The notes below the pieces were generated by a model. It did no database searches. It saw only the letters and a list, made by a program, of their open reading frames with translations, and was not told where the DNA came from. From the NCBI RefSeq assembly GCF_000687145.1, contig NZ_JMFG01000006.1, positions 62,001-126,000 of the forward strand: DNA of 64,000 nucleotides, given 5' to 3'. Source of the DNA: Thermoanaerobaculum aquaticum. Lineage in GTDB: Bacteria; Acidobacteriota; Thermoanaerobaculia; Thermoanaerobaculales; Thermoanaerobaculaceae. Of the stretch, positions 1-64,000 are shown one piece after another (position 1 is the first letter of the stretch; each line of letters begins with the position of its first letter). The position numbers and the translations under genes are program-made.

Positions 1-31
1 CGCCTTCCACCAAAGGCTTTTCAAAGCGCAC
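1..31 (-). CDS. Possible N-terminus of an SfsA-like protein (partial)
   Basis: On the minus strand a GTG at 31 opens a frame reading VRFEKPLVEG before the window edge. This resembles the start of SfsA-family proteins, which usually begin M-x-F-x-x-PL. Only ten codons are visible and I see no ribosome binding site, so a chance match is possible. It would be transcribed divergently from rpmE. Confidence 0.25.
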   Translation of the reverse strand, partial: MRFEKPLVEG

Positions 32-94
32 GGGCCAGTGTAACCCAGCGGCAGCCGCCGTTCCGAGCCAAGGCCAGAACGCCAAGTTGCGCGT

Positions 95-123
95 TTGCAT
101 CCTTGGCGCGAGGCTGCTACACT
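95..123 (+). promoter_or_regulatory. Putative sigma-70 promoter of the rpmE operon
   Basis: A -35-like TTGCAT (95-100) lies 17 bases before a -10-like TACACT (118-123), about 30 bases upstream of the rpmE start. The -10 matches 4 of 6 consensus bases and the -35 is weak. Nothing else promoter-like is visible in the 157-base leader. Confidence 0.4.
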
Positions 124-157
124 CACCATCCCACCGCGAGGTGGGCCGGGAGGTGTT

Positions 158-361
158 ATGAAAGAGGGAATTCATCCACCGTACTACGAGGTGGAGGTGC
201 ACTGCGCGTGCGGGAACACCTGGAAAACCCGCTCCACCAAAAAGGAGCTGCGGCTGGAAATTTGCTCGGCGTGCCACCCGCTGTTCACCGGCAAGCAGAA
301 GTTCGTGGACTCCGCCGGTATGGTGGAGCGCTTCCAGCGCCGTTACGGCAAGAAGCAGTAA
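158..361 (+). CDS. rpmE: 50S ribosomal protein L31
   Basis: Ribosomal protein L31 of the large subunit, 67 residues, a normal length. It carries the zinc-binding cysteine set of the C+ type: C16, C18, C36 and C39 (CAC...CSACH), followed by the family's [12 protein letters not shown] segment. The ATG at 158 is preceded by GGGAGGTG, so it is preferred over the in-frame upstream ATG at 95, which would add 21 non-conserved residues. It is followed by prfA, the common bacterial order rpmE-prfA-prmC, so ribosome and translation-termination functions are probably co-transcribed. Confidence 0.95.
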
Positions 362-424
362 CGGGACGGAAAGCTCGAGCGTCAGGGCGGCGGTGTGACC
401 CTGGCGCTCGTGGTGTTTTTACCC

Positions 425-1513
425 ATGAACGACCTTCTCCCCAAGCTTGAGGAAATCGAAAGGACCTTCCAGGGCCTGCAAGAAGAGCAGGCTTCCCCCG
501 AGGTTTTGGCCAACCCCGAGCGCCTGGCCGAGCTTTCCCGCAAGGTGGCGGAGCTGGCGCCGGTGGTGGAGTCCATCCGCGCCTACCGCAGCTTGCGGGA
601 AAGGCAAGCGCAAGCCAGGGCCATGCTGGCCGAGGAAAAGGACCCCGAGCTTCTGGCGCTGGCCGAGGAGGAGCTTTCCCAGGTGAACGAGGCGCTGGAG
701 CAAGCGGAAGCCGAGCTCAAGCTCATGCTCCTCCCCGCCGATCCCCACGACAGCCGCAACGTCATCCTTGAGGTTCGCGCCGGCACCGGCGGACAGGAAG
801 CTGCGCTTTTTGCCGGCGAGCTTTTGCGCATGTATTTGCGGTACGCGGAGGCCAAGGGCTGGAAGGCAACCATTACCGAGCTTTCCGAGGCCGACCTGGG
901 CGGGGTGAAAGAAGCGGTGGTGCTCATCGAGGGACGGGGCGCCTACTCCCGCTTGAAGTACGAGTCCGGCGTCCACCGGGTGCAAAGGGTGCCGGTCACC
1001 GAGGCTTCTGGCCGCATCCACACCTCAGCAGCCACGGTGGCGGTGCTCCCGGAAGCCGAGGACGTGGAAATCCAAATTGACCCCAAGGAGCTGCGCATTG
1101 ACACCTTTTGCTCGTCGGGCCATGGCGGTCAATCGGTGAATACCACGTATTCGGCGGTGCGCATCACCCACCTCCCCACCGGCATTGCCGTTTCCTGCCA
1201 GGATGAGCGCTCGCAAATTCAAAACCGCGCCAAGGCCATGCGCATCTTGAAATCCCGGCTTCTGGAAATCAAACAGCGGGAGCAGCAGGAAGCTTTGGCA
1301 GCACAGCGGCGCTCGCAGGTGGGCACCGGGGACCGCTCGGAAAAGATCCGCACCTACAACTTCCCCCAGTCCCGGGTCACCGACCACCGCATTGGCCTCA
1401 CCGTGTACCGTCTGCAGGAGGTTTTGGACGGGGAGCTGGACCTCATCCTCGACCCGCTCATCGCCCACTTCCAGGCCGAGCGCTTGAAGGAAGAGCTTGC
1501 CGCTTCGGCATGA
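425..1513 (+). CDS. prfA: Peptide chain release factor 1 (RF1)
   Basis: RF1 reads UAA and UAG stop codons and triggers release of the nascent chain. The protein has 362 residues, typical of the family. The catalytic GGQ is at about residues 234-236 in the context SSGHGGQSVNTT. The stop-recognition tripeptide region reads RVPVTEASGRIHTS, with PVT in place of the common PAT. The start at ATG 425 (MNDLLPKLEEIE) fits family alignments; an in-frame GTG at 395 would add a hydrophobic decapeptide not expected of RF1. No strong ribosome binding site precedes 425, so the start is less certain than the identity. The gene overlaps the next by ATGA. Its methylase, PrmC, is two genes downstream. Confidence 0.96.
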   Translation: MNDLLPKLEEIERTFQGLQEEQASPEVLANPERLAELSRKVAELAPVVESIRAYRSLRERQAQARAMLAEEKDPELLALAEEELSQVNEALEQAEAELKLMLLPADPHDSRNVILEVRAGTGGQEAALFAGELLRMYLRYAEAKGWKATITELSEADLGGVKEAVVLIEGRGAYSRLKYESGVHRVQRVPVTEASGRIHTSAATVAVLPEAEDVEIQIDPKELRIDTFCSSGHGGQSVNTTYSAVRITHLPTGIAVSCQDERSQIQNRAKAMRILKSRLLEIKQREQQEALAAQRRSQVGTGDRSEKIRTYNFPQSRVTDHRIGLTVYRLQEVLDGELDLILDPLIAHFQAERLKEELAASA

Positions 1514-1932
1514 AACCCTGGAAAAACCTCCGCATCTTGCAGGAAGGAAAGTTCGTCTTGGGGGCCGCCGCCGCCGGCTGCGTGGTAGGCGCGGTGGCTG
1601 CGCTCATGGTGCCGCCGCTCCCCTGGGTGACGCCGCCCCTTTCCCCGGCTGCACAGGTAACCGTGCGCATCGCCCACGGGGTGGGGTTGGGGTGGTGGGC
1701 CGGCCTGTTTTGGGCTGTCTTTGCCGTGCTCCTGGCCCGCTCCCAACCGCAACGACCCGAGGTTTCCGCCTTGCCCACGCTGGGGCTCTGGGCAGCAGCG
1801 GCGGGGCTTTTTACGCTGGCGGTTTTTGTGCTCTTTGGCTTTTCCGCCCAGGTGAGCTTGCTTTCCAGCTTGATACTGGCGCTGATTGCCACCCGCGTGG
1901 GCCTTTTTTGGGCTTGTCGTGACCATCGCTGA
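1510..1932 (+). CDS. Small integral membrane protein, unknown function
   Basis: A 140-residue protein I do not recognise. It has about four hydrophobic segments (roughly residues 17-37, 55-75, 90-110 and 113-132) and no signal peptide or catalytic motif that I can identify. Its ATG overlaps the prfA stop (ATGA), and its last codons overlap the likely GTG start of prmC, so it is translationally coupled inside the release-factor operon. Low-complexity Ala/Gly/Leu helices are typical of small inner-membrane proteins. Its position between prfA and prmC says little about its role. Confidence 0.8.
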   Translation: MKPWKNLRILQEGKFVLGAAAAGCVVGAVAALMVPPLPWVTPPLSPAAQVTVRIAHGVGLGWWAGLFWAVFAVLLARSQPQRPEVSALPTLGLWAAAAGLFTLAVFVLFGFSAQVSLLSSLILALIATRVGLFWACRDHR

Positions 1933-2755
1933 GCTTTTGGCCGAAGCTCGAGCGCTGCTCAAACCCCGGGAGGGGATGCTCTTCCCCGAACGGGAAGCCC
2001 GGGCCTTTTTGGCCTGGCTTTTAGGCAAGGACGAGGCCTTCGTGCTGGCCCACCCCGAGCACCAGGTCCCCGAAGCGCTCGTCATCCGCTTTCGGGAAAT
2101 GGTGGCGCGGCGGGGAAAGGGCGAGCCGTTTCACCTCATCGTGGGCTTTTGCCCCTTTTTTGGCCGGGAGTTTGCGGTGGCCCCTGGGGTCCTCATCCCC
2201 CGGCCGGAAACCGAGCTTTTGCTCAGCGCGGTGTTGCGCCTGCCGCTTCCCCCCCACCCCAGGGTCCTGGATGTGGGCACCGGCTCCGGGGTGCTGGCGG
2301 TGAGCTTGAAATGCGAGCTCCCCAAGGCCACGGTGGTGGCCAGCGACGTTTCCTGGCAAGCCCTGCACCTTGCCCGCAAAAACGCGGACAAACACCAGGT
2401 CACCATTGGATTGGCCCTCGCCCATTTGGCCAGCGCCTGGCGGGGCCCCTTTGACCTGGTGGTGGCCAACCTCCCCTACCTTCCCGAGGCCATGCGCCAC
2501 CGCTTGCCGCCGGAGCTTGCCTTTGAGGATCCCCGGGCGCTTTTTGCGGGAGAGAACGGGCTTACTCTGGTGCGGTCTTTGATCCAGGATTTGCCCCGCC
2601 TTCTGGAGGCCCGCGGCTTTGCCGCCCTGGAGCTGGGGGAAGGGCAAGCCTCTGTCCTGATCTCGGCGCTCCCTCCCCAGCTGGAGCCACAGGATGTGGT
2701 GTACGACCTCCGCGGCGTGGAGAGAGTTTTGCTGCTGCGGAAAAAGCAGCGCTAA
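1919..2755 (+). CDS. prmC: Release factor N5-glutamine methyltransferase
   Basis: PrmC methylates the glutamine of the GGQ motif of RF1/RF2 using SAM. The SAM-binding loop is VLDVGTGSGVLAVSL, and the substrate-binding (N/D)PPY motif appears as NLPY in VVANLPYLPE, a variant at the second position. The GENGL segment near the C-terminus is also typical. I take GTG 1919 as start (278 residues). An upstream frame opening at 1886 would run through the preceding gene and adds hydrophobic residues that look like its membrane helix read in another frame. It overlaps the upstream gene by 14 bases. Its partner prfA lies in the same operon. Confidence 0.92.
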   Translation: MTIAELLAEARALLKPREGMLFPEREARAFLAWLLGKDEAFVLAHPEHQVPEALVIRFREMVARRGKGEPFHLIVGFCPFFGREFAVAPGVLIPRPETELLLSAVLRLPLPPHPRVLDVGTGSGVLAVSLKCELPKATVVASDVSWQALHLARKNADKHQVTIGLALAHLASAWRGPFDLVVANLPYLPEAMRHRLPPELAFEDPRALFAGENGLTLVRSLIQDLPRLLEARGFAALELGEGQASVLISALPPQLEPQDVVYDLRGVERVLLLRKKQR

Positions 2756-2761
2756 CGCGAG

Positions 2762-3535
2762 CTAGCGATTGCCCGGCACCGGCAGGTTTCCCCCTTGGAA
2801 AACCTTGAAAAGCTCAGCAGGAAAGGGCAAAGGCTGGCCATTAATGGCGCGTACCGGCACAACCCCGGAAAGGGACGACGTGAGAAACGCGCCCCCGCAG
2901 GCCAAAAGCTCATCCAGGTGAAAGCGAGCTTCCCGCACCGGCCATCCCCGCTCCCGCAGGAACGCCATGCAGTAGCCGCGCAGCACGCCGGGGAGGGCCA
3001 GGGGCGGGGCGGGAGGGGTGAGCACCTCACCGTCAAAAACCGCAAAGATGTTGGCGGTGGCGGTTTCCCGCACCACCCGCTCGTGAGCGTAAAACAAAAC
3101 CCCGTCAAAACCTGCGGCGAGCGCCTGACGGTGCAAAACCTGGGCGGGCCCCACGCTGGTGGTCTTGTGGGGGGTCAAAGGGTGAGCCGGGAGCAAAGCG
3201 GTGGTCAGGTGCGCGCCGCGTTCCCGCAGCGTTCGTGGCACGGAAAAGCGCGTGGCCCAGACCACCGCTGCGCGCCGCGGGTAAAACCACACCACCCGCA
3301 GCGCCGCCGGGCCGGAAGCCAAACCGCACGCCAAAAGCAAGCGCCGGACCGCGCCCTCATCGGCCAACTCTGGGGAACTGGCAAACAGCTCCTGGGCCGA
3401 GCGGGAAAAACGCGCAGCATGCGCCTGCCACAAGAGCGGCTGGCCGTCCTGGCAGCCCACGGTCTCGTAAAGCCCCAGGCCCTGGTACACCTCCTGCGGG
3501 CGAAACCGTGCGATGCCCCGAGTTTCTGCCCACAT
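2762..3535 (-). CDS. pabC: Aminodeoxychorismate lyase-like class IV aminotransferase
   Basis: Fold-type IV PLP enzyme, probably 4-amino-4-deoxychorismate lyase, which makes p-aminobenzoate for folate. The 257-residue protein has the glyLYETV N-terminal segment, the PLP-lysine region HKTTSVGPAQVL and the ETATANIFAV motif typical of this fold. ATG 3535 (MWAETRGIARF) lies 24 bases after the pabB stop; the longer frame to 3643 runs into pabB and is unlikely. Adjacency to pabB favours PabC over branched-chain or D-amino acid aminotransferases, which share the fold. It converges on prmC with a gap of only 6 bases. Confidence 0.87.
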   Translation of the reverse strand: MWAETRGIARFRPQEVYQGLGLYETVGCQDGQPLLWQAHAARFSRSAQELFASSPELADEGAVRRLLLACGLASGPAALRVVWFYPRRAAVVWATRFSVPRTLRERGAHLTTALLPAHPLTPHKTTSVGPAQVLHRQALAAGFDGVLFYAHERVVRETATANIFAVFDGEVLTPPAPPLALPGVLRGYCMAFLRERGWPVREARFHLDELLACGGAFLTSSLSGVVPVRAINGQPLPFPAELFKVFQGGNLPVPGNR

Positions 3536-3558
3536 GCGGCGTCCTACCAGCAGAAAGC

Positions 3559-4692
3559 TCAACTCTCCACCCCCAGCGCTTGAAACCAGCTTCGCACCTT
3601 TTCCCGGGTTTCCTGCTCTTCCCGCTGGGGCTCGGAATCCCAAACGATGCCGGCCCCGGCATGGAAGTAAAGCCTTCCGCCCGCCACATACCCGGTGCGG
3701 ATGGGCATGGCCAAGGTAAAGTCACCGCTCGCTTGAAAAACCCCAAAGGCGCCACAATACACGCTACGAGGCACCGGCTCCAGCTCAGCAATACGCTGGC
3801 AGGCCGCCAGCTTCGGCGCGCCGGTGACGCTGCCCCCGGGGAAGGTAGTCTGCAGCAAGTCCCGAAGGCTTGTGCCTTCCCGCAGCTCGCCGCGCACCAC
3901 TGCTTCCCGGTGCACCACGTCCCGGGTTTGCACCGGCCGCCACGGCGCAACCACCTGCACGCTCCCGGGCTCACACACCCGCCCCAGGTCGTGGCGCACC
4001 AGATCCACGATCATGGCCAGCTCCGCTTGCTCTTTTTCTCCTGCCCTGGCTGGTTGCTCCCCCCACCAGGTGCCCTTAATTGGCCAGCTTTCCACCACCT
4101 GCCCCTGGCGTTTGAGGAAAAGCTCAGGGGAAAGACCCAAAAGCGCCCAACCCTGCTCCTGGTCCTGGAGGAAAAAGGAAAAACGCGGTGGGAGCTCACC
4201 GGCGAGCTGCTGGAAAAGACCGGCGGGATCGCCCGAAAACTCAACCTCCCAGCGGCGGGTGAGGTTGACCTGGTACACCTCCCCCGCGCCAATGGCGTCC
4301 CGGATCGCCTCCACCCCCTGGCAAAACTCCTGCGAACTCAAAGAGCAATGTAGCGAGTCTCCGGGGGCAAAAGACTGCGGTTGGTTTTCTTCAACATCCT
4401 GCAAATCCACCAACGCCCACCAGGCCAGCGGCAGCGGGGCAGGCTCTTGGCAAACGGCCACCAGCGGGTCCAGGTACGGCGCAAACTCGTAAGCCAAAAA
4501 ACCCAGGGCCACGTGCGACCCACTGGTGAGTTCCCTCTCCAAAACCGTTACCAGATCATCCACCGCCGTTTGTCTTCCGGCTGCCTCGTAAGACCCCTGC
4601 CCATCCCGAACGTACAGCACCGCCGCAGGCTCCGCCCGTAAGACGCGCCCCCTACCCCCAAACCCCGGCCCCAATCCAAACCGAACCCGCAC
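3559..4692 (-). CDS. pabB: Aminodeoxychorismate synthase component I
   Basis: PabB adds ammonia to chorismate to give 4-amino-4-deoxychorismate, the first step toward p-aminobenzoate. The 377-residue protein carries the chorismate-enzyme signatures PIKGT (lysine of the PabB active site), MIVDLVRHDLGRV, and FPGGSVTGAPK. It lacks most of the variable N-terminal extension, so it is at the short end of the family. The start is GTG 4692, preceded by GAGAGGA. It is followed by pabC. No glutamine amidotransferase (PabA) lies in the window. Anthranilate synthase component I is related, but PIKGT and the pabC neighbour favour PabB. Confidence 0.92.
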   Translation of the reverse strand: MRVRFGLGPGFGGRGRVLRAEPAAVLYVRDGQGSYEAAGRQTAVDDLVTVLERELTSGSHVALGFLAYEFAPYLDPLVAVCQEPAPLPLAWWALVDLQDVEENQPQSFAPGDSLHCSLSSQEFCQGVEAIRDAIGAGEVYQVNLTRRWEVEFSGDPAGLFQQLAGELPPRFSFFLQDQEQGWALLGLSPELFLKRQGQVVESWPIKGTWWGEQPARAGEKEQAELAMIVDLVRHDLGRVCEPGSVQVVAPWRPVQTRDVVHREAVVRGELREGTSLRDLLQTTFPGGSVTGAPKLAACQRIAELEPVPRSVYCGAFGVFQASGDFTLAMPIRTGYVAGGRLYFHAGAGIVWDSEPQREEQETREKVRSWFQALGVES

Positions 4693-4736
4693 AGCAAAAT
4701 CCTCTCACAGTCGCACCTTGAGGCAAGGAGGGTAAA

Positions 4737-5435
4737 ATGCGCGCTTGGACAAGGTTCGTGCTGGTGCTTGGGCTTTTGGTGGCTCCCGCCTTCACTTGCG
4801 AAATTCGGGTGGGCGGCGACCCTATCCAGAAGGAGTACTACCTGTCCGTCCCGTTTTTTCGTCAAGCATGCGACCTCTGCTGTGCCGCTGCTGCCATTCA
4901 GATGCTTCAGGGGTACTGTCAGCAGCCTCTGCAAGGTCAATTAGAGATCCTAGGGCTGATCGGGGGCTCGCCGGCCGGCGGTGCGTGGTGGCCCCAAATT
5001 GCCGACGGGGTCAACCGACTCACGTGCTTCAGTGGAGCAAGCGTTTCCTATTACGGTGCCGGCGATCCCCTTCAGCTTGAGCTAGCGGTCACGGAACAAA
5101 TTGCCAGCGTTGTCTGGTACTCCCCCCACCGGCCCGTGCTCCCGCAAGCACCCTTAAACCATGTGGGTGTGCTGGTAGGGGGCAGCGCCGTGGAGTCGGG
5201 TCTCAAACTGTGGTGGAACTCGGTTCTTTACCACGATCCTGCGTCCGGACCGCAGCCCTTACCCGCGCACGAGTGGCTAAGCAGAAATTGGTTCAACCAA
5301 GAAGACTGGGCACTTGTGCAAATTGTTCCCAAGGGCGTGCAGCTGCCCGTGGCCCAAAGCCTGTGGGAGGAGTACCGCGGTTATGTGGAGTTGTGGGACG
5401 GCGAGGGCTTCGAGCCGCCCTTTGAAAACCTTTAG
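4737..5435 (+). CDS. Secreted C39-like cysteine peptidase domain protein
   Basis: A 232-residue protein with a signal peptide (hydrophobic residues 5-20). It shows the pattern of C39-like papain-fold peptidases: Q43 for the oxyanion hole, C49 in CDLCCAAAAIQM as candidate nucleophile, H142 in NHVGVLVGG and D167 in YHDPASG. The extra cysteines C45 and C48 next to the nucleophile are unusual. It probably acts in the periplasm or outside the cell; the substrate is unknown. AGGAGGG precedes ATG 4737. It is followed after 10 bases by another secreted protein, so the two are probably co-expressed. A non-catalytic use of the fold cannot be excluded. Confidence 0.7.
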   Translation: MRAWTRFVLVLGLLVAPAFTCEIRVGGDPIQKEYYLSVPFFRQACDLCCAAAAIQMLQGYCQQPLQGQLEILGLIGGSPAGGAWWPQIADGVNRLTCFSGASVSYYGAGDPLQLELAVTEQIASVVWYSPHRPVLPQAPLNHVGVLVGGSAVESGLKLWWNSVLYHDPASGPQPLPAHEWLSRNWFNQEDWALVQIVPKGVQLPVAQSLWEEYRGYVELWDGEGFEPPFENL

Positions 5436-5445
5436 GAGGGTTGCC

Positions 5446-6387
5446 ATGAAAGCTTACGTGTTTTGGACTTGTTTGGTTGCCGTTTCCGCCTTCGGGCAAC
5501 AGCCTGACTATTGCCCGCCGCCGATGGCGAAAGAGTGGGCGGCAAAAAAAGCAGCTATCCTGAAAGCAAGAAAGGGTGATAAGCATTACCTTCCCAAACC
5601 TTTCCCCAAAACCGAAGAGGATTTTCGGGTAGATGTTCGGTACTCGTGGTTCAAGTGGTTTTATCCTTTTGCCAAGAAAGAAAGCGACGTGCGCGCGGAG
5701 GACCGGGAGATTTTCTCGGCGCTTATTACAGACGCCTTCGATGTGGAAATCATCCCTGTCATCAACTGGCGCGGGACGATTTGCCAAGACAAGCTTTACC
5801 TGGTGAGGCTTTACCGGCAAGCCGCGCCAACGCAAGCGCGCTTCGCCCCGGAAAACTTTCTGGCCTCCATCCGGCTAGATGAGACCGGCGAAGTCGCGGG
5901 CTACGCTTACTTTCCCAAGGAGCTTGGGTTTCTTGGGCAAAAGGGCAACAGGACAACCCTGGAGGATCGCCTCAAGCTCTGGCCCCAAGACTTTCGTGAA
6001 CACGAGGGGCGGGTGAAGCGAAAGTTTGGGTTGGATGCGCGCGCGGTTGGCTACGTTGCCATTGTGCTTCCGGGCGACTACTGCGACGTGATTAACCCTT
6101 GCGTGCTTTTGGATGTCCAGGGCCAGCGTTACCTTTACTTGGTCCACTGGATACCGGAAAGGGAAAGGCTTTACAAGCTCGATGCCAACCCGAGACTTGT
6201 AACCCGCGAGGAAGTTGAGGCCCTAGGAGGGGAACGCCCTGACCCGTCTGTAGTGTTTCACAAGCTCTTCCAGCAGACGGGGCGGTGGCCAGCACCTTGG
6301 GGCTACGACTCTCGGGGGAAACCGTTGTTGATCCTGCTGGAGGAAGGTGTACCACCGCGCCTTGGCGAAGAAAACGAAAAACCGTAA
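5446..6387 (+). CDS. Secreted protein of unknown function
   Basis: A 313-residue protein with a short signal peptide (MKAYVFWTCLVAVSAFGQQ). I do not recognise a family. The mature part is rich in aromatic and basic residues, with several cysteines (for example TICQDK, GDYCDVINPC) that could form disulfides. ATG 5446 follows a strong TAGGAGGG; the frame opening at 5314 lies inside the preceding gene. It is the second gene after the C39-like peptidase and may be its substrate, inhibitor or partner, but this rests only on position. A hairpin terminator follows. Confidence 0.7.
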   Translation: MKAYVFWTCLVAVSAFGQQPDYCPPPMAKEWAAKKAAILKARKGDKHYLPKPFPKTEEDFRVDVRYSWFKWFYPFAKKESDVRAEDREIFSALITDAFDVEIIPVINWRGTICQDKLYLVRLYRQAAPTQARFAPENFLASIRLDETGEVAGYAYFPKELGFLGQKGNRTTLEDRLKLWPQDFREHEGRVKRKFGLDARAVGYVAIVLPGDYCDVINPCVLLDVQGQRYLYLVHWIPERERLYKLDANPRLVTREEVEALGGERPDPSVVFHKLFQQTGRWPAPWGYDSRGKPLLILLEEGVPPRLGEENEKP

Positions 6388-6423
6388 CAGCAGGCTCAGT
6401 GCGCAAGCGAAAGCGGAAAAGTG

Positions 6424-6461
6424 GCCGGGGGTTTGCCCACGGGCAGCCTCCGGCATTTTTT
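6424..6461 (+). terminator. Rho-independent terminator after the secreted-protein pair
   Basis: The outer arms GCCGG (6424-6428) and CCGGC (6450-6454) enclose an inner TGCCC-AC-GGGCA hairpin. A run of T (6456-6461) follows. It sits between the convergent plus-strand pair and the ABC permease operon. Confidence 0.6.
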
Positions 6462-6473
6462 GAATGGCGGAGT

Positions 6474-7712
6474 TTACCCCCGCATGGCTTCGACCGGGCT
6501 TAAGCGGGAGGCCTGGCGGGCCGGCCAGAGGCCGGAGAAAAAGCCCACAGCCACCGCAAAACCAAAAGCAAAGGCTAGGCCCGCGGGGGAAGGGGGCAAA
6601 CCCGCCTCGAAGGCGCTGGAAGCCATGCGGGTCACCAGAAGCCCCAAAATGACCCCCGAGGCAGCGCCCAAAAGCGAAAGGGATGTGGACTCGGCCAGCA
6701 CCTGGGTGAGGATCGCTTGATCGGAAGCGCCAATGGCCTTGCGGAGGCCAATTTCGTAAAGCCTTTCCGCCAGGGAAATGCGCAAAACCGAGTAAATCCC
6801 CACGCCACCCACCAGCAGGGAAATGCCGGCAATGGCAGCAAGCACGATGGTCCAGTTGCGTAGGATCACGCGGATTTCCTTTTCCGCCCGCAACATTTCG
6901 TCGGCAACGTTTTCCACCTCGAAGTCGTCAATGCGGTTGTGGGAGCGGCGGATGATCCTTTCGATTTCCGCCTTCACCGCTGCCAACTTGTCCTTGCGGT
7001 CGGTGCGCACGGTGATGAGGTTGACCTCTTGCCCGCCGGATAGGTAGGCGCGAAAGGCCGAAAGCGGAATGAGGATGCCCTCCATTTCCCGCCGGGTCCA
7101 GCCGGAGTTGGCAAAGCGGTTGCCCAGTCTCTCTTCCACGCCAATCACCTGAAACGGCACGTCCCCCACCTTGACGGTTTTCCCCACCGGGTTTTCATGG
7201 CCAAAGAGGCTGGTGGCCAGCTCCGCCCCCAGCACCGCCACCCGGCGGGCAGCTTCTTCGTCCCCCTGGTGGAAGAACCTGCCGCGTTGCACCTGGCGGT
7301 CGTGCACCTGGGCGTAGGAAGCGGTGACCGCGTACACCTGCACCCGCTTGGACACGCTTCCGGCCTGCACCACGCGATCGGCAAGCCGTACTGCCGCCAC
7401 CGCCGCGAGACTCTCGCCCTCGCTGGCCAACGCCTGGGAGTCCCGCAGGGCCAACCCCCGGCTTTGAAACGCCTTCTTTTGCCCCAAAAGCGACTGCGGC
7501 CGCTGGGCGCTCACGAACATCACGCCGTCAAAGCCCAGGCCCCGCACCCCCGACCACACCGCTTCCCGCACCCCGGCCATGAGCGTCATGAGCACCACCA
7601 TTGCCGCGGTGCCCAGGGTGACACCGGTAAGGGTAAGCCCCGAGCGCAGTTTATGCGCCCACACTTCCACCAGAGCCGAGCGAAGGCTTTCGGAAAGGGA
7701 AAGCCGCATCAT
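6474..7712 (-). CDS. MacB/FtsX-type ABC transporter permease (second)
   Basis: A 412-residue permease with one N-terminal transmembrane helix (LTGVTLGTAAMVVLMTLMAG), a large periplasmic MacB-PCD-like domain and three C-terminal helices ending in ARQASRLSPVEAMRG, the usual end of the FtsX/MacB permease domain. Such systems use ATP to move substrates from the periplasmic side (lipoproteins, antibiotics, peptides) rather than across the inner membrane. ATG 7712 overlaps the stop of the previous permease. With the upstream permease it forms a heterodimer candidate. The substrate cannot be read from the sequence; a macrolide or lipoprotein export role is only a guess. Confidence 0.88.
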   Translation of the reverse strand: MMRLSLSESLRSALVEVWAHKLRSGLTLTGVTLGTAAMVVLMTLMAGVREAVWSGVRGLGFDGVMFVSAQRPQSLLGQKKAFQSRGLALRDSQALASEGESLAAVAAVRLADRVVQAGSVSKRVQVYAVTASYAQVHDRQVQRGRFFHQGDEEAARRVAVLGAELATSLFGHENPVGKTVKVGDVPFQVIGVEERLGNRFANSGWTRREMEGILIPLSAFRAYLSGGQEVNLITVRTDRKDKLAAVKAEIERIIRRSHNRIDDFEVENVADEMLRAEKEIRVILRNWTIVLAAIAGISLLVGGVGIYSVLRISLAERLYEIGLRKAIGASDQAILTQVLAESTSLSLLGAASGVILGLLVTRMASSAFEAGLPPSPAGLAFAFGFAVAVGFFSGLWPARQASRLSPVEAMRG

Positions 7713-8941
7713 TCGTACCTCAACGCCACCACTGGATCCAGGCGGGCGGCCTTCCAGGCGGGGTACAAGCCAAAAACCACCGCCACGCTCACCGCGCACC
7801 CCACCGCGGCCAGGATCATGGTGGGGGTGAGCACCGCCACCTGGTCCAAGAGGTAAGCCATGCCATGGACAAAGGCCACACCTAAAACCAAACCCAAAAA
7901 CCCGCCCAGGCCGTTGACGATGATGGTCTCCACCAGGAACTGGATGAGCACGTGGCTGCCCTTGGCGCCGATGGCCTTGCGGATCCCCACTTCCCGCATG
8001 CGCTCGGTAAACGACGCCAGCATGATGTTGGCCACCACGATGCCGCCCACCAACAGCGAGATAAGCCCGCAAACCAAAAAGGTGATGTCGTAAATTCTGC
8101 CCTGCTGCTCCATCTGCTCAATTTGGTCCTTGCGGTCGAAGATTTGAAAGTCCTCCACCCCGTGGCGGGCAAGGAGCAGGTTGCGGAGGGCAGGGACCGC
8201 GGTTTTGTGGGCCTCGGGCGAGGCAAGCCGCAAGGCAATTTCATCCACCCGGCTGCTCCCGGCCCCCAGGTAGCGGCGGGTCAAGGTGGTGGCTGGTACA
8301 AGGATGAGCTCGTTCATCCACCACAGGGCGTTCCAGGAATCGGCGCGGTTCCAGTAAAACTCCCGAAAGGCCAAAACTCCCACCACCACCAGCGAGTGAT
8401 CCCCCACCCGGAGGGTCTTGCCCAGGGGATCGCCGGAGCCAAAGAACTCCCGGGCCCGTTCCGCCCCCAACACACACACCGGTGCGCCGGTGAGCAAATC
8501 CTCGGCGGTAATGGGGCGGCCGCGGGCCAGGCGCAGCTCGTTGAACTCGGCCCACCCTGGGGTGATACCGGTGACCGTGTAGCGCCGCTGGACTAGCGGT
8601 GAGCTCACCCAAAGCCGCTGACGCACGGCGGTTTCCACCAGGTCGAAGCCGGAAACCTTCGCAGCAATGGCTTGCGCGTCCTCCAGGGTGAGCCCCTTGC
8701 TGGCCCGCTGTCTGGCGGAAAGGCGGGTGGCGTCCACCGGCTTGGCGTACACGCGGACCTTGAGGGTGCCGCCGGTTTCCTGCCAAAACTCCATGGATTT
8801 GGCCCTTTGCCCCGCCGAAAGGCCCAAGGTAGCGACCACTGAGGCCACGCCCAAAACCACACCCACGGTTTGCAGCGCGGTGCGGGCCCCGTAAGCCCGC
8901 ACGTCAGCCAGGGCATCGGCCACGATTTCCAGAAACCTCAA
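7709..8941 (-). CDS. MacB/FtsX-type ABC transporter permease (first)
   Basis: A 410-residue permease with the same layout as its neighbour: N-terminal helix (ALQTVGVVLGVASVVATLG), MacB-PCD-like periplasmic domain, three C-terminal helices and the ending AARLDPVVALRYE. The start is TTG 8941, sharing TTGA with the ATPase stop, which implies translational coupling. Two different half-size permeases encoded side by side suggest a heteromeric membrane channel for the single ATPase. Confidence 0.88.
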   Translation of the reverse strand: MRFLEIVADALADVRAYGARTALQTVGVVLGVASVVATLGLSAGQRAKSMEFWQETGGTLKVRVYAKPVDATRLSARQRASKGLTLEDAQAIAAKVSGFDLVETAVRQRLWVSSPLVQRRYTVTGITPGWAEFNELRLARGRPITAEDLLTGAPVCVLGAERAREFFGSGDPLGKTLRVGDHSLVVVGVLAFREFYWNRADSWNALWWMNELILVPATTLTRRYLGAGSSRVDEIALRLASPEAHKTAVPALRNLLLARHGVEDFQIFDRKDQIEQMEQQGRIYDITFLVCGLISLLVGGIVVANIMLASFTERMREVGIRKAIGAKGSHVLIQFLVETIIVNGLGGFLGLVLGVAFVHGMAYLLDQVAVLTPTMILAAVGCAVSVAVVFGLYPAWKAARLDPVVALRYE

Positions 8942-9633
8942 GGCTCGCTCCGCACGTCCTCGGCAATGCGCCCGTCCACCAGCCGCACCAAGCGACGGGC
9001 GTGGGACGCCACCTGCGGGTCATGGGTCACCAGGATCACGGTTTGCCCCTGGGCGTTGATTTCGTCAAAAAGCGCCATGACCTCCGCCCCGGTTTGCTGG
9101 TCCAGGTTGCCGGTGGGTTCGTCGGCCAAAAGCACCGCCGGGTTGGTGACCAGCGCCCGGGCAATGGCCGCCCGCTGACGCTGGCCCCCCGAAAGCTGGG
9201 AAGGGTAGTGCTTGGCGCGGTCCGCAAGCCCCATGCGGGCCAGCATGCTCAAGGCCCGCTCCCGCCTTTCGCTGCGCGGCACCCCGCCGTAAAGCAGCGG
9301 CAGCTCCACGTTGCGGAGGATGGAAGCGCGCGGCAGCAAGTTAAACGCCTGAAAGACAAAACCCACAAAGCGGTTGCGGATTTCCGCTAAGCGGCCGGGT
9401 GGGAGGTTGGCCACCTCTTCGCCGGCCAGGCGGTAGGAACCGCGGGTGGGGTTGTCGAGACAACCCAGGATGTGCATGAGCGTGGATTTACCTGACCCCG
9501 AAGGGCCCATGATGGCCACGTACTCGCCGCGGTTGACCTGCAAATCCACCCCGCGCAGCGCCTGCACCTCCACCCCGCCGTTGTAAACCTTCCAGATGCC
9601 GGAAAGCTCAATGAGCGGGCTCCCCTCAGCCAT
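8938..9633 (-). CDS. ABC transporter ATP-binding protein (LolD/MacB type)
   Basis: A 231-residue ATPase with Walker A GPSGSGKST, Q-loop VFQAFNLLPR, signature LSGGQRQR, Walker B VLLADEPTGNLD and switch histidine in VTHD. The NLD after Walker B and the short length are typical of the LolD/MacB/FtsE group. It overlaps the next permease by 4 bases and lies 2 bases after the adaptor gene, so adaptor, ATPase and both permeases form one operon. No TolC-like outer-membrane factor is in the window. Confidence 0.95.
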   Translation of the reverse strand: MAEGSPLIELSGIWKVYNGGVEVQALRGVDLQVNRGEYVAIMGPSGSGKSTLMHILGCLDNPTRGSYRLAGEEVANLPPGRLAEIRNRFVGFVFQAFNLLPRASILRNVELPLLYGGVPRSERRERALSMLARMGLADRAKHYPSQLSGGQRQRAAIARALVTNPAVLLADEPTGNLDQQTGAEVMALFDEINAQGQTVILVTHDPQVASHARRLVRLVDGRIAEDVRSEP

Positions 9634-9635
9634 GG

Positions 9636-10805
9636 TTAGGACTCCTTCTTCTTGGGACGGGTGGGATCCTCCAGGGCCACTTCTTCGCCGGCGGTAAGAC
9701 CGGAAACCACGTGCACCCGGGAAAGCGAGGCAATGCCGGTTTCCACCACCCTTTCCTCAAACCAGAACTTCCACGCCTCGGGGCTGGGTGTGGCCTTGGG
9801 TTTGGGGGCTTTGCCTTCGGTGACGGTCTTGCGCACGTACACGATGTCCTTGTCGTCTTTACGGAACACCGCTTCCACCGGCACGGTGAGGACCCCGCTT
9901 GCTTTTTCACCCAGGATCTTGACGTTGGCGGTCATGCCGGTGCGCAGCTCCTTGCCCTGGGCGTCCAGCACCACCTCCACGTCGTACACCTTCACGTCCC
10001 GGTCCAGCCGCGCTGCTGGAGCAATGCGCGAGACCTTGCCGGTGAACTTGGCCTTGGGAAAGGCGTCCAGCGTTACCTCCACGGGAGCGCCTACCGCCAC
10101 CTTGCCAATGTCCACCTCCGAAACCCCGGCCTTCACGATCATGCGGGAAAGGTCGGCCACGGTGGCAATGACGGTGCCGGCGTTAAAGGACCCCGCGCCG
10201 GTAACCGCCTCCCCCAGCTCCACCGGCCGGCGAATCACCACGCCGTCCATGGGGGAGAGGATGTGCAGCACCTGCTGGGGATTGGTGGAAAGCGGCACGC
10301 CGGAAGACTCCACGATCTTGGCCTTTTCCCGCGCCGCTTCCAGCGCTTCCTTGGCTTGCTTGTAGCGGGTTTCCGCCGCCCGATGGACCTCCAGGGAAAC
10401 GAGACCCGCCTTCAACAGCTCGTCCTTGGCCAGGAAGTCCTTTTCCGCATCGGCAAACTCGATTTCCTGCTGGGCCACAGCCCGGCGCACCGCCGCCAGG
10501 GTTTGCGCTTGGTTCACGTCCGGCTCGATGGCGGCAATAAGATCGCCCTTTTTCACCGCGTCCCCTTCCCGCACCGGCAGCGCCACCACCTTTCCCGAAA
10601 GAGCCGATTTCACGTCCACCTTCACCTCAGGCTCCACGGTGCCGACCTCCACCACCTCCACCTGCACGTCGGCTACCTCTGCTTTGCCCACCGGCACCGG
10701 GGGATCCGCGGAAAGCTTGCTATCCGTTCGCCGGGAGGCCACCACCGCCGCGGTGGCCCCCACCGCCAAAACGCCCACCAGGACCCACTTTGCCTTTCTG
10801 CTCAT
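9636..10805 (-). CDS. HlyD/RND-type periplasmic adaptor protein
   Basis: A 389-residue membrane-fusion protein with an N-terminal anchor (residues 7-24), a lipoyl half-motif (ALSGKVVALPVREGDAVKKG), a central alpha-hairpin rich in Glu/Ala/Lys, a second lipoyl half (SPMDGVVIRRPVELGEAV) and a beta-barrel. It would bridge the inner-membrane permease to an outer-membrane channel, as MacA does for MacB. The start is ATG 10805 after GGAGGGAGC. It heads the exporter operon and is divergent from the cytochrome operon starting at 10975. Confidence 0.92.
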   Translation of the reverse strand: MSRKAKWVLVGVLAVGATAAVVASRRTDSKLSADPPVPVGKAEVADVQVEVVEVGTVEPEVKVDVKSALSGKVVALPVREGDAVKKGDLIAAIEPDVNQAQTLAAVRRAVAQQEIEFADAEKDFLAKDELLKAGLVSLEVHRAAETRYKQAKEALEAAREKAKIVESSGVPLSTNPQQVLHILSPMDGVVIRRPVELGEAVTGAGSFNAGTVIATVADLSRMIVKAGVSEVDIGKVAVGAPVEVTLDAFPKAKFTGKVSRIAPAARLDRDVKVYDVEVVLDAQGKELRTGMTANVKILGEKASGVLTVPVEAVFRKDDKDIVYVRKTVTEGKAPKPKATPSPEAWKFWFEERVVETGIASLSRVHVVSGLTAGEEVALEDPTRPKKKES

Positions 10806-10921
10806 GCTCCCTCCACCGACACCTCCCTATACGAAAGCTGAGCGACGGATGTTCTTTGGGCGGCGAGCTAGCTTCCCTGGGGAAGAAGCGAATGAAAAGT
10901 CCTATGAAATACGACTTCTCC

Positions 10922-10950
10922 TTGACAAATACCCCGCGCGAGGCTAGGGT
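10922..10950 (+). promoter_or_regulatory. Sigma-70 promoter of the c554-like cytochrome operon
   Basis: A perfect -35 TTGACA (10922-10927) lies 17 bases from TAGGGT (10945-10950), which matches the -10 consensus at 3 of 6 bases. The start codon at 10975 follows CGGAGGT. The complementary strand of the same stretch also reads TTGTCA, possibly used by the divergent exporter operon. Confidence 0.65.
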
Positions 10951-10974
10951 AAACGCCATGATACGGAGGTAACC

Positions 10975-12345
10975 ATGAAAGCGATCCCGCTTACATGCGT
11001 GCTTTCCTTTACCCTGGCAGCTGGAACCAGCTTTGGACAGGGGCAGGTGAAGGCCGGTGATGAGGCGCTGGGTGCTTTCCCTTACGACGGGTTCGAGCGC
11101 CCCCAGGCGTGCGCCACCTGCCACGTGGACATTGCCCGCCAGTACGAGCAAGCCATGATGTCGCAGGCGTACACCCATCACTGGGATGAGATCGAGTACT
11201 TCGAGCTGGCCCTCCCCCATGCCGAAAAGGAACCCAAGGTGGCCGGCGTCAAAGCCGGCTGCAACGGCTGCCACGCACCGTTTTCGTTTTTAGCTGGCGA
11301 TATTCCCCCCAAGCGGCCCAGCGAGAACACCCGGGCAAACGAAAGCGTGTCCTGCGACCTCTGCCACACCATCACCGGCTTTGCCGGCGACACGCCCTTC
11401 AACTACAACTACATCGTTTCCCCCGGCAAGGTGAAGTACGGGCCGCGGCCGGGGTTGGTGAGCCCCCACCATGAAACCCGGGAATCGCCGTTCTTGCGTT
11501 CCGCCGAGTTTTGCGGCACCTGTCACAACGAAAAGAGCCCCTTTGACGTGTGGGTGAAGGCCACGCACCTGGAATGGAAGGAAGGGCCCCACGGCAAGGC
11601 CGGCATCGTTTGCCAGGACTGCCACATGCCCAAAGCTCCCGGCCGCTCGGCCCGCATGGGTGAGGAGCTCCCCGACGTGCGCCAGCACCTGTTCCACGGC
11701 GCGCACGATCCCGGCAAGCTGGCTGGCGTCATCGAGGTCCGCATTCACCCCGAGGTGCGGGAAGCCGAGCCGGGGGAAACCGTGAAGCTCACCGCCACGG
11801 TGGTGAACGCCAAAGCCGGACACAGGGTCCCCTCGGGTTCCGCGGAAGAACGCATGTTGTGGCTGCACGTGGAGGCCATCGACAGCAAGGGCAAGGTGTA
11901 CCACCTGCCGGTGGACGCCAAGGGCTTTGCCGGCGAGGAGTACACCATTGCTTCGGCCACCGCCCTGGCTTACCAGGATATTGGCGACATCAAGGGCATC
12001 CCCAACTTCCCCGGCCTCCTGCGGGACGGTACCTATCCACACCTCTCCCCAGGGGACCGCATCTTCCGCTTGCCCTACTTTGACCCCAAAGGCAGGCAAA
12101 CCATTGCTCAGTGGAACACCGCTTCTCTAGGCACCGATTACCGTTTGGCACCGCTGGCGGCGGTGAACGAGACCTTTACCTTTAAGCTCCCCCAGGGCAT
12201 CCCCCCGGGTCCTGTGACCGTGCGGGCCACCGTTTACTACTCGCGTCTGGTTTCGTCGGTGGCCGAGTTCCTCAAGGTGCCCGCTGACGAAAGTCAAGAA
12301 ATCCTCATCAACAGCCACGAAACGCGGTTTACGGTTTTGCCTTAA
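10975..12345 (+). CDS. Pentaheme cytochrome c, c554-like
   Basis: A 456-residue exported cytochrome: signal peptide (residues 1-22, ending SFGQG), then five CxxCH haem sites (CATCH, CNGCH, CDLCH, CGTCH, CQDCH) in the first 220 residues. A haem-free C-terminal half (about 250-456) reads as beta-sandwich (VKLTATVVNAKAGHRVPSGSAEERMLWL). The spacing and the HLEWKEGPHG segment recall the cytochrome c554 family. It is a periplasmic or surface electron carrier, possibly an oxidoreductase. A barrel with its own haem motif is encoded 19 bases downstream, so the two may form a module that passes electrons through the outer membrane. Confidence 0.88.
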   Translation: MKAIPLTCVLSFTLAAGTSFGQGQVKAGDEALGAFPYDGFERPQACATCHVDIARQYEQAMMSQAYTHHWDEIEYFELALPHAEKEPKVAGVKAGCNGCHAPFSFLAGDIPPKRPSENTRANESVSCDLCHTITGFAGDTPFNYNYIVSPGKVKYGPRPGLVSPHHETRESPFLRSAEFCGTCHNEKSPFDVWVKATHLEWKEGPHGKAGIVCQDCHMPKAPGRSARMGEELPDVRQHLFHGAHDPGKLAGVIEVRIHPEVREAEPGETVKLTATVVNAKAGHRVPSGSAEERMLWLHVEAIDSKGKVYHLPVDAKGFAGEEYTIASATALAYQDIGDIKGIPNFPGLLRDGTYPHLSPGDRIFRLPYFDPKGRQTIAQWNTASLGTDYRLAPLAAVNETFTFKLPQGIPPGPVTVRATVYYSRLVSSVAEFLKVPADESQEILINSHETRFTVLP

Positions 12346-12364
12346 AAAAGAAAGGAGAACCCCG

Positions 12365-13537
12365 ATGCTTGCCCGCTTTTTCCGCATTGGTTTGGTTTTT
12401 GCCGTGCTCTATTTCGTTAACGTCACCCCAAGCCATGCCATCCCCGCCTTTGCCCGCAAGTACCAGTTTTCCTGCTCCACCTGCCATGCCCCCTTTCCGC
12501 GGCTTAAGCCCTTCGGCGAGGAGTTTGCCGCCCGCGGCTTCCGCCTGGAGGACCCCTCCCAGGAACCCACCCGCGCCTTTTACGACGTGGGCGACCCTTG
12601 GCTGCAGCTCCCCCGGGAGTTCCCCCTGGCGCTGCGGCTGGACGGGTACGCTTCTCTGGTGGATTCCAAAGGGCAGCCCAGATCCACCGATGTGGAGTGG
12701 CCATGGTCGGTGAAGCTGCTCACCGGCGGGCAAATTTCCAAGAACATCTCGTACTACGCTTACGGCATCCTGGAAAAGGGCGAAACCATCAAGCTCGAGG
12801 ACACCTGGGTGCAGTTCAGTTCGGTTTTTGGGGCGCCGGTGGATTTGATGGTGGGGCAGTTTCAGGTTTCCGACCCGCTCTTTAAGCGGGAGCTCCGCCT
12901 TTCCCGCAACGACTACGCCATCCTCAAGCTCAGGGTCGGTCACAGCCCCACCAACCTCACCTACGACCGGGGCTTGGTGCTCACCTGGCATGCGCCGGCC
13001 GAAATCGAGGTCATAGGGCAAATCGTCAACGGCAACGGCATTGAGCCCGCCGACGAGCGCTTCGACGACAACCGGTTTAAATCGGCAAGCTTGCGCCTGG
13101 CCCGCACCTTCGGACCGCTGCGGGTTGGGGTCTTTGGCTACCGCGGCAAATCAGGCCCCGACCAGGGACCTAACGACACCGTGACCTACTTGGGCCCCGA
13201 TTTGGTGGCGGATCTCGGGGAGAAATGGCAGCTTTCCCTCTGCTACCTGCGCCGCACCGACGACGATCCCTTCCTCGTGGGCCGGCAGGGGGCTTCCCTT
13301 GCCACCAAAGGCGGGTTTTTGGAGCTGCACTTTTTCCCCCAGGGTCAGGACGGACGATGGGCGTTTACGCTTTTGGCCAACCGCGTGACCTCCGACCTTC
13401 CCAACGTGGAGGTCAAAAACCTCTCGCTCACGGCCAATTACCTGTTGGCACGGAACTTCCGCCTAGTGGCCGAGTTCCTCCGCGACCAAACCGCCGATCA
13501 AAACGTCCTTTCGCTGGGTTTGGTCACGGCGTTCTAG
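12365..13537 (+). CDS. Outer-membrane barrel protein with N-terminal haem-c motif
   Basis: A 390-residue exported protein. After the signal peptide (residues 1-26) comes a single CSTCH motif in the segment SCSTCHAPFPRLKPFGEEFAA. The rest alternates polar and hydrophobic residues like a beta-barrel and ends in F (LVTAF), the usual C-terminal signal of outer-membrane barrels. This is a fused cytochrome-porin layout. AAAGGAGA precedes ATG 12365. The substrate or redox partner is probably the pentaheme protein encoded just upstream. Its stop codon overlaps the stop of the convergent ACT gene through CTAG. Confidence 0.85.
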   Translation: MLARFFRIGLVFAVLYFVNVTPSHAIPAFARKYQFSCSTCHAPFPRLKPFGEEFAARGFRLEDPSQEPTRAFYDVGDPWLQLPREFPLALRLDGYASLVDSKGQPRSTDVEWPWSVKLLTGGQISKNISYYAYGILEKGETIKLEDTWVQFSSVFGAPVDLMVGQFQVSDPLFKRELRLSRNDYAILKLRVGHSPTNLTYDRGLVLTWHAPAEIEVIGQIVNGNGIEPADERFDDNRFKSASLRLARTFGPLRVGVFGYRGKSGPDQGPNDTVTYLGPDLVADLGEKWQLSLCYLRRTDDDPFLVGRQGASLATKGGFLELHFFPQGQDGRWAFTLLANRVTSDLPNVEVKNLSLTANYLLARNFRLVAEFLRDQTADQNVLSLGLVTAF

Positions 13538-13932
13538 GCGGGAGTCGCAAACCTCTCCAGCCGGGCCTGGCGCAGCGCCGCCAAGGCCCGGCCAAGCTTT
13601 TCGTGGGGCACAAAAAGCCACAGGCCCTGAGCTCGGGATAACACCAGAACTGGAACTTCCACCTCCGCCAGGGCCGAGGCGGCGGCGGCCAAAAGCCCGG
13701 CATGGGCAAGGGAGCCAGACACCTCCACCCGCCGCCAACCGCTGCTTACCACCCGGGCTTCCGGCGGCAGTTGCGTTAAGGCCGATTCGGGGGCCAGGAA
13801 GGTGCGCGTATCAAGCGGGTAGCAACCTTGGGAGACCAGCTCCGGCCAGGGCAGTTCCCCACCGGCCAGGGAAACCACCGCGTAGCTTTCAGACGACACG
13901 TGGAGGCTCTGCCCAGATCTCACTGATAGCAT
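13534..13932 (-). CDS. ACT domain-containing protein
   Basis: A 132-residue cytoplasmic protein resembling the small ACT proteins with tandem ACT-like halves. The second half reads VEVSGSLAHAGLLAAAASAL then a strand and WLFVPHEKLGRALAAL, a beta-alpha-beta-beta-alpha pattern. Such proteins usually sense amino acids; the ligand here is unknown. ATG 13932 is preferred: GGAG lies about ten bases upstream, whereas the in-frame TTG 13941 directly abuts it. The gene ends in a CTAG overlap with the convergent barrel gene, so there is no space for a terminator between them. Confidence 0.7.
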   Translation of the reverse strand: MLSVRSGQSLHVSSESYAVVSLAGGELPWPELVSQGCYPLDTRTFLAPESALTQLPPEARVVSSGWRRVEVSGSLAHAGLLAAAASALAEVEVPVLVLSRAQGLWLFVPHEKLGRALAALRQARLERFATPA

Positions 13933-13953
13933 TAGGCCCAACTCCAGGAAAAA

Positions 13954-14832
13954 TCAGTAGGCGTCGAGGATGTAGTGCAGGGGGTTTTGCCTTTCCCCGT
14001 CTTTCCACACCTCGTAGTGCAGGTGGGGACCGGTGGTGCGGCCGGTCATGCCCACCCTTCCAATGACGTCCCCCCGCTTGACCCGCTGCCCTTCCTTCAC
14101 CAGGATGCGGTCCAAGTGCGCGTAAACGGTTACGAAGCCGTAGCCGTGGTTGACCTTCACCACCCGGCCGTAGCCCGTTTCCCGATCGGCAAATACCACC
14201 AAACCATCGGCCGGGGCTTTCACCGGCGTGCCGTAAGCAGCGGAGATGTCCAGGCCGTCGTGAAACGCTGCCTGGCGGGTGATGGGGTCAATGCGGGGCC
14301 CAAAGCCATCGGTGATCACCCCCACCACCGGGGCAATGGAGGGAGTGTGCGACAACAGCAGCTGCTGCTCGGAAAGCCGCTGCTCCACCGCTCCCAGCTG
14401 CCGCTCCAGGCGCTCCTCCCGCTGCAAGAGGTGTTCGGGGCTGCCGGTGAGCCGATCCAGCGGTCCACCGGTACCCACCGAGGTCTTGCCCGGGAGGGCG
14501 GGTGCCACCAGGGCATCGGCCACCCCCGCAGCAATGGCCAGCTGCTTGGTGCGCTGCTCGAACTGCTCCAGCCGCGCGTGGACCTCGGTCAGGGCCTCCT
14601 GCAGCCGCTGGTTGGTGCGGCGAAGCTCTTTGTTTTCCTTTTCCAGAGAGCGGTAGAGGGCGCGCTGGCGGACGAAGTTGCCGGAACCCAAAAGCGCCAC
14701 CAGCGACAAAACCACCGCCAGAACACCAAAGACCGCAGCAACCTTCAGAAGGGTTGGAGAGAGGTGGATTTTATAAACCCGCCCAGCAGCATGGGGAATG
14801 ATGACAATGGTGCTGTGGCGCTTGTGGTTCAA
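13954..14832 (-). CDS. M23-family peptidoglycan peptidase (LytM domain)
   Basis: A 292-residue membrane-anchored protein: one transmembrane helix (about residues 30-50), a coiled coil of repeated leucines and glutamates (about 55-150) and a C-terminal M23 domain with zinc ligands in FHDGLDIS and GPHLHYEV. Members cleave peptide cross-links of peptidoglycan or activate amidases. All visible metal ligands are present, so it may be catalytic. I place the start at TTG 14832 because GGAGGAGG ends 7 bases before it; the frame can be extended to 14850 only through this ribosome binding site. It has its own sigma-70 promoter at 14890-14918. Confidence 0.9.
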   Translation of the reverse strand: MNHKRHSTIVIIPHAAGRVYKIHLSPTLLKVAAVFGVLAVVLSLVALLGSGNFVRQRALYRSLEKENKELRRTNQRLQEALTEVHARLEQFEQRTKQLAIAAGVADALVAPALPGKTSVGTGGPLDRLTGSPEHLLQREERLERQLGAVEQRLSEQQLLLSHTPSIAPVVGVITDGFGPRIDPITRQAAFHDGLDISAAYGTPVKAPADGLVVFADRETGYGRVVKVNHGYGFVTVYAHLDRILVKEGQRVKRGDVIGRVGMTGRTTGPHLHYEVWKDGERQNPLHYILDAY

Positions 14833-14889
14833 CCTCCAACCTCCTCCCAAAAAACTCAGCTACCACACGCAGCCGCAGCTGCAAAGGTA

Positions 14890-14918
14890 ATGATGACAAG
14901 CTCGCCCAGGGCTGTCAA
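14890..14918 (-). promoter_or_regulatory. Sigma-70 promoter of the M23 peptidase gene
   Basis: On the minus strand a perfect TTGACA (14918-14913) is followed after 17 bases by CATCAT (14895-14890), 4 of 6 matches to the -10 consensus. The predicted start site lies about 50 bases upstream of the TTG start. Confidence 0.6.
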
Positions 14919-14948
14919 CCCCAAGCCAAGTGATGCTGCTCACGGAAC

Positions 14949-15869
14949 TTACTCTGGCTCGGCAGGCGCCGGGGGAGGCTGCGGGGAGCCCAGCACCAGG
15001 CTGACCCCCACCAGCACCAGCACCCCTCCCAGCAGGGCTTCCGGCCCGGGCCACTCCCCCAGCACCAACCACCCTAAGCTCACCGCCACCACCGGGTTGA
15101 TGTACGCCGAGGTAGCCACCCGCGTGGCCGGCCAGGCTCGCAGCAGGAAAAAGTAGGCGGAAAAAGCCAAACATGAGCCGAACACCACCAGGTAAAGCAA
15201 GCTCAAAGCCGCTCCGGCAGTCAAAGGGCTGTGGAGAAGCCGTTCCCCCCTCACCAGCGCGATGAAGCTGAGCACCAGCGCACCGGAAACCATTTGCCAC
15301 GTGGCCATTTCCAGCGGATGGTAGCGCTCCCGCACCCGCCGCACCCAGAGGGAACCCACCGCCCAAATCACCACCGATCCCTCCACTACCAAGGCGGCAA
15401 AGAAGTTTTCAGGCAGCACCTTTTCGGGGTGAAGCAAGAAGTAAGAGCCGACAAAACCCACGGCAATGCCCAACCAGCCCCTCACACCCAGCCGTCCCTC
15501 CCCCGGCAGCCATGATCCCGCCAGCGCCGAGAGGAGCGCGGTCCACAAGGGGCTGGCAGTAATCAACAGCGCCGTGTAGGAGGAATCCAAGCGGGTTTCA
15601 GCCCAAAACACCATGCCGTTGCACAGGCCGATGAAAAGCACCCCCACCCCAAAGGCTGGCCACAGGTGCCGCAGCTCAAAGCGAAAACGCACCCCCGCAC
15701 GGGCCGCCAAAAGCCCCATCAAAGGCGCCGCCGCCCAGTAGCGAAGGGCTGCAAAGCTAAACGGGTTAAAGGAGTCAAGACCCACCTTGATGGCCAGATA
15801 GGTGGAACCCCACACCAGGCAAACCACCGCGTAAGCCAGAAGCTCCAAGGCCGGAACTTTCCGTCGCAC
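14949..15869 (-). CDS. EamA/DMT-family transporter
   Basis: A 306-residue inner-membrane protein with ten predicted helices in two EamA repeats; the first begins LLAYAVVCLVWGSTYLAIKVG, the family's hallmark, and the second near residue 150. Members export amino acids or metabolites, but the substrate cannot be assigned. The start is GTG 15869; no better ATG is in frame and the ribosome binding site is weak. A Pro/Ala tail follows the last helix. It is divergent from the histidine kinase gene, and I see no functional link. Confidence 0.88.
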   Translation of the reverse strand: MRRKVPALELLAYAVVCLVWGSTYLAIKVGLDSFNPFSFAALRYWAAAPLMGLLAARAGVRFRFELRHLWPAFGVGVLFIGLCNGMVFWAETRLDSSYTALLITASPLWTALLSALAGSWLPGEGRLGVRGWLGIAVGFVGSYFLLHPEKVLPENFFAALVVEGSVVIWAVGSLWVRRVRERYHPLEMATWQMVSGALVLSFIALVRGERLLHSPLTAGAALSLLYLVVFGSCLAFSAYFFLLRAWPATRVATSAYINPVVAVSLGWLVLGEWPGPEALLGGVLVLVGVSLVLGSPQPPPAPAEPE

Positions 15870-15974
15870 CCGCTCATGCTACGCCATGCTGCGGGCTTAT
15901 TTACTCGGCAGTAGCCTGACGGCAGTAAAAAAATCGAATTCAACTTTCCTTAAACACACAGCCGTTACGGTCCT

Positions 15975-16003
15975 TTTACGCTCGAGCGAAAATCCGCTAG
16001 ACT
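15975..16003 (+). promoter_or_regulatory. Sigma-70 promoter of the sensor kinase operon
   Basis: TTTACG (15975-15980), a 17-base spacer and TAGACT (15998-16003) lie about 45 bases upstream of the kinase ATG. The -10 matches 4 of 6 bases. The kinase-regulator pair thus seems to be made from an ordinary promoter, while its presumed targets carry sigma-54 elements. Confidence 0.5.
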
Positions 16004-16048
16004 GGTGTGGGCAGGGTGCGGGGTAAGGGGCTCCGCTTGCGGGGGGAT

Positions 16049-17569
16049 ATGCAGGAACAAGGAGAGGCTAAAAAGCCGGACGGCAACCACCGGATCGCCG
16101 AGAAGCTCGCATCGTTGGTGCGCGACTGGCGAATCCGCACCTTGCTGCCGGTAATCCTCATCCATCTGGTGGCCTTTACGGCCCTTTTTGGCTATATCTA
16201 CCGGCACGCGATCCACGGCGTTGTCAACGACTACCAGCAAATCGCCACTTCCCTTCTGAACGAGGTGGAAGCTTACTTTGCCGACTCAATGAAGCTTCAT
16301 GGGAGCCAAGAGGTCCGCCAAATCTTCACCCGTCAGCGGCACTACCGCACGATCAGCCTTGCTCTCCTGGATTCCAGCGGCCGGGTCACCGTTGCTACGG
16401 ACCCCGCAAGCCTTCCGCAAGCAGAGCTCGCGTCCTTGGTGGCCAAAAGCCTGAAGGAAAAAACGGCGTGGAGTGGCCCACAGGGGGAAGAACTTTGGGT
16501 CACCGGCGTGCGTCGGCTGGAAAACCTACCGGAATGCCGGCGGTGCCACAACCAAGAAGGCGAGACACTGGGCTTTGTGGTCATGAGGCAGGACATCTCC
16601 GTCCCCTTGCGGGCCGCGCAAGGTTGGGTGCGCAGCGGGTTCGCGGTCATTGCCACCGTGTGGCTCGGCCTGTTGATCGTGATGAGCTGGCTTAAAGCTT
16701 TGGTGATTGCCCGCCCTCTGGAGCAAATCCAGGAAAGCCTGCAAGCGGCTACCCCAGGCGGCAAGGTTTCCAAGTACGACCTGGAGGCCATGGCTGCGGA
16801 GCTGCAAGCCACCATTCTCCAACTGCTGCGAAAGGAGCAGGAGCACGAAAACGCCCTGGCGTCTTCTATGGCCCGAGCGGAACAGCTGGCTTGCCTGGGG
16901 GAAATGGCGGCCGGGCTTACCCACGAGATCAAAAACCCTCTGGCTGCAGTGATGGCGGCCTTGGAAACCCTGGTGCAGGACGCCAAACGAGGCGAGGCAC
17001 CCCAGCCGGAGATCCTTGCGCAAATGCTGCGGGAGCTGCAACGGGCCCATGGAACGTTGGATCGACTGCTGACGCTGGCCCGTCCCGCCAAGCCGCAACG
17101 GGTCAAAGTGGATTTGGCTAAGCTTCTCCGCGAGATGGCTACGCTCTTTGAACCCCGGGCCCGCCGGCGGAACATCACTTTCGAGGTTCGCATCCCCCGG
17201 GCGCTCCCAACCCTGGAAGCCGATCCGGATTTGCTGTCGCAGCTCTTCATCAACCTGGTGACCAACGCCTTCCAGGCCACACCCCCCAATGGAGCCATCA
17301 CGGTTTCCGCCACGCCCTTCCCCCAAAACGACGGGATAGCGGTGATGGTTTCGGATAACGGCTGCGGCATCCCCAAGGAAAACCTCCCGCGGGTTTTTGA
17401 GCCGTTCTTTACCACCAAGGAAGGCGGCACGGGGTTAGGTCTGGCCATCGCCCAGCAAATCGCCAGCCAGCACGGGGGTACCATCAGGATTGACTCGCAG
17501 CCCGGGCAAGGTACCCAAGTGCTGGTGCTGCTGCCTGTGCAAGTTCAAAGGACAACCGAGGAACCTTAG
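16049..17569 (+). CDS. Sensor histidine kinase with periplasmic haem-c motif
   Basis: A 506-residue membrane kinase. TM1 is at about residues 31-51 and TM2 at about 196-218; between them is a periplasmic domain with CRRCH at 163-167, a c-type haem attachment site. The cytoplasmic part has the H-box GLTHEIKNP with phospho-acceptor H292, an N-box ([10 protein letters not shown]) and ATP-lid motifs DNGCGIP and GTGLGLA, NtrB-like. It probably senses redox state or a gas through covalent haem and phosphorylates the regulator one base downstream. ATG 16049 follows GGGGGGAT; the frame opening at 16007 adds a basic, unconserved leader. Periplasmic haem-c sensors are known in Geobacter. Confidence 0.9.
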
Positions 17570-17570
17570 G

Positions 17571-18950
17571 ATGGCATTGGTCCTGCTCGTTGAAGACGAA
17601 CAGCTCCTCCGCTGGTCCATGGCCCGCTGGCTGGAGCAGGCAGGGTTTCAGGTGCACCAGGCGGGAAGCCTTGCGGAAGCCAAAGAGCACCTGCACCAGC
17701 ACTGCCCAGACATCGTGCTTTTGGACCTCGGTCTCCCCGATGGGTTCGGTCTGGACTTGATTGAAGAGGAAAAGCAAAACTTACGGGAAAGCGAAATCAT
17801 CGTGGTCACCGCTTCCGGCCACGTGGAAGACGCGGTGCGGGCCATGAAGATGGGGGCCTTTGACTTCCTCACCAAGCCGGTTTCCCAGGAAGCCCTGCTG
17901 GAGGTGGTGGAGAAGGCCAGTGCCTGGCGTCGGAGCTCCCGGGACGCCGAGGGTTTCCGGCGCCTCACGGAATCGAAAATTAAAGGCCCCCTCATTGCCC
18001 ACTCACCGGCCATGCTGCGGGTGCTGGACCAAGCTAAACAAGTGGCGGCAGCACCCACCACCGTTCTCATTCAAGGAGAAACCGGCGTGGGCAAGGAGGT
18101 GTTGGCTCGCTTTATCCACGCCAACTCCCCTCAAGCCAGCGGCCCCCTGCAAGCCATTAACTGCGCGGCCATTCCCGAGCAACTGGTGGAAAGCGAGCTT
18201 TTTGGCTATGAAAAAGGGGCGTTTACCGACGCCCGCGAAAGCCGCAAAGGGGTCTTTGAGCTTGCCGACGGCGGCACCGTCATCCTTGACGAGGTGGCGG
18301 AAATCCCCTTGGCCCTCCAGGCCAAGCTGCTGCGCTTTTTGGAAGAGCGGACTTTACGCCGACTGGGTGGAACCCGGGAAATACGGGTGGAGGTACGGGT
18401 GATCGCCATCACCAACCGCAACCTGGAGCAACGGGTGGCCGAGGGGCATTTCCGGTCCGATCTCTTTTACCGCCTCAACGTATTCCCCATTTGGGTGCCT
18501 CCCCTCAGGCAACGCCGGGAAGACATCCTGCCCCTGGCCCGCCATTTCTTGCAGAGCTTTGCCGCCCCCCTGGGCTAGCGCTTCAGCCACTTTGCCCCGC
18601 GGGTGGAAGCGGCGCTTTTAAACCACTCCTGGCCCGGCAACGTGCGGGAGCTGCGAAACCTCATGGAGCGCACCGCACTCTTGGAGGAAGGCGGAGTGGT
18701 GGTGGGCCGCGCTTTGAACTGGGGGGAAGTGGAGGCCGAGCCCGCAGCTCACAAGCCCACCGCAGAGCTGGTGCCGCTGGAAGAGCTGGAGTTTCGCGCC
18801 GTTGTGAACGCCATGCGGGCCAGCAAGGGAAACCAGTCGGAAGCCGCACGGCTTTTGCGCATCAGTCGCGATCAGCTGCGGTACCGGGTCAAGCAGTACC
18901 GGAAAGCCGGTCGCTGGCCCAAAGACCTGGAAGAGTTGGATGAAGCATGA
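17571..18950 (+). pseudogene. NtrC-type sigma-54 response regulator interrupted by an in-frame TAG
   Basis: Receiver domain (residues 1-115, phospho-acceptor aspartate in [10 protein letters not shown]), AAA+ domain with Walker A GETGVGKE near 170 and Walker B VILDEVAE, then a Fis-type helix-turn-helix at the end. The sigma-54 contact loop is GAFTDA instead of GAFTGA. Codon 336 is TAG (18576-18578), inside the AAA+ C-terminal subdomain just before RFSHFAP and WPGNVRELRN. The reading frame continues without shift to 18950. One base change (for example TAG from AAG, CAG or TGG) explains it. As written, the product lacks the DNA-binding domain; this may be a real mutation, a sequencing error or readthrough. 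It pairs with the upstream haem-c kinase. Confidence 0.88.
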
Positions 18951-18970
18951 ACCGCCCCGTACCAGGAAGC

Positions 18971-18986
18971 TGGCACAGAGCTTGCT
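18971..18986 (+). promoter_or_regulatory. Sigma-54 (-24/-12) promoter upstream of the 21-haem cytochrome gene
   Basis: TGGCAC-N5-TTGCT: the invariant GG (18972-18973) and GC (18984-18985) are separated by exactly ten bases. It lies 20 bases past the regulator gene and about 115 bases before the cytochrome start, in otherwise non-coding DNA. Confidence 0.8.
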
Positions 18987-19101
18987 TCAACGGGCGAGGG
19001 CGGTCAAGCCGCAAGCTTTGCGGCTTAACCCGGCCAAAGGGTAACTTCCAGCCCGTGCAAGGGGTTGCCCGGTGCGCACCGGAGAGAAAGGAGGGCGGAC
19101 C

Positions 19102-20823
19102 TTGGCTGTAAGGCGGTGGCTATTGGGTATTTTTCCCCAGGTGCTGCTTTTGACTTCGGTGGCGCTCCCGGTTTTGGCCAAGCAGCATCCGAGCTTGGTC
19201 AACCCTGAGACCACCCGCTGCAGCACCTGTCACCAGCTCTTCCCCCCATCCGCGCAAGCTCACCCTCCGGCGGAGAAGAAGTGCCTTACCTGCCATCGCT
19301 TTACCAAGGAAGGGGAGAAAACCCAGGTAGCCTTGGCCGCATCCCAGCCTGACCTCTGTCTTTCCTGCCACAAAGGGCTCAGCAAGCCAGCAAGCCTCAC
19401 CCTCACCGGCGCCCATCCCCCCGTGGGCGATCAGTGCACCTCCTGCCACGAACCCCACGCCAGCACGGAAAAGCACCTTTTGTCGCAAGGACCACCAAAG
19501 CTGTGCCTTTCCTGCCACGGGGAAAGAGACGTGCAGGACAAACACCCTCTGCCGGTGCTGGCAAGCTCCTGCGTGGGCTGCCACGCCCCGCACGGAAGCG
19601 ACGTGAAGGGCATGCTTCTGGGCCAGGTGCTCCACCCGCCTTTTGCCGAAAAGACCTGCCAGGCTTGCCACCGGAAGGGGTTAGGCAGCAAGGTGCTGAT
19701 GCAAAAAACCGGTGCCGCCTTGTGCTTTGCCTGCCACAGCCAGCAAGAAAAAACCTGGAGTTCCGGGACCGTGCACGGGGCGGTGCAAAAAGGCCAGTGC
19801 ACCGCCTGCCATAACCCCCACCTTTCCGCCCAACCGCACCTGGTGCGAGCCACCGGCCCAGCGTTATGCGTGGGATGCCATCAGGATGTGGGAAAGAAGC
19901 TGCAAGCCAAGACCCCGCACCCCCCGGCGCAGGAAGACTGCCTCACCTGCCACCAACCCCACCAGGCCGACCGTTCCGGCTTGCTGCAGGCTCCAGTCAA
20001 TGAACTTTGCGGCAACTGCCATGACGGAAGCGACAAGGGTTTCGCGGCCAAGCACCTGCAAGCCAAAGGGGACAAGCTGGCGTGCGTGGGCTGCCACGAC
20101 CCCCACGGCAGCCAAGGGGTGCACCTGCTGGCGGAAGGTTCCTCTCACCCGCCCTTTGCGGAGGGGAGCTGCGATGCCTGCCACGAGGGCAGCGCTCAAA
20201 AGGTCATGGAAGGCGGCAGCCGGAAGCTGTGCTTTGCCTGCCATTCGGACATGGAAGAAAACCTGGCCAAGGGGGATGTGCACGGGGCGGTGGAAGCCGG
20301 CGAGTGCGTGGCCTGTCATTCCCCCCACGCCTCGCGGCAATCTAGCCTCCTGAAAGCCACGCCCGCTTCGGTGTGCGGTGAGTGCCACCCCGATCAGCTG
20401 CCCGGACCGGGAGAAACCGCCCACGGCGTCATCAAAGTTCTGGGCTGCCAGGCCTGCCACCAGCCCCATCAGGGCAAGGACAAGCTCCTGCGGAAAGAAG
20501 GACCCGAGCTCTGCACCGCCTGCCATGTGGCCAAGGCCACGTCGGAGCTGCAGGTGACGCTGTTTGGCAAGTTCACGGTTCCTCGCGAGCAGTGGAGCCA
20601 ATGGGCGCGGCTGCGGCTTACCCCCGACGGCACCCGCAACCACCCCGTGACCGGCCACCGGGTCTTGGGCACCCCCACCGCCGCCGGGCGCAACAAAAGC
20701 AGCTTTACCGGCGAGCTTTCCTGCCTGACCTGCCATGACCCCCACAAGGGTCAAGGTCGGGCGCTCGCCCGCCAGGGGCAGGATGGCAAGCCGGTTACCT
20801 GCGAAACCTGCCACGCCAAATGA
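19102..20823 (+). CDS. 21-haem cytochrome c
   Basis: A 573-residue exported cytochrome with 21 CxxCH motifs spread evenly from CSTCH near residue 40 to the C-terminal CETCH, many followed by PH or HG as in doubled-CxxCH repeats (CTSCHEPH, CVGCHAPH, CTACHNPH, CLTCHQPH). Such arrays form haem wires across the periplasm or on the cell surface. TTG 19102 is chosen because AAAGGAGGG ends 7 bases before it and the signal peptide (LAVRRWLLGIFPQVLLLTSV) starts there; a GTG at 19072 lacks such a site. A sigma-54 promoter precedes it. The next gene (NHL lipoprotein) follows with 8 bases between stop and start. Confidence 0.92.
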   Translation: MAVRRWLLGIFPQVLLLTSVALPVLAKQHPSLVNPETTRCSTCHQLFPPSAQAHPPAEKKCLTCHRFTKEGEKTQVALAASQPDLCLSCHKGLSKPASLTLTGAHPPVGDQCTSCHEPHASTEKHLLSQGPPKLCLSCHGERDVQDKHPLPVLASSCVGCHAPHGSDVKGMLLGQVLHPPFAEKTCQACHRKGLGSKVLMQKTGAALCFACHSQQEKTWSSGTVHGAVQKGQCTACHNPHLSAQPHLVRATGPALCVGCHQDVGKKLQAKTPHPPAQEDCLTCHQPHQADRSGLLQAPVNELCGNCHDGSDKGFAAKHLQAKGDKLACVGCHDPHGSQGVHLLAEGSSHPPFAEGSCDACHEGSAQKVMEGGSRKLCFACHSDMEENLAKGDVHGAVEAGECVACHSPHASRQSSLLKATPASVCGECHPDQLPGPGETAHGVIKVLGCQACHQPHQGKDKLLRKEGPELCTACHVAKATSELQVTLFGKFTVPREQWSQWARLRLTPDGTRNHPVTGHRVLGTPTAAGRNKSSFTGELSCLTCHDPHKGQGRALARQGQDGKPVTCETCHAK

Positions 20824-20831
20824 GGGTGAAC

Positions 20832-21860
20832 ATGAAAGCCTGTTTTTTGTTGTGGGTCGCGGTTCTTTCCGCCTGTGCTTCTGCCCCTAAACAGGCCAAG
20901 ACAGAGGCCGATCCCTATGCCCGCTACGTCTGGCCCCCACCACCCGATGAAGCCAAGATCCGCCTGGTGACGATCCTTTCCGGGCGCGCCGATGTGGAAG
21001 CCGAAAGCAAATGGAAAAGAGCCCTCATTGGCGCCTCCCCCCACGCGGTTTTTGACTTCCTGCGCAAGCCCTTTGCCGCGTTGTTCGATGCTCAAGGTCG
21101 CCTGTGGGTTTCAGACCCCGGCCTGCACGCGCTGGTGCGGTTTGATCAGCAAAACCGCCGCTACGACGTGTTTGGCACCACCGGCAGCTTGCGTTTGAAG
21201 ACGCCCCTGGGCTTGGGGCTGGGACCCGACGGCACGGTGTACGTGGCCGACGCGGATCTCAAGCGGGTTTTGGCCTATGGGCCGGAGGGGGAACTGAAGA
21301 CCGCGTACGGCAAACCCGGGGAGTTGGAAAACCCCACCGATGCCGCGGTTTCCCCGGACGGCAAAAAGCTCTACGTCACCGACTCCAAAGCCCATCGCGT
21401 GGTGATCTTCGAGGCAGCGACCGGCAAAGTGGTGGGAAGCTTTGGGGAAAGGGGCTCCGGGGAAGGCCAGTTCAGCTTCCCCTCGGCGCTGTGCTTTGAC
21501 GCCGAAGGGCACCTTTTTGTGGTGGACCAAATCAACGCCCGGGTGCAGGTTTTCGACAGTGACGGGACCTTTCTGCAGGTAATTGGCGGACTGGGCGTGG
21601 GATTTGGCAACTTCGTGCGGCCCAAGGACGTGGCCGTTGACAACCAAGGCCGCCTGTACGTCAGCGACGCCGCGTTTAACAACGTGCAGATCTTCGACCG
21701 CGAGCTGCGCCTGCTCACCTTTGTGGGGGAAACCGGCGAGCAACCGGGGCAGTTCCGCATTGCTTCGGGTATTGCCGTCCGCCCGGGGGAGTTTGCGGTG
21801 GTGGACCAGTTGGGCCGCAGGGTTCAGCTCTTCCGCTACCTACCCACTACTGGGGAATGA
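20832..21860 (+). CDS. NHL-repeat beta-propeller lipoprotein
   Basis: A 342-residue lipoprotein: signal peptide with lipobox LSAC (C15), then about six NHL blades with the recurring pattern F-D-x-x-G-x-L-(Y/F/W)-V-(S/A/V)-D (for example LYVSDAAFNNVQIFD). It is probably anchored in the outer membrane. NHL proteins recur next to multihaem cytochromes in Geobacter-type extracellular electron transfer loci and are thought to scaffold or assemble them. ATG 20832 is preferred over ATG 20820, which overlaps the previous stop. It is the first of three NHL proteins in the locus. Confidence 0.85.
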   Translation: MKACFLLWVAVLSACASAPKQAKTEADPYARYVWPPPPDEAKIRLVTILSGRADVEAESKWKRALIGASPHAVFDFLRKPFAALFDAQGRLWVSDPGLHALVRFDQQNRRYDVFGTTGSLRLKTPLGLGLGPDGTVYVADADLKRVLAYGPEGELKTAYGKPGELENPTDAAVSPDGKKLYVTDSKAHRVVIFEAATGKVVGSFGERGSGEGQFSFPSALCFDAEGHLFVVDQINARVQVFDSDGTFLQVIGGLGVGFGNFVRPKDVAVDNQGRLYVSDAAFNNVQIFDRELRLLTFVGETGEQPGQFRIASGIAVRPGEFAVVDQLGRRVQLFRYLPTTGE

Positions 21861-21898
21861 AACCCACAGGGTGGGGATTTTTCCCCAGCTTCTTTTTA
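21850..21898 (+). terminator. Hairpin after the NHL gene, possible terminator
   Basis: CTGGGGAA (21850-21857) can pair with TTCCCCAG (21881-21888), followed by the T-rich tail CTTCTTTTTA. The left arm overlaps the last codons. The right half also forms GGGGATTTTTCCCC (21873-21886), which resembles the palindrome upstream of the third sigma-54 promoter, so a regulatory role is an alternative. Confidence 0.45.
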
Positions 21899-21970
21899 TC
21901 CATCCCCACCGCGCCTTGTTAACAGCTTGATTACGAGAAGATTACACAAAGCGGTGAAATCTGTATCGCT

Positions 21971-21986
21971 TGGCATTTGCTTTGCA
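21971..21986 (+). promoter_or_regulatory. Sigma-54 (-24/-12) promoter of the first filament-cytochrome operon
   Basis: TTGGCAT...TTTGCAT: GG at 21972-21973 and GC at 21984-21985, exactly ten bases apart. It lies about 55 bases before the ATG of the tetraheme gene, a typical leader length, in a region with no other gene. Confidence 0.82.
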
Positions 21987-22039
21987 TCAAATGCGACAGG
22001 GGGCTTTCCCAGAAGGGAAAGCCCAGGAAAGGAGGATGT

Positions 22040-22714
22040 ATGAAGAAAGTTTTGGTTGTCTTTGCTTCTCTTATCTTGGCGGTGGGTCTCGCCAGCGCCG
22101 CTTCCATCGTGGGCTCCAAGCACGACCTGCGGGCCTCCGGGGGCGGCACCCCCACCGGCCAAGGGTTAACGGAGGTTTGCGTGGTGTGCCACACCCCCCA
22201 CCAGGCGAGCGCTGCCAACGGCCAGTATCCACTGTGGAACCACCAGGGTACAGCTACTGCCAGCTTTGGGGTCTACAGCAGCCCCACCATGAACGCCACC
22301 CCGGCGGAAATTGGCGGGGCAGCCATGGGTTCGCAGTCGGTTTCGCTCCTGTGCATGAGCTGCCACGATGGAACGGTGTCGGTGTTGGCCATGTACAACA
22401 ATCCACCCAGCGGTGCGCCTACAGTCAATCCCATTAGCGGACGAATTGATGCCTCCGGTCGCATCATCAGCACCGCCAACATTGGCACGAACCTGACCGA
22501 TGACCATCCGGTGAACTTCACGTACAACACGGCCTTGGCCAATGCCGACGGCGGCTTGGTGGACCCAGCAACCAGCCCCACCATTCAGGGCTGGCTGGTG
22601 GCCGGGACCGTGCAGTGCGCCTCCTGCCATGACGTGCACGATCCCCAGTACACGCCGTTCCTGCGCGCTGACAACACCGGCTCGGCGCTGTGCCTCACCT
22701 GCCACATCAAGTAG
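22040..22714 (+). CDS. Tetraheme cytochrome resembling OmcE-type filament subunits
   Basis: A 224-residue exported protein, signal peptide ending GLASA, with four CxxCH sites: CVVCHTPH, CMSCHDG, CASCHDVH and a terminal CLTCHIK that ends the protein. Marker segments are IVGSKHDL at the mature N-terminus, PLWNH, YSSPTMN and DDHPVNF, which offer distal histidine ligands. Size, haem number and the neighbourhood (isomerase, barrel, NHL lipoprotein) resemble what I recall of Geobacter OmcE, a tetraheme cytochrome that polymerises into extracellular nanowires; the similarity is inferred without alignment. AAAGGAGGATGT precedes ATG 22040. A strong hairpin follows the gene, consistent with much higher expression than the rest of the operon. 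Confidence 0.85.
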   Translation: MKKVLVVFASLILAVGLASAASIVGSKHDLRASGGGTPTGQGLTEVCVVCHTPHQASAANGQYPLWNHQGTATASFGVYSSPTMNATPAEIGGAAMGSQSVSLLCMSCHDGTVSVLAMYNNPPSGAPTVNPISGRIDASGRIISTANIGTNLTDDHPVNFTYNTALANADGGLVDPATSPTIQGWLVAGTVQCASCHDVHDPQYTPFLRADNTGSALCLTCHIK

Positions 22715-22736
22715 TTTTTCGAAGGCGTAGCATGTC

Positions 22737-22768
22737 CACCGGGCGGCGGGTTTTCCCGCCGCTCGGTG
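22737..22768 (+). other. Strong intercistronic hairpin after the tetraheme gene
   Basis: CACCG-GGCGGCGGG (22737-22750) pairs with CCCGCCGC-TCGGTG (22755-22768) around a TTTT loop, 14 pairs with one mismatch. No T-run follows, so it is not a classic terminator. Such hairpins often protect an upstream mRNA segment or partially stop polymerase, giving an excess of the first gene product. Confidence 0.65.
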
Positions 22769-22781
22769 TGCTGGGGGGACC

Positions 22782-23738
22782 ATGAAACATCTGGCACTGC
22801 TCACGCTTCTGGGAACAGTAGCAACGCTGGGCGCGCAAACACCGGTGGCCCGGGTGGGGGATGTGACCATTTCCCGGGAGATTTTGGACGAAAACGTGGC
22901 CCGGGTGCTTCAGGGCCAGTACCAACACACCCGGGTGAGCGAGGAGAAACTGCAGGAGCTGCGGGTGAAAGAGCTTTCTGTCCTCATCCGCCGGCAGCTT
23001 CTGGTGGCGGGAGCCAAAGACCGGGGTCTCGCCTTGCCGCTTGCCGAAGCTCGGCTGCAGGTGGCGGCCATGGAAAAGCAGCTGGGCCCGGAGGAGTATC
23101 AAAAATCCTTAAAAGCCCGGGGCTGGACCAGAAAAGACCACGAGCGGATCCTGGCGGAAACCCTCCTCGCCGAAAAAGCCTATCAGCGCTTCATCCTTAA
23201 CCCGTCGGCTGTCAGTGAGGAGGAAATCGCGGCCTTTTTCAAAGCTAACCCAGAGCGTTTCCAGTGGCCCGAAGCGTTGCGCGTCCAGCATATTCTCCTC
23301 AAGGTTTCCGCTACCGCCGACGCCAAGACCTGGGAAAAACGCGAGCAAGAAGCAAAGGACCTCGTTGCCCGCCTGCAACGGGGGGAAGATTTCGCCACCT
23401 TGGCTTCCCAGCTTTCCGATGACCCTTACCGGGTCAAGGGCGGGGATTTGGGCTGGGTGCACCGCGGGCGCCTGGTGGAACCGCTGGAAACCGCAGTGTG
23501 GACCGCCCGGGTGGGACAGCTTCTAGGACCTGTGCGCTCCTCCGAAGGGTTTCACGTGGTCAGGGTGCTGGAGCGGCGGCTTGCCCGGCCCATGACGCTT
23601 GATGAAGCGCGGCCCCTCATTCAGCGGGAGCTTGGGGAAAAGAAGAGGCTTGAAGCGGAAAAGCGCTTCTTTGCCGAAGTGAAGAGCCGTCACGCCGTGG
23701 TGATCCTGGATTCCAGCTTGGCCCATGCGGCACCTTAA
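22782..23738 (+). CDS. Parvulin-type peptidyl-prolyl isomerase (PpiC/SurA-like), exported
   Basis: A 318-residue protein with a signal peptide (residues 1-18), a SurA-N-like helical region (about 25-145) and one parvulin domain (about 165-265; RVQHILLKVSATAD, FATLASQLSDDPY, GGDLGWVHRGRLVEPLE, GFHVVRVLERR). It catalyses cis-trans proline isomerisation or acts as a periplasmic chaperone for outer-membrane or extracellular proteins. Its place between the filament-like cytochrome and the barrel suggests a dedicated assembly chaperone. It overlaps the barrel gene by 14 bases. Confidence 0.92.
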   Translation: MKHLALLTLLGTVATLGAQTPVARVGDVTISREILDENVARVLQGQYQHTRVSEEKLQELRVKELSVLIRRQLLVAGAKDRGLALPLAEARLQVAAMEKQLGPEEYQKSLKARGWTRKDHERILAETLLAEKAYQRFILNPSAVSEEEIAAFFKANPERFQWPEALRVQHILLKVSATADAKTWEKREQEAKDLVARLQRGEDFATLASQLSDDPYRVKGGDLGWVHRGRLVEPLETAVWTARVGQLLGPVRSSEGFHVVRVLERRLARPMTLDEARPLIQRELGEKKRLEAEKRFFAEVKSRHAVVILDSSLAHAAP

Positions 23739-25488
23739 GCTTTTCCTAATTTGCTTCTTGTTCGCTGCTCCGGCTTTGGCCCAGCAGTTCGGCCAGTGGA
23801 GCTGGCAGGCCAACGTGCGCGCCGGGGGTCGGAGCTACGAGAACACCTCCCAGGGCCAGGTCCTTTCCCAGTACCAGGAGCAGGTCCTGGGTTTGGCCTT
23901 CAACCTTAACGGTTTTTTGGTCCACCCAGCCATTGCCCGCTTCAACCTGGGGCTAGACCTGGTCTTTTCCCGCTACCCCAAGGGCATGGCGGTGGACAAC
24001 AACCGCACGGGCTTTTCCCTGCGCTTGGGTTTGCTTCCGGAAAGCGCCTATCCCCTCGAGCTGTTTGCCTCCCGCTCGCGGTTTGACTACCAGGGTTTGG
24101 CGGATTTGCCCGCCTTTACCTTTGCCGGCACACCCGAGCAAACCACCAGCTGGGGCGGGCGCTTGCGCTTTCGCCACGGACTCCTGGCCGGTGCCCTCTT
24201 GGGCTTTGACGCATCCACCATCCGCTTTTTGGAAGGAAGCAAGACCCAAGACGAAAAGCGGGCGTTTTTCGATTGGAGCGGCAGCGGCCAACGCCTGCAG
24301 CACCATCTGCGCTTGGACCACCAGGACCGCAGCTACGGTGTGCTGGGTTTGAGGTACCGGGACGTTACGGCTACCTGGGATTCCCACGGGAACTTTACGC
24401 CCACCACCCGCTGGGACCTTTCCCTTTCCGGTCTGCAACGGGAGTTTGGCCGCGGTGGAAGCTCGTACGTTCAAAGCTCGCTTCGCCAAAACCTCACCCA
24501 TCAAACCCCGTCGTCCTGGGTTTTGTCGGCCTTTTACGCCGGAGGTTTTGCCCAAAGCGAGGGGAGCGAAGCGTCGGTGACCCATGACCTGTCCTTAAGG
24601 GCACAAAGGAGCTTTACGGGCGGCTTTGACCTGGGCGTTGACGTGGGTGCCGCTCGTCAGCAAGCCGGGGATTACTCCACCCAGGCGCCCCGCTTGGGGT
24701 TGACCGCCAGTTACCAAAGGCAGGGGAAGCTGGGGCAGCTTGCCCTTTCGGCAGCTACCGCTCTGGGACGCCTCACCCAAGAAGGCCCCGACCAACGCGC
24801 CACCAGCTCCTACGCCAGCACCTCCGCCGGGCTTACCCTGCGTTCGGGATCGCCCCAGGTCCTGCAAGGGGAGCTGGAGCTTGCTTACGCCAAGAACAAG
24901 CTGCGGCAAGCGGCCGAAGACGTGGGTCCACAACCGGAACCCCAGGCGCTTTTGGCTTTGGGTACTGAGGACAACCGACGGGCGCGGCTCACCCTCCGCC
25001 GAAACTTGGGTGCTGTGCAGCTTTCCGCCTTTTCCGACTGGTGGCAGCGGGAAACCACCCCCACTTGGAACCTCCCTCGACTGGAAAGCAAAACCCTTAC
25101 CCACACCCTGCAGGCGGGCTTCCCTGTGGGGAACCTGGCCATCAACGTGGGCCAAAGCCAGTACTTCGCGGTGCGTAAACAAGAACTCGCCTACTTTTCC
25201 GGGGTTTTGTCGCTGCGCCCTTTCCATTTCCTGGGGCTCACCCTGAGCCACCGGCAAGACCGCCGTCGCCTTCCCGGCGAGCCTTGGTTAGACTCCAAGC
25301 GGCAGGAAGTGGCGATGACGGGGTATCTGGGCGCGTACCAACTGCAACTGCGGCTGTACTGGCTTGAGGACCGCTGGAACCTTGGCGCGCCGCGCGAGGA
25401 TCGGGGCTTAACCTGGACGGTTTCCCGGAGCATGGGCGGGTGGTTGCCCATCATCACCGCTCCGGTTCGCCGGGGGGTGATCCGGTGA
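23725..25488 (+). CDS. Outer-membrane beta-barrel protein of the cytochrome locus
   Basis: A 587-residue protein with a signal peptide (ending APALAQQ) and a long series of alternating amphipathic strands with aromatic ends (for example GLRYRDVTATWDSHG, WVLSAFYAGGF, YQLQLRLYWLEDRW), typical of a barrel of 20 or more strands. I do not recognise a named family. In this setting it could be the channel through which cytochromes leave the cell or a sheath for an embedded cytochrome. It ends in VIR rather than the usual aromatic residue, which is odd. It overlaps both neighbours, so it is tightly coupled. Confidence 0.75.
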   Translation: MRHLKLFLICFLFAAPALAQQFGQWSWQANVRAGGRSYENTSQGQVLSQYQEQVLGLAFNLNGFLVHPAIARFNLGLDLVFSRYPKGMAVDNNRTGFSLRLGLLPESAYPLELFASRSRFDYQGLADLPAFTFAGTPEQTTSWGGRLRFRHGLLAGALLGFDASTIRFLEGSKTQDEKRAFFDWSGSGQRLQHHLRLDHQDRSYGVLGLRYRDVTATWDSHGNFTPTTRWDLSLSGLQREFGRGGSSYVQSSLRQNLTHQTPSSWVLSAFYAGGFAQSEGSEASVTHDLSLRAQRSFTGGFDLGVDVGAARQQAGDYSTQAPRLGLTASYQRQGKLGQLALSAATALGRLTQEGPDQRATSSYASTSAGLTLRSGSPQVLQGELELAYAKNKLRQAAEDVGPQPEPQALLALGTEDNRRARLTLRRNLGAVQLSAFSDWWQRETTPTWNLPRLESKTLTHTLQAGFPVGNLAINVGQSQYFAVRKQELAYFSGVLSLRPFHFLGLTLSHRQDRRRLPGEPWLDSKRQEVAMTGYLGAYQLQLRLYWLEDRWNLGAPREDRGLTWTVSRSMGGWLPIITAPVRRGVIR

Positions 25489-26435
25489 GGAAGGCCCTGG
25501 CCCTGGCTGCAGCGTGGGCGGCCGCCAGCTGCGGCACCACCCCAACTGCGGTTCCCAAGCTCATTTGGTCCAGCCCTTCGCCCAGGGTGGAGCTGGTTTC
25601 GGTCATGCAAACCACCGCCGACATCCCCATGCCGTGGCTGCGCCGCATGGTGGGCTCGGGGGCTGAGGCGCTTTTCGTGCGCCCCTACGGTGTAGCCTGG
25701 CTGGGCGAAGATTTGCTGGTGGTGGATTCCGGGGCACGGAGGGTTTTGCGGTTTGCTGCAGGTTCACTGCTGCGCTCGCCGGAAGGTGTGTTTGCCGAGC
25801 CTCTCTTTGCGGCCGCCATCCCAAGCGGCGTTGCGGTGAGCGACCCCCCGGCCGGCAAGGTGGTGCTTTTGGACGAAGCTTTGCGTCCTCAATCGGTTTT
25901 GGCCGAAGGCTTACAGCGCCCCACCGGTTTGGCCTGGGTGGGGGGCGGGCTTTGGGTGGCCGAAACCACAGCCCATCAGCTGCGCTGCCTGGGCCCTGTT
26001 TGCCCCCGGCCCACCTTGGGCCAGCGCGGAGTCGGCCAAGGCGAGCTCAACTTCCCCACCGCTTTAGCCGCCTCCGGCACCACCCTCTGGGTGGCGGACA
26101 CCTTGAACTTCCGCATTCAGGCGTTTGACATCAACTCCGGGGAGGTGACGGCAGTTGTTGGCGGGCTCGGGGACAGCCCCGGCAGCACCCCCCGCGCCAA
26201 GGGTTTGGCGGTAGATGGGGAAGGTCAGCTTTGGGTGAGCGATGGCGTGTTGAACCAGGTAAGCGTGTTTTCGCCCGCGGGTCACCTGTTAACCTGTTTG
26301 GGGGGAGAAACGGCTTCCCAGCCCCTGTTTTCCATGCCCGCCGGCATCGCTGCCCGCGGGCGAGAAATTGCGGTGGCCGATGCGCTGGCTCGGCGCATCG
26401 TGGTGTTTCGCGTAAAGGCCCAGGAGGGACCGTGA
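25485..26435 (+). CDS. NHL-type beta-propeller lipoprotein
   Basis: A 316-residue protein starting at GTG 25485 (GTGA overlap with the barrel stop). The signal peptide carries the lipobox AAASC (C17), so it is probably an outer-membrane lipoprotein. Five to six degenerate NHL blades follow (LLVVDSGARRVLRF, LWVADTLNFRIQAFD, LWVSDGVLNQVSVF). Blades are shorter and less regular than in the first NHL protein. It is followed by a second small tetraheme protein, again with GTGA overlap. Confidence 0.82.
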   Translation: MRKALALAAAWAAASCGTTPTAVPKLIWSSPSPRVELVSVMQTTADIPMPWLRRMVGSGAEALFVRPYGVAWLGEDLLVVDSGARRVLRFAAGSLLRSPEGVFAEPLFAAAIPSGVAVSDPPAGKVVLLDEALRPQSVLAEGLQRPTGLAWVGGGLWVAETTAHQLRCLGPVCPRPTLGQRGVGQGELNFPTALAASGTTLWVADTLNFRIQAFDINSGEVTAVVGGLGDSPGSTPRAKGLAVDGEGQLWVSDGVLNQVSVFSPAGHLLTCLGGETASQPLFSMPAGIAARGREIAVADALARRIVVFRVKAQEGP

Positions 26436-27067
26436 AGCTTGCCACCTGCTTCCTGCTTCTGGCTTCGGGTTGCTGGGCGCAAGGCACCAGCGTGGTGCAT
26501 ACCGTGCATAACCTCTCGGCCTTTGGACCCGGCGAAGTGAAGGTCCTGGGCGAAAAGGAGGTGTGCAAGTTCTGCCATGTCCCCCACTCCGCCACCGTGT
26601 CCGCACCCCTGTGGGGGCGGCCGGTGCCCCAGGGGCAATTCCGGGTTCCGGAGGTTTCCGCAGGACGCGGCAAGGCCCCGGCCCCGCAACCGGACGGGGC
26701 CTCCCGCTTGTGCCTTTCCTGCCACGACGGCAGCGTGGCCCAGGGCTTTTCCCCGGCGGCCAAGACCTTGAAGGCTTTCTCGGTTGGAGGTTTGCGGGAA
26801 AAGGGAGACCTCTCCGGAAGCCACCCGGTTTCGATTCCTTTGCCCGAAAGCTCACTCGATCCTGACGACGAGCGGGATATGGGCGTGAAGGCCCAGGCGG
26901 TGATTGCCGCCGATCCCACCGTGCGCTTGGACAAGGACGGGAAGCTCCAATGCACCACCTGCCACGACCCCCACGCCGATCCTTACTACCAACCCGGTGT
27001 GGTTCCCCACTTTTGGGTGCGACCCACCGTGGATGAGGTGTGCCTGGCATGCCACGAGCTGCGGTAA
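26432..27067 (+). CDS. Small tetraheme cytochrome, divergent paralogue of the filament-like subunit
   Basis: A 211-residue exported protein, start GTG 26432 after CAGGAGGGACC. Four CxxCH motifs: CKFCHVPH, CLSCHDGS, CTTCHDPH and the C-terminal CLACHELR. The layout follows that of the tetraheme gene at 22040: an early C-x-F-C-H-x-P-H, a mid CHDG, a (S/D)HP segment, a CHDPH, and a haem site at the very end. The N-terminus SVVHTVHNL parallels SIVGSKHDL. It may cap, initiate or mix with the main filament-like subunit. The last 19 bases overlap the next cytochrome gene. Confidence 0.85.
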   Translation: MKLATCFLLLASGCWAQGTSVVHTVHNLSAFGPGEVKVLGEKEVCKFCHVPHSATVSAPLWGRPVPQGQFRVPEVSAGRGKAPAPQPDGASRLCLSCHDGSVAQGFSPAAKTLKAFSVGGLREKGDLSGSHPVSIPLPESSLDPDDERDMGVKAQAVIAADPTVRLDKDGKLQCTTCHDPHADPYYQPGVVPHFWVRPTVDEVCLACHELR

Positions 27068-28155
27068 TCGCCGCGCTCTGGTTCGCCTCCTGGCCGGCTT
27101 TGGCGGCGCCGGGGGCCGGGCACGTGGACCGCTCCCAGCTGCCGGCCGGCTGCCTCACCTGCCACCAGGGCCATGGCCAGAGCAACTCGCCCATGCTCCG
27201 GGTACCGCAGCAGGAGCTTTGCCTCACCTGTCACGGTGGACAGGGAGCGCGGCAGGAGGCGATCCGACGTGGGCTTTTGAAGCCAACTGCCAATCCGGCG
27301 GATATTTCCCGGGCCTTGCTTTTGCCCTACCAGCACCCGATGGACCCCCTGGCCACCTCCAGCCGCCAGGGGGTGACCTGTACCTCCTGTCACGCGCCCC
27401 ACCGCGGGGCAACGGTCAATCCTTCCGGTGGCAAGAAGCTTTCCCCCCAAAACCCCCGGAAGTTTGAGTTTGAGCTTTGCGAGAGCTGCCACGGTTTCCA
27501 AGGGGCCCTCACCCAAAGCCTCGCCGATATTTCCCGCTACTTCGACTACCCCAGCCAGTCCTTTCACCCGGTTCACCGGCCCAGCAGCAACCGCTCGCCT
27601 TCGCTCCGCCCCGGCCTTTCGGGGAAGGAAATCAACTGCACGGATTGCCACGGAAGTGACGCCCCTCAAGGCCCCAAAGGGCCCCACGGGTCTTCCACCC
27701 GGTTTTTGCTGCGCGCTCCCTACACCACTACCGACGGTCAGGGGGAAAGCCCCGAAGCCTACGCCCTGTGCTACCGCTGCCACCAGCGGGAAAAGGTGCT
27801 TTCGCCCCAATCGCCCTTTCCCTACCATCAAAAGCACGTGGTGGACGAGCGCGCTTCCTGCGCCACCTGTCACAACGGCCACGGCTCCCCTAACAACCGG
27901 GCGTTAATTCGCTTTGGCGAGGAAACTACCTTGGCCGGTGTGGCCCCGGCCGCTTCCGGTCGCCTGCAGTTCCTTTCCACCGGCCCCGGGCAGGGCAGCT
28001 GCTTCCTCACCTGCCACGGGAAAAACCACGATCCCTTAAGCTACGGACCCGGCAATCCGCCCCCACCGCCAGGGACCCTGGGCCATTCACCTGGGAAATT
28101 CTCCCCACCTTCCCCACCGGGGTTGGGGATTAATCCCCATCTCCGGCCCCGCTGA
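27049..28155 (+). CDS. Octahaem cytochrome c with one CX3CH site
   Basis: A 368-residue exported protein, signal peptide ending PALAAPG. Seven CxxCH motifs (CLTCH twice, CTSCH, CESCH, CTDCH, CYRCH, CATCH) plus CFLTCH, a CX3CH variant, near residue 325. The tail is proline-rich (PPPPPGTLGH), perhaps a flexible linker. ATG 27049 is favoured over GTG 27040 because the signal peptide then starts cleanly (MPRAAVIAALWF). It is the last gene of the unit begun at 22040. A sigma-54 promoter for the next unit begins just after its stop. Confidence 0.88.
   Translation: MPRAAVIAALWFASWPALAAPGAGHVDRSQLPAGCLTCHQGHGQSNSPMLRVPQQELCLTCHGGQGARQEAIRRGLLKPTANPADISRALLLPYQHPMDPLATSSRQGVTCTSCHAPHRGATVNPSGGKKLSPQNPRKFEFELCESCHGFQGALTQSLADISRYFDYPSQSFHPVHRPSSNRSPSLRPGLSGKEINCTDCHGSDAPQGPKGPHGSSTRFLLRAPYTTTDGQGESPEAYALCYRCHQREKVLSPQSPFPYHQKHVVDERASCATCHNGHGSPNNRALIRFGEETTLAGVAPAASGRLQFLSTGPGQGSCFLTCHGKNHDPLSYGPGNPPPPPGTLGHSPGKFSPPSPPGLGINPHLRPR
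28125..28138. promoter_or_regulatory. Perfect palindrome GGGGATTAATCCCC upstream of a sigma-54 promoter
   Basis: A 14-base perfect palindrome 42 bases before the -24 GG of the third sigma-54 element, inside the 3' end of the octahaem gene. A near copy, GGGGATTTTTCCCC, stands at 21873-21886 upstream of the second sigma-54 element. It is a candidate enhancer or operator; there is no such copy before the 18971 promoter. Confidence 0.4.
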
Positions 28156-28178
28156 AGCACCGACACCCTGGCGTAGCA

Positions 28179-28195
28179 AGGCACGGGGTTTGCTT
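28179..28195 (+). promoter_or_regulatory. Sigma-54 (-24/-12) promoter of the second filament-cytochrome operon
   Basis: AGGCACG-GGGT-TTGCTT: GG at 28180-28181 and GC at 28192-28193, ten bases apart, a near-perfect match to the consensus. It is about 25 bases upstream of the ATG at 28219, so the leader would be short. Confidence 0.78.
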
Positions 28196-28218
28196 GCGCC
28201 CCAAAGGGGGTGCTGGCT

Positions 28219-28935
28219 ATGCGCATGTCGAAAAATCAAGCGATGACCCTCCTCGCGTTGTTCCTCTTCCTCTTGGATCCCATGGTGACCTATCCCCCCT
28301 GGAGTGCCAGCATCGTAGGCTCCAAACATGACCTTTCCACAAACTGGGACCCCTACTCCACCCAGGTGTGCGCCTTTTGTCACACGCCTCACTTTGCCAA
28401 CCCCTCACTTCCCATTCAGGCTCCCCTGTGGAACCGTTCGGTGGATTTGGACAAGGTTTTTCAACCCTACTCCAGCCCCACCATGAACACCACACCCGGA
28501 AACCCCCAAACCACCGTTTCCATGCTGTGCTTGGGTTGCCACGACGGAACGGTAGGCTGGGAGGTCATCCGTGGCTACAACGTTTCCGACAAACACGACC
28601 TCATCAATGCCCCAGGGCCCGGAGGCATCCCCGACACCACGTCATGGCCTAACTGTCAGCGCTGCCATCCCGAGTACTACGGCGACCCACCGGCTTTTTG
28701 GCAAGGCACCGACCTCAGGGACGACCACCCCATCGCCATCGTCTACCCCACCGCCGCCCAGGACCCCAAGTTCAACCTCCCACCGGACCTCAGCAACGGG
28801 TGGAGCGACGTGAAGCTGTACTCAGGGCGGGTGGAGTGCCCCACCTGCCATCAGGTTCACGATCCGGGAATCCCCCCGTTTATGCGCAAGTCAAACCAGG
28901 GTAGCGCCCTATGTTTGACGTGTCACATCAAGTAA
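28219..28935 (+). CDS. Pentaheme cytochrome, paralogue of the filament-like subunit
   Basis: A 238-residue exported protein whose mature part starts SIVGSKHDLS, matching the tetraheme protein at 22040. CxxCH motifs: CAFCHTPH, CLGCHDG, an extra CQRCH, CPTCHQVH and the terminal CLTCHIK. YSSPTMN, LCxxCHDGTV, DDHP and GSALCLTCHIK are shared almost word for word with the first subunit, so the two are duplicates and this one gained a haem through an inserted segment of about 45 residues. ATG 28219 follows GGGGG at 8 bases. The signal region is long (about 35 residues) with a second ATG at 28225. Confidence 0.87.
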   Translation: MRMSKNQAMTLLALFLFLLDPMVTYPPWSASIVGSKHDLSTNWDPYSTQVCAFCHTPHFANPSLPIQAPLWNRSVDLDKVFQPYSSPTMNTTPGNPQTTVSMLCLGCHDGTVGWEVIRGYNVSDKHDLINAPGPGGIPDTTSWPNCQRCHPEYYGDPPAFWQGTDLRDDHPIAIVYPTAAQDPKFNLPPDLSNGWSDVKLYSGRVECPTCHQVHDPGIPPFMRKSNQGSALCLTCHIK

Positions 28936-28946
28936 GGAGGCGTTCT

Positions 28947-30272
28947 ATGCGCGCCAAGACTATTTTTTGGCGCATCAAAAAGCTTGGCCTCACGGAAGCA
29001 ATTGCCGTCGCCACGCTTGCATCGCAAGTTGCGATGGTTGGGCTTTTCCCCACGCCCGGGCTGGCACAAACCTGCAGTTCCCGGGGAACGCCCACGGTCC
29101 CTGCCCCCCAGGTGACCTACCTTCGTTTTCTAGCCGTCACCGCCACACCCCAAGCCCTGGCCACCGATGCCAGCGGGCGGCTGTTCGTTGCCGATGCGAA
29201 AGCCGGGGTGGTGGAGGTGCGGGACCGTTACGGACGGCTGGAAACCCGTTGGACCGGGCTGCAACAACCCGTGGCGGTAGCGGCCGATGACGAAGGGCGA
29301 GTTTTCGTGGCCGAGACCGAGCCCGGTGCCGTAAGGATTTTCGACCTCGCGGGCATTCGCCCGGTGAGCTACTTAGGGCGAGGAGAGGGTGAGTTTGCCC
29401 TGCCTACCGCCATCTCCGTGGCTCCCCAGGCCAAGCTGGTGTTCGTAGCCGATGGCGGCGAGCACGCGGTGAAGGTGTACAGCCCCACCGGCGGCTGGAT
29501 CAAAACCATTGGCGGCCCTGGAACCACCGCCGGGCGCTTTTTCTTTCCCGCCGGCCTGGCGGTCAACACCCGTAACGAGCTTTTGGTGGTAGACCAGGGC
29601 AACGCGCGCGTGCAAGTTTTTGACTTCGACGGCAACTTCCTCCGTTGCTTTGGCCGCGCCGGCGGCATGGGCACCAGCCGCCTCTTGGTGCGAGCCAACG
29701 GCCTTGTGGCCGACACCTTAGACCGGGTTTTCCTCGTGGACAGCTTCCAAGACCTGGTGCGGGTCTTTGATCCTGCGGGCCCCACGCTTTCCACCGTGGG
29801 AACCTTTGGCGAGGGTCCCGGCCAGCTCTTCACCCCCGTGGGTCTCGCCCTAGACCCCTTAAACCGGCTCTTCGTGGCTTCCCCAAACACCGGCAAAGTT
29901 GAGGTCTTTGGGTTGGACAGCTTCCAGGACCCCCATGTGGTGGCGGCTCAGGTGAGCGCCGATCCAGACACCGTGCCAGTAAGCCGCCGGCTTTTGACGG
30001 TGTGGCTCGCCATCACGCCGCTGGAGCGCGACGCCCGGGATCTGGACCCGGCAACCCTTCGCCTCAGCGGCACCGCACCCATCGTTCTCAACAGCAAGCT
30101 CGAAGCTAACGCGCAAGGCCTGTGGACCCTGCGGGTTCTGGTGCAGTTCGCCCCCAAGCCCCAGGACGTTGTGGGTAGCGAACTGCGAATTCCCGTGAGC
30201 CTGGAGTTCCGCGACGGGGTCCCGGTGGAGGGCATGGTCATCCTCAAGCAAGGCCCGGGAGGTAAGCAATGA
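28947..30272 (+). CDS. Secreted NHL beta-propeller protein with C-terminal beta domain
   Basis: A 441-residue protein. The signal peptide is preceded by a basic 20-residue n-region and ends GLAQT. Residues 60-320 form six NHL blades (LFVADAKAGVVEVRD, VFVADGGEHAVKVY, LLVVDQGNARVQVFD, VFLVDSFQDLVRVFD, LFVASPNTGKVEVFG). Residues 330-441 form a haem-free, beta-rich domain. Unlike the other two NHL proteins it shows no lipobox. AAGGAGG precedes ATG 28947. It lies between the pentaheme subunit and the 14-haem cytochrome and overlaps the latter by ATGA. Confidence 0.85.
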   Translation: MRAKTIFWRIKKLGLTEAIAVATLASQVAMVGLFPTPGLAQTCSSRGTPTVPAPQVTYLRFLAVTATPQALATDASGRLFVADAKAGVVEVRDRYGRLETRWTGLQQPVAVAADDEGRVFVAETEPGAVRIFDLAGIRPVSYLGRGEGEFALPTAISVAPQAKLVFVADGGEHAVKVYSPTGGWIKTIGGPGTTAGRFFFPAGLAVNTRNELLVVDQGNARVQVFDFDGNFLRCFGRAGGMGTSRLLVRANGLVADTLDRVFLVDSFQDLVRVFDPAGPTLSTVGTFGEGPGQLFTPVGLALDPLNRLFVASPNTGKVEVFGLDSFQDPHVVAAQVSADPDTVPVSRRLLTVWLAITPLERDARDLDPATLRLSGTAPIVLNSKLEANAQGLWTLRVLVQFAPKPQDVVGSELRIPVSLEFRDGVPVEGMVILKQGPGGKQ

Positions 30273-32395
30273 AGCGCGCATCGTGGTTGGTTTTCTTGGT
30301 TCCTTTCCTGGCCTGGGCGGCGGACCCGCCCCACGATTGGCCCACCGCTGGCCTCACCTGCACCGACTGCCACACCCCCCACACCGCGCCCGGGGGCACC
30401 CTCACTTCCACCTCCGGAAACGCCAACTTGTGCTTGAGCTGCCACGTCATTGGCGGCCTCGCCAACAGCCACCCCTTTTACCTCACGGACCAAGCGTTCC
30501 CCTGGCCCGGCCTGCGCTCTGGACAAACGCCCAGCGGCACCTCTCACCGTTGGGATTCCTCGGCAGTGGGGCACGTGAAACCTGGGACCACCAACACCTC
30601 CACGGGCACGGTGGTTTCCGGAGGCACCTACACCGGCCGCTACCCGAAGACCTACACCATTTCCATCACCCAGAGCGGGGATGTGGGGGTGGCGCGGTTT
30701 TCCTGGAGCGCCACCAGCCCACCGGGGGGCAGCGGCAGCAACCTGCTCACCGGCACCAACGTGGCCTTGGACGAAGGCATTACGGTCACCTTCAAACCTG
30801 GCACCACCTCTCCCGCCTTTGTGGCCGGGGACGTGTTTTACCTTTACGTTCGCCCTGACCTCCGCAACCCTACCCTCACTTCGGTACTCCAGCGGCTGGA
30901 AAACGGGCGGCTTACCTGTTCCGCCTGCCACGATCAGCACAGCCAAGCCGCCGAACCTTTCGATCCCCAGGCCCCCGCTTATGCCGGTTCCGGCACCGGC
31001 AATGGCCGGCACTACCAGCGCACCGCCAACAACGTGGCGCAAATCTGCGAGGACTGCCACGCGGCCCGGACCGTAACCCTTTCCTCCCAGGGCTCCCATC
31101 CGGTGGCGGTGTCTGTCCCCACAACCAGTAGCTTCAAGCAACCCACGCAGCTTCCCTTGGACAAGACCACCGGCAAGGTGCGGTGCCTTACCTGCCACAG
31201 GGTGCACTACGCGCCCGCCAACGACGGTGCAGTCTTGCGGCTGACCTCGCATAAGGCGCTGTGCCAGGACTGCCACGTGAAAAGCCCCAGCGGCAGCAAC
31301 CCGATTCACGCCTCCACCACTAACGGGGTTCTATGGCCCGGAGGCCAGTACGGCAGCACCCTGCCTGCCCGGCCCGATGCCAGCCAGCGGGGCGCCTGCA
31401 CCCAGTGCCACGCGGTTCACGGCTGGCCCAACAACGCCTCGCCCAGTACGGACTACAACTGGCTTTTGGCCGACGCTGAAGAAAACCTCTGCTTTACCTG
31501 CCACGATGGGGCTCCGGTGGCTGTCAACGTGCGTGGTGACTTCCTGAAGACCTACAAACACCCGGCCACCAGCTACTCGGGCCGCCATCAGCCCAACGAA
31601 AGCGCTTCCTCGGCTTTCGGAACCAGCAACCGCCACGCGGAATGCACTGACTGCCACAACCCTCACCAGGCTGAAGGCCCCAGCTCCGGTTCTGCGCCTC
31701 CCACCATCTCGGCGCTGCTCAAAGGCGCGTCTGGGGTGGCGGTCACCAACGGCGCCGCCGGCACCACTCCCACCTACACGTTCCTCACCTCGGCCCAGTA
31801 CGAGTACCAGGTGTGCTTCAAGTGCCACTCCAGCTGGACCAGCCAGCCTTCGGGGCAAACCAACCTGGCGCTTAAGCTAAACCCCAACAACCCCTCGTAC
31901 CACCCGGTGGAAGCTGTGGGAAAAAACACCGGGATTAACGCCAACGCCTTCGTCAACGGCTGGTCAAGCTCCAGCCTTACCTACTGTTCCAGTTGCCACG
32001 GCAGCGATGGGACCGTTCGTGGCGTGCACGGTTCGGCAAACCAGTACATCCTCAAGCGGCCATTTAGCCCTTCGTCGGCTCAGCGCACCATGAGCTCCAA
32101 CGACCTGTGTTTCCTGTGCCACCGGTACGACACCTACGCCAACGACGGCGCCACCACAACCGTCAAGGGCTACAGCCGGTTCAATCCCCCAACATTTACC
32201 AAGGGCCACACCTTCCACGTAGGGAACAGGCGGTATCCCTGCAGCGCCTGCCACGAAACCCATGGGTCCACAACCCGCCCGCACCTCATCGTCACCGGCC
32301 GCAGCCCGGGCCTTACCAACTACACCCATAGTTCTAACGGTGGCACCTGTTACCCCACCTGCCACGGCAGCAAGACTTACACGGTCAACTACTAG
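30269..32395 (+). CDS. 14-haem cytochrome c with inserted beta domain and a CX3CH site
   Basis: A 708-residue exported cytochrome (signal peptide ending LAWAA). Thirteen CxxCH motifs plus a C-terminal CYPTCH (CX3CH). Between the second and third haem (about residues 100-195) is a Thr/Gly/Ser-rich insert with the pattern GGTYTGRYPKTYTISI and NVALDEGITVTF, which looks like a small beta-sandwich and recalls inserts seen in other large surface cytochromes. Several haems are followed by H-x-x-H ligands (CSACHDQH, CLTCHRVH). Size and insert suggest a surface-exposed terminal reductase or filament base. A terminator follows 44 bases later. Confidence 0.88.
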   Translation: MKRASWLVFLVPFLAWAADPPHDWPTAGLTCTDCHTPHTAPGGTLTSTSGNANLCLSCHVIGGLANSHPFYLTDQAFPWPGLRSGQTPSGTSHRWDSSAVGHVKPGTTNTSTGTVVSGGTYTGRYPKTYTISITQSGDVGVARFSWSATSPPGGSGSNLLTGTNVALDEGITVTFKPGTTSPAFVAGDVFYLYVRPDLRNPTLTSVLQRLENGRLTCSACHDQHSQAAEPFDPQAPAYAGSGTGNGRHYQRTANNVAQICEDCHAARTVTLSSQGSHPVAVSVPTTSSFKQPTQLPLDKTTGKVRCLTCHRVHYAPANDGAVLRLTSHKALCQDCHVKSPSGSNPIHASTTNGVLWPGGQYGSTLPARPDASQRGACTQCHAVHGWPNNASPSTDYNWLLADAEENLCFTCHDGAPVAVNVRGDFLKTYKHPATSYSGRHQPNESASSAFGTSNRHAECTDCHNPHQAEGPSSGSAPPTISALLKGASGVAVTNGAAGTTPTYTFLTSAQYEYQVCFKCHSSWTSQPSGQTNLALKLNPNNPSYHPVEAVGKNTGINANAFVNGWSSSSLTYCSSCHGSDGTVRGVHGSANQYILKRPFSPSSAQRTMSSNDLCFLCHRYDTYANDGATTTVKGYSRFNPPTFTKGHTFHVGNRRYPCSACHETHGSTTRPHLIVTGRSPGLTNYTHSSNGGTCYPTCHGSKTYTVNY

Positions 32396-32438
32396 TGGCA
32401 GTACCCCCGCGGGCTGCCTGCCCGCACCCCCCTTGGCC

Positions 32439-32469
32439 CACCCCCCCTCCGCGGGGGGTGAGCTTTTTT
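32439..32469 (+). terminator. Rho-independent terminator of the cytochrome locus
   Basis: CACCCCCC (32439-32446) pairs perfectly with GGGGGGTG (32453-32460) around a six-base loop, followed by AGCTTTTTT. It ends the plus-strand cytochrome unit and lies directly before the tRNA gene, whose -10-like TAAAAT is at 32472-32477. Confidence 0.88.
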
Positions 32470-32488
32470 GCTAAAATTCGCCCGGCGG

Positions 32489-32564
32489 GCCAACGTAGCT
32501 CAGCCGGTAGAGCAGCTGATTCGTAATCAGCAGGTCGTCGGTTCGAGTCCGACCGTTGGCTCCA
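32489..32564 (+). tRNA. tRNA-Thr (anticodon CGT)
   Basis: A 76-base cloverleaf: acceptor GCCAACG/CGTTGGC, D-arm GCTC/GAGC, anticodon stem GCTGA/TCAGC with loop TTCGTAA (anticodon CGT at 32522-32524, reading ACG), T-arm GTCGG-TTCGAGT-CCGAC, discriminator T and encoded CCA. All stems pair. tRNA genes are frequent integration sites, but I see no integrase or repeated 3' end nearby. Confidence 0.97.
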
Positions 32565-32585
32565 GCAATATCAAGAGCGTCGACG

Positions 32586-32610
32586 GGCCCGCAAGAGCGG
32601 GCCTTTTCTT
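32586..32610 (+). terminator. Terminator after tRNA-Thr
   Basis: GGCCCGC-AAGA-GCGGGCC (32586-32603) followed by TTTTCTT. It terminates the tRNA transcript ahead of the convergent pseudouridine synthase gene. Confidence 0.85.
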
Positions 32611-32675
32611 AATGGCATTACGAAGAGCCATCACGGGCGCTGGAGGGTCTGATGGCTCGCTTATGGGAAGCAAGA

Positions 32676-33296
32676 TCACACCTCTTGCCCTCCCAGCTTT
32701 CCGCGCTTTTCCAGAAGCCCGGCCTCCTTGAGAAGCTGCAGCACTTCTTCCCGGCTCAGCTCCCGAAGCTCGCCAGGTTGCAGGTCACCCAAGCTCACCG
32801 GACCCACCGCCACCCGCTTCAGCTGGCGCACCCGGTGTCCCAAAGCGTGGAACAGACGGCGGATTTGCCGATTGATGCCTTCGTGGAGCACCACCTCCAA
32901 GCGAGTGCCGCCCCGCGGAGCCTTGCCCAGCCTGCGCACTTCCGCTGGCCGGGTCTTTCGCCCATCCAACTCCATTCCACCGGCGCGCAAGCGGTCCAGT
33001 GCAGCTTCGCTGGGCAAGCCCCGCACCGTCACCAGGTAGGTTTTGGGCAAAACCCCCGGATCCATGAGCCGCTGGGCAACCCGGGAGTCGTTGCACAGGA
33101 GGATCAGGCCTTCCGAATCCTTGTCCAGACGGCCCACCGCGTAAAACCCACGGAACTCCGCCGGGAGCAGCATGAAAAGCGTGGGCGCCCCTCTTTCGCT
33201 CACCCGCGATACCACCACCCCTCGGGGCTTGTGAAAGGCAACAACCCTGGGCAGGCCATGACCCCGCACGCCGGGAGCATAACCCACTCCGAGCAT
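32676..33296 (-). CDS. RluE-like 23S rRNA pseudouridine synthase
   Basis: A 206-residue protein of the RsuA/RluB/E/F group, converting a uridine of rRNA to pseudouridine. The catalytic aspartate lies in GRLDKDSEGLILL, and the family motifs HKPRG, LPKTYLVTV, LHEGINRQIRRLF and VGPVSLGDL are present. It lacks the N-terminal S4 domain, as RluE does. The start at ATG 33296 gives MLGVGYAPGVRGHG before the conserved domain; the longer frame to 33458 runs through Arg-rich, unconserved sequence. The exact rRNA target cannot be decided from sequence. Confidence 0.87.
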   Translation of the reverse strand: MLGVGYAPGVRGHGLPRVVAFHKPRGVVVSRVSERGAPTLFMLLPAEFRGFYAVGRLDKDSEGLILLCNDSRVAQRLMDPGVLPKTYLVTVRGLPSEAALDRLRAGGMELDGRKTRPAEVRRLGKAPRGGTRLEVVLHEGINRQIRRLFHALGHRVRQLKRVAVGPVSLGDLQPGELRELSREEVLQLLKEAGLLEKRGKLGGQEV

Positions 33297-33372
33297 GGAG
33301 AAAGCAAGACGGCCCTGTTCTGGTTGGTTTTCAATGGGTCCCACCCTGGAATCTGCCCGCAGCCGCCGAGCT

Positions 33373-33873
33373 TTATGGGCCTTCGTCCTCCCGTGTTTCC
33401 CGTTTAGGTTCCGGGCAGGAGTCTCGAAGGGATTGAAAAAGCCTGACCAGGAAGTCAAAAGCCACCTGATACCCGCCCGGCCATTGGCTTTCCCGGGGAC
33501 CCGCTACGTTCAGCACGTCAGGCCTCACGGCCGCAAACCAATCCCGGGCCTTTTGGAGCGCCTGAACTTCCAAAGGGGACAGGACGAGGTGCGGCTTGTT
33601 GAGCCTTTGGCACCACTGGATGGTGAGCCTGGTGCCACCGGCGGGTTCACCCTGGACCAGCACCAGGGTGGCATCGGCGGCTTCCACGTTGGCCCGGGTC
33701 CGGGCGGCGTAGGCTGAGCTTGCCAGCTCCACCAGGGGATAGCGCTCGGGGATCCTCCCGTCTTCCGCCCGCCTTCCCCGCGGGCAAAAGCCTCCACAAG
33801 GAATTCCCAGCGCCTGCGCCGCATCCAGCGCTGCCCGATCCACCCCGGTTTGCCCGCCGGAAATGACCTTCAT
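33373..33873 (-). CDS. Putative molybdenum-cofactor carrier family protein
   Basis: A 166-residue protein opening with MKVISGGQTGVDRAALDAA, then CPRGRRAEDGRIP, NVEAADATLVLV and GGTRLTIQWC: the pattern of the putative MoCo-carrier family, a Rossmann fold related to lysine-decarboxylase-like (LOG) nucleotide-binding proteins. The function is loosely defined; cofactor binding has been reported for related proteins. ATG 33873 follows GGGGGAG. No molybdoenzyme gene is in the window, so its context gives no support. Confidence 0.75.
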   Translation of the reverse strand: MKVISGGQTGVDRAALDAAQALGIPCGGFCPRGRRAEDGRIPERYPLVELASSAYAARTRANVEAADATLVLVQGEPAGGTRLTIQWCQRLNKPHLVLSPLEVQALQKARDWFAAVRPDVLNVAGPRESQWPGGYQVAFDFLVRLFQSLRDSCPEPKRETREDEGP

Positions 33874-33954
33874 CTCCCCCGTGCCCCAGGCTTTCGGCCA
33901 CTTCACCGCCCCGACGATTGGCAGCCCCGGGAATTCTTCGCGTCCCTTGCGACA

Positions 33955-33999
33955 TTTCAAAACCCACGCTGCGAAGCCCGCGCCTTTCAAAACCCATGC
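33955..33999. repeat. Short direct repeat in an intergenic region
   Basis: TTTCAAAACCCACGC (33955-33969) and TTTCAAAACCCATGC (33985-33999) differ by one base and sit 30 bases apart. The surrounding 33874-34087 has no gene I can support. It lies between the MoCo-carrier gene and the VWFA-like gene and may hold the promoter of the former. Confidence 0.5.
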
Positions 34000-34087
34000 C
34001 GCCAAATCAAAATATCAAAACGCCCAGCGCCCAGTCTTCTAGGCCCCTCTCAACGGAAAATTTTCGTTCTCAAATGAGCGAAGGCCC

Positions 34088-35713
34088 CTAGGGAGCGCCT
34101 TCCGCCCCCAAATCCACCACCGCTGCACCCCAGGTCCCGGTTCGCAGCTCCTCAATGACCACCGCCAGCCGCTCCGCTTCCTTGGGGAGCTTTATGGGCG
34201 CCTCGTAGGTCCACACCGTACCCTCGGACTCCTCACCCACCGCCTGCTCAAACTCCTCCTGATGCACAAAGGGCTCGCCCTTCCTCAGGTGCACCGCCAC
34301 CGTCACACGCAGGCGGGCACGGCTCACCTTCTCAAGAACCTGCCGCACCGCCCCCAGGTCGGTTCGTACCTCCAACCTCCCCAGCCGGCTCTTCCCCTCC
34401 ACCTTCTGCACCTCCAAACTTACCTTTGGTGCCAACTCCCCTTCGGCCAAGGACCCCCTCATCACCGCTTCCCTCGCCCGGGCGACCGCCTGACCACCGG
34501 GACTTCCCAACGTGATTCGCTTCGGCCCCCATACCTTGAGGCCAGGTTCTTTGACCCGAACCTCCAGGTCATAAGTTCTGCCATCCGGCGCCATGGGCAC
34601 CTGAAACCACAAAAGGTAGGTGTTCTCCAAGCGCTTGAGCCCTTCCCCTAAGCTTTCCCGCGGCGGAATCACTGCACCCCCGGTCTCGTCCGCCAAGTAC
34701 TGCATGGGCTCATGCGCCGCCACCACCAGCAGCTCGCCCACCGCCACACTCCCCCGCCCAAAGACCTCGGGGGAAACCGCCGGCCGCCGAAACTGCGCCG
34801 ACCACACCGGCGAGTACGCCTCCATGTAGCCGGGGTTGAGCGAAACAACGGGAACACCCAAGTTCGCCGTTACGGCCGCTAACTCTTGAACCTCCGCAAG
34901 GAAATTCGCATCAAGAAGACCCACGGAAGTAGGGCCTTCCGTTTTTGTTTGGTCCCTTCCCGAAGATTGCTTGGACTGGCCAAGAGAGCCATAAGGGCCC
35001 TGAAGGTTTAGATCGAATCCATCCCAAACGAGAAGCACCAAACGCTTTCCTCCGCTATACTGCAGAAGCGAGTTCCGCAGAGCCTTAAGCGCGCCGCGGA
35101 CTCTCGCAATTTCTTCCCCTCCGGAAAGCATACTTACGAGCTGGGAGTCAAAGCCGACACTGGAAAAGGATTGAGCCTCCTTGCGCAGCTTAATTTGCCA
35201 ATTTACCACGAAAATCCTGCTCAGATCATTGAGTTCCTTTCGCAAACACTCGCTATCCTCGCACAGCTTCGCCCCTTCATCGGAACCCGGCGAGGCCGCA
35301 ACCAGCACGGGGCCTACGCGCGTGAGCTCCTCGGCGTAAGCCCGGAGTTTCGCCACCGAAGCGTCCCGGTTGCGAGGGGAACAAAGATCACGAACAAGCA
35401 GCACAAGCACACCTCGCCTTTCTTGCGCCGGCAGGGCTGTGGTTGGAGGAACAGGCGCCGAAGCTGGCTCGGAGGAAACCCCAACGGGGGTCGGCAATTG
35501 CGGCAGAATTGGCTCCACCGCCAATACCGGGACCGCCTGCCCTTTGAACAAAACCTCAAGTTGCTCCGGGCGCGGCGGGCCACCTGCGGTGCGGTTTTCC
35601 CAGCGAATCACGGTGCTCACCGCCGTCACCGCCACCTGCTCATGAAAGGGCTCCTGTGAAAGCACCGGAACGGTCAACAACGACAGAACCAACACCCACC
35701 AAGCTCGTTTCAT
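34088..35713 (-). CDS. Secreted VWFA-related acidobacterial-type protein
   Basis: A 541-residue exported protein: signal peptide (MKRAWWVLVLSLLTVPVLSQ), then a beta-rich N-terminal part, a von Willebrand A-like core (RGVLVLLVRDLCSP, KRLVLLVWDGFDLN, LGVPVVSLNPGY, LADETGGAVIPP) and a C-terminal beta domain ending ELRTGTWGAAVVDL. The ending parallels those of the large proteins encoded at 35962-44079. Similar proteins are common in Acidobacteriota; their role is unknown, perhaps surface adhesion or assembly. ATG 35713 has AAGGAGG at 7 bases; the frame extends to 36088 but the extra part lacks a start signal. The 248 bases upstream hold nothing I recognise. Confidence 0.75.
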   Translation of the reverse strand: MKRAWWVLVLSLLTVPVLSQEPFHEQVAVTAVSTVIRWENRTAGGPPRPEQLEVLFKGQAVPVLAVEPILPQLPTPVGVSSEPASAPVPPTTALPAQERRGVLVLLVRDLCSPRNRDASVAKLRAYAEELTRVGPVLVAASPGSDEGAKLCEDSECLRKELNDLSRIFVVNWQIKLRKEAQSFSSVGFDSQLVSMLSGGEEIARVRGALKALRNSLLQYSGGKRLVLLVWDGFDLNLQGPYGSLGQSKQSSGRDQTKTEGPTSVGLLDANFLAEVQELAAVTANLGVPVVSLNPGYMEAYSPVWSAQFRRPAVSPEVFGRGSVAVGELLVVAAHEPMQYLADETGGAVIPPRESLGEGLKRLENTYLLWFQVPMAPDGRTYDLEVRVKEPGLKVWGPKRITLGSPGGQAVARAREAVMRGSLAEGELAPKVSLEVQKVEGKSRLGRLEVRTDLGAVRQVLEKVSRARLRVTVAVHLRKGEPFVHQEEFEQAVGEESEGTVWTYEAPIKLPKEAERLAVVIEELRTGTWGAAVVDLGAEGAP

Positions 35714-35961
35714 GCGGACCTCCTTAATGTCTTTCGGTTCAACGTCCCGGCCGCTGCCAAGCCGGGCCTCCAGCATCTCACCGCACGCAGGCTCCAACGG
35801 GACCACCCCGGCAATGGCGCGGCGCCACTTTGCAAGCGCACCTGCCAGCACAAACCTCTCGCTGCCCGTCACCCGCCAGTGGAGCCCGTTCGTTTTGAAA
35901 CCTTTCCTGTGAACACGCCCCTTGCCTTCAACGCCTTTCGCCCGCAACCATCCCTCCCGCC

Positions 35962-38684
35962 CTACGAAGCGCCCGATGTCCCAAGCTCCACCAGAGCCGC
36001 TCCCCAAGCACCCAAAGGCCACATTTCCACCGCAACCCCCGCTTGGCAGCCCTTTGATGGCCAACGGATTTCGTGCTCCAACACCCACTTATCCCTCGGG
36101 GCTTCCACCGAGATTGCAGAAAAGGCCGGCAGCGTTCCCGGACAAGCCACACAGACCGTGAGCCGCCCAACCTCTCCTGGGTTTAAAAGCCCCAGGTTGA
36201 AGCTTTGCAGCGTCACTCGCAACAAACCCAACCCTGAACCATCGTCGAAAACCACCGGATCAACGAGCGTAGCGACCACTGGCAATGAGCCTTTTTCCTT
36301 GTTCCGCAACGCTCGCCAAGCGAGTTCCTCACCCACCAGCGGATGGGTTTTCGCGTCTATGCGCCGGGGATACCAGAATCTCGTGCCATCGGCTGTCCCC
36401 TGCACCTCCAAAGAGCCACCAACGCTCTCACCCTCTTGAGCCTCCAGCGCAACGGCCCAGAAACGGAGGCTTTCGGCCGGCCATCGGAACTCAGCCAGCG
36501 CTTGGGCCTTGCCGCCGGTGGCTGTCACCACGGCTTGCCAGCCGGAAAGCTCTTCAACGGATGCCGTACCCGCGTCCTCGGGTGGAAGAACCTGGGGGTC
36601 GTAATGAAGCGGTGCCCACCTGGCAACGTTGCCGGGCCCGGTCTTTTGACCTACCACCGCAGCAAATACCAAGCACCCCCGGGCGGCGAGGCTTTCGCCC
36701 ACACCCGCAGCGAGCTCACCTAAAAGGGGAACCTGACTTGACCCCGCCCCTCGCTCATGCCGGGAGTAAAAACGCTCGGGCTGGAGATCCAAAGCCTCGG
36801 AAACCACCACCAAAACCGCCGGGGGAGGCAAGGTCTCGCAAGCCAGGAGCAAACTTCCCAGGTTCCTGCGGACCAGGTTCAGCTCTTGACCGAGGAAATC
36901 CGACGAATGCCCTACTTCGCTAGCAGCCCCCCTTCTTCGCGAAGCGAGCTCTTGCCTCTCCTCAAATTCCTTCCGTAGGCGCTGGCTTGGGTTTTGGCGA
37001 GGAAGACCGCGCTCCCAGGTCCGAAACCACTCTTTAAGCTCTGAAGCACTCGTTGTGCGCCAGACATGCAGCGGGTCCTTTTCCAGGTCCACCACACAGA
37101 TGGCGCCAGCAGCCTTCAAATGGTCCAGCAAGAGCTTCTTGACCGCACCCGAGGCCGCTTCGCCCAGGAACCGGCTGTTCAAAGCAAAACACGGCCATCT
37201 GCCGCCCCCGTTTTCCTGAGGGCTCCAGGTGCGTTGGACCTTTCGAACCGCGCCTCCCACTCGAACAACCCATTCGTTCGGCCTCACCGGCAAGGCGCCA
37301 GGAGCTAGCCCCACCCAAAAAACCGGGGCCCGGGGTCTGGTTTCTCCGCCCGTTTCTGCCTTTTGAGGGGCAGCGCTGGACGAAAGTCCCGTGGTTTGCA
37401 ACGGCTCGGACCCACCCGGCGCCCCGCCCACCAGCCCCCAGCCCAGAGGCCAGCCCTCTTGACACCGTCGCGCTGGCCACGCCCCTTGCAGCCAAACCAC
37501 GGTTTGCCGTCGCAAGAGACCAGCGAGCTCCTGGGCCGCAGCAGCGAGGTCCCCCACCGAGCGCACCGTTTGCCCCGTGGGCCACTGGTCCCCGGAATAT
37601 TTCCTGGAGTCCCAAACCACCAGGGGAACCATGAGCTCCCGCAAGTACTCGCGAACCTCGGAAGGCAGAAAGACGCTCTCGTCCTCGGCCTCGTCCCCGC
37701 GAGCCAAAATCACCGCCCGGGGACCCGGGTGTGTGGCAAGATGAAAAGCCGCCACGGCCACGGCATCCGCTGTCCGCCGTCGCTGGGCGGCCCCAGCGTC
37801 GGCTGCCTGGCTGGCCGAAAGCAGCCAGTTCAGCGTCCCAGCTTTCCGCGAAAAACCTGGAGAGGCTTGGGGTGAAACCACTTGCGGCAAACTGCCAAAA
37901 GCACCCAAAACAGTACCCGTTCTGCTCCTTCCAAGGCCTTTTGAGCCGTTTCCCAAGCCCTGGCATCGGCAGGCTGAAACCAACTCATCTCCTTGAGGCC
38001 CCGGGGTTGGAACTGAGCCTGCTGGGCCCAAAAACGCACCCGTCGTAGGGCCCCAGGTTCCAAAACGAAAACCAGAGCCGGAGGGGCAGACGTTTCCTCA
38101 CCCAAGACGGTTTGGCCACAAAGTGAAGCCGGAAGTGATCCAGACGGCTTTTCCACCACCACAAAACCCGCGGTGGTTTCAGCAACCTCCGAAAACAAGG
38201 TGGGCCCGACCGTCGCGGCATATTCGGTGACGCTGCCATCGACGAATTCCAAGCGAACCAGAAGCACAGAGCCCTCAGCTGGGGCGCGAATCTTCGCCAC
38301 CTGATTTGGGCCGAAATTCCAGCGTTGCTCTCCCACCCCAACTTGAATGGCGGCTATCGGCTTTTTTTCCGGATGCCCGCCGCTGACGCGAAAGCAGAGA
38401 TAAGACGGATCGCAAGGTTCACGCTTCAATGAAACCCGCGGACGCCAGGGACCGCGATTCAGCCACACCCGCTCCCTTACCTGGCCCCGCGCGTCCTCCA
38501 AGACCACCTCATGCACTCGTGGTGTGCCCCCGAGGTCCAAGGCGCAAGTCGAATGAACCGAAACTAGCTCGCAAGCCAGCTGTCCGTTGAGCCACAATCG
38601 GCCCGGAAGGTCCTCCCGGACAGCGGAAATCTGCAGGACCACAGTCCCAACCAAAATGCCCCACGGAAAGCTAACGATCTCCAT
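35962..38684 (-). pseudogene. Frameshifted large array protein (copy A)
   Basis: Two overlapping frames together cover one family member. The first (start ATG 38684, MEIVSFPWGILVGTVV) ends at 37830; the second continues to 35962 and joins it in the region 37880-37920, where LFWVLLA in one frame meets FGSLPQVVS in the other. The combined product (about 900 residues) aligns with the intact copy at 41356-44079: beta domain, an RAVILARGDEAED...LRELMVPLVVWDS segment, a second VWA-like part and an ending GAWGAALVEL. A one-base shift is the simplest explanation. It is unlikely to make the full protein unless the shift is a sequencing error. Confidence 0.72.
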
Positions 38685-39177
38685 GCCTGTACCCAGCTCC
38701 AACCTGAGCACACAAAGCGCAATTCAACCTAAGGAAATGGTTAAGCCTCCGCCATCGACCAGAAACCGAGCTTGAGTTGTCCGCTATCAGCAACACCCTG
38801 TCCTCTTTGCCGGCAACCGTGACGCTCCCTTCACCTCGCAAAAGGATTGCCGGTCCGTGCTCTTGACTCCCGGAAAACCGCACCACTTCCAGCCTCACCT
38901 GCGCCAGCTTCATCTCTGCCACCTGCACCTCAGAAAGCAAGATCCGTACCACTTTTGGCTGGTTAAAAGTTCCCTGCCTTGGCTTTTCCGAATGCCCCAT
39001 GGCTATCCGAACATTATTGGTGTTCTCGCTGCGAACCATAAAGGATTCCAAGAAATCTGCAGGCAAAAGGCGTTCTTTCTTGCCCGGATTTGCGTAGCGC
39101 ATCTCAAAGCCAAGCCTTGGGATGAAAACGTTAATCTCGTACCCGAGCCGCGGATTTGGTTCCTTTTGGGGGGCCAA
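38671..39177 (-). pseudogene. Truncated small array protein (copy A)
   Basis: The frame contains the conserved core VRILLSEVQVAEMKLAQ through GKEDRVLL found in the two other small array genes, but after SGRWR it loses similarity and runs into the start of copy A of the large gene. It has no signal peptide; the frame opens with TTG 39177 inside the end of the preceding large gene, and the real start, if any, could be ATG 39102, 39039 or 39000. It is best read as a remnant. Confidence 0.55.
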
Positions 39178-40390
39178 TACCCCGAGGCCATGGTGAAGGG
39201 GTCATCGGGAAAGGAAGCTCCCCCTGAAGCCAAAGAAGGCGTTGCCTGCGTAAAAGGTGCTCCAGTTCGACCAGCGCCGCATCGAAACGGGAGGAGCTCG
39301 AAACATCGCGTGGGGTCGGCCACTGCGGACAATTTACCGCCCCGGCCGACCAAATTACCAGCGGAATATGAAGCTGCTCCAAGTAGCGAGTCACGGTGCC
39401 AGCTTTAAATACCGAGTGGTCATTGACGCATTGGCCGTCCAAAATGAGGACCACAGCCCGCCTTCCGGGCCAAGAGCCCACACGAAAAGCTCCCAGAGCC
39501 ACAGCGTCGGCGAAACGCCGTGGCTCATGGCGGCCCTCAAAAGGAAGATTTGCCGGGAGGGTAACGATGCCAGCTGCCCGTTTGCCTTTTCCGCTGCTGG
39601 GCTTCGCGATCGTTTCCCTTTGTGGGAGCTGGGGCGTCGCCCCTATCGCCACGACCTGGCGCAAAAATGGAATCCTGGAGTCGAGGAGCTGGCTACGCCG
39701 CGAGCCAGCGAAACTACCAGCCAGAATTTCGTCGGCCAGCGCCCTCACCGCGGCCGGGTGAGCAACAACCCCGATCACTGCATCCCCCTCCTCCACCGCG
39801 ACCACGCGGCATCCCAACAATTCCGTGGGCACCTCTATGCCTGGCTCGACCTCTACTACGATCGGTGACAAAGAGCTCTCAGCTTCTTCCGCAAAATCTG
39901 CTTGGAGGACGACGCTCCGTTGCGCGCGCCGCCCGTCAGGAAAAAGCGCCTCCGCCACCAAGATCGATGGTTCACGAAGAGGCTGTTGCCAGACAAAGGG
40001 CTCACCGGGCTTCAGCGCTCGTTCTGTCCCCCCAATCTGCAGCCTAACCTCACGAGGTAACAGCTTTTCGGGGTGCGCCCAACCCACATTCACACGAAGC
40101 GCGTTCGGCTGCTTGTCAATTCGTAAGAAAAGCTCCGCTTCCTGTCCGGGACGGTTAATCCACCGCTCAACCCGCGCCGGGCCGCCCTCGCGCTCTGGAC
40201 CGACGAGCTCAAGCCGGTGCATCGCCAGGTCCCCACCCAGATCTATTTGGCACGAGGGAGATGCTGTGGAGAGCACGCAGACCTCGCGACCGTCAAGAAA
40301 CAGCCTGGCTGGGGATTCTTCTGGTGCAAGTGAGACGTAAACGGGAATTACACCCACGAGCAAACCGACGGGAAAAGAGAGGATTTCCAC
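39131..40390 (-). CDS. Large array protein, C-terminally truncated (copy B)
   Basis: A 419-residue protein starting GTG 40390 with MEILSFPVGLLVGVIPVYV, the family signature. It follows the intact 907-residue copy through the beta domain (ARLFLDGREVC, IDLGGDLAMHRLEL), the middle part and the RRAVVLILDGQC...LEQLHIPLVIWS segment, then stops after LLWLQGELPFPM where the others continue for about 490 residues. The second VWA-like half and the C-terminal beta domain are missing, probably deleted. It may be a non-functional remnant or a shorter functional variant. Confidence 0.65.
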   Translation of the reverse strand: MEILSFPVGLLVGVIPVYVSLAPEESPARLFLDGREVCVLSTASPSCQIDLGGDLAMHRLELVGPEREGGPARVERWINRPGQEAELFLRIDKQPNALRVNVGWAHPEKLLPREVRLQIGGTERALKPGEPFVWQQPLREPSILVAEALFPDGRRAQRSVVLQADFAEEAESSLSPIVVEVEPGIEVPTELLGCRVVAVEEGDAVIGVVAHPAAVRALADEILAGSFAGSRRSQLLDSRIPFLRQVVAIGATPQLPQRETIAKPSSGKGKRAAGIVTLPANLPFEGRHEPRRFADAVALGAFRVGSWPGRRAVVLILDGQCVNDHSVFKAGTVTRYLEQLHIPLVIWSAGAVNCPQWPTPRDVSSSSRFDAALVELEHLLRRQRLLWLQGELPFPMTPSPWPRGIGPPKGTKSAARVRD

Positions 40391-40399
40391 GGCCGCAGA

Positions 40400-41116
40400 C
40401 TACCAGGGAAATCGTGGTGGGCAATTAACTTGAAACCAAACAAACTGCTCCGGCGTCCCGTCCCCGTTCTCGTCCCAGCCGATGTACTGCCAGCATTCCT
40501 GGCGGGTCCAGGGGTTGTTTAAATCACAGGAAGTTGTCGTTTCGGCTTTCGAAAACCCATCCTGAATCCCCTCGCGGGAGGTGGCGCCGTTGCAGAGGCG
40601 GATGAAAGAGCCAACCCACTCCGAAAAGTTAGTGTCGGCAAAATAATCTATCACTAGCTCAGAAACGGGCATCGTTGGCTCACCGGCAGCCAAGTCTCGG
40701 GCTGCAAGCAATCCTTGATCACCGCGGTCCCCCATCACAAACCGACCCTGTCGCTGGCCTTCCCTCTCCCACACAACGAGCGCGCCGGAAAGCGTTTCCC
40801 CTTGCACCGTGAGCTTCACCGGCACCTGCATCACCTCCCGGCGGGAAACCTTGCGCCATTGGCCAGAAAAAGAGCTCGCGCTGTCCGCCGAAAGCAACAC
40901 CCTGTCCTCTTTTCCGGCAACCGTGACGATCCCTTCACCTCGCAACAGGATTGCCGATCCGTGCTCTTGACTCCCGGAAAACCGCACCACTTCCAGCCTC
41001 ACCTGCGTCAGCGTCATCTCTGCCACCTGCACCTCAGAAAGCAAGATCCGTATCACCTCCGGCAAGGGTACCCTCTGCTTCCACTTCGGGAAGGAAAACC
41101 CAACTGGGCCAGCCAT
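40400..41116 (-). CDS. Small array protein lacking a signal peptide (copy B)
   Basis: A 238-residue protein. Residues 22-135 are nearly identical to the matching part of the small protein encoded at 44095 (VIRILLSEVQVAEMTLTQV, GSQEHGSAILLRGEG, GQWRKVSRREVMQVPVKLTV, VVWEREGQRQGRFV). The N-terminus differs and has no signal peptide, and the C-terminal third is unrelated in sequence, with cysteines at LCNG, SCDLNN, QECWQY and VNCPPRFPW. Its stop lies 9 bases from the start of copy B of the large gene. Loss of the export signal suggests decay. Confidence 0.62.
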   Translation of the reverse strand: MAGPVGFSFPKWKQRVPLPEVIRILLSEVQVAEMTLTQVRLEVVRFSGSQEHGSAILLRGEGIVTVAGKEDRVLLSADSASSFSGQWRKVSRREVMQVPVKLTVQGETLSGALVVWEREGQRQGRFVMGDRGDQGLLAARDLAAGEPTMPVSELVIDYFADTNFSEWVGSFIRLCNGATSREGIQDGFSKAETTTSCDLNNPWTRQECWQYIGWDENGDGTPEQFVWFQVNCPPRFPW

Positions 41117-41190
41117 CTTAGACGCCTAATAACCCCAACCGAAGGCTCTTGGGGAACCTGAAGCTTTTAGGTTTTTGCTCCAAACAAAGG

Positions 41191-41214
41191 GGTTCCCAAA
41201 ACATTTTTGGGACC
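41191..41214 (-). terminator. Hairpin terminator after the intact large array gene
   Basis: GGTTCCCAAAA (41191-41201) pairs with TTTTGGGACC (41205-41214), with one bulged base. On the minus strand it is followed by CCTTTGTTTGG. It is placed 140 bases after the stop of the gene at 41356. Confidence 0.5.
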
Positions 41215-41355
41215 GGTTAACAAAGTCTCGCTCCGGCCGCGCTAGGAGATTGTGGGTCTTCGCGCCCTACAACCTGGTTCATCCTGAAGGTCCTGCGCAC
41301 GTAGCCCTTGTTTCCCCCAAACAGCAACAAAGCGCGCGAGAGAAACGCCTGCCTC

Positions 41356-44079
41356 CTACGGACTCTCAACAGGGACTGACGCCCCGCCCCAGCGGCCGCT
41401 TTCCAAATCCTCCACAACTACGCCAAGCCAAAGAGCATCCGGTGCAACGTTCGTTTCGAAGATCAGGAACTCATCAGGCGGCGTTTCCAGCATCCTCTGT
41501 TGCCACCGCACTGGACCCGACTGAGCCCAGGTGCCAACAGAAAGCCGTACAGGACCACGCGGCGGTTCTTCTTTTCCCTGCCTGAGATGCAATCTGATGC
41601 CCAAGGTCGTGGACCCGTCGCGTGGCTCCCTCCTTGTTACAGCAATGTCGTCCAGCAGATCACCGGAAACGGTACCGCCCCTTGCATACGCTTGCAACGG
41701 CCCAATGACCCAAAACTCTGGGCGCTCCCGGCGTATTGCCCAGCTTATAGAACCCAGGGAAAGCCTGCTACCCTGCCCAGAAAGTCCGCCGATCTTTTCG
41801 GTTTGCAGAAGGGCCCAGAGGTGCTTCCCATTGGCCTCAAATTGCCACTGAAAACGATCCTTAGCGCTAGAACCGCCAGTGTATAAGGCAAGCAACTTCA
41901 AGAATTCTTGGTCGCCCCCCGCCAGTGAAACAGTAGTAGTAGTGGTGGGACTTACGCTTCCCTCAAGCCCCGCGCCAAAGAGAAACCTAGCCTCCGGTTT
42001 CCTGAGCGTCTGCCATACGCCAAGGACGGAATAGCCACGGAACGACAAAAAGGCGGCAAGCTGGCGCAGCTCTTCGGAAAGGCCACAGTTTTGTGCCGCA
42101 GGTAGCGGTTCGCCGGTAACTTGGCTCATCAGCGTCGCTACGAGACCACAGGGGTCCATGGGAAGATCGTCTACGAAAACGAGCAGCCAAGCAGGACCTG
42201 GGTGGTTGTCAGCCCAGTCCACCAATGAGGCTAAAGCTGCAAGCAAGGTACTTCTTTCTTCCTGACCTCGCGAGGCCGCTAATGCCATTTTAGCTTGGCG
42301 ATACATCGGCGCATTGTTCCTCGTTAATGGCTCGAGGTAACCAGCCCGGCGCCCCGCTAGGCCTAGCATTGCCTCAAAAACCCGCGTTAACTGCGACCAG
42401 TGTGTATTCAAAGCCTCGGGACCAACTAACTGAACCGGCTCCAATCCGAAGCCGACCTGCCTCGGCAACAGCAAGATCGGGGAATGGGGAGCCAAAGCAA
42501 ACGCTAATTCGGACACCTGCTGTTTCCAATAGGGCAGAGACTCGGCGGTTACAAAGGCAGGGTGGATGAAAACAAACACAGGCGCCGAACCTGGCTCAGC
42601 TTCCACCGGCAGGCGTGCGGGCTCGGCCCCTTCGGCTTGAAACACAGCCTCGTCAGCGCCGCTAGTTACTTTGTTTGCAAAACCAGGCGGGATTGGAAGT
42701 CGAAGCATCTCCCCTTTTCTCGCATTCGCTGCTAGCGACCGACCGAGTGAGCCCAGGCGAGTTAAGGGTTTGGGTACCTCTCCCCCAGATGCCTGATCAG
42801 CTTCCGGCCGGGGTTTCGAGCTCCCAGCATACCGATAATCCCCAGCCCGACGATACCCAGCTGGAAGCTCAGGAACCGGCTCAGCCAGAGGATCCCTGGT
42901 CAGCCAAAGGACAACCTGATTCCCGAGAACGCGGTCCAGGGCCGCAAATGCGGGAGCAAGATCGTCTTGACTCCATATTTTGGTAACCGCAACATCTTCG
43001 CTACTTTTAGTCGCGATGATCCAGTGCACCAAGGGAACGTTAAGCTCCATCAAGTACCGGCGAACCGACGCACTTGCAAACCTGGAGGCATCTTCGCCAA
43101 CCGTGCTAGAGATGGCCCAGACCACCCGCCTACGGCTGACGCTGCTGGCAAGATAGCCGGCCAAAGCCGTAGCATCCCAAAGCCGTCGAGGACGCTTGGC
43201 AAACCGCTGGGAAAGCTCCTCCGAAGCCAGTAGGAGACGTTGAAGCCAATCTCGAGACCTGGGGATCTCAACCCGAGGGAAGCCTTCTACCGCCAGGATT
43301 AGCGTAATTGCCACTGGTTCTGACAACGGTCCTGAAAACCGTAGTTGCCGCACGGCGCGAAGAGACGCAGTGCGCTCGCGCAGCTCCCAGTCCCCTGCCG
43401 GTGCCTCTTGCACGCCGGCCAGATCAAGCAGCTTCGCTAGGGAAAACGGTTCAGCCACTACCAGCAGGTGGGCTTCACCCCTCTCAACAGCGAACGGTGC
43501 GCTCTCACCCAAAGCAAGCGCACGTTGTTCCTCACTCTCCACCGCCTCCAGATGCCAAGGATAAACCGCAACCGAGGCGTTCTCAGAAAACTGCGAAAGC
43601 GGTAACACCGATGAGGCCCGTAAACCATCGGCAAAGGCAACCTCGGCCGCCACAAAAACAGATCCCTCGCAATTCAGCGACAGTGAGTGCCGGGGTGGAC
43701 CGTCAAACAAAACCTCTCGATCACTGGTTACAAGCAGGCGAATGGCCTTCTCTTTATTCGGGTGGGCATACACCAAGAACATCTCACAACGTTTCCCGTT
43801 TGTGGTTTTCACCAATCGCAACTCCGCAGGCAAAACGCCCCGGTTTAACCATCTCGTGTCGTTCACGACCAACCCTTGCGGTGTCTCGCTGGCCAAATCC
43901 AAGCGGTGAAGCTTTGGCACCGCTCCCAAAGCAACCTGGCAAGAGTTCTGCGATGGTGTGAGATCACAAACCTTTTCCCCGTTGAGCAGCAAAGAGCCAC
44001 CGTTTTCGCCAGCGGAAAAAGCAACGGTGATTTGGATAACACCCACCAGCAGACCAACAGGGTACGAGAGAATTTCCAT
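41356..44079 (-). CDS. Large array protein, intact copy C (VWFA-like, exported)
   Basis: A 907-residue protein, founder-like member of a three-copy family. The N-terminus MEILSYPVGLLVGVIQITV is hydrophobic and could be a signal or anchor. It is followed by a beta domain (SLLLNGEKVC, HRLDL, WLNRG), a VWA-like part with RRVVWAISSTVGEDASRF and RRYLMELNVPLVHW, a Ser/Pro-rich link, a second VWA-like part (WLLVFVDDLPMDP) and a C-terminal beta domain ending LESGRWGGASVPVE. The resemblance is to VWFA-related acidobacterial proteins; the function is unknown. It pairs with a small gene 15 bases upstream, and both are driven from the cassette at 44821-44912. Confidence 0.72.
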   Translation of the reverse strand: MEILSYPVGLLVGVIQITVAFSAGENGGSLLLNGEKVCDLTPSQNSCQVALGAVPKLHRLDLASETPQGLVVNDTRWLNRGVLPAELRLVKTTNGKRCEMFLVYAHPNKEKAIRLLVTSDREVLFDGPPRHSLSLNCEGSVFVAAEVAFADGLRASSVLPLSQFSENASVAVYPWHLEAVESEEQRALALGESAPFAVERGEAHLLVVAEPFSLAKLLDLAGVQEAPAGDWELRERTASLRAVRQLRFSGPLSEPVAITLILAVEGFPRVEIPRSRDWLQRLLLASEELSQRFAKRPRRLWDATALAGYLASSVSRRRVVWAISSTVGEDASRFASASVRRYLMELNVPLVHWIIATKSSEDVAVTKIWSQDDLAPAFAALDRVLGNQVVLWLTRDPLAEPVPELPAGYRRAGDYRYAGSSKPRPEADQASGGEVPKPLTRLGSLGRSLAANARKGEMLRLPIPPGFANKVTSGADEAVFQAEGAEPARLPVEAEPGSAPVFVFIHPAFVTAESLPYWKQQVSELAFALAPHSPILLLPRQVGFGLEPVQLVGPEALNTHWSQLTRVFEAMLGLAGRRAGYLEPLTRNNAPMYRQAKMALAASRGQEERSTLLAALASLVDWADNHPGPAWLLVFVDDLPMDPCGLVATLMSQVTGEPLPAAQNCGLSEELRQLAAFLSFRGYSVLGVWQTLRKPEARFLFGAGLEGSVSPTTTTTVSLAGGDQEFLKLLALYTGGSSAKDRFQWQFEANGKHLWALLQTEKIGGLSGQGSRLSLGSISWAIRRERPEFWVIGPLQAYARGGTVSGDLLDDIAVTRREPRDGSTTLGIRLHLRQGKEEPPRGPVRLSVGTWAQSGPVRWQQRMLETPPDEFLIFETNVAPDALWLGVVVEDLESGRWGGASVPVESP

Positions 44080-44094
44080 GGCCTTTACATCAAG

Positions 44095-44817
44095 CTAGTT
44101 GTACCACGGGCACTCAATGCTACACCATACACAGCCGGGTGCACACCGGTTACAACTGAATTCTGCACAAGTCGATGAGCCGCCACCCCCGCTGCAAAGT
44201 TCGGAGATCTCCCACTTCACCGGGCCAACAACGCCCTCCCTCACAGTCGTCCCGTTACACAGCCGTAATTCCCAACCAACTTCCTCCGTGAAGGTCGAAT
44301 CGGAATAATAGTGGATTTCCACTTCCCGACTTGGCAGACGGGGTTCGGGGGTTCCTAAAAGGGAAACTCCCATGCCAGCTGTTTCTTCCACCACAAACCG
44401 ACCCTGTCGCTGGCCTTCCCTCTCCCACACCACCAGCGCGCCGGAAAGCGTTTCACCCCGCACCGTGAGCTTCACCGGCACCTGCATCACCTCCCCGCGG
44501 GAAAGCTTCCGCCATTGACCAGAAAAACCGCTCGCCGTGTCCGCCAAAAGCAACACCCTGTCCTCTTTTCCGGCAACCGTGACGATCCCTTCACCTCGCA
44601 AAAGGATTGCCGGTCCGTGCTCTTGACTCCCGGAAAACCGCACCACTTCCAGCCTCACCTGCGCCAGCTTCATCTCTGCCACCTGCACCTCAGAAAGCAA
44701 GATCCGTACCACCTCCCGGGAGACCCCCACCCGCTCCTTGTCAGGCGGCAGCCCCCATGTCAGCTCACTTCCGAGGAACATCCCCAACACAACAGCCAAA
44801 ACCTTACCCCGTTTCAT
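44095..44817 (-). CDS. Small secreted array protein with Cys-rich tail (copy C)
   Basis: A 240-residue exported protein: signal peptide (MKRGKVLAVVLGMFLGSELTWG), a core of about 110 residues shared by all three copies, and a variable, Cys-rich end with CSGGGGSSTC, CNRCAPGCVWC and CPWYN. No known family is recognised. It is the only copy with an intact signal peptide, ribosome binding site (AAAGGAGGCAAG) and upstream cassette, so it is probably the functional one. It may be a partner or ligand of the large protein encoded next. Eight or more tail cysteines suggest disulfides in an extracellular setting. Confidence 0.7.
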   Translation of the reverse strand: MKRGKVLAVVLGMFLGSELTWGLPPDKERVGVSREVVRILLSEVQVAEMKLAQVRLEVVRFSGSQEHGPAILLRGEGIVTVAGKEDRVLLLADTASGFSGQWRKLSRGEVMQVPVKLTVRGETLSGALVVWEREGQRQGRFVVEETAGMGVSLLGTPEPRLPSREVEIHYYSDSTFTEEVGWELRLCNGTTVREGVVGPVKWEISELCSGGGGSSTCAEFSCNRCAPGCVWCSIECPWYN

Positions 44818-44820
44818 GGT

Positions 44821-44912
44821 CTTGCCTCCTTTCTCGCCCCTTTCCGGGGCTTTTTTTTGGAGGCTAGCCGCTTTTTTTTTTTGGCAAGATCCAAAATGTG
44901 ATCGGGGTCACA
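44821..44912 (-). repeat. Duplicated upstream cassette, copy 1
   Basis: About 92 bases nearly identical to 47735-47827, each directly upstream of a secreted Cys-rich protein gene. Read on the minus strand it holds a CRP/FNR-type palindrome, a possible TTGCCA...TAGCCT promoter with an 11-A tract in the spacer, a GCCCC-GGAAA-GGGGC leader hairpin and AAAGGAGG. The A-tract has 12 bases in the other copy, changing the spacer from 15 to 16. Confidence 0.85.
44897..44912. promoter_or_regulatory. CRP/FNR-family operator (TGTGA-N6-TCACA)
   Basis: TGTGA-TCGGGG-TCACA is a perfect inverted repeat of the CRP/FNR class, centred about 50 bases upstream of the predicted transcription start for the array gene at 44817. 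The half-site TGTGA fits CRP-like regulators better than FNR (TTGAT). Confidence 0.75.
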
Positions 44913-44936
44913 AAAGAGAAAGAATCGTGACTTGGC

Positions 44937-44962
44937 CAAAAGCCCCCAGAAACGCCGGGGGC
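44937..44962 (-). terminator. Terminator after the regulatory-repeat protein gene
   Basis: GCCCCC (44942-44947) pairs with GGGGGC (44957-44962); on the minus strand TTTT follows. A second hairpin, GGCAGG/CCTGCC, lies at 44973-44990. Together they separate the 47.7-45.1 kb unit from the next promoter. Confidence 0.65.
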
Positions 44963-45118
44963 CTGAACCGGTGGCAGGGGGTTTCCTGCCCTTTTTGCCC
45001 ACGGGGTCCCGAGCTCCGTCTTACCCGCAAGCGAAACAACAGAAAAGTTCGAGGTTAGCCACTTCGGCGACCAAACTCGATGTCGAGGCAAGCAACAACC
45101 GAGGCTGCCCCAAGCCTA

Positions 45119-47272
45119 TTACGTGGCTCCTTTCGGTGGCAGGAGACGCAAGATTCCATTTGGGAGGAGCTTTCCTGAGGTGCAACTTAGGTCCTGGGGC
45201 TTGGACACTAGGCCTAAGGTTTCCCAAAGGCGCTGGGCCGGAACAAGGCACAAGCGGTGGTGGCCAGGGGGCGCCATAGGCAAGACAGTTCCCTCAAGAC
45301 CTGGTACCGTGCCGTAAGCTTCCCGCCAACTGGTCACATCGTGGAAGGCATCGAGCATGTAGTCGTCGATCATCGGCAACAAGTAACTGCGGGGTTTTTC
45401 TCCGCTACCCACCACTAGGTTTCTCGGAAGCACGAGCGTACCGCCCCGCTGGCCCATGGCAATTGGGAGAGACGAAGGCAGCGGTGCGCGGGAAAAAAAT
45501 CCCTGAACCGCGAGGGGAGGGGCCAGCACCACGCCGCTTACGGCCACCGCTTGGGCTGGAATAGGCAAACGCGCTCTGCCGTCGGCACTCGAGGTGACAG
45601 GTATCGGCGGCAATAGCTGCGCGGGAAGGCCTTCACCCAACGGTCTAAAATGCACCAAAGCCCCAGCAACGGGCTTTTCCCCGTCGGACAGTTCCAGGGT
45701 AACAAACGAAAACGGAGTAAGCGCAAGATCCAGCGACAACGGTTCACCGTCAACCAGGCGCACGGCAAAGACTTGCGAAATGCCGGTGGGGCCTACAGCT
45801 TGGACCCAGTATTCCCCTTCCGGAAGGCCTTGCACCTCAAAATATCCATCTCGCTTGATCTGGGAAGAGCCTGAGGCGGCCATTGCTTTGCCAAGAACAT
45901 AAACGAACGTAGGTCCTGAGGCCACGCCTTCCCCGTAAACGTAACCGGAAAGGTGGGTTGCGGGAAACGTAATGGCAAGCGTCCTGCCAGCCTTAGCTTC
46001 AAACCACAGAGCAGCCTCAAAACGGGTCGAGTCGGCCAGAGGGCTCACCCACCACCTTCCCTTTTCCGGTAGGTACGCGGAAAAGCGCCCTTCCTCGTCG
46101 GTGTTCACGTGAACCTCGAAAGTTGCGTTTTCGGTTTTTACAAACCTGAAGCGTCCCTTCCACGGCTTGTCACCGTAGAAGATCGCGCCACGAACGGTAA
46201 ACCCTGCGTCCCCAAAGTCCACCGTAGCGCCCGTCGCACCCAGCCAAACTTGCTCCACGGATAAAGCCTCCCCCTCCGCGTTGTGGATTAAAACGTTATA
46301 GGTCCCCTCGGGCAGTGGGGGAGACGCCCAGGTTCCCCCGCCGGCAACACGCCCCTGCACCACCGGCTTCTTAACCCCTTGCCCTGAGTTCTCGGCGAAA
46401 ACCAAAACTTCCCAGGACCCTGTGAGCTGGGGAGAAATACGAACCCGCAGGTTGCCGCCGCACGCCACGTTGAGGACAGGAAGAGTGAGAGATGAGGAGG
46501 CCGTCAGAGAAAACCGCAAAAGCCGTGCACCACATCCCGAGTTCAGCCGGAGTTCATAGCTACCTCCCTCCAGGCCCGCAAACGAGAACGCCCCCTCTCT
46601 ATCGGTAAATCCCTCCTCCCGGTAAAACGGGTCGTCCTCGGGCGCAAGTGAGGGGAAACTGGCCTTCACCGGAAGGAGAGAGATCGAAAGGGGAGGGTCG
46701 GGAGCTGGGCTGAGCACACCTGTAACCCTGGCCTCTGCTCGCAGGGGGATGTTAGCGACCTCCGTTGTATGCCCGGGGCTAAGCCGCAGTTTGTCTATCC
46801 GAAAGGAAACAAAACCAGGAATAACCAGTTTGCCTCGCCACTCGCCAGCGGGTGCAGAACACCGCCACCGTTCTCCACCCCGCGTGCAACTTAGCTCCCA
46901 CGAGGGCCCCACGCTGCCACGGGCTGGGAACAGGGTGGCCTTAACACCGGTTAACGTTTCGTCACGACTCTTAAACGAAAACACCACCTCGGCTTGCCAA
47001 AAAAACCTCAGCTCTGCCCCTGAGGTCACAGGGACTGGGACTGTAACCGAGGCCGGCCAAAGAGAGGGCTGCAGTACCTTTAGGTGCCAGGGTCCTGGTT
47101 CGGGGAGAGAGAGGCTCGGGTTGTCAGCCGTAACGGTAAAAACCTTCACCGCTCCCTCCCCGTCCTGGACCTCCAACACCACCGGCGTAAGGCCCAGGTC
47201 CTCCGGGAAACGAAACCGCAGCTCGCCAGCTGGAGTTACAGCAAGAGCAAAAAGCAAACTAAGGGACCACAT
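45119..47272 (-). CDS. Secreted protein with carboxypeptidase-regulatory-like repeats
   Basis: A 717-residue exported protein (signal MWSLSLLFALAVTPAG). It contains at least three beta-sandwich units of the carboxypeptidase-regulatory type: FTDREGAFSFAGLEGGSYEL near 225, NTDEEGRFSAYLPEKGRWWV near 385 and IKRDGYFEVQGLPEGEYWV near 465. No enzyme motif is visible. Such proteins serve as surface or adhesive scaffolds. The start overlaps the stop of the Cys-rich gene by 14 bases and has no ribosome binding site of its own, so translation is probably coupled. Confidence 0.78.
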   Translation of the reverse strand: MWSLSLLFALAVTPAGELRFRFPEDLGLTPVVLEVQDGEGAVKVFTVTADNPSLSLPEPGPWHLKVLQPSLWPASVTVPVPVTSGAELRFFWQAEVVFSFKSRDETLTGVKATLFPARGSVGPSWELSCTRGGERWRCSAPAGEWRGKLVIPGFVSFRIDKLRLSPGHTTEVANIPLRAEARVTGVLSPAPDPPLSISLLPVKASFPSLAPEDDPFYREEGFTDREGAFSFAGLEGGSYELRLNSGCGARLLRFSLTASSSLTLPVLNVACGGNLRVRISPQLTGSWEVLVFAENSGQGVKKPVVQGRVAGGGTWASPPLPEGTYNVLIHNAEGEALSVEQVWLGATGATVDFGDAGFTVRGAIFYGDKPWKGRFRFVKTENATFEVHVNTDEEGRFSAYLPEKGRWWVSPLADSTRFEAALWFEAKAGRTLAITFPATHLSGYVYGEGVASGPTFVYVLGKAMAASGSSQIKRDGYFEVQGLPEGEYWVQAVGPTGISQVFAVRLVDGEPLSLDLALTPFSFVTLELSDGEKPVAGALVHFRPLGEGLPAQLLPPIPVTSSADGRARLPIPAQAVAVSGVVLAPPLAVQGFFSRAPLPSSLPIAMGQRGGTLVLPRNLVVGSGEKPRSYLLPMIDDYMLDAFHDVTSWREAYGTVPGLEGTVLPMAPPGHHRLCLVPAQRLWETLGLVSKPQDLSCTSGKLLPNGILRLLPPKGAT

Positions 47273-47732
47273 GATGGTTACGAACCCGTTTGGGGATGTT
47301 CTTTTTTTCTTGTGCTTTTAGCCTAGCGCCTTCGGCCGGAGGGGCTGTCTTACCCTCTAAAAACAGCGGCACCGGTCGTGGTAAACATTCGGAATCACCA
47401 TTACAGCCGCCGGCTACCGCGCAAGGCACGCTTACCTGGCACCTGTTGCCGCTCGGCCAACAGTAAAAGTAGCCGGATGAAGTTGGATAGCATCCCCCAT
47501 TGCCGGCGCAGTAGACACAACTTTGAGCTGCAAGCGATGGCACCCAAGTCAGCCCTACCACCAAAGCGCTCAGAAGCATCACCCCTTTCGCCAAACGGCA
47601 ATATACCTGACGCCCCCCAGGCTGAACCAAGGACTTCGAACCCGTAAGGGATGGCGTATCAGGCTTCTTTTGCCGCAGCGCTGGCTCCCTAACGCTCACG
47701 GTTCGCAACAGCGACCATCTTTTAAGGTCCAT
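47259..47732 (-). CDS. Cys-rich secreted protein with long N-terminal extension
   Basis: A 157-residue protein. Unlike a normal precursor, the hydrophobic signal (MLLSALVVGLTWVPSLAAQ) begins at residue 52, after a basic leader. It is followed by a Cys-rich stretch (SCVYCAGNGGCYP, YCWPSGNRCQV, VPCAVAGGCNGDSEC) and a charged tail. ATG 47732 has the same AAAGGAGGCAAG leader as the gene at 44817, so the extension is probably translated; an internal GTG-ATG at the signal is the alternative. I recognise no family. The duplicated cassette lies directly upstream. Confidence 0.6.
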   Translation of the reverse strand: MDLKRWSLLRTVSVREPALRQKKPDTPSLTGSKSLVQPGGRQVYCRLAKGVMLLSALVVGLTWVPSLAAQSCVYCAGNGGCYPTSSGYFYCWPSGNRCQVSVPCAVAGGCNGDSECLPRPVPLFLEGKTAPPAEGARLKAQEKKNIPKRVRNHHVVP

Positions 47733-47734
47733 GT

Positions 47735-47827
47735 CTTGCCTCCTTTCTCGCCCCTTTCCGCGGCTTTTTTTCGGAGGCTAGCCGCTTTTTTTTTTTTGGC
47801 AAGATCCAAAATGTGATCGGGATCACA
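47735..47827 (-). repeat. Duplicated upstream cassette, copy 2
   Basis: Second copy of the 92-93-base cassette described at 44821-44912, differing by a few bases: one extra A in the A-tract, GCGGC instead of GGGGC in the leader hairpin, and one base in the palindrome centre. It drives the Cys-rich gene and the regulatory-repeat gene. Confidence 0.85.
47812..47827. promoter_or_regulatory. CRP/FNR-family operator (TGTGA-N6-TCACA), second copy
   Basis: TGTGA-TCGGGA-TCACA: both half-sites are perfect, only the spacer differs by one base from the copy at 44897. This conservation inside a duplicated cassette supports real use. Confidence 0.75.
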
Positions 47828-47847
47828 ACGGGTACCCCCTCAAGTTG

Positions 47848-47884
47848 CACCGTGCGGGCAGGCACGGTGGCCGAAAAGGGCCAC
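47848..47884 (-). other. Two overlapping hairpins after the cation exchanger gene
   Basis: CACCGTGC/GCACGGTG (47848-47869) and GTGGCC/GGCCAC (47867-47884) share three bases, so only one can form fully at a time. No T-run follows on the minus strand. They could act as a weak terminator of the exchanger operon. Confidence 0.4.
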
Positions 47885-47886
47885 GT

Positions 47887-48966
47887 TTAAAGGGGGAGAA
47901 GTGCCTCCTGGGCGGGGAGGAAGGCCAAGCACAGAGCGAGGATGAGGTACAGGGCCAAAAGCTGGACGCCTTCCAGCCAGTTGGATTCGCCGTTGAGGGT
48001 AACAAGGCCCGAAAGCCCCACGGAAGCGGCCACCGCCACCACTTCCACCGCGGAAAACACCAGGCCCATGGGGTGACCCAGAGGGAAAGAGAGCAAAACC
48101 AAAACCGGGGTGACAAACAGCGCCACCTGCAGGGAGGAAGCAAAGCAAATGGAAAGCGCGGCGTCCATGTGGTTACGCCAGGCGAGCACGATGGCCGCAG
48201 CGTGCTCGGCAGCGTTGCCCAGCACCGCCACCACCACCACCCCCAGGAACACCTGGCTCAAGCCCAACTGGTGCCCCACCTCCTCCACGCTGCCCACCAG
48301 AACTTCGGCCACAAGGCCAGTGAGAGCACCGGAGACCAGCAAAAGGGTCACCGCCTTTCGGGTGCTCCAGGGCGGTGCTTCATGGGCGGCGTGGGTTCCC
48401 AGAAGGTCTTTGTGGGTGTGGAGGGAAAACACCAGGCTGGCGGTGTACACCAAGAGCAGCACGACCGATACCGCCACCGAAAGGGGCAAGGCCAACGATT
48501 CCCGGTGAGCAAGGCGCACGAGGTGAAAGAACAGAGCAGGCAAAAGCAAGGCAAAAACCGCCAGAGCTAAAGACGCCAGCTGGCTTTCGGCGGCGAGGGC
48601 CGAAAACTTCTGCACCCGGTGGCGCAAACCACCGGCCAAAAGGGCAAGCCCCAAAACCAAAAGCAAGTTGCCTATGATGGAGCCGGAAAGCGAGGCCTGG
48701 ACCACCTCCACCAGCCCCCGCCGCAACGCCAGCACGGCAATGATGAGCTCGGCGGCGTTACCGCAGGTGGCGTTCAAAAGGCCGGCAGCCACCGGACCCA
48801 ACCGCTCGGCCAGCGCATCGGTGGCTTCCCCCAAAAGCCGCGCCAGCGGCAAAAGGGCAAGACCCGCCAAGGCAAACCGCACCAGGGACGGGGCGTGAGC
48901 CCAGCCGGCGGCTAACGCCGCCGGTACCAGTCCCCAGGGCAACCACTTTAAGGCTCGGCGTACCAC
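47887..48966 (-). CDS. CaCA-family calcium (cation)/proton exchanger
   Basis: A 359-residue inner-membrane protein with about 11 helices and the two repeat motifs of the CAX branch: GNAAELIIAVLALRRG with SLSGSIIGN in the first half and GNAAEHAAAIVLAW in the second, each with the ion-binding glutamate. It exchanges Ca2+ (or another cation) for protons. The start is GTG 48966, 19 bases inside deoC, so it is translationally coupled as the last gene of the carbonic anhydrase-hisS-deoC operon. ChaA-like proteins are the closest functional group. Confidence 0.9.
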   Translation of the reverse strand: MVRRALKWLPWGLVPAALAAGWAHAPSLVRFALAGLALLPLARLLGEATDALAERLGPVAAGLLNATCGNAAELIIAVLALRRGLVEVVQASLSGSIIGNLLLVLGLALLAGGLRHRVQKFSALAAESQLASLALAVFALLLPALFFHLVRLAHRESLALPLSVAVSVVLLLVYTASLVFSLHTHKDLLGTHAAHEAPPWSTRKAVTLLLVSGALTGLVAEVLVGSVEEVGHQLGLSQVFLGVVVVAVLGNAAEHAAAIVLAWRNHMDAALSICFASSLQVALFVTPVLVLLSFPLGHPMGLVFSAVEVVAVAASVGLSGLVTLNGESNWLEGVQLLALYLILALCLAFLPAQEALLPL

Positions 48967-49637
48967 GCCCGTGCTTCCTCCATAATGGCCACACCCGAAG
49001 AGGTGCCCAGCCGGTTGGCCCCGGCGGCCAGCATGGCCCCGGCCTGGGCAAAGGTGCGGATGCCGCCGGAAGCCTTGACCCCCACCGAAGCAGGAGCTAT
49101 ACGCCGCAGCAAAGCCACGTCTTCCACGGTGGCGCCGGAGCCCAAAAAGCCCGTGGAGGTTTTGAGGAACGAAGCCCCGGCCGCCACCGCCAATTGGGCT
49201 GCCCGGGTCTTTTCTTCCTCGCTCAAAAGTCCGGTTTCCAGGATGACCTTTACGGAAGCCCCGTGCTCCTTCGCCACCTCCACCACGGCGGCAACATCGG
49301 CCTGGACTTTTTGGTCTTCCCCGCCTTTGAGCAAGCCCAGGGCCATGACCATGTCCAGCTCCCGGGCGCCCGCCCGCAAGGCCTCCCGAGCCTCAAAGAC
49401 CTTAACGGCGGTGGTGGTAGCACCCAGGGGAAAGCCAATGACCGTGGCCACCACCACCGGGCTTCCTTGCAAATGGTGGACCGCTTCCTCCACCCACGTG
49501 GGGTTCACGCACACAGCGGCAAAGCCGTACTCCCGGGCCTGCTGGCAAAGGCGCAGGATATCGGAGCGGGTGGCCTCGGGTTTGAGCAACGTGTGGTCAA
49601 TGGCGGCTGCCAGCTCCTGCAACGGGTCTCGGCTCAT
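48948..49637 (-). CDS. deoC: Deoxyribose-phosphate aldolase
   Basis: A 229-residue class I aldolase that splits 2-deoxyribose-5-phosphate into acetaldehyde and glyceraldehyde-3-phosphate. Family motifs are IDHTLLKPEAT, VCVNPTW, ELDMV, KVILETGLL, the Schiff-base lysine in FLKTSTGF, and VKASGGIRT. ATG 49637 shares ATGA with the hisS stop; the frame opening at 49658 is inside hisS. It works in deoxynucleoside catabolism; no other deo gene is near. Confidence 0.95.
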   Translation of the reverse strand: MSRDPLQELAAAIDHTLLKPEATRSDILRLCQQAREYGFAAVCVNPTWVEEAVHHLQGSPVVVATVIGFPLGATTTAVKVFEAREALRAGARELDMVMALGLLKGGEDQKVQADVAAVVEVAKEHGASVKVILETGLLSEEEKTRAAQLAVAAGASFLKTSTGFLGSGATVEDVALLRRIAPASVGVKASGGIRTFAQAGAMLAAGANRLGTSSGVAIMEEARAWYAEP

Positions 49638-50893
49638 GGTTGTGCCTCCGCGTTCCAAATTTCCGCCAACTGCACCGGGCTCACTTCCGTTTGGCTTCCG
49701 GCCCGCAAATCTTTAAGCAGCACCACCCCCCGGGCCAGCTCGTCTTCTCCGAAAATGGCCACTCTGGCAAAGCCCAGCTTGTCGGCCCGTTTCAAAGCCG
49801 CCTTCAGCGAGCGCCCGCTCACCTCCAGCTCCACCGGCACCCCTTGCCGCACCAGGTCCCGGGCCAACTGCAAACCGAAAAAAGCGGTCTCACCCCCCAG
49901 GGGGATAAGGTACAGCCGCCCTTCGGCGGTGACCTTGGCGGCAAAAGCCGGGGGTAAAACCTCCACCAGGCGATCCTCGCCAATGGCAAAGCCCACACCG
50001 GGAATTTCCGGGCCGCCCAAATCGGCCAAAAGCCGGTCGTAGCGCCCCCCGCCGCAAATCACCGTGGATTCGCCAAGCTCTGGGGACACCACCTCAAAAA
50101 CCGTGCGCACGTAGTAATCAAGACCCCGCACCAGCCTGGGGTTGTGCTGCCAGGGAATGCCCAGGGAGGTCAAAAGGGAGGTCACCTCCTCCACGTGCGC
50201 CCGGGAAGCTGGGCTGGCTACCGCTTCCATTCCCGGAGTGGTGGCGGTGATTGCCTTGCACGTGGGGACCTTGCAGTCCAGAACCCGCAAGGGGTTTTCC
50301 TCCAGGCGCCGCTGGCAATCCGCGCAAAGCTGGTCTCTTACACCTTGCAAATGGCTGCGCAGCAGCTCGCCGTACCTGGGACGGTCTTCGGGATCACCCA
50401 GGTTGTTAACATGCACCGTGAGGTTGTCAAAGCCCAGAGCGGTGAAAAATTCAAACAGCACCACAATGCATTCGGCATCGGCCAGAGGCGAGGCGGCGCC
50501 AATGATTTCCAGGCCAATTTGCCGAAACTCCCGGTAACGCCCCCGCTGCATCCGCTCGTAGCGAAACATGGGGCCAATGTAGTAAAGGCGTTGGGGCAAA
50601 GGCCGCTGGTCCAGGCTGTTTTCCAAAAAAGCCCGGGCTACCCCGGCCGTGCCTTCCGGCCGCAAGGTTAAAGAGCGACCCTTGCGGTCGGCAAAGGTGT
50701 ACATCTCCTTGTGGACGATGTCGGTGGTCTCCCCCACCGAGCGCACGAAAAGCTCGGTGTGCTCGAAGACGGGGGTGCGGATTTCCTCGGCACCGAAAGC
50801 CTGAAACACGCGGTGGGCGGTGGCTTCCACGGCCACCCAAAGCTTGGACTCCGGAGGCACGATGTCGCGGGTACCGCGGGGCTTTTGGATCAT
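49634..50893 (-). CDS. hisS: Histidyl-tRNA synthetase
   Basis: A 419-residue class II synthetase charging tRNA-His. Motif 2 region FRYERMQRGRYREFRQIGLE, motif 3 IPGVGFAIGEDRL, the histidine loop LVRGLDYYVRTVFE and GGGRYD are all present; TLRPEGTAGVAR follows motif 1. The C-terminal anticodon-binding domain is complete. ATG 50893 overlaps the carbonic anhydrase stop (ATGA). In the window it is one of the surest assignments. Confidence 0.97.
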   Translation of the reverse strand: MIQKPRGTRDIVPPESKLWVAVEATAHRVFQAFGAEEIRTPVFEHTELFVRSVGETTDIVHKEMYTFADRKGRSLTLRPEGTAGVARAFLENSLDQRPLPQRLYYIGPMFRYERMQRGRYREFRQIGLEIIGAASPLADAECIVVLFEFFTALGFDNLTVHVNNLGDPEDRPRYGELLRSHLQGVRDQLCADCQRRLEENPLRVLDCKVPTCKAITATTPGMEAVASPASRAHVEEVTSLLTSLGIPWQHNPRLVRGLDYYVRTVFEVVSPELGESTVICGGGRYDRLLADLGGPEIPGVGFAIGEDRLVEVLPPAFAAKVTAEGRLYLIPLGGETAFFGLQLARDLVRQGVPVELEVSGRSLKAALKRADKLGFARVAIFGEDELARGVVLLKDLRAGSQTEVSPVQLAEIWNAEAQP

Positions 50894-51450
50894 AGGAGCT
50901 TCTCCCAATCGGAAAGGCAAGCGAGCTCCTTTTCCTGCTCCTCTTCCGCCAGGTAGCGGCTTTTCAGCTCCAAGTAATGGACCAGGCCCGCCCGCACCCT
51001 CTCCCGTTCCTCGTCCTTCACGGGCCGCACCACCTTGGCCGGCACCCCGGCCACCAGCATGCCCGGAGGAACCTGCATCCCCGGCGGCACCAAAGCCCCG
51101 GCGGCCACCAGCGACCCTTCCCCCACCACCGCGCCGTTGAGCACCGTGGCGTGCATGCCCACCAAAGCGCCGTTTTCCACCCGGCAGCCGTGGAGGATGG
51201 CGCTATGGCCCACCGTCACATCCTCGCCCACGTGGGTAGGGGCGTCGGTGTCCACGTGAATGACCGCGTTGTCCTGGATGTTGGACCTTGTGCCCACCCG
51301 CACCTCGTTGAGGTCAGCACGGATCACCGCGCCGTACCACACGCTCACGTCATCGGCAAGCTCCACATCCCCCACCACCACAGCCGTGGAAGCCAAAAAA
51401 ACCCGCTGGCCAAAACGGGGCCTTTTCCCGGCAAAGGACCTCAGACGCAC
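50890..51450 (-). CDS. Gamma-class carbonic anhydrase-like hexapeptide protein
   Basis: A 186-residue left-handed beta-helix protein. The three zinc-ligand histidines of the gamma class occur in NAVIHVD and VGHSAILHG, with the usual SVWYGAVIRADL and QDN motifs. It probably hydrates CO2 or is a related scaffold protein (YrdA/CaiE type); many such proteins have weak activity. GTG 51450 follows GGGAGG at 5 bases, so it is chosen over GTG 51456 and over the long frame to 51549. It is the first gene of the hisS-deoC-exchanger operon. Confidence 0.88.
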   Translation of the reverse strand: MRLRSFAGKRPRFGQRVFLASTAVVVGDVELADDVSVWYGAVIRADLNEVRVGTRSNIQDNAVIHVDTDAPTHVGEDVTVGHSAILHGCRVENGALVGMHATVLNGAVVGEGSLVAAGALVPPGMQVPPGMLVAGVPAKVVRPVKDEERERVRAGLVHYLELKSRYLAEEEQEKELACLSDWEKLL

Positions 51451-51530
51451 GCTCACCTCCCGGCCGCCAAAACTACCACAGCCCGCGGCACCGCCCAAGA
51501 TCCAACCCAAGTCCAACCACCGTGAAGACT

Positions 51531-52031
51531 TGTGGAAAACAGCAGACACACCAAAATTGTAACCTCAGCACGCTCGAGGATTTAGCGCAAGTTAGTGCAG
51601 CATATGAGGTTAGAGGCACGCACAAAACGCCGTGCACATTGTCAAAGTCTCTGGAGGAGGCCACGTTGTTGGCGATTTCCACAGGGTTTTCCACAAGGTT
51701 TTCCGCACAACCTGTGGAAACCCGCCCTGGCCGTTTGGCCAGCCGTGGCTGCCGCGAGGCACTGTTTTCCCCACCGGGTTCTTGCCGCAAGCCGTCTGTG
51801 GCTCATTATCACCTGGGGTGGCTGCAAAATCCAGCGAACCCCATGAAGAATTGCAACTTCCTCCCCTGTGGAAAAAAGGTCTCACCCCCACGTAGGCAAG
51901 TCACCGGCAACCAAGAATTTATGTTAAATAACGGCCAGTCAATACGTTACGAAATGCACGAAAAAGCCACAGAGCGCCCCCAAAACGCTCCAATGCAAAG
52001 CCTTAGCCCGTTTTCCACAGAGATTTCCACA
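51531..52031. other. Cluster of DnaA-box-like sequences (candidate origin or DnaA-binding locus)
   Basis: Non-coding stretch of about 600 bases (51451-52050). TTTTCCACA, a match to the DnaA box TTWTNCACA, occurs exactly at 51531-51539 (minus), 51687-51695 (plus), 51867-51875 (minus) and 52011-52019 (plus). One-mismatch versions are at 51675-51683, 51713-51721 and 52023-52031. An AT-richer segment with TTTATGTTAAATAAC lies near 51917-51932. No dnaA, dnaN or gidA is in the window, and genes on both sides run on the minus strand, so a chromosomal origin is possible but not proven; a DnaA-titration site is the alternative. Confidence 0.5.
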
Positions 52032-52050
52032 GGTCCTGTCATTTTCCAGA

Positions 52051-52674
52051 TCAGGTTGCCGTCTGCTCAGGGCCTTGCAACCAGGAGACAGGCACGGGAA
52101 AACAGCCAGAGCGCAAAACGCGAGGCGGGGTCACCGTGGCATCCACCAGCGTGGAAGGGGTTCCTCCTGGGGTTTCCCCGCCGTCCAGAAGCAAGTCCAC
52201 CTCCGCCGCCAGTAGGCCCAGCTCTTCTGGCCTCCTCGCCGGGGGCTTTTTCGAGAGATTCGCCGAAGTAGCAGTGAGAGGCCCTACGTCGTGCAGCAAC
52301 GATCGCAAAAGATCATGAGCCGGGACGCGCACGGCCACAGTCCTACCACTGCCCGGAAGCGGCTGGCGAGCAGGGAAAACCACCGTCAAGGGCGCCGGCC
52401 ACACCGACCGCAAGCGCTTTCGCCAAAGCTCAGGAATCACTGCCAGCTCCTGGGCTTGCTCCACGTTTGCCGCCACCACCAGCAGAGCCTTGGAGGCTTC
52501 TCGGCCTTTCATGGCAAAGACCCTGGCCACGGCTTCCGGGTGGTGGGGGTTGACCGCCAAACCGTAGAAGGTTTCGGTAGGGACCACCACCACCCCATGG
52601 GATGCCAGCACCTCCCGCACCGCCGCCACTGCCGCCGGGAGGTGATGAGCTTCGGTAAACGGTAGGACCTTCAC
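52051..52674 (-). CDS. TsaC/Sua5-family threonylcarbamoyl-AMP synthase
   Basis: A 207-residue YrdC-domain protein that makes threonylcarbamoyl-AMP for the t6A37 modification of tRNA. Motifs: VVVPTETFYGLAVN, the KGREASKALLVV lysine/Arg segment, WPAPLTVVF, VAVRVPAHDL and TATSANLSKKPP. It lacks the extra Sua5 domain. The start is GTG 52674, sharing GTGA with the recN stop, so the two genes are coupled. Confidence 0.92.
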   Translation of the reverse strand: MKVLPFTEAHHLPAAVAAVREVLASHGVVVVPTETFYGLAVNPHHPEAVARVFAMKGREASKALLVVAANVEQAQELAVIPELWRKRLRSVWPAPLTVVFPARQPLPGSGRTVAVRVPAHDLLRSLLHDVGPLTATSANLSKKPPARRPEELGLLAAEVDLLLDGGETPGGTPSTLVDATVTPPRVLRSGCFPVPVSWLQGPEQTAT

Positions 52675-54368
52675 GGGCGGCTCAAGAGCTCAAGGGCATG
52701 CTGGCGGGCAGCCTCGGAGCCTTCCTTGGCCCCCAGCATGCGCACCAGCTCCTGCACCCGGGCTTCGCCTTCCACGCGGGACACGTGCGTCACGGTTCGC
52801 CCCTGACGGCTCTTTTTGGCCACCACAAAATGCGCATCGCCAAGACCCGCCACCTGTGGTAAGTGGGTGACCACCAGCACTTGGTCCTTGGCCCCCAAGG
52901 CTTTGAGGAGCTGCCCCACCTCTTCCGCCACCCGCCCCCCAATCCCGGAGTCCACCTCGTCAAAAAGCAGGGTTAGAGCGTGCGAACGCTGGGAAACCCG
53001 GCGAAGCGCCGTGCGCAGAGCCAAGTGAATGCGCGAAAGCTCACCACCGGAGGCAATTTTGGCCAAAGGCTTCAAAGGTTCACCAGAATTGGGCGAAAGG
53101 TAAAGCTCGCCGTCGGCAACGCCCCAGGGTGCAGGGTTGATCCTGTGGCCTTCAAAGGTGAGCGGCCCATCGGTGGCTTGCCGCAGGGTTTGCCGCAACT
53201 CCATGCGGGTCTCGGGCATCCCCAGACGGGTAAGCACCGCAGTTACTTCCTTTGCCAGCGCCACGGCTGCCTGTTGCCGCTGTTGGTGAAGCTTTCCCGC
53301 CAACTCCAAGAACGCCTGCGCCGCTGCCTTTTCCTCCTCTTCAAGCTTTTGGATGTGCTCTTCCACGCCTTCCAGCGTTGCCTTTTCCTCCTGCAAAGCT
53401 TGGAAATGCGCCAACACCGCCGCCACCGAGCCACCGTACTTGCGGGTGAGGCGTTCCAAAGTGGCCAGCCGGGCTTCCACTTCCTCCAAACGCTGGGGAT
53501 CCACGCGCACGCGGTCGGCCAGCGAATCCAACGCCCTCAGCGCTTCTTCCGCCAGAAGCTCGGCTTGCTCCAGCTGCTCGCGGGTCTCGCCCACGCTCAC
53601 ACCCAGCTGCGAAAGCTCCCGCACCGCGCGGGCCGCTCGCGAAAGCAGCGTCACCGCACCATCTCCACCCAGAGCACCCCGCGCCGCAGCCAAAAGCTCG
53701 CCGATCCTCTCGGCGTGCCGCAGGAAGGTGCGTTCCTCCAAAAGCGCCTCGTGCTCCCCTTCGCGAAGGCAAGCGGCGCCGATTTCATTGAGCTGGTATT
53801 GGATCAAATCGAGCCTATCCCGCCTTTGGGCCAACCGCGACCTGGCCTCGGCCAGGGCTTGCCGCGTTTCCTGCCAGTGCTGGAACGCTTGCGCCACCTG
53901 GGCTGCCATGGTCTCCAGGCCACCAAAAGCGTCCACCAGGGCCAGGTGCGTGGTGGGATCGGCTAAATCCCGTTGCTCGTGCTGCCCGGCAATGGCCAGA
54001 AGCGATGGCGCCAGGCGCTGGAGGGTGGCCAGGGTCACCGGCACATCGTTAACCCAGGCCCGGGAGCGCCCGGAAGCGGCCATTTCCCGGCGAATCACCA
54101 GCTCGGTGTTGGCTTCCACTCCCAGCTCGTTGAGGAAACCAGCCAGCTCTTCCGGAACAGGCGAAAAAACCCCTTCCACCAAAAGCTTTTCCGCACCGGC
54201 GCGCAGCATGTCCGCATCCCCCCGCTCCCCGGAAAGGAGCTTCAGGGAGTGCACCAGGAGGGACTTTCCCGCGCCGGTTTCGCCGGTGAGCACCACAAAG
54301 CCCGGCGGCAGCTCCAGCCGCACCGCCTCGATGATGCCTAAATCCCGGACCTCCAGCTCCCGCAGCAC
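52671..54368 (-). CDS. recN: DNA repair protein RecN
   Basis: A 565-residue SMC-like ATPase acting in double-strand break repair. Walker A is LTGETGAGKSLLVHSL, the signature SGGELSRIHLAL lies near the C-terminus and Walker B is LLFDEVDSGIGG. The centre (about 160-380) is a long coiled coil rich in Glu, Leu and Arg. The start is GTG 54368 (MLRELEVRDLGIIE), as in the family. No LexA box was recognised upstream. Confidence 0.96.
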   Translation of the reverse strand: MLRELEVRDLGIIEAVRLELPPGFVVLTGETGAGKSLLVHSLKLLSGERGDADMLRAGAEKLLVEGVFSPVPEELAGFLNELGVEANTELVIRREMAASGRSRAWVNDVPVTLATLQRLAPSLLAIAGQHEQRDLADPTTHLALVDAFGGLETMAAQVAQAFQHWQETRQALAEARSRLAQRRDRLDLIQYQLNEIGAACLREGEHEALLEERTFLRHAERIGELLAAARGALGGDGAVTLLSRAARAVRELSQLGVSVGETREQLEQAELLAEEALRALDSLADRVRVDPQRLEEVEARLATLERLTRKYGGSVAAVLAHFQALQEEKATLEGVEEHIQKLEEEEKAAAQAFLELAGKLHQQRQQAAVALAKEVTAVLTRLGMPETRMELRQTLRQATDGPLTFEGHRINPAPWGVADGELYLSPNSGEPLKPLAKIASGGELSRIHLALRTALRRVSQRSHALTLLFDEVDSGIGGRVAEEVGQLLKALGAKDQVLVVTHLPQVAGLGDAHFVVAKKSRQGRTVTHVSRVEGEARVQELVRMLGAKEGSEAARQHALELLSRP

Positions 54369-54437
54369 GAAAAAAGCCTAGCGAGCCCCATCCCAGAAAT
54401 CAACGCTGCTAATTTTCTCCATAACCATTGGCATCCC

Positions 54438-54458
54438 TGAAGGAAATGGCTTCCTTCA
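54438..54458. other. Perfect hairpin in the recN-ltaE intergenic region
   Basis: TGAAGGAA-ATGGC-TTCCTTCA, eight perfect pairs with a five-base loop, without a T-run. The surrounding 54369-54634 (266 bases) holds no gene I can support. It lies about 70 bases upstream of recN and may be an operator or an attenuating leader structure. Confidence 0.4.
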
Positions 54459-54634
54459 AGGTCCGATTGCGGTTTTGGGGTTGGTACGTTCCCCTTTCGT
54501 GGATCAGGTCGGTGGAGGCCTGTCCAGAGAGCAGCGCCCCACACGTGGAGCGGCGGATGCACGAAGCTTTTGGGGTCACCGTTCGTGGCGAAAAAACGTG
54601 TAACTCATTGCTGCCTTTGCCGTATGCTTAGGGC

Positions 54635-55687
54635 ATGATTGACCTGCGTTCGGATACCGTGACCAAGCCCACACCGGAAATGCGAAAGGCCATGGCGGAA
54701 GCCGAGGTGGGGGACGACGTTTACGGGGAAGACCCCACCGTCAAGCGCCTGGAGGAGCTGGCGGCTGCCAAGCTCGAGCGGGAAGCCGCGCTTTTCGTGC
54801 CCACCGGCTCCATGGGCAACCAAATTGCCGTGCACCTCTGGACCCACCCCGGCAGCGAGGTGATCATTGAGGCCCGCGGCCACATCGTCAACTTCGAAAT
54901 GGGGGCCATGGCCGCGCTTTCAGGAGCTCTTCCCCGCCCCATTACCACCACCAACGGTTTGCTTTCCCCGGAACAGGTAGAAGCCGCCGTCAACCCCAAG
55001 GTGAGCTACCGTACGCCCACGCGCCTTTTGTGCCTGGAAAACACCCACAACCTGTGGTCGGGCTTGCCCATGCCCAGGGAGCTCAAGGACCAGCTGGTGG
55101 CGGTGGCCCACAAACACGGCCTCAAAGTGCACCTGGACGGCGCCCGCATCTTCAACGCGGCCATGGCACTGGGAACCACCGCAGCAGAGCTGGCCCGGGG
55201 CTGCGACAGCGTGATGTTTTGCCTTTCCAAGGGGCTGGCTGCTCCGGTGGGTTCAATGCTGGTGGGGGATGCCGACTTTATTGCTGAGGCTCGCCGTGTC
55301 CGCAAGCTTTTCGGCGGCGGTATGCGGCAGGTGGGGGTGCTGGCAGCAGCAGGAATCGTGGCTCTCACCACCATGGTGGAGCGCCTGGTCGAGGATCACC
55401 GGCGGGCCAAGAGGCTGGCCGAAGGGTTGGCGGAGCTTCCCGGTGTAATTTTGGACCCCGAACGCATCCAAACCAACATCGTGGTGTTTCGCCTGGCCCG
55501 CCCCGACCTCCCCGGCGACGAAACCCTGCCCCCGAACGCTCGGTTCGTAGCCGCCATGAAGGAGCATGGGGTGCTCTGCGGCGCTTTCGGCAAAGAAGAG
55601 GTGCGCATGGTGACCCACTACCACATCACCGACCCCGATGTAGAACACACGCTGGCTGCCGCCCGCACCGTCCTCGGCAAAGCATAA
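54635..55687 (+). CDS. ltaE: Low-specificity L-threonine aldolase
   Basis: A 350-residue PLP enzyme cleaving L-threonine or allo-threonine to glycine and acetaldehyde. Motifs: [47 protein letters not shown] and the PLP lysine in [12 protein letters not shown]. No clear ribosome binding site precedes ATG 54635, and a -10-like TATGCT ends 6 bases before it, so the mRNA may be leaderless. Acetaldehyde is also a product of DeoC, but the genes are not linked. A strong terminator follows. Confidence 0.94.
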
Positions 55688-55691
55688 GAAA

Positions 55692-55718
55692 AGCGCCCGC
55701 CGAAGCGGGCGCTTTTTT
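55692..55718 (+). terminator. Rho-independent terminator of ltaE
   Basis: AGCGCCCGC (55692-55700), loop CGAA, GCGGGCGCT (55705-55713), then TTTTT. The stem is perfect. The sequence is largely symmetric and may serve the convergent cytochrome gene as well. Confidence 0.92.
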
Positions 55719-55735
55719 GCTTGCCTTTTGCAGCG

Positions 55736-56827
55736 CTAGGCCGCGGGCTCGCCAGCCTGTGGCTTGTCCGTAGCGGCTTTCACCATGGCGTACACGGTTA
55801 GGGCCACACCGATCACAAAGGTCACCAGGAAGACCAGGAAAATCCCCCACTGGGGAGCCACTTGGGCGCCCTCCAGCGGCTTCCACTCGGCCAGGTACAC
55901 CTCGCGCAGCTGATGGCGGGTGATGATCATGAGAACGATGGCGCCTACCAAAAACTCCATGGCCCGCCGCACCTTGGTGCCCTCGGCCAGGGGGTCCCGG
56001 ATGCCCGCCAGCACCACCAGAAGCCCAATGCCGGCCAAAATGCCCAAGCCCAAAGGCAAGGTGGTAGCGGCCCCTCCTTTCATTAAGCCAGACAGCACCG
56101 GCGAAGGCAAGGCCAGAAGCAGCCAGAAGCCTACCAGGAGCTGCACCACCGTGGTGTAAAGCGCCGCTTTCACTCCGAACCGGGCCATCTCGGCCAGCTC
56201 CGCGGTTTGCCCTTGGGTTTTGCTGCGCCGCACCGCCACATAGGCCGCCAGGGCCCCAGCCATGGCCAGGGCAGCCAGCAAGAAGTGCAGGAAGCGCGGT
56301 ACAAACGTGGGATCAGCCAGGGCGCTTTTGGCTTGCGTCCACACACCTTCCCAACGGGAGGGCTGCAGGTGCAGGAGGTTCACCATGACCTGGGTCGCTG
56401 CAATGATCAGAAAGCACAAAGCCGAAAGGGGCACGGCCAGCCCGGCGCTCTGGCCCTTTTGCAGGCGGAACTTGGCTACGTAGTTGAGGTAGTAGCCCAC
56501 CATCAAAAAGCCCAGCATGCCCAGCCAGGCCCCTGCCACCAGAATCGTGGCCGTGTAGAAGAAGCGGCCGTAAAGCACCTGCACAAACAAAAGCGGGGCA
56601 ATGCCAAAGGTAATGGCAAAGGAAATTGCCCAGGAGTTGGCGTTGACGAAGAACGATTGCAGCTCACGCCGACCGTTTCCGGCCAACGCCGCCAAAATCG
56701 AGCCACCCAAAACCACGTTCACAAAAAGCATGTGCAGCAAAAACGTCACCACCCACAAAAGGTGGAAAAGCCAAACCGGCCCAGGGATAGGAGCCGGGTC
56801 CAGGGCGGGGATCAAGTTAGTTGCCAT
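55736..56827 (-). CDS. Membrane partner subunit of a bd-superfamily complex
   Basis: A 363-residue inner-membrane protein with about eight helices. The first is preceded by PVWLFHLLWVVTFLLHMLFVN, whose histidines could bind haem, much as in CydA-type subunits. It is encoded directly after the CydA-like/cytochrome c protein with an 11-base overlap. In some bd-superfamily complexes both subunits are CydA-like (CydA and CydA'), and this pair fits that pattern; a canonical CydB is absent. The tail contains APQWGIFLVFLVTF. Function as oxygen reductase or quinol dehydrogenase is undecided. Confidence 0.72.
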   Translation of the reverse strand: MATNLIPALDPAPIPGPVWLFHLLWVVTFLLHMLFVNVVLGGSILAALAGNGRRELQSFFVNANSWAISFAITFGIAPLLFVQVLYGRFFYTATILVAGAWLGMLGFLMVGYYLNYVAKFRLQKGQSAGLAVPLSALCFLIIAATQVMVNLLHLQPSRWEGVWTQAKSALADPTFVPRFLHFLLAALAMAGALAAYVAVRRSKTQGQTAELAEMARFGVKAALYTTVVQLLVGFWLLLALPSPVLSGLMKGGAATTLPLGLGILAGIGLLVVLAGIRDPLAEGTKVRRAMEFLVGAIVLMIITRHQLREVYLAEWKPLEGAQVAPQWGIFLVFLVTFVIGVALTVYAMVKAATDKPQAGEPAA

Positions 56828-58184
56828 GGCTCACCTCCGCAACTTTTGTTCCCGTGAGGGTTACCAGGTACGCTTTTAAGGCCTCTTTTTCCTCTTCTGT
56901 GCCCACAAAAGGAGGCATGAATGGGTAGTCCAGCTTTTCCGTGGCCACGTGGCCGTTCTTCCTGTACTGGTTCGACGTGTACTTTTCACCTTCATCCCGC
57001 ATGGTTGTCAGGATCATGTCGAGGGTTTCGGCGTCAGCACCGGAAATGAGCTTGCGAATACCCAAATAGCCGTTTTCGGTATGGCACATGGCGCACTGGG
57101 CGCGGAACACCGCCCGGCCTTTGGCCACCGGATCGTCCGGCTGCCCCACCATCAGCCACTTGGCCTTGGACAAAATCCCCTCCTGGTTGAGCTTGGCAAT
57201 TTCCGAAATCAAAATCCCGTTGGAAAACATGTAATCGCGGATAATGAAAGGCTTGCGCGCTCCTTCCCGCAGCCGCTCGTAGCCACCAAAAAACGCAAAG
57301 GCCAACACCAAAGCCACCGCCGTGATTGGCCAGCGCTGGGCCTTAGGGGCAAGAAGGGCAAAGAGCACGAAAACCAGGTAGGCCAAAAGCATCCACAGCA
57401 AGAAGTGGCGGGTGGAGGCTAGCGCGGGAAGCTTCGGGCTTGCCCCCAGGAAAAGCGCGCGAATGGACTCCGGCAGCGCCGCTTCCCACCAACGGTAGCC
57501 GCCGTAGGCAATGAGGATGCCCACCACCTGGATTCCAGCCAAAAACCGCACGAGCCGAGCCCGCGCCGCCAGGTCCTGCTCCCGGAGGGCCGCAAAGGCC
57601 ATGTAGGCTCCGGCCAGGAACACGCAAATGCCCGTGCGCAGCACCAAGCCAGGCACATAGGTGGGGTTGAAGAAGCCGTCAGCGAAGGCCTTGGTTTGCA
57701 GCCAGTTGCCGGGGGTGAGCATGAAGGAAATAATGCCCTGGATGATCACCAAGGACATGAACGCGGCAAAGGCGTAAAGCCAGATTAAGAGCAAATGGGT
57801 CCTGGGCCGCACCTTGTCCCACGTGGCGTAGTAAGCCAGCGCGGTAGCCACTTCCAAGATGAAAAACACCCACTCGGTGGCCCACCCCCAAACGTAGGAG
57901 TGAATGAGCGCCGAGGTGGCCACCGGGTGGAGAAGCCCAATGGTGACCCAGATCCCCACCCCAGAAATGGCACCAAACACCGTGGAAACCAAAATCAAAA
58001 TCAATGACGTGCGTTTCGCCAGGTTCCTCAGGGCCTGATCCTGGCGCTTCACCGCCAGGGTTTCCGCCACGGCCATGACGATGCCGCCCCCCACCGCAAA
58101 GTGGGAAACCAGCACGTGGGTGATGGCCACGAGGCCGATGAGCACCCCGGCCCCAATGCCTGGTATCCACAACGGGTAATCCAT
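56817..58184 (-). CDS. CydA-like membrane subunit fused to a C-terminal cytochrome c
   Basis: A 455-residue protein. About eight to nine helices include the bd-family segments SHFAVGGGIVMAVAETLA and SYVWGWATEWVFFILEVATAL, with candidate haem-b histidines. Residues 365-450 form a periplasmic monohaem cytochrome c domain with CAMCH and the later methionine-containing FMPPFVGTEEE segment. This resembles the quinol-using bd-superfamily branches that carry cytochrome c domains. The complex could take electrons from quinol to c-type cytochromes, or to O2. ATG 58184 has AAAGGAGGCAAGG. The next gene overlaps by 11 bases. Confidence 0.8.
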   Translation of the reverse strand: MDYPLWIPGIGAGVLIGLVAITHVLVSHFAVGGGIVMAVAETLAVKRQDQALRNLAKRTSLILILVSTVFGAISGVGIWVTIGLLHPVATSALIHSYVWGWATEWVFFILEVATALAYYATWDKVRPRTHLLLIWLYAFAAFMSLVIIQGIISFMLTPGNWLQTKAFADGFFNPTYVPGLVLRTGICVFLAGAYMAFAALREQDLAARARLVRFLAGIQVVGILIAYGGYRWWEAALPESIRALFLGASPKLPALASTRHFLLWMLLAYLVFVLFALLAPKAQRWPITAVALVLAFAFFGGYERLREGARKPFIIRDYMFSNGILISEIAKLNQEGILSKAKWLMVGQPDDPVAKGRAVFRAQCAMCHTENGYLGIRKLISGADAETLDMILTTMRDEGEKYTSNQYRKNGHVATEKLDYPFMPPFVGTEEEKEALKAYLVTLTGTKVAEVSHGN

Positions 58185-58226
58185 CCTTGCCTCCTTTCCC
58201 GGCCCAGCCGGCCGTAAACTTCCTTT

Positions 58227-58255
58227 AATTTATGACACTAAACCGCCAAACTCAA
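58227..58255 (-). promoter_or_regulatory. Sigma-70 promoter of the bd-type complex operon
   Basis: On the minus strand TTGAGT (58255-58250), 17 bases and TAAATT (58232-58227); each hexamer matches the consensus at 4 of 6 bases. The start codon lies about 43 bases downstream of the -10. Confidence 0.6.
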
Positions 58256-58312
58256 GGCCCCGTCCCCTTTCCCTCAAACACAAACCCTCGCAGAGTTCTT
58301 TCACAAGCGCCC

Positions 58313-58343
58313 AAAAGAAAACCGCCCGGGGTTCCGGGCGGTT
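58313..58343 (-). terminator. Terminator after the SGNH esterase gene
   Basis: AACCGCCCGG (58320-58329), loop of four, CCGGGCGGTT (58334-58343); on the minus strand the T-rich run TTTCTTTT (58320-58313) follows. The stem is perfect. Confidence 0.88.
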
Positions 58344-58363
58344 TAGACGCAAAGGACTTGAAG

Positions 58364-59761
58364 CTACGGGCGAATGGGACGGCCCTCACCCGGGACCTCC
58401 CGGCGCAGGTGCCGGCGCATCACCGGCCGCTGCTGCTCGGTGGTTTGCGGGACGAAGAGCTGGAGCGTGCTGTTGAAGGCTCCCGGCGCCATTTGCACCT
58501 GGGACGCCATCACCGTAGTTGTGGTTTCGGTGCCCTCCAGGTACTTCTGCAGGTTCACCTGGGGAACCCGCGCACCGAACGCCGAGTTGATGAGCTTCAC
58601 GAACTCGTTGGCCACCAAGGCGTAGCCCAACCGCTGGGGGTGCACGCCGTCGTAAGAAAAGATGCCGCCGGTGAGGAAGGAGGCGGTGAGCTTAATGCCA
58701 CCGAGCATGTAGCCGTGGGCCACGATGTCGTTAAAGATGCTGTTGACATCCAAGACCGGGGCGCCGACAGCAGCAGCTTCCTGGGCAATGATGCCGTTGA
58801 GCTGGGCAATACGGGCGTTGATGGCGGCCGCTTCCGCTGCCCGCAGCACCACCCCGGGGACGAACTGGCCGTTCACGATCCCACCGTCAGGCAAGAGCTT
58901 GCCGGTGCCAGGGATGCCGTACCCCTGGGCAATCAGGGACGCCCCCTGCAGGGTCACGTAGTCACCGTCGGTGAGAGGACCGGAATCGGCCTGCAAGTAG
59001 ATCTTTTGGCCTTGAGACGTAAAGACGTAAGGCTTGACGGTGGTCACAAAGGGAATGGAGGTGACGTTGGGGATGTTGGCCACCACGATTTTGGTGTTGG
59101 GCAGCTGCGCACGAAGGGTGGCCAGAAGCGTATGGTACTGCTGTTGGAAGGTGGCCACCGGCGTCATGGTCACCCCGTCAATGGGAACTGCGGCCAACGC
59201 CGCGCCCAACACGTCGTTGTTGCCAATCCACACGGTCATGAAGGTAGGTTTGGCCGCAATGGCCTGCGCCACCGCTGTGCCGTCAACATTCGTGCCCGGG
59301 ATCTTGGGGAAACGCAGCACGATGTCGTACATGATGGTGCTAGGATCAATTTGACCGCGCTGCAGCTTGGTGATGTCCCCGGTTTTGGTGAGCAAATCCC
59401 CGGTCTTGGAGCCAGGAATCCCCAGGTTGTTGTAAATCCCCTGGTAGGTGGCGTTGATGGGCTGACCGGGTGTGGTTCCGGACGGAGCCAAAACCGGAGA
59501 AGGAGCCAACGCCATGAGCTTCAACACCGGGGCAATGCCCGGGTCAGAGACCAGCGGTTGCTGGAATGTGGCCAGCCCGAACTGCCGGGCCAGAATTGCG
59601 GGGTAGGAGTGCTCCTGGTAGAACTTGGCCAGGCCACCGGAAGCGTAGCCCGCCGTCAACGAATCCCCTAAGGCCACGTACCTGGTGAAATCCACCTGGG
59701 CCGAGGCTACGGCCGCCACGCCCAGGGCAAGTAAGGCCAGCAACGAGTTTACCTTTTTCAT
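58364..59761 (-). CDS. Secreted SGNH/GDSL-family esterase
   Basis: A 465-residue exported hydrolase (signal MKKVNSLLALLALGVAAVASA). Block I ALGDSLTAGYA holds the nucleophile serine, block II glycine is near NNLGIPGSKTGD, block III is WIGNND and block V DGVHPQRLG gives the catalytic Asp and His. The long middle insert between III and V is unusual. The C-terminal 60 residues are basic and may be a surface anchor. It follows the FadL-like gene after 10 bases, so both are probably used together on lipids or esters at the outer membrane. Confidence 0.9.
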   Translation of the reverse strand: MKKVNSLLALLALGVAAVASAQVDFTRYVALGDSLTAGYASGGLAKFYQEHSYPAILARQFGLATFQQPLVSDPGIAPVLKLMALAPSPVLAPSGTTPGQPINATYQGIYNNLGIPGSKTGDLLTKTGDITKLQRGQIDPSTIMYDIVLRFPKIPGTNVDGTAVAQAIAAKPTFMTVWIGNNDVLGAALAAVPIDGVTMTPVATFQQQYHTLLATLRAQLPNTKIVVANIPNVTSIPFVTTVKPYVFTSQGQKIYLQADSGPLTDGDYVTLQGASLIAQGYGIPGTGKLLPDGGIVNGQFVPGVVLRAAEAAAINARIAQLNGIIAQEAAAVGAPVLDVNSIFNDIVAHGYMLGGIKLTASFLTGGIFSYDGVHPQRLGYALVANEFVKLINSAFGARVPQVNLQKYLEGTETTTTVMASQVQMAPGAFNSTLQLFVPQTTEQQRPVMRRHLRREVPGEGRPIRP

Positions 59762-59771
59762 GTTGCCCTCC

Positions 59772-61061
59772 CTAGAAGCTGTACACCACGCTCATGCCAA
59801 AAAGCTCGGCACGGGTGCGGTAGGTACCGTTGAAGTTATCAATGCTTTGCCCTTGGGTGGAGCGGTTATCGAAGGGCAGATGCAGGAAGGAGCCGTCCAC
59901 CCGCATCTTGGGGTTCACCTGCCAAGAAAAGCCAATGGAGTAGCCGTTGCGGTCGGCATCGGGCAGCAAGGGCGACACAATGTGGGTGGGCATGGGGGTA
60001 CGGTCGCGGAGGTACCCCACTTGCACCGCAAAGGTATCCGAGAACTTGCGCTCCAGACCCACACGGTAGGTCCACGCATCACGGAAGTTCTCTTCCCGCA
60101 CCGAGGAAAGTTGGGGGTAACCCACGATGGTAATGGGAAGCTCCTTGAAGCTGTCCCACCCCATGTGCACGGCGTCGGCGCTGATGATGGTCTTTTCCCC
60201 TTTCCAGGCCAAACCAATTCGCGCTTCCGCCGGAAAGTTCACTCGGGTTTGCCCCTTGGGGTTGCGATCAAAGGGGATGAGTTGCGCCACCATGGCGTCA
60301 AAATCCGCGTACCCGGTACTAAACTGCACGAAAGACGCCTTGGCGTCGTTAATCTCCACTTCCACCCGAGAACGGTAGGCCGCACCCAGGGAAAAGCCAC
60401 CGCCCAGCTTCCAAAGAACGCCCACGTTGTAGCCCCAGCCGTCAGCAAACCCCTCGTTGTACATGTGGACTTGGCCCACTTCCGCTACCCGCTGGGTGTA
60501 GGGGTTGATAACGCCGATGGACTTGGTGAGGTCCACCTGGGTGAGGAAGTAGTCAAAACCCACACCCACCGCAAAGCTGTCGGAAAGCTTCCAGGAAACG
60601 TGGGGGTTAACGTCGAAGACCTTCAGGTCAATGCGCTTGGAAATGAAGCGACCGGCGTAGTTATTTGGCCACCAAGTGCCCAACCCAAAGGGCGCGATCA
60701 TGGACAAACCCCAGCGGAAGTTTCCGGCCAGGGGCGCCGAATAGTGGAAGTGAGGCGGGTAAAAGATTTGGTCCTCCATTTCCGACTTATAGCCCGCCCC
60801 GGGGTACGGGTTATCGCCGCGGAACTTGGAGGACTCGGTAATCAAGAACACCCCGGCCATTGCCTTGGTGCCGTCCAAAAACGCCAAGCCCGCGGGGTTG
60901 TAGTAGCCGGCGGAAGGATCATCCGCCACCGCCACAAACGCCCCGCCCATGCTCACACCCCGAGCCCCGTGCTCGAACAACGCAAAACCGTTGCCCCAAG
61001 CCAAGGCCGGCAGCAGGAGCACCACCGCCAACATCACGCTGCACTTCCTCACCATGGTCAT
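59772..61061 (-). CDS. OMPP1/FadL-family outer-membrane channel
   Basis: A 429-residue barrel: signal peptide, then GNGFALFEHGARGVSMGGAF and the ADDPSAGYYNPAGL segment typical of the FadL hatch region, about 14 strands and a C-terminal VYSF. Members import long-chain fatty acids or other hydrophobic compounds. ATG 61061 (MTMVRKCSVML) follows AAAGGAGG; ATG 61055 is possible, and the frame opening at 61217 runs through the promoter. It is co-transcribed with the SGNH esterase, which may release the fatty acid it takes up. Confidence 0.93.
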   Translation of the reverse strand: MTMVRKCSVMLAVVLLLPALAWGNGFALFEHGARGVSMGGAFVAVADDPSAGYYNPAGLAFLDGTKAMAGVFLITESSKFRGDNPYPGAGYKSEMEDQIFYPPHFHYSAPLAGNFRWGLSMIAPFGLGTWWPNNYAGRFISKRIDLKVFDVNPHVSWKLSDSFAVGVGFDYFLTQVDLTKSIGVINPYTQRVAEVGQVHMYNEGFADGWGYNVGVLWKLGGGFSLGAAYRSRVEVEINDAKASFVQFSTGYADFDAMVAQLIPFDRNPKGQTRVNFPAEARIGLAWKGEKTIISADAVHMGWDSFKELPITIVGYPQLSSVREENFRDAWTYRVGLERKFSDTFAVQVGYLRDRTPMPTHIVSPLLPDADRNGYSIGFSWQVNPKMRVDGSFLHLPFDNRSTQGQSIDNFNGTYRTRAELFGMSVVYSF

Positions 61062-61118
61062 CTCTCCTCCTTTCTTGAGCTTGCCCCTCTGAGGCTTGCC
61101 GTACGGATCATGCTGCAA

Positions 61119-61147
61119 CTTTAAAACCGCAGCTACGGCTTCGTCAA
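61119..61147 (-). promoter_or_regulatory. Sigma-70 promoter of the fadL-esterase operon
   Basis: On the minus strand TTGACG (61147-61142), 17 bases and TTAAAG (61124-61119). The -35 matches 5 of 6 bases, the -10 only 3. The predicted leader is about 50 bases. Confidence 0.5.
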
Positions 61148-61234
61148 TATGCGTTTTGCGCAAAAAGGGCCGAACAAACGAGAATTTGTCCGGGGCTTTT
61201 AGTGAAAAAATGCACAATTCGAAGCAAGCGGAAC

Positions 61235-62742
61235 TTACGCCGTGCGTCGCACCGCCACCAGGGTGAAGTCATCGCTCATGGCTTCCCCTTGGGTGAACTC
61301 CCGCACCCCCGCCAGCACCCTTGTCGCCAGCTCCCCCAGGGGTGCATTGGCGCAAGCCGCCGCCAGCTCCCGCAGCCGAGCGAGCCCGAACTCTTCGCCA
61401 ACGCGGTTGGACGCCTCCACGATCCCGTCGGTGGCCACCACCAAAAGCTCACCCTTCCGCAGCACCAGCGTGTCTTCCTCAAAGCGAGGGTTGGGCACCA
61501 GGCCCAGGGGCGGACCCTGGGGGTACAGCAGGCGGGTTTGGCCGTCGAGACCCACCACCACCGCCGGAGTGTGCCCGGCCCCCAAGGCGCGGACCGTGCC
61601 ATCCTCCCGCAACGCAAAGAAAAACGCGGTGGCAAACTGGTGCTCCGCCCACAGCGTGGCCAAATGCTCATGAAGCAGGTAAGCGAGCTCTTTTAAGCTT
61701 GCCGCTTGCCTGGCCGCCACCCGCAGGGCCCCTTGCAGAGAAGCAGCCAGCAAGGCCGCTGGCGCGCCCTTGCCCGACACATCGAAAAGAGCGAGAAGCG
61801 TCCCTTCGCCGTTGGGGAGGAAATCGTAAAGGTCGCCCCCCACCTGGCGGGAAGGCAGCGAAAAACCCGAAAGCTCCCAGCCGGGCAGCTGCTCCGGGAG
61901 CTGCGGGAAGAGGTGCTGCTGGACCGAGGCGGCCAGGGCCAGCTCCCGCTCCAGCCTTTCCTGGGCCACCCGCTGGCGGTGGGCCAGGATGGCCGAAAAG
62001 GCCAGCGCCCCCTGCGCCGCAAACAGCGAGAGGGTTTCCACATCCTGGGCCGAAAAGGGGGCAAGCCCCCCTCGCACTTCCCGATCCCCCAGCGCCAAAA
62101 CCCCAAAGCTCCGCTCCCGGTCGCCGATGGGCACCGCCACCACGAAAGGCGACACAAGCCTGGGGGTCGTCACGGCCTCCGGCGTGGGCGGAACCAGCAC
62201 CGCCTCACCCACCCGTTCCACAACGCATAACCCCCCGGCGATCCACCGGCCACTTCCGCGCCGGGGCAAAGCTCGTCGGCCAACCACAGCTCCCCGCGGC
62301 GGGCGTCCAAAAGCGCCATGCTGTGGAAGAGCAAGCTCTGCCCCACGGCTCTGGCGTCCAGCTGCCCGCTCAACACCTCCGCCATGGCCCGCAGGCTTTC
62401 GGTCTCCCAGAGCCGTCGCCGCTCGGCAAAACGGCTGGCCCGCAGCTCTTCCCGCAGCCACCAGGCCGAAAGCACGGTTCCTGCGGCCAAGAGCAACTCC
62501 TCGCCGGGAGGCGTACCGCCGGCCAGGGCCACCTCGAACGGTTCCCTCCCCGCCGGCAGCCGGTGGGTTATCGGCGGTGAGGCAAAGCGCCCCACCTCGG
62601 CCAACACCTCCGAGCCACGCGAAAGCCGCCCCCCTGCCGCCCCGGTGCTGGCCACCAGATGCTCCAGAGCACGCCGGGGAACAGAGGCCTGGCTGCCCTG
62701 GGCTGCTTCCTGCCAAAGCCCGAGGAGTTGCTTGACGATCAC
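61235..62742 (-). pseudogene. PP2C (SpoIIE/RsbU-type) phosphatase with an apparent frameshift
   Basis: GTG 62742 opens the N-terminal half (VIVKQLLGLWQEAAQG), including a GAF-like domain, but this frame ends at 62170. The conserved part continues in another frame from GLCVVERVGEAVLVPP to a full PP2C domain (SVQQHLFP, VGGDLYDFLPNGEG, FDVSGKGAPAA, ELLVVATDGIVEASN, SDDFTLVAVR). The switch lies at a run of six G (62231-62236 on the plus strand as C); one extra G would rejoin the frames. It may be a sequencing slip or a true frameshift. It would dephosphorylate the STAS protein encoded just upstream, with which it shares GTGA. Confidence 0.8.
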
Positions 62743-63092
62743 AGCCGTGCCAGTTCGGCGAGCGCTTCGTCCCGCGAGCCGAAGAGGCGGGCGTACTGGG
62801 AAAGCCCCATGACCTCGAAGGTCTTGGCCACCGAGGGGTGAAGGTTGCAGAAGGCCAGCACCACGTTTTCCGAAAGGCAAGCCTCCAGCACCTCCAAAAG
62901 CAAGGAAATGCCAATGGAGTTGATGATCCTCACCTTGGCCAGGTCCAAAAGGATGGCCCTTTTGCCCTCGGCAAGGATTTCCCGGGCCGCCCTGGCGATG
63001 GCTTCCCCACCTTCGTTGTTGATGTAGCCGGCCACCGCCAGGATGGCGGCGGTACCGTGGTCGGCCTCCCGCTTCAAGGTGCAGGCTTCCAC
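62739..63092 (-). CDS. STAS-domain anti-sigma factor antagonist
   Basis: A 117-residue SpoIIAA/RsbV-like protein. The phospho-acceptor serine sits in IINSIGISLLLE, in place of the usual DSSGL context. In partner switching the unphosphorylated form binds the anti-sigma kinase. The start is GTG 63092, preceded by GGGAGC. It lies between the RsbW-like kinase and the PP2C phosphatase, the standard order of a complete switch. Confidence 0.9.
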   Translation of the reverse strand: MEACTLKREADHGTAAILAVAGYINNEGGEAIARAAREILAEGKRAILLDLAKVRIINSIGISLLLEVLEACLSENVVLAFCNLHPSVAKTFEVMGLSQYARLFGSRDEALAELARL

Positions 63093-63094
63093 GT

Positions 63095-63535
63095 TCAGCT
63101 CCCGGATGCTATGCGGTACAGGCTCACCACCATCCGCCCCGGCTGCGACTCAAAGGTCAAGCCATCGGAAAAGCGCCGCATGATCACAAGCCCCCAACCG
63201 CGTTTGCGAGGCGAGCTCAGTTTATCAGCAAGCTGGGGCTGAGGCACGGCTTCGGGTTGAAAACCCGGCCCGTGGTCAATGACCCGAACCCGGAAGTGAA
63301 CGCCGTCTCCCTGGCGGTGGGCTTCCACCTCCACCTCCACCGGGGGCTGGCCATGCTCTAAGGCGTTGAGGCAGGCCTCCAAAACCGCCAGGCGAAAGTC
63401 GGAAAGCACCTCGGGTCTTACCGCAAAAAAAAGCCTCGCCTCCTCCAGGAGGTGCAAGGCCTGGGCCTCGCCACCTTTTTCCTTCCGCAGCACCACCCGT
63501 GAGGCAAAGGTGTCGGTGTCCGTTTGTCCCCCCAT
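63095..63535 (-). CDS. RsbW-like anti-sigma serine kinase
   Basis: A 146-residue GHKL ATPase of the HATPase_c_2 group: N-box LAVLEACLNALEHG, DHGPGF and a RGWGLVIMRR G2-like box. It phosphorylates the STAS partner and may bind a sigma factor or another effector; no sigma factor gene is adjacent. ATG 63535 follows AGGGAAG. It is the first gene of the switch operon and lies about 180 bases after a sigma-54 promoter. Confidence 0.9.
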   Translation of the reverse strand: MGGQTDTDTFASRVVLRKEKGGEAQALHLLEEARLFFAVRPEVLSDFRLAVLEACLNALEHGQPPVEVEVEAHRQGDGVHFRVRVIDHGPGFQPEAVPQPQLADKLSSPRKRGWGLVIMRRFSDGLTFESQPGRMVVSLYRIASGS

Positions 63536-63721
63536 TCACTTCCCTCAAACGCTCAAAAGCAAGAGCAAAAGGCGGACGGCCACCCGCAGCGAAAGCCTAA
63601 GCTGCTCCGGGCTGACGTGCGCGGCGCCGACAACGCCCAAACCCAAAACCCAGAGGCCCTTTCCGGCCCCCGGCACGCCCTTTCCCACCCCTCGTGTTGG
63701 CCACCGCACCGCATGGCGCCA

Positions 63722-63738
63722 TGCACGCCCCGTGCCAA
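63722..63738 (-). promoter_or_regulatory. Sigma-54 (-24/-12) promoter of the partner-switching operon
   Basis: On the minus strand TTGGCACG-GGGC-GTGCAT: the GG (63736-63735) and GC (63724-63723) are ten bases apart and the -24 half is perfect. No other gene is visible between it and the kinase start; 63536-63896 contains only this promoter and the inverted repeats. Confidence 0.72.
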
Positions 63739-63799
63739 CCAGCTCCCTGGTGTAAGTTGTTGCTCAGGCCCCGCTTATCTCCGCACGCCCCGGGACCAC

Positions 63800-63818
63800 A
63801 TGTTGCAAGATGCAACAT
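63800..63818. promoter_or_regulatory. Inverted repeat ATGTTGCA-N3-TGCAACAT, candidate enhancer site
   Basis: Perfect 8-base arms around AGA, about 65 bases upstream of the -24 element of the partner-switching promoter. It is spaced like an upstream activator site for a sigma-54 activator. Confidence 0.65.
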
Positions 63819-63890
63819 CACCCAATTCAAACGGCTCTCATTCCAGAGCAAGCTCAAGAACACGATACGGTTCGGTCACCGATGCAAAAC

Positions 63891-63905
63891 GCAACATCAT
63901 GTTGC
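63891..63905. promoter_or_regulatory. Inverted repeat GCAACAT-C-ATGTTGC, second candidate enhancer site
   Basis: Perfect 7-base arms with one central base, same half-site as at 63800-63818, overlapping the last codons of the partial activator gene. Two sites with the same half-site about 90 bases apart suggest cooperative binding. Confidence 0.6.
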
Positions 63906-64000
63906 ACCCCACCGCTTGAGCATGCGGTAGAGGGTGGTGCGGTCCACGCCCAGGGCCCGCGCGGCTTCCCTTTTTCGCCCCCCGCAGCGCTCCAGGGTGC
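63897..64000 (-). CDS. C-terminal end of a sigma-54 activator (Fis-type HTH, partial)
   Basis: The last 33 or so codons run off the window edge: ALGVDRTTLYRMLKRWG preceded by GGRKREAAR is the Fis-type helix-turn-helix that ends NtrC-family activators. The stop TGA is at 63899-63897. The rest of the gene is outside. It is adjacent to the TGTTGCA inverted repeats and the sigma-54 promoter of the partner-switching operon, so it is the likely regulator of that operon. Confidence 0.8.
   Translation of the reverse strand, partial: TLERCGGRKREAARALGVDRTTLYRMLKRWGAT

Follow-up and report, generated by a model that had tools for sequence, protein, structure and literature searches.

Gene content and extent of the island

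The window analyzed here, a stretch of 64,000 nucleotides from Thermoanaerobaculum aquaticum, contains a 16.6 kb island in which every gene lies on the + strand. The gene set named in the original prediction, whose coordinates are kept here, is present where it had been placed (21-, 8- and 14-haem cytochromes, three NHL proteins, a parvulin and a barrel, together with three small cytochromes), and Pfam confirms the parvulin and all three NHL proteins. The features are as follows.

15850..32466, no strand: segment absent from the same-genus genome G034 (genome comparison and junction sequences; 62 bp there instead)
16007..17569, +: sensor histidine kinase (HisKA and HATPase_c) whose periplasmic part carries a CxxCH motif, CRRCH; the real start may be ATG 16049
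17571..18950, +: NtrC-type σ54 response regulator (Pfam) with an in-frame TAG at 18576-18578
18971..18985, +: σ54 −24/−12 promoter-like site upstream of the 21-haem gene, perfect TGGCAC-N5-TTGC
19102..20823, +: 21-haem cytochrome (ORF 19072-20823; better ribosome-binding site at TTG 19102)
20820..21860, +: NHL β-propeller 1, lipobox LSAC (Pfam NHL 4.8e-23; 4-base overlap with the 21-haem gene)
21971..21985, +: σ54 promoter-like site with 1 mismatch, preceding the OmcE_A operon
22040..22714, +: OmcE_A, tetrahaem cytochrome of the OmcE family and likely subunit of a filament (full-length match to 7TFS, 9.9e-38; four distal His kept)
22782..23738, +: parvulin-type prolyl isomerase, SurA/PpiC-like, with a signal peptide (Rotamase_3 8.7e-24, SurA_N_3)
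23725..25488, +: outer-membrane barrel, modelled with about 28 long strands and an MtrB-like fold (AF2 pLDDT 84.9)
25485..26435, +: NHL β-propeller 2, lipobox AASC (ORF from 25440; Pfam 1.7e-15; start at GTG 25485, in overlap with the stop codon of the barrel gene)
26432..27067, +: OmcE_B, a tetrahaem paralogue that has diverged (start GTG 26432; 7TFS 1.5e-13; clade with L042/L043 orthologues)
27049..28155, +: 8-haem cytochrome, 7 CxxCH and 1 CxxxCH by motif count (same-place orthologues in L041-L043 and L052)
28179..28193, +: σ54 promoter-like site, 1 mismatch, upstream of OmcE_C
28219..28935, +: OmcE_C, pentahaem paralogue (7TFS 1.1e-22; an insert gives haem 5)
28947..30272, +: NHL β-propeller 3 (ORF from 28911; Pfam 4e-20; ATG 28947 has the better ribosome-binding site)
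30269..32395, +: 14-haem cytochrome, 13 CxxCH and 1 CxxxCH by motif count
32439..32460, +: terminator-like hairpin at the end of the locus (8 pairs, 7 of them G-C, then T6)

The unit starts upstream of 18971, the start proposed originally, which is the first base of the perfect σ54 promoter match. The kinase and the σ54 regulator (16007-18950) are included because of synteny in relatives and because of the indel boundaries at 15850 and 32466, where G034 has a clean empty site. The GC content of 61-66% along the locus resembles that of the surroundings, and thus gives no sign of recent transfer in the form of foreign base composition. Insertion by a tyrosine recombinase at tRNA-Thr was rejected, since the tRNA lies outside the segment and is intact in both genomes, with no att repeat at the junction.

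The order kinase, regulator, 21-haem cytochrome, NHL, OmcE_A, parvulin, barrel, NHL, OmcE_B and 8-haem cytochrome recurs in loci L041 and L042, the NHL and OmcE_B frames overlapping in L041. L043 has the same order from the 21-haem gene onward but lacks the parvulin, and the order is partly kept in Nitrospirota (L052 and L045) and in Holophagae (L098). The nearest loci belong to Acidobacteriota/Thermoanaerobaculia, in agreement with the acidobacterial lineage first proposed. An occurrence outside Geobacter, presented as the novelty, is in fact common, since OmcE relatives are encoded at at least 555 places in the species-level genome set and in many phyla. Furthermore, the locus was described as complete and self-contained, yet it holds neither an inner-membrane quinol oxidase nor a recognised secretion system.

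The σ54-type regulatory module

The CxxCH of the kinase is kept at the same place in the L041 and L042 orthologues. In the regulator, the receiver and AAA+ parts precede the TAG, and the end of the AAA+ lid and the Fis-type HTH follow it; the orthologues in L041 and L042 are open over 453 codons. The stop codon may mean that the system is mis-regulated, or the base may be a sequence error. Three σ54-like sites occur in 421 intergenic bases, where 0.027 would be expected, and two of them recur in relatives, where the matches are perfect and occupy equivalent positions before the 21-haem gene (L041, 6343; L042, 6221) and before the OmcE_A operon (L041, 9916; L042, 9918). No σ70-type promoters were found in the locus. 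A single sensor seems to turn on the three operons jointly, the kinase with its c-type haem motif presumably acting with the σ54 activator.

It is quite improbable, in our view, that the island is decaying, that is, recently acquired or partly lost and possibly unexpressed, with its regulator broken and the segment missing in close relatives. The in-frame TAG would fit such decay, as would the clean absence in G034 and the lack of any hit to the barrel or to a full-length OmcE in the family's 16 other genomes. However, the eleven structural genes are all open across 13 kb, most of them keep their synteny with relatives, and none of the promoter-like sites is disrupted.

OmcE-family cytochromes

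By script count, OmcE_A and OmcE_B have 4 CxxCH motifs each and OmcE_C has 5, alongside 21, 8 and 14 haem motifs in the large cytochromes. Sequence similarity far above chance level bears out the proposed homology of the three small proteins to OmcE, the nanowire cytochrome of Geobacter sulfurreducens (7TFS), with which OmcE_A aligns end to end. As far as sequence can tell, all three are members of the OmcE family, with full-length homology and every CxxCH and distal His kept. Indeed, H29, H55, H157 and H201 are invariant in OmcE_A, OmcE_B, OmcE_C and the two solved relatives 7TFS and 9YUQ and are the only four non-motif histidines to be so; we infer that they are the distal ligands because a tetrahaem bis-His protein needs exactly that number. 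Each is kept by 109-120 of 120 OmcE family members. The likeness to 7TFS extends to the four CxxCH, the N-terminal KHDL and the C-terminal CxxCHxK, whereas the present locus differs in holding three paralogues, one of them pentahaem.

The sequence motifs said to be shared by the three proteins are complete in OmcE_A and OmcE_C, but OmcE_B has variants only (SVVHTVHNL, CHDGSV and a C-terminal CLACHELR) and is without YSSPTMN. In the tree, OmcE_B groups with its L042/L043 orthologues (support 100/100), and OmcE_C is sister to a Rubrivivax pentahaem protein (100/99). OmcE_C is a five-motif variant of the four-motif family, in which an insert with a second KHDL and CQRCH places haem 5 between haems 2 and 3. 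Signal peptides, judged by eye, are present in all three proteins. A role of OmcE_B as a lipoprotein anchor was dropped, as the lipobox-like ASGC of the copy in the window is absent in the orthologues.

Given the full-length homology and the complete conservation of haem ligands, OmcE_A, and probably OmcE_C, would polymerise head to tail on the cell surface, as Geobacter OmcE does; OmcE_B is divergent and may be non-polymerising. The proteins could instead be monomeric carriers, soluble or surface-bound, that keep the OmcE fold in a locus serving solely as a periplasm-to-surface relay. Near relatives of nanowire proteins do not always polymerise, as is seen within a set of four OmcS-like proteins, and both OmcE_B and OmcE_C have diverged, the latter with its extra haem. 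We consider this unlikely, since no distal ligand has been lost, not even the one that crosses the subunit interface in OmcE, and since OmcE_A matches 7TFS from end to end.

Cytochrome-filament formation has been seen for only some members of the OmcE family.

The barrel, the 21-haem cytochrome and related nanowire cassettes

The first 19 haems of the 21-haem cytochrome are spaced 20-29 residues apart. The protein scores 365.6 bits against the 26-haem cytochrome of the Geobacter OmcS cassette (locus L184), compared with at most 116 for motif-preserving shuffles, and it matches MtrA (6r2q_A, E 8.6e-14). Against TIGR03508, the DmsE decahaem family, it scores 188.4 bits (shuffle control 96.4), below the curated cut-off of 192.2, which is exceeded by orthologues with 215.6 and 209.7 bits. 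An AlphaFold model (5 orthologues) had a pLDDT of 34, too low for a fold search.

The AF2 model of the barrel has MtrB (6r2q_B) as its best fold match by both Foldseek (1.6e-8) and VIA (Z 17.4, 438 aligned, rmsd 7.1), with a TM of 0.48, a likeness of fold only and of a fold common to many barrels. Pfam gave no match for the barrel, MtrB_PioB (PF11854) included. The original prediction took it for a dedicated secretion barrel. Such an OmcE secretion pore, comparable to the osc channel-like proteins proposed for OmcS and fed by the parvulin as a periplasmic chaperone, is possible but doubtful. The barrel gene comes immediately after those for OmcE_A and the parvulin and is kept beside OmcE in several phyla, ushers and LptD are among its fold matches, and Geobacter GSU2493-2500, the OmcS block, has been linked to nanowire maturation and secretion (PMC12977616). 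Yet MtrB, an electron-conduit porin rather than a secretin or usher, tops both fold searches, MtrA from that complex is among the matches of the 21-haem partner, and the 761-aa protein put forward as a barrel in Geobacter's OmcS cassette showed no detectable homology (hhalign probability 1.7, with a comparison profile of 2 rows, in a class of proteins that diverges fast). The barrel is therefore likelier to be an electron conduit than a secretion pore, its predicted fold being nearest to MtrB and its partner DmsE/MtrA-like. Both proteins tentatively point to the MtrAB complex (6R2Q), from which the locus differs in having 21 rather than 10 haems, about 28 strands and no MtrB_PioB match; no MtrC-like outer cytochrome was recognised in it.

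Together, these features suggest that the locus is probably an extracellular electron transfer island built around OmcE-type nanowires, a nanowire plus its conduit. The 21-haem cytochrome would act as a long periplasmic or trans-envelope wire that passes electrons to the MtrB-like barrel or through it, as its homology and the barrel fold suggest, and the link between filament, conduit and electron acceptor is probably provided by OmcE_B together with the 8- and 14-haem cytochromes. The parvulin, which had been associated with OmcE from the outset, does lie within the OmcE operon and adjoins OmcE in L041, L042, L045, L052 and L098, other phyla among them; presumably, it aids folding of the proline-rich, haem-loaded subunits. 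The NHL lipoproteins may cap, anchor or shape the filament, the lipobox of NHL β-propeller 2 being present in L041 and L042 too.

With OmcE in the place of OmcS, the locus probably corresponds to the osc/oet cassette that Geobacter has for its OmcS nanowire (region GSU2493-2504, with L184 as the homologous locus), and it is a variant of the known nanowire/porin-cytochrome cassettes. L184 holds a true OmcS (6ef8, E 4.8e-98), and the two loci have in common a long 21- or 26-haem cytochrome, a PPIase, NHL propellers, an outer-membrane barrel candidate and a nanowire gene. NHL1 matches the L184 NHL (9e-20), and the parvulin matches the C-terminal half of the OmcS-cassette PPIase (hhalign probability 96, E 1.9e-9), which as a broad family is a weak marker; the Geobacter PPIase neighbourhoods L154 and L155 hold no cytochromes. 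They differ in that the subunit here is OmcE-type, with no hexahaem gene and 0 of the 6 locus cytochromes matching 6EF8, in that the PPIase has 318 rather than 590 aa and the barrel is not detectably homologous, and in that 8- and 14-haem cytochromes are found instead of the 16-haem partner.

That the OmcE filament family is widespread was already known; informative here is its packaging with relatives of the OmcS nanowire machinery. The sequence homology of the 21-haem protein to the 26-haem cytochrome of the OmcS nanowire cassette is new, as are the MtrB-like barrel of about 28 predicted strands, the σ54-type promoter-like sites recurring in relatives and the same-genus empty site. Relatively little is known of how cytochrome filaments are assembled and regulated (PMC12307469). 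Here OmcE-type subunits occur together with an MtrB-like barrel and with a long cytochrome and a PPIase related to those of the OmcS cassette, which suggests a dock common to unrelated filaments. We tentatively raise the possibility that one conduit-and-assembly module (21/26-haem wire, parvulin, propellers and barrel) is an interchangeable dock for the unrelated OmcS and OmcE nanowires. In this island it might form a plug-in unit with a haem-sensing σ54 switch, a 21-haem wire that spans the envelope within or beneath the MtrB-like barrel, and three OmcE-type subunits, each making up a different part of the same filament (shaft, base, and pentahaem tip or branch). The locus offers a compact gene set with promoters for testing this idea.

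Cytochromes that form filaments are combined with conduits of the porin-cytochrome type in published models (PMC10553843), and conduction by cytochrome filaments in vivo is a matter of dispute in the literature (PMC11077965). The island follows the same logic of filament plus porin-cytochrome conduit as the OetABI model (PMC10553843) and has the same kinds of parts as an operon of ANME partner bacteria (β-propeller, 16-haem, 26-haem and PPIase; PMC5539420), but it belongs to another phylum, uses OmcE-type subunits and has a σ54/haem-kinase module attached. In a multihaem locus of Geoalkalibacter ferrihydriticus (PMC12016550), for which a parvulin, a 21-haem wire and σ54 control are not described, an MtrA/MtoA-like cytochrome, an OmcE homologue and two NHL proteins likewise occur together.

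Gene content and order

Eleven genes on the + strand, overlapping or separated by short gaps, occupy 19072-32395 in this order:

21-haem cytochrome
NHL (beta-propeller) lipoprotein 1
OmcE_A, small exported cytochrome, 4 haems
parvulin prolyl isomerase (PPIase)
outer-membrane barrel, 23725-25488
NHL lipoprotein 2
OmcE_B, small exported cytochrome, 4 haems
8-haem cytochrome
OmcE_C, small exported cytochrome, 5 haems
NHL 3
14-haem cytochrome

The haem counts originally predicted are correct, provided that two CxxxCH motifs are counted. Upstream of the 21-haem gene, two regulatory genes encode a histidine kinase, whose periplasmic part carries a CxxCH, and a response regulator of the sigma54 type; the locus ends in a terminator-like hairpin followed by tRNA-Thr. 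The locus was proposed to be complete and self-contained, which is not borne out, because it encodes no inner-membrane quinol oxidase; NapC/NirT-like proteins are encoded elsewhere in the genome.

The order kinase, regulator, 21-haem, NHL, OmcE_A, PPIase, barrel, NHL, OmcE_B, 8-haem is common to two acidobacterial MAGs (L041 and L042), with overlapping NHL and OmcE_B frames in L041. A Thermoanaerobaculia locus (L043) has the same order from the 21-haem gene onward, without the PPIase, and the arrangement partially recurs in Nitrospirota (L052, L045) and Holophagae (L098). OmcE_C, NHL 3 and the 14-haem gene, found in none of these loci, are an additional module.

OmcE-family cytochromes

The three small proteins are indeed related to OmcE, matching the Geobacter sulfurreducens structure (PDB 7TFS) at 9.9e-38 (OmcE_A, aligned end to end), 1.1e-22 (OmcE_C) and 1.5e-13 (OmcE_B). 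A second solved relative is the OmcE-family entry 9YUQ, which has 16 chains and bears the label "putative multiheme cytochrome c". Only four non-CxxCH histidines are invariant in the alignment of these five, H29 (KHDL), H55 (CHTPH), H157 (DHP) and H201 (CHDVH), which are kept in 118, 109, 120 and 120 of 120 family members, respectively. Four is exactly the number of distal ligands that a bis-histidine tetrahaem protein requires. The neighbouring subunit donates one of the four in OmcE (PMC12954529), and since all four are kept, OmcE_A, OmcE_B and OmcE_C all retain the ligand set required for a polymer, whichever histidine is shared. Haem 5 of OmcE_C sits in an insert that also carries another KHDL. 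Pentahaem proteins are frequent in the family, and their additional haem is not always in the same position. In a tree whose bootstrap support is not fully settled, OmcE_A clusters with acidobacterial and Nitrospirota counterparts, OmcE_B with those of L042 and L043, and OmcE_C with a Rubrivivax pentahaem protein.

A single scan covering 84,980 genomes at species level found OmcE relatives encoded at no fewer than 555 places. The 78 loci retained span Acidobacteriota, Nitrospirota, Bacteroidota, Calditrichota, Verrucomicrobiota, Pseudomonadota, Thermodesulfobacteriota, Bacillota and others, and most also carry NHL and large multihaem genes. This agrees with the ubiquity of such nanowires claimed in the title of Baquero et al. 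(2023), so the occurrence of the family outside Geobacter is not new in itself.

Two further loci were noted. In a Geobacter genome, beside lon/clpX, L136 (5248-10560) encodes PPIase, NHL, OmcE-like tetrahaem, 8-haem and 3-haem proteins, a half-cluster related to the window's block that runs from the PPIase through NHL and OmcE_B to the 8-haem gene, without a recognised barrel. L137 (Desulfobacteraceae, 6755-18023) encodes an OmcE tetrahaem and pentahaem pair, NHL, a 5-haem protein, a barrel-like protein of 657 aa (a weak match to the profile of the window barrel), NHL and an 11-haem protein, with a PPIase on the opposite strand.

Putative conduit and the OmcS cassette

The barrel model, built from eight relatives (pLDDT 84.9), has ~28 long strands, and MtrB of the Mtr conduit ranks first among solved structures in Foldseek (1.6e-8) as well as in VIA (Z 17.4, 438 residues, rmsd 7.1). 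The 21-haem protein has a single solved match, MtrA, which is chain A of the entry that contains this MtrB, 6r2q (8.6e-14; a shuffle reaches 8.9e-5); the molecule label of the chain in the file is evidently wrong. The decahaem model DmsE/MtrA (TIGR03508) gives it 188.4 bits, below the cut-off of 192.2, and its orthologues 215.6 and 209.7 bits (shuffle, 96.4). The predicted barrel fold and the independent 21-haem sequence matches agree on a putative porin-cytochrome conduit. Because the PF11854 (MtrB_PioB) family test was negative, we claim that the pair would work like MtrAB, rather than that it is MtrAB. The locus is consistent with the proposal of Murali et al. that every cytochrome filament acts together with a porin-cytochrome conduit (PMC10553843). 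Its task is likely respiration of an external acceptor; Thermoanaerobaculum aquaticum, of which the class has cultures, reduces Fe(III) (PMC6137239, citing Losey 2013).

The OmcS cassette of a Geobacter genome (L184), in which OmcS was identified by its 6ef8 match (4.8e-98), comprises OmcS, NHL, 16-haem and 26-haem proteins, a 590-aa PPIase and a 761-aa putative barrel. The window 21-haem protein matches the 26-haem protein at 365.6 bits (≤116 bits in ten shuffles retaining every CxxCH and His), the parvulin resembles the PPIase over the latter's C-terminal half (hhalign probability 96, E 1.9e-9), and NHL lipoprotein 1 matches the propellers; between the window barrel and the 761-aa protein no relation was detectable. 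Shen et al. reportedly name a PPIase chaperone OscH, channel-like OscEFG and a beta-propeller OscD. PMC12977616 cites Shen et al. (2025) as tying the Geobacter block GSU2493-2500 to the maturation and secretion of OmcS. The same four-part core of propeller, 16-haem, 26-haem and PPIase has been described (PMC5539420) for bacteria that live as partners of methanotrophic archaea.

Regulation, presence among relatives and neighbouring genes

The four gaps between genes total 421 bases, in which 0.027 TGGCAC-N5-TTGC sites are expected and three are found:

18971-18985, perfect, between the sigma54 regulator and 21-haem genes
21971, one mismatch, upstream of OmcE_A
28179, one mismatch, upstream of OmcE_C

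Since the whole-window count is unremarkable (11 against 8.3 expected), the case for sigma54 sites depends on where they lie and on their conservation; in both L041 and L042, one perfect site directly follows the regulator gene and another directly precedes OmcE_A. The kinase CxxCH is conserved, which suggests that the kinase would take haem-based redox input. The regulator gene, open in L041 and L042, has an in-frame TAG (18576-18578) dividing the AAA+ domain from the remaining lid and Fis-type HTH, either a real loss leaving a broken activator or a sequencing error.

In a same-genus genome, 62 bp (L175, G034:C39, 3930-3991) stand in place of 15850-32466, while the sequence on either side and the tRNA are collinear. 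This clean 16.6 kb difference, between species that share a genus, lies immediately upstream of a tRNA-Thr that is intact, and no repeat resembling an att site was seen at the junctions. The barrel was found in no other sampled member of the family and full-length OmcE in none of the 16 other family genomes searched; across the class, 15 of 148 genomes have the barrel. The pattern may reflect gain by transfer or repeated loss, and base composition gave no hint of either.

Beside the cluster, three adjacent large ORFs (34088-38711, - strand) have no Pfam or NCBIfam match. A 390-aa protein (12365-13537), likewise without a match in Pfam or NCBIfam, has one N-terminal CxxCH (FSCSTCHAPFPRL) and then a porin-like stretch, a layout that to the eye recalls Cyc2, in which haem and porin are fused; the protein adjoins a multihaem cytochrome (10975-12345) with weak ExtKL likeness (52 bits).
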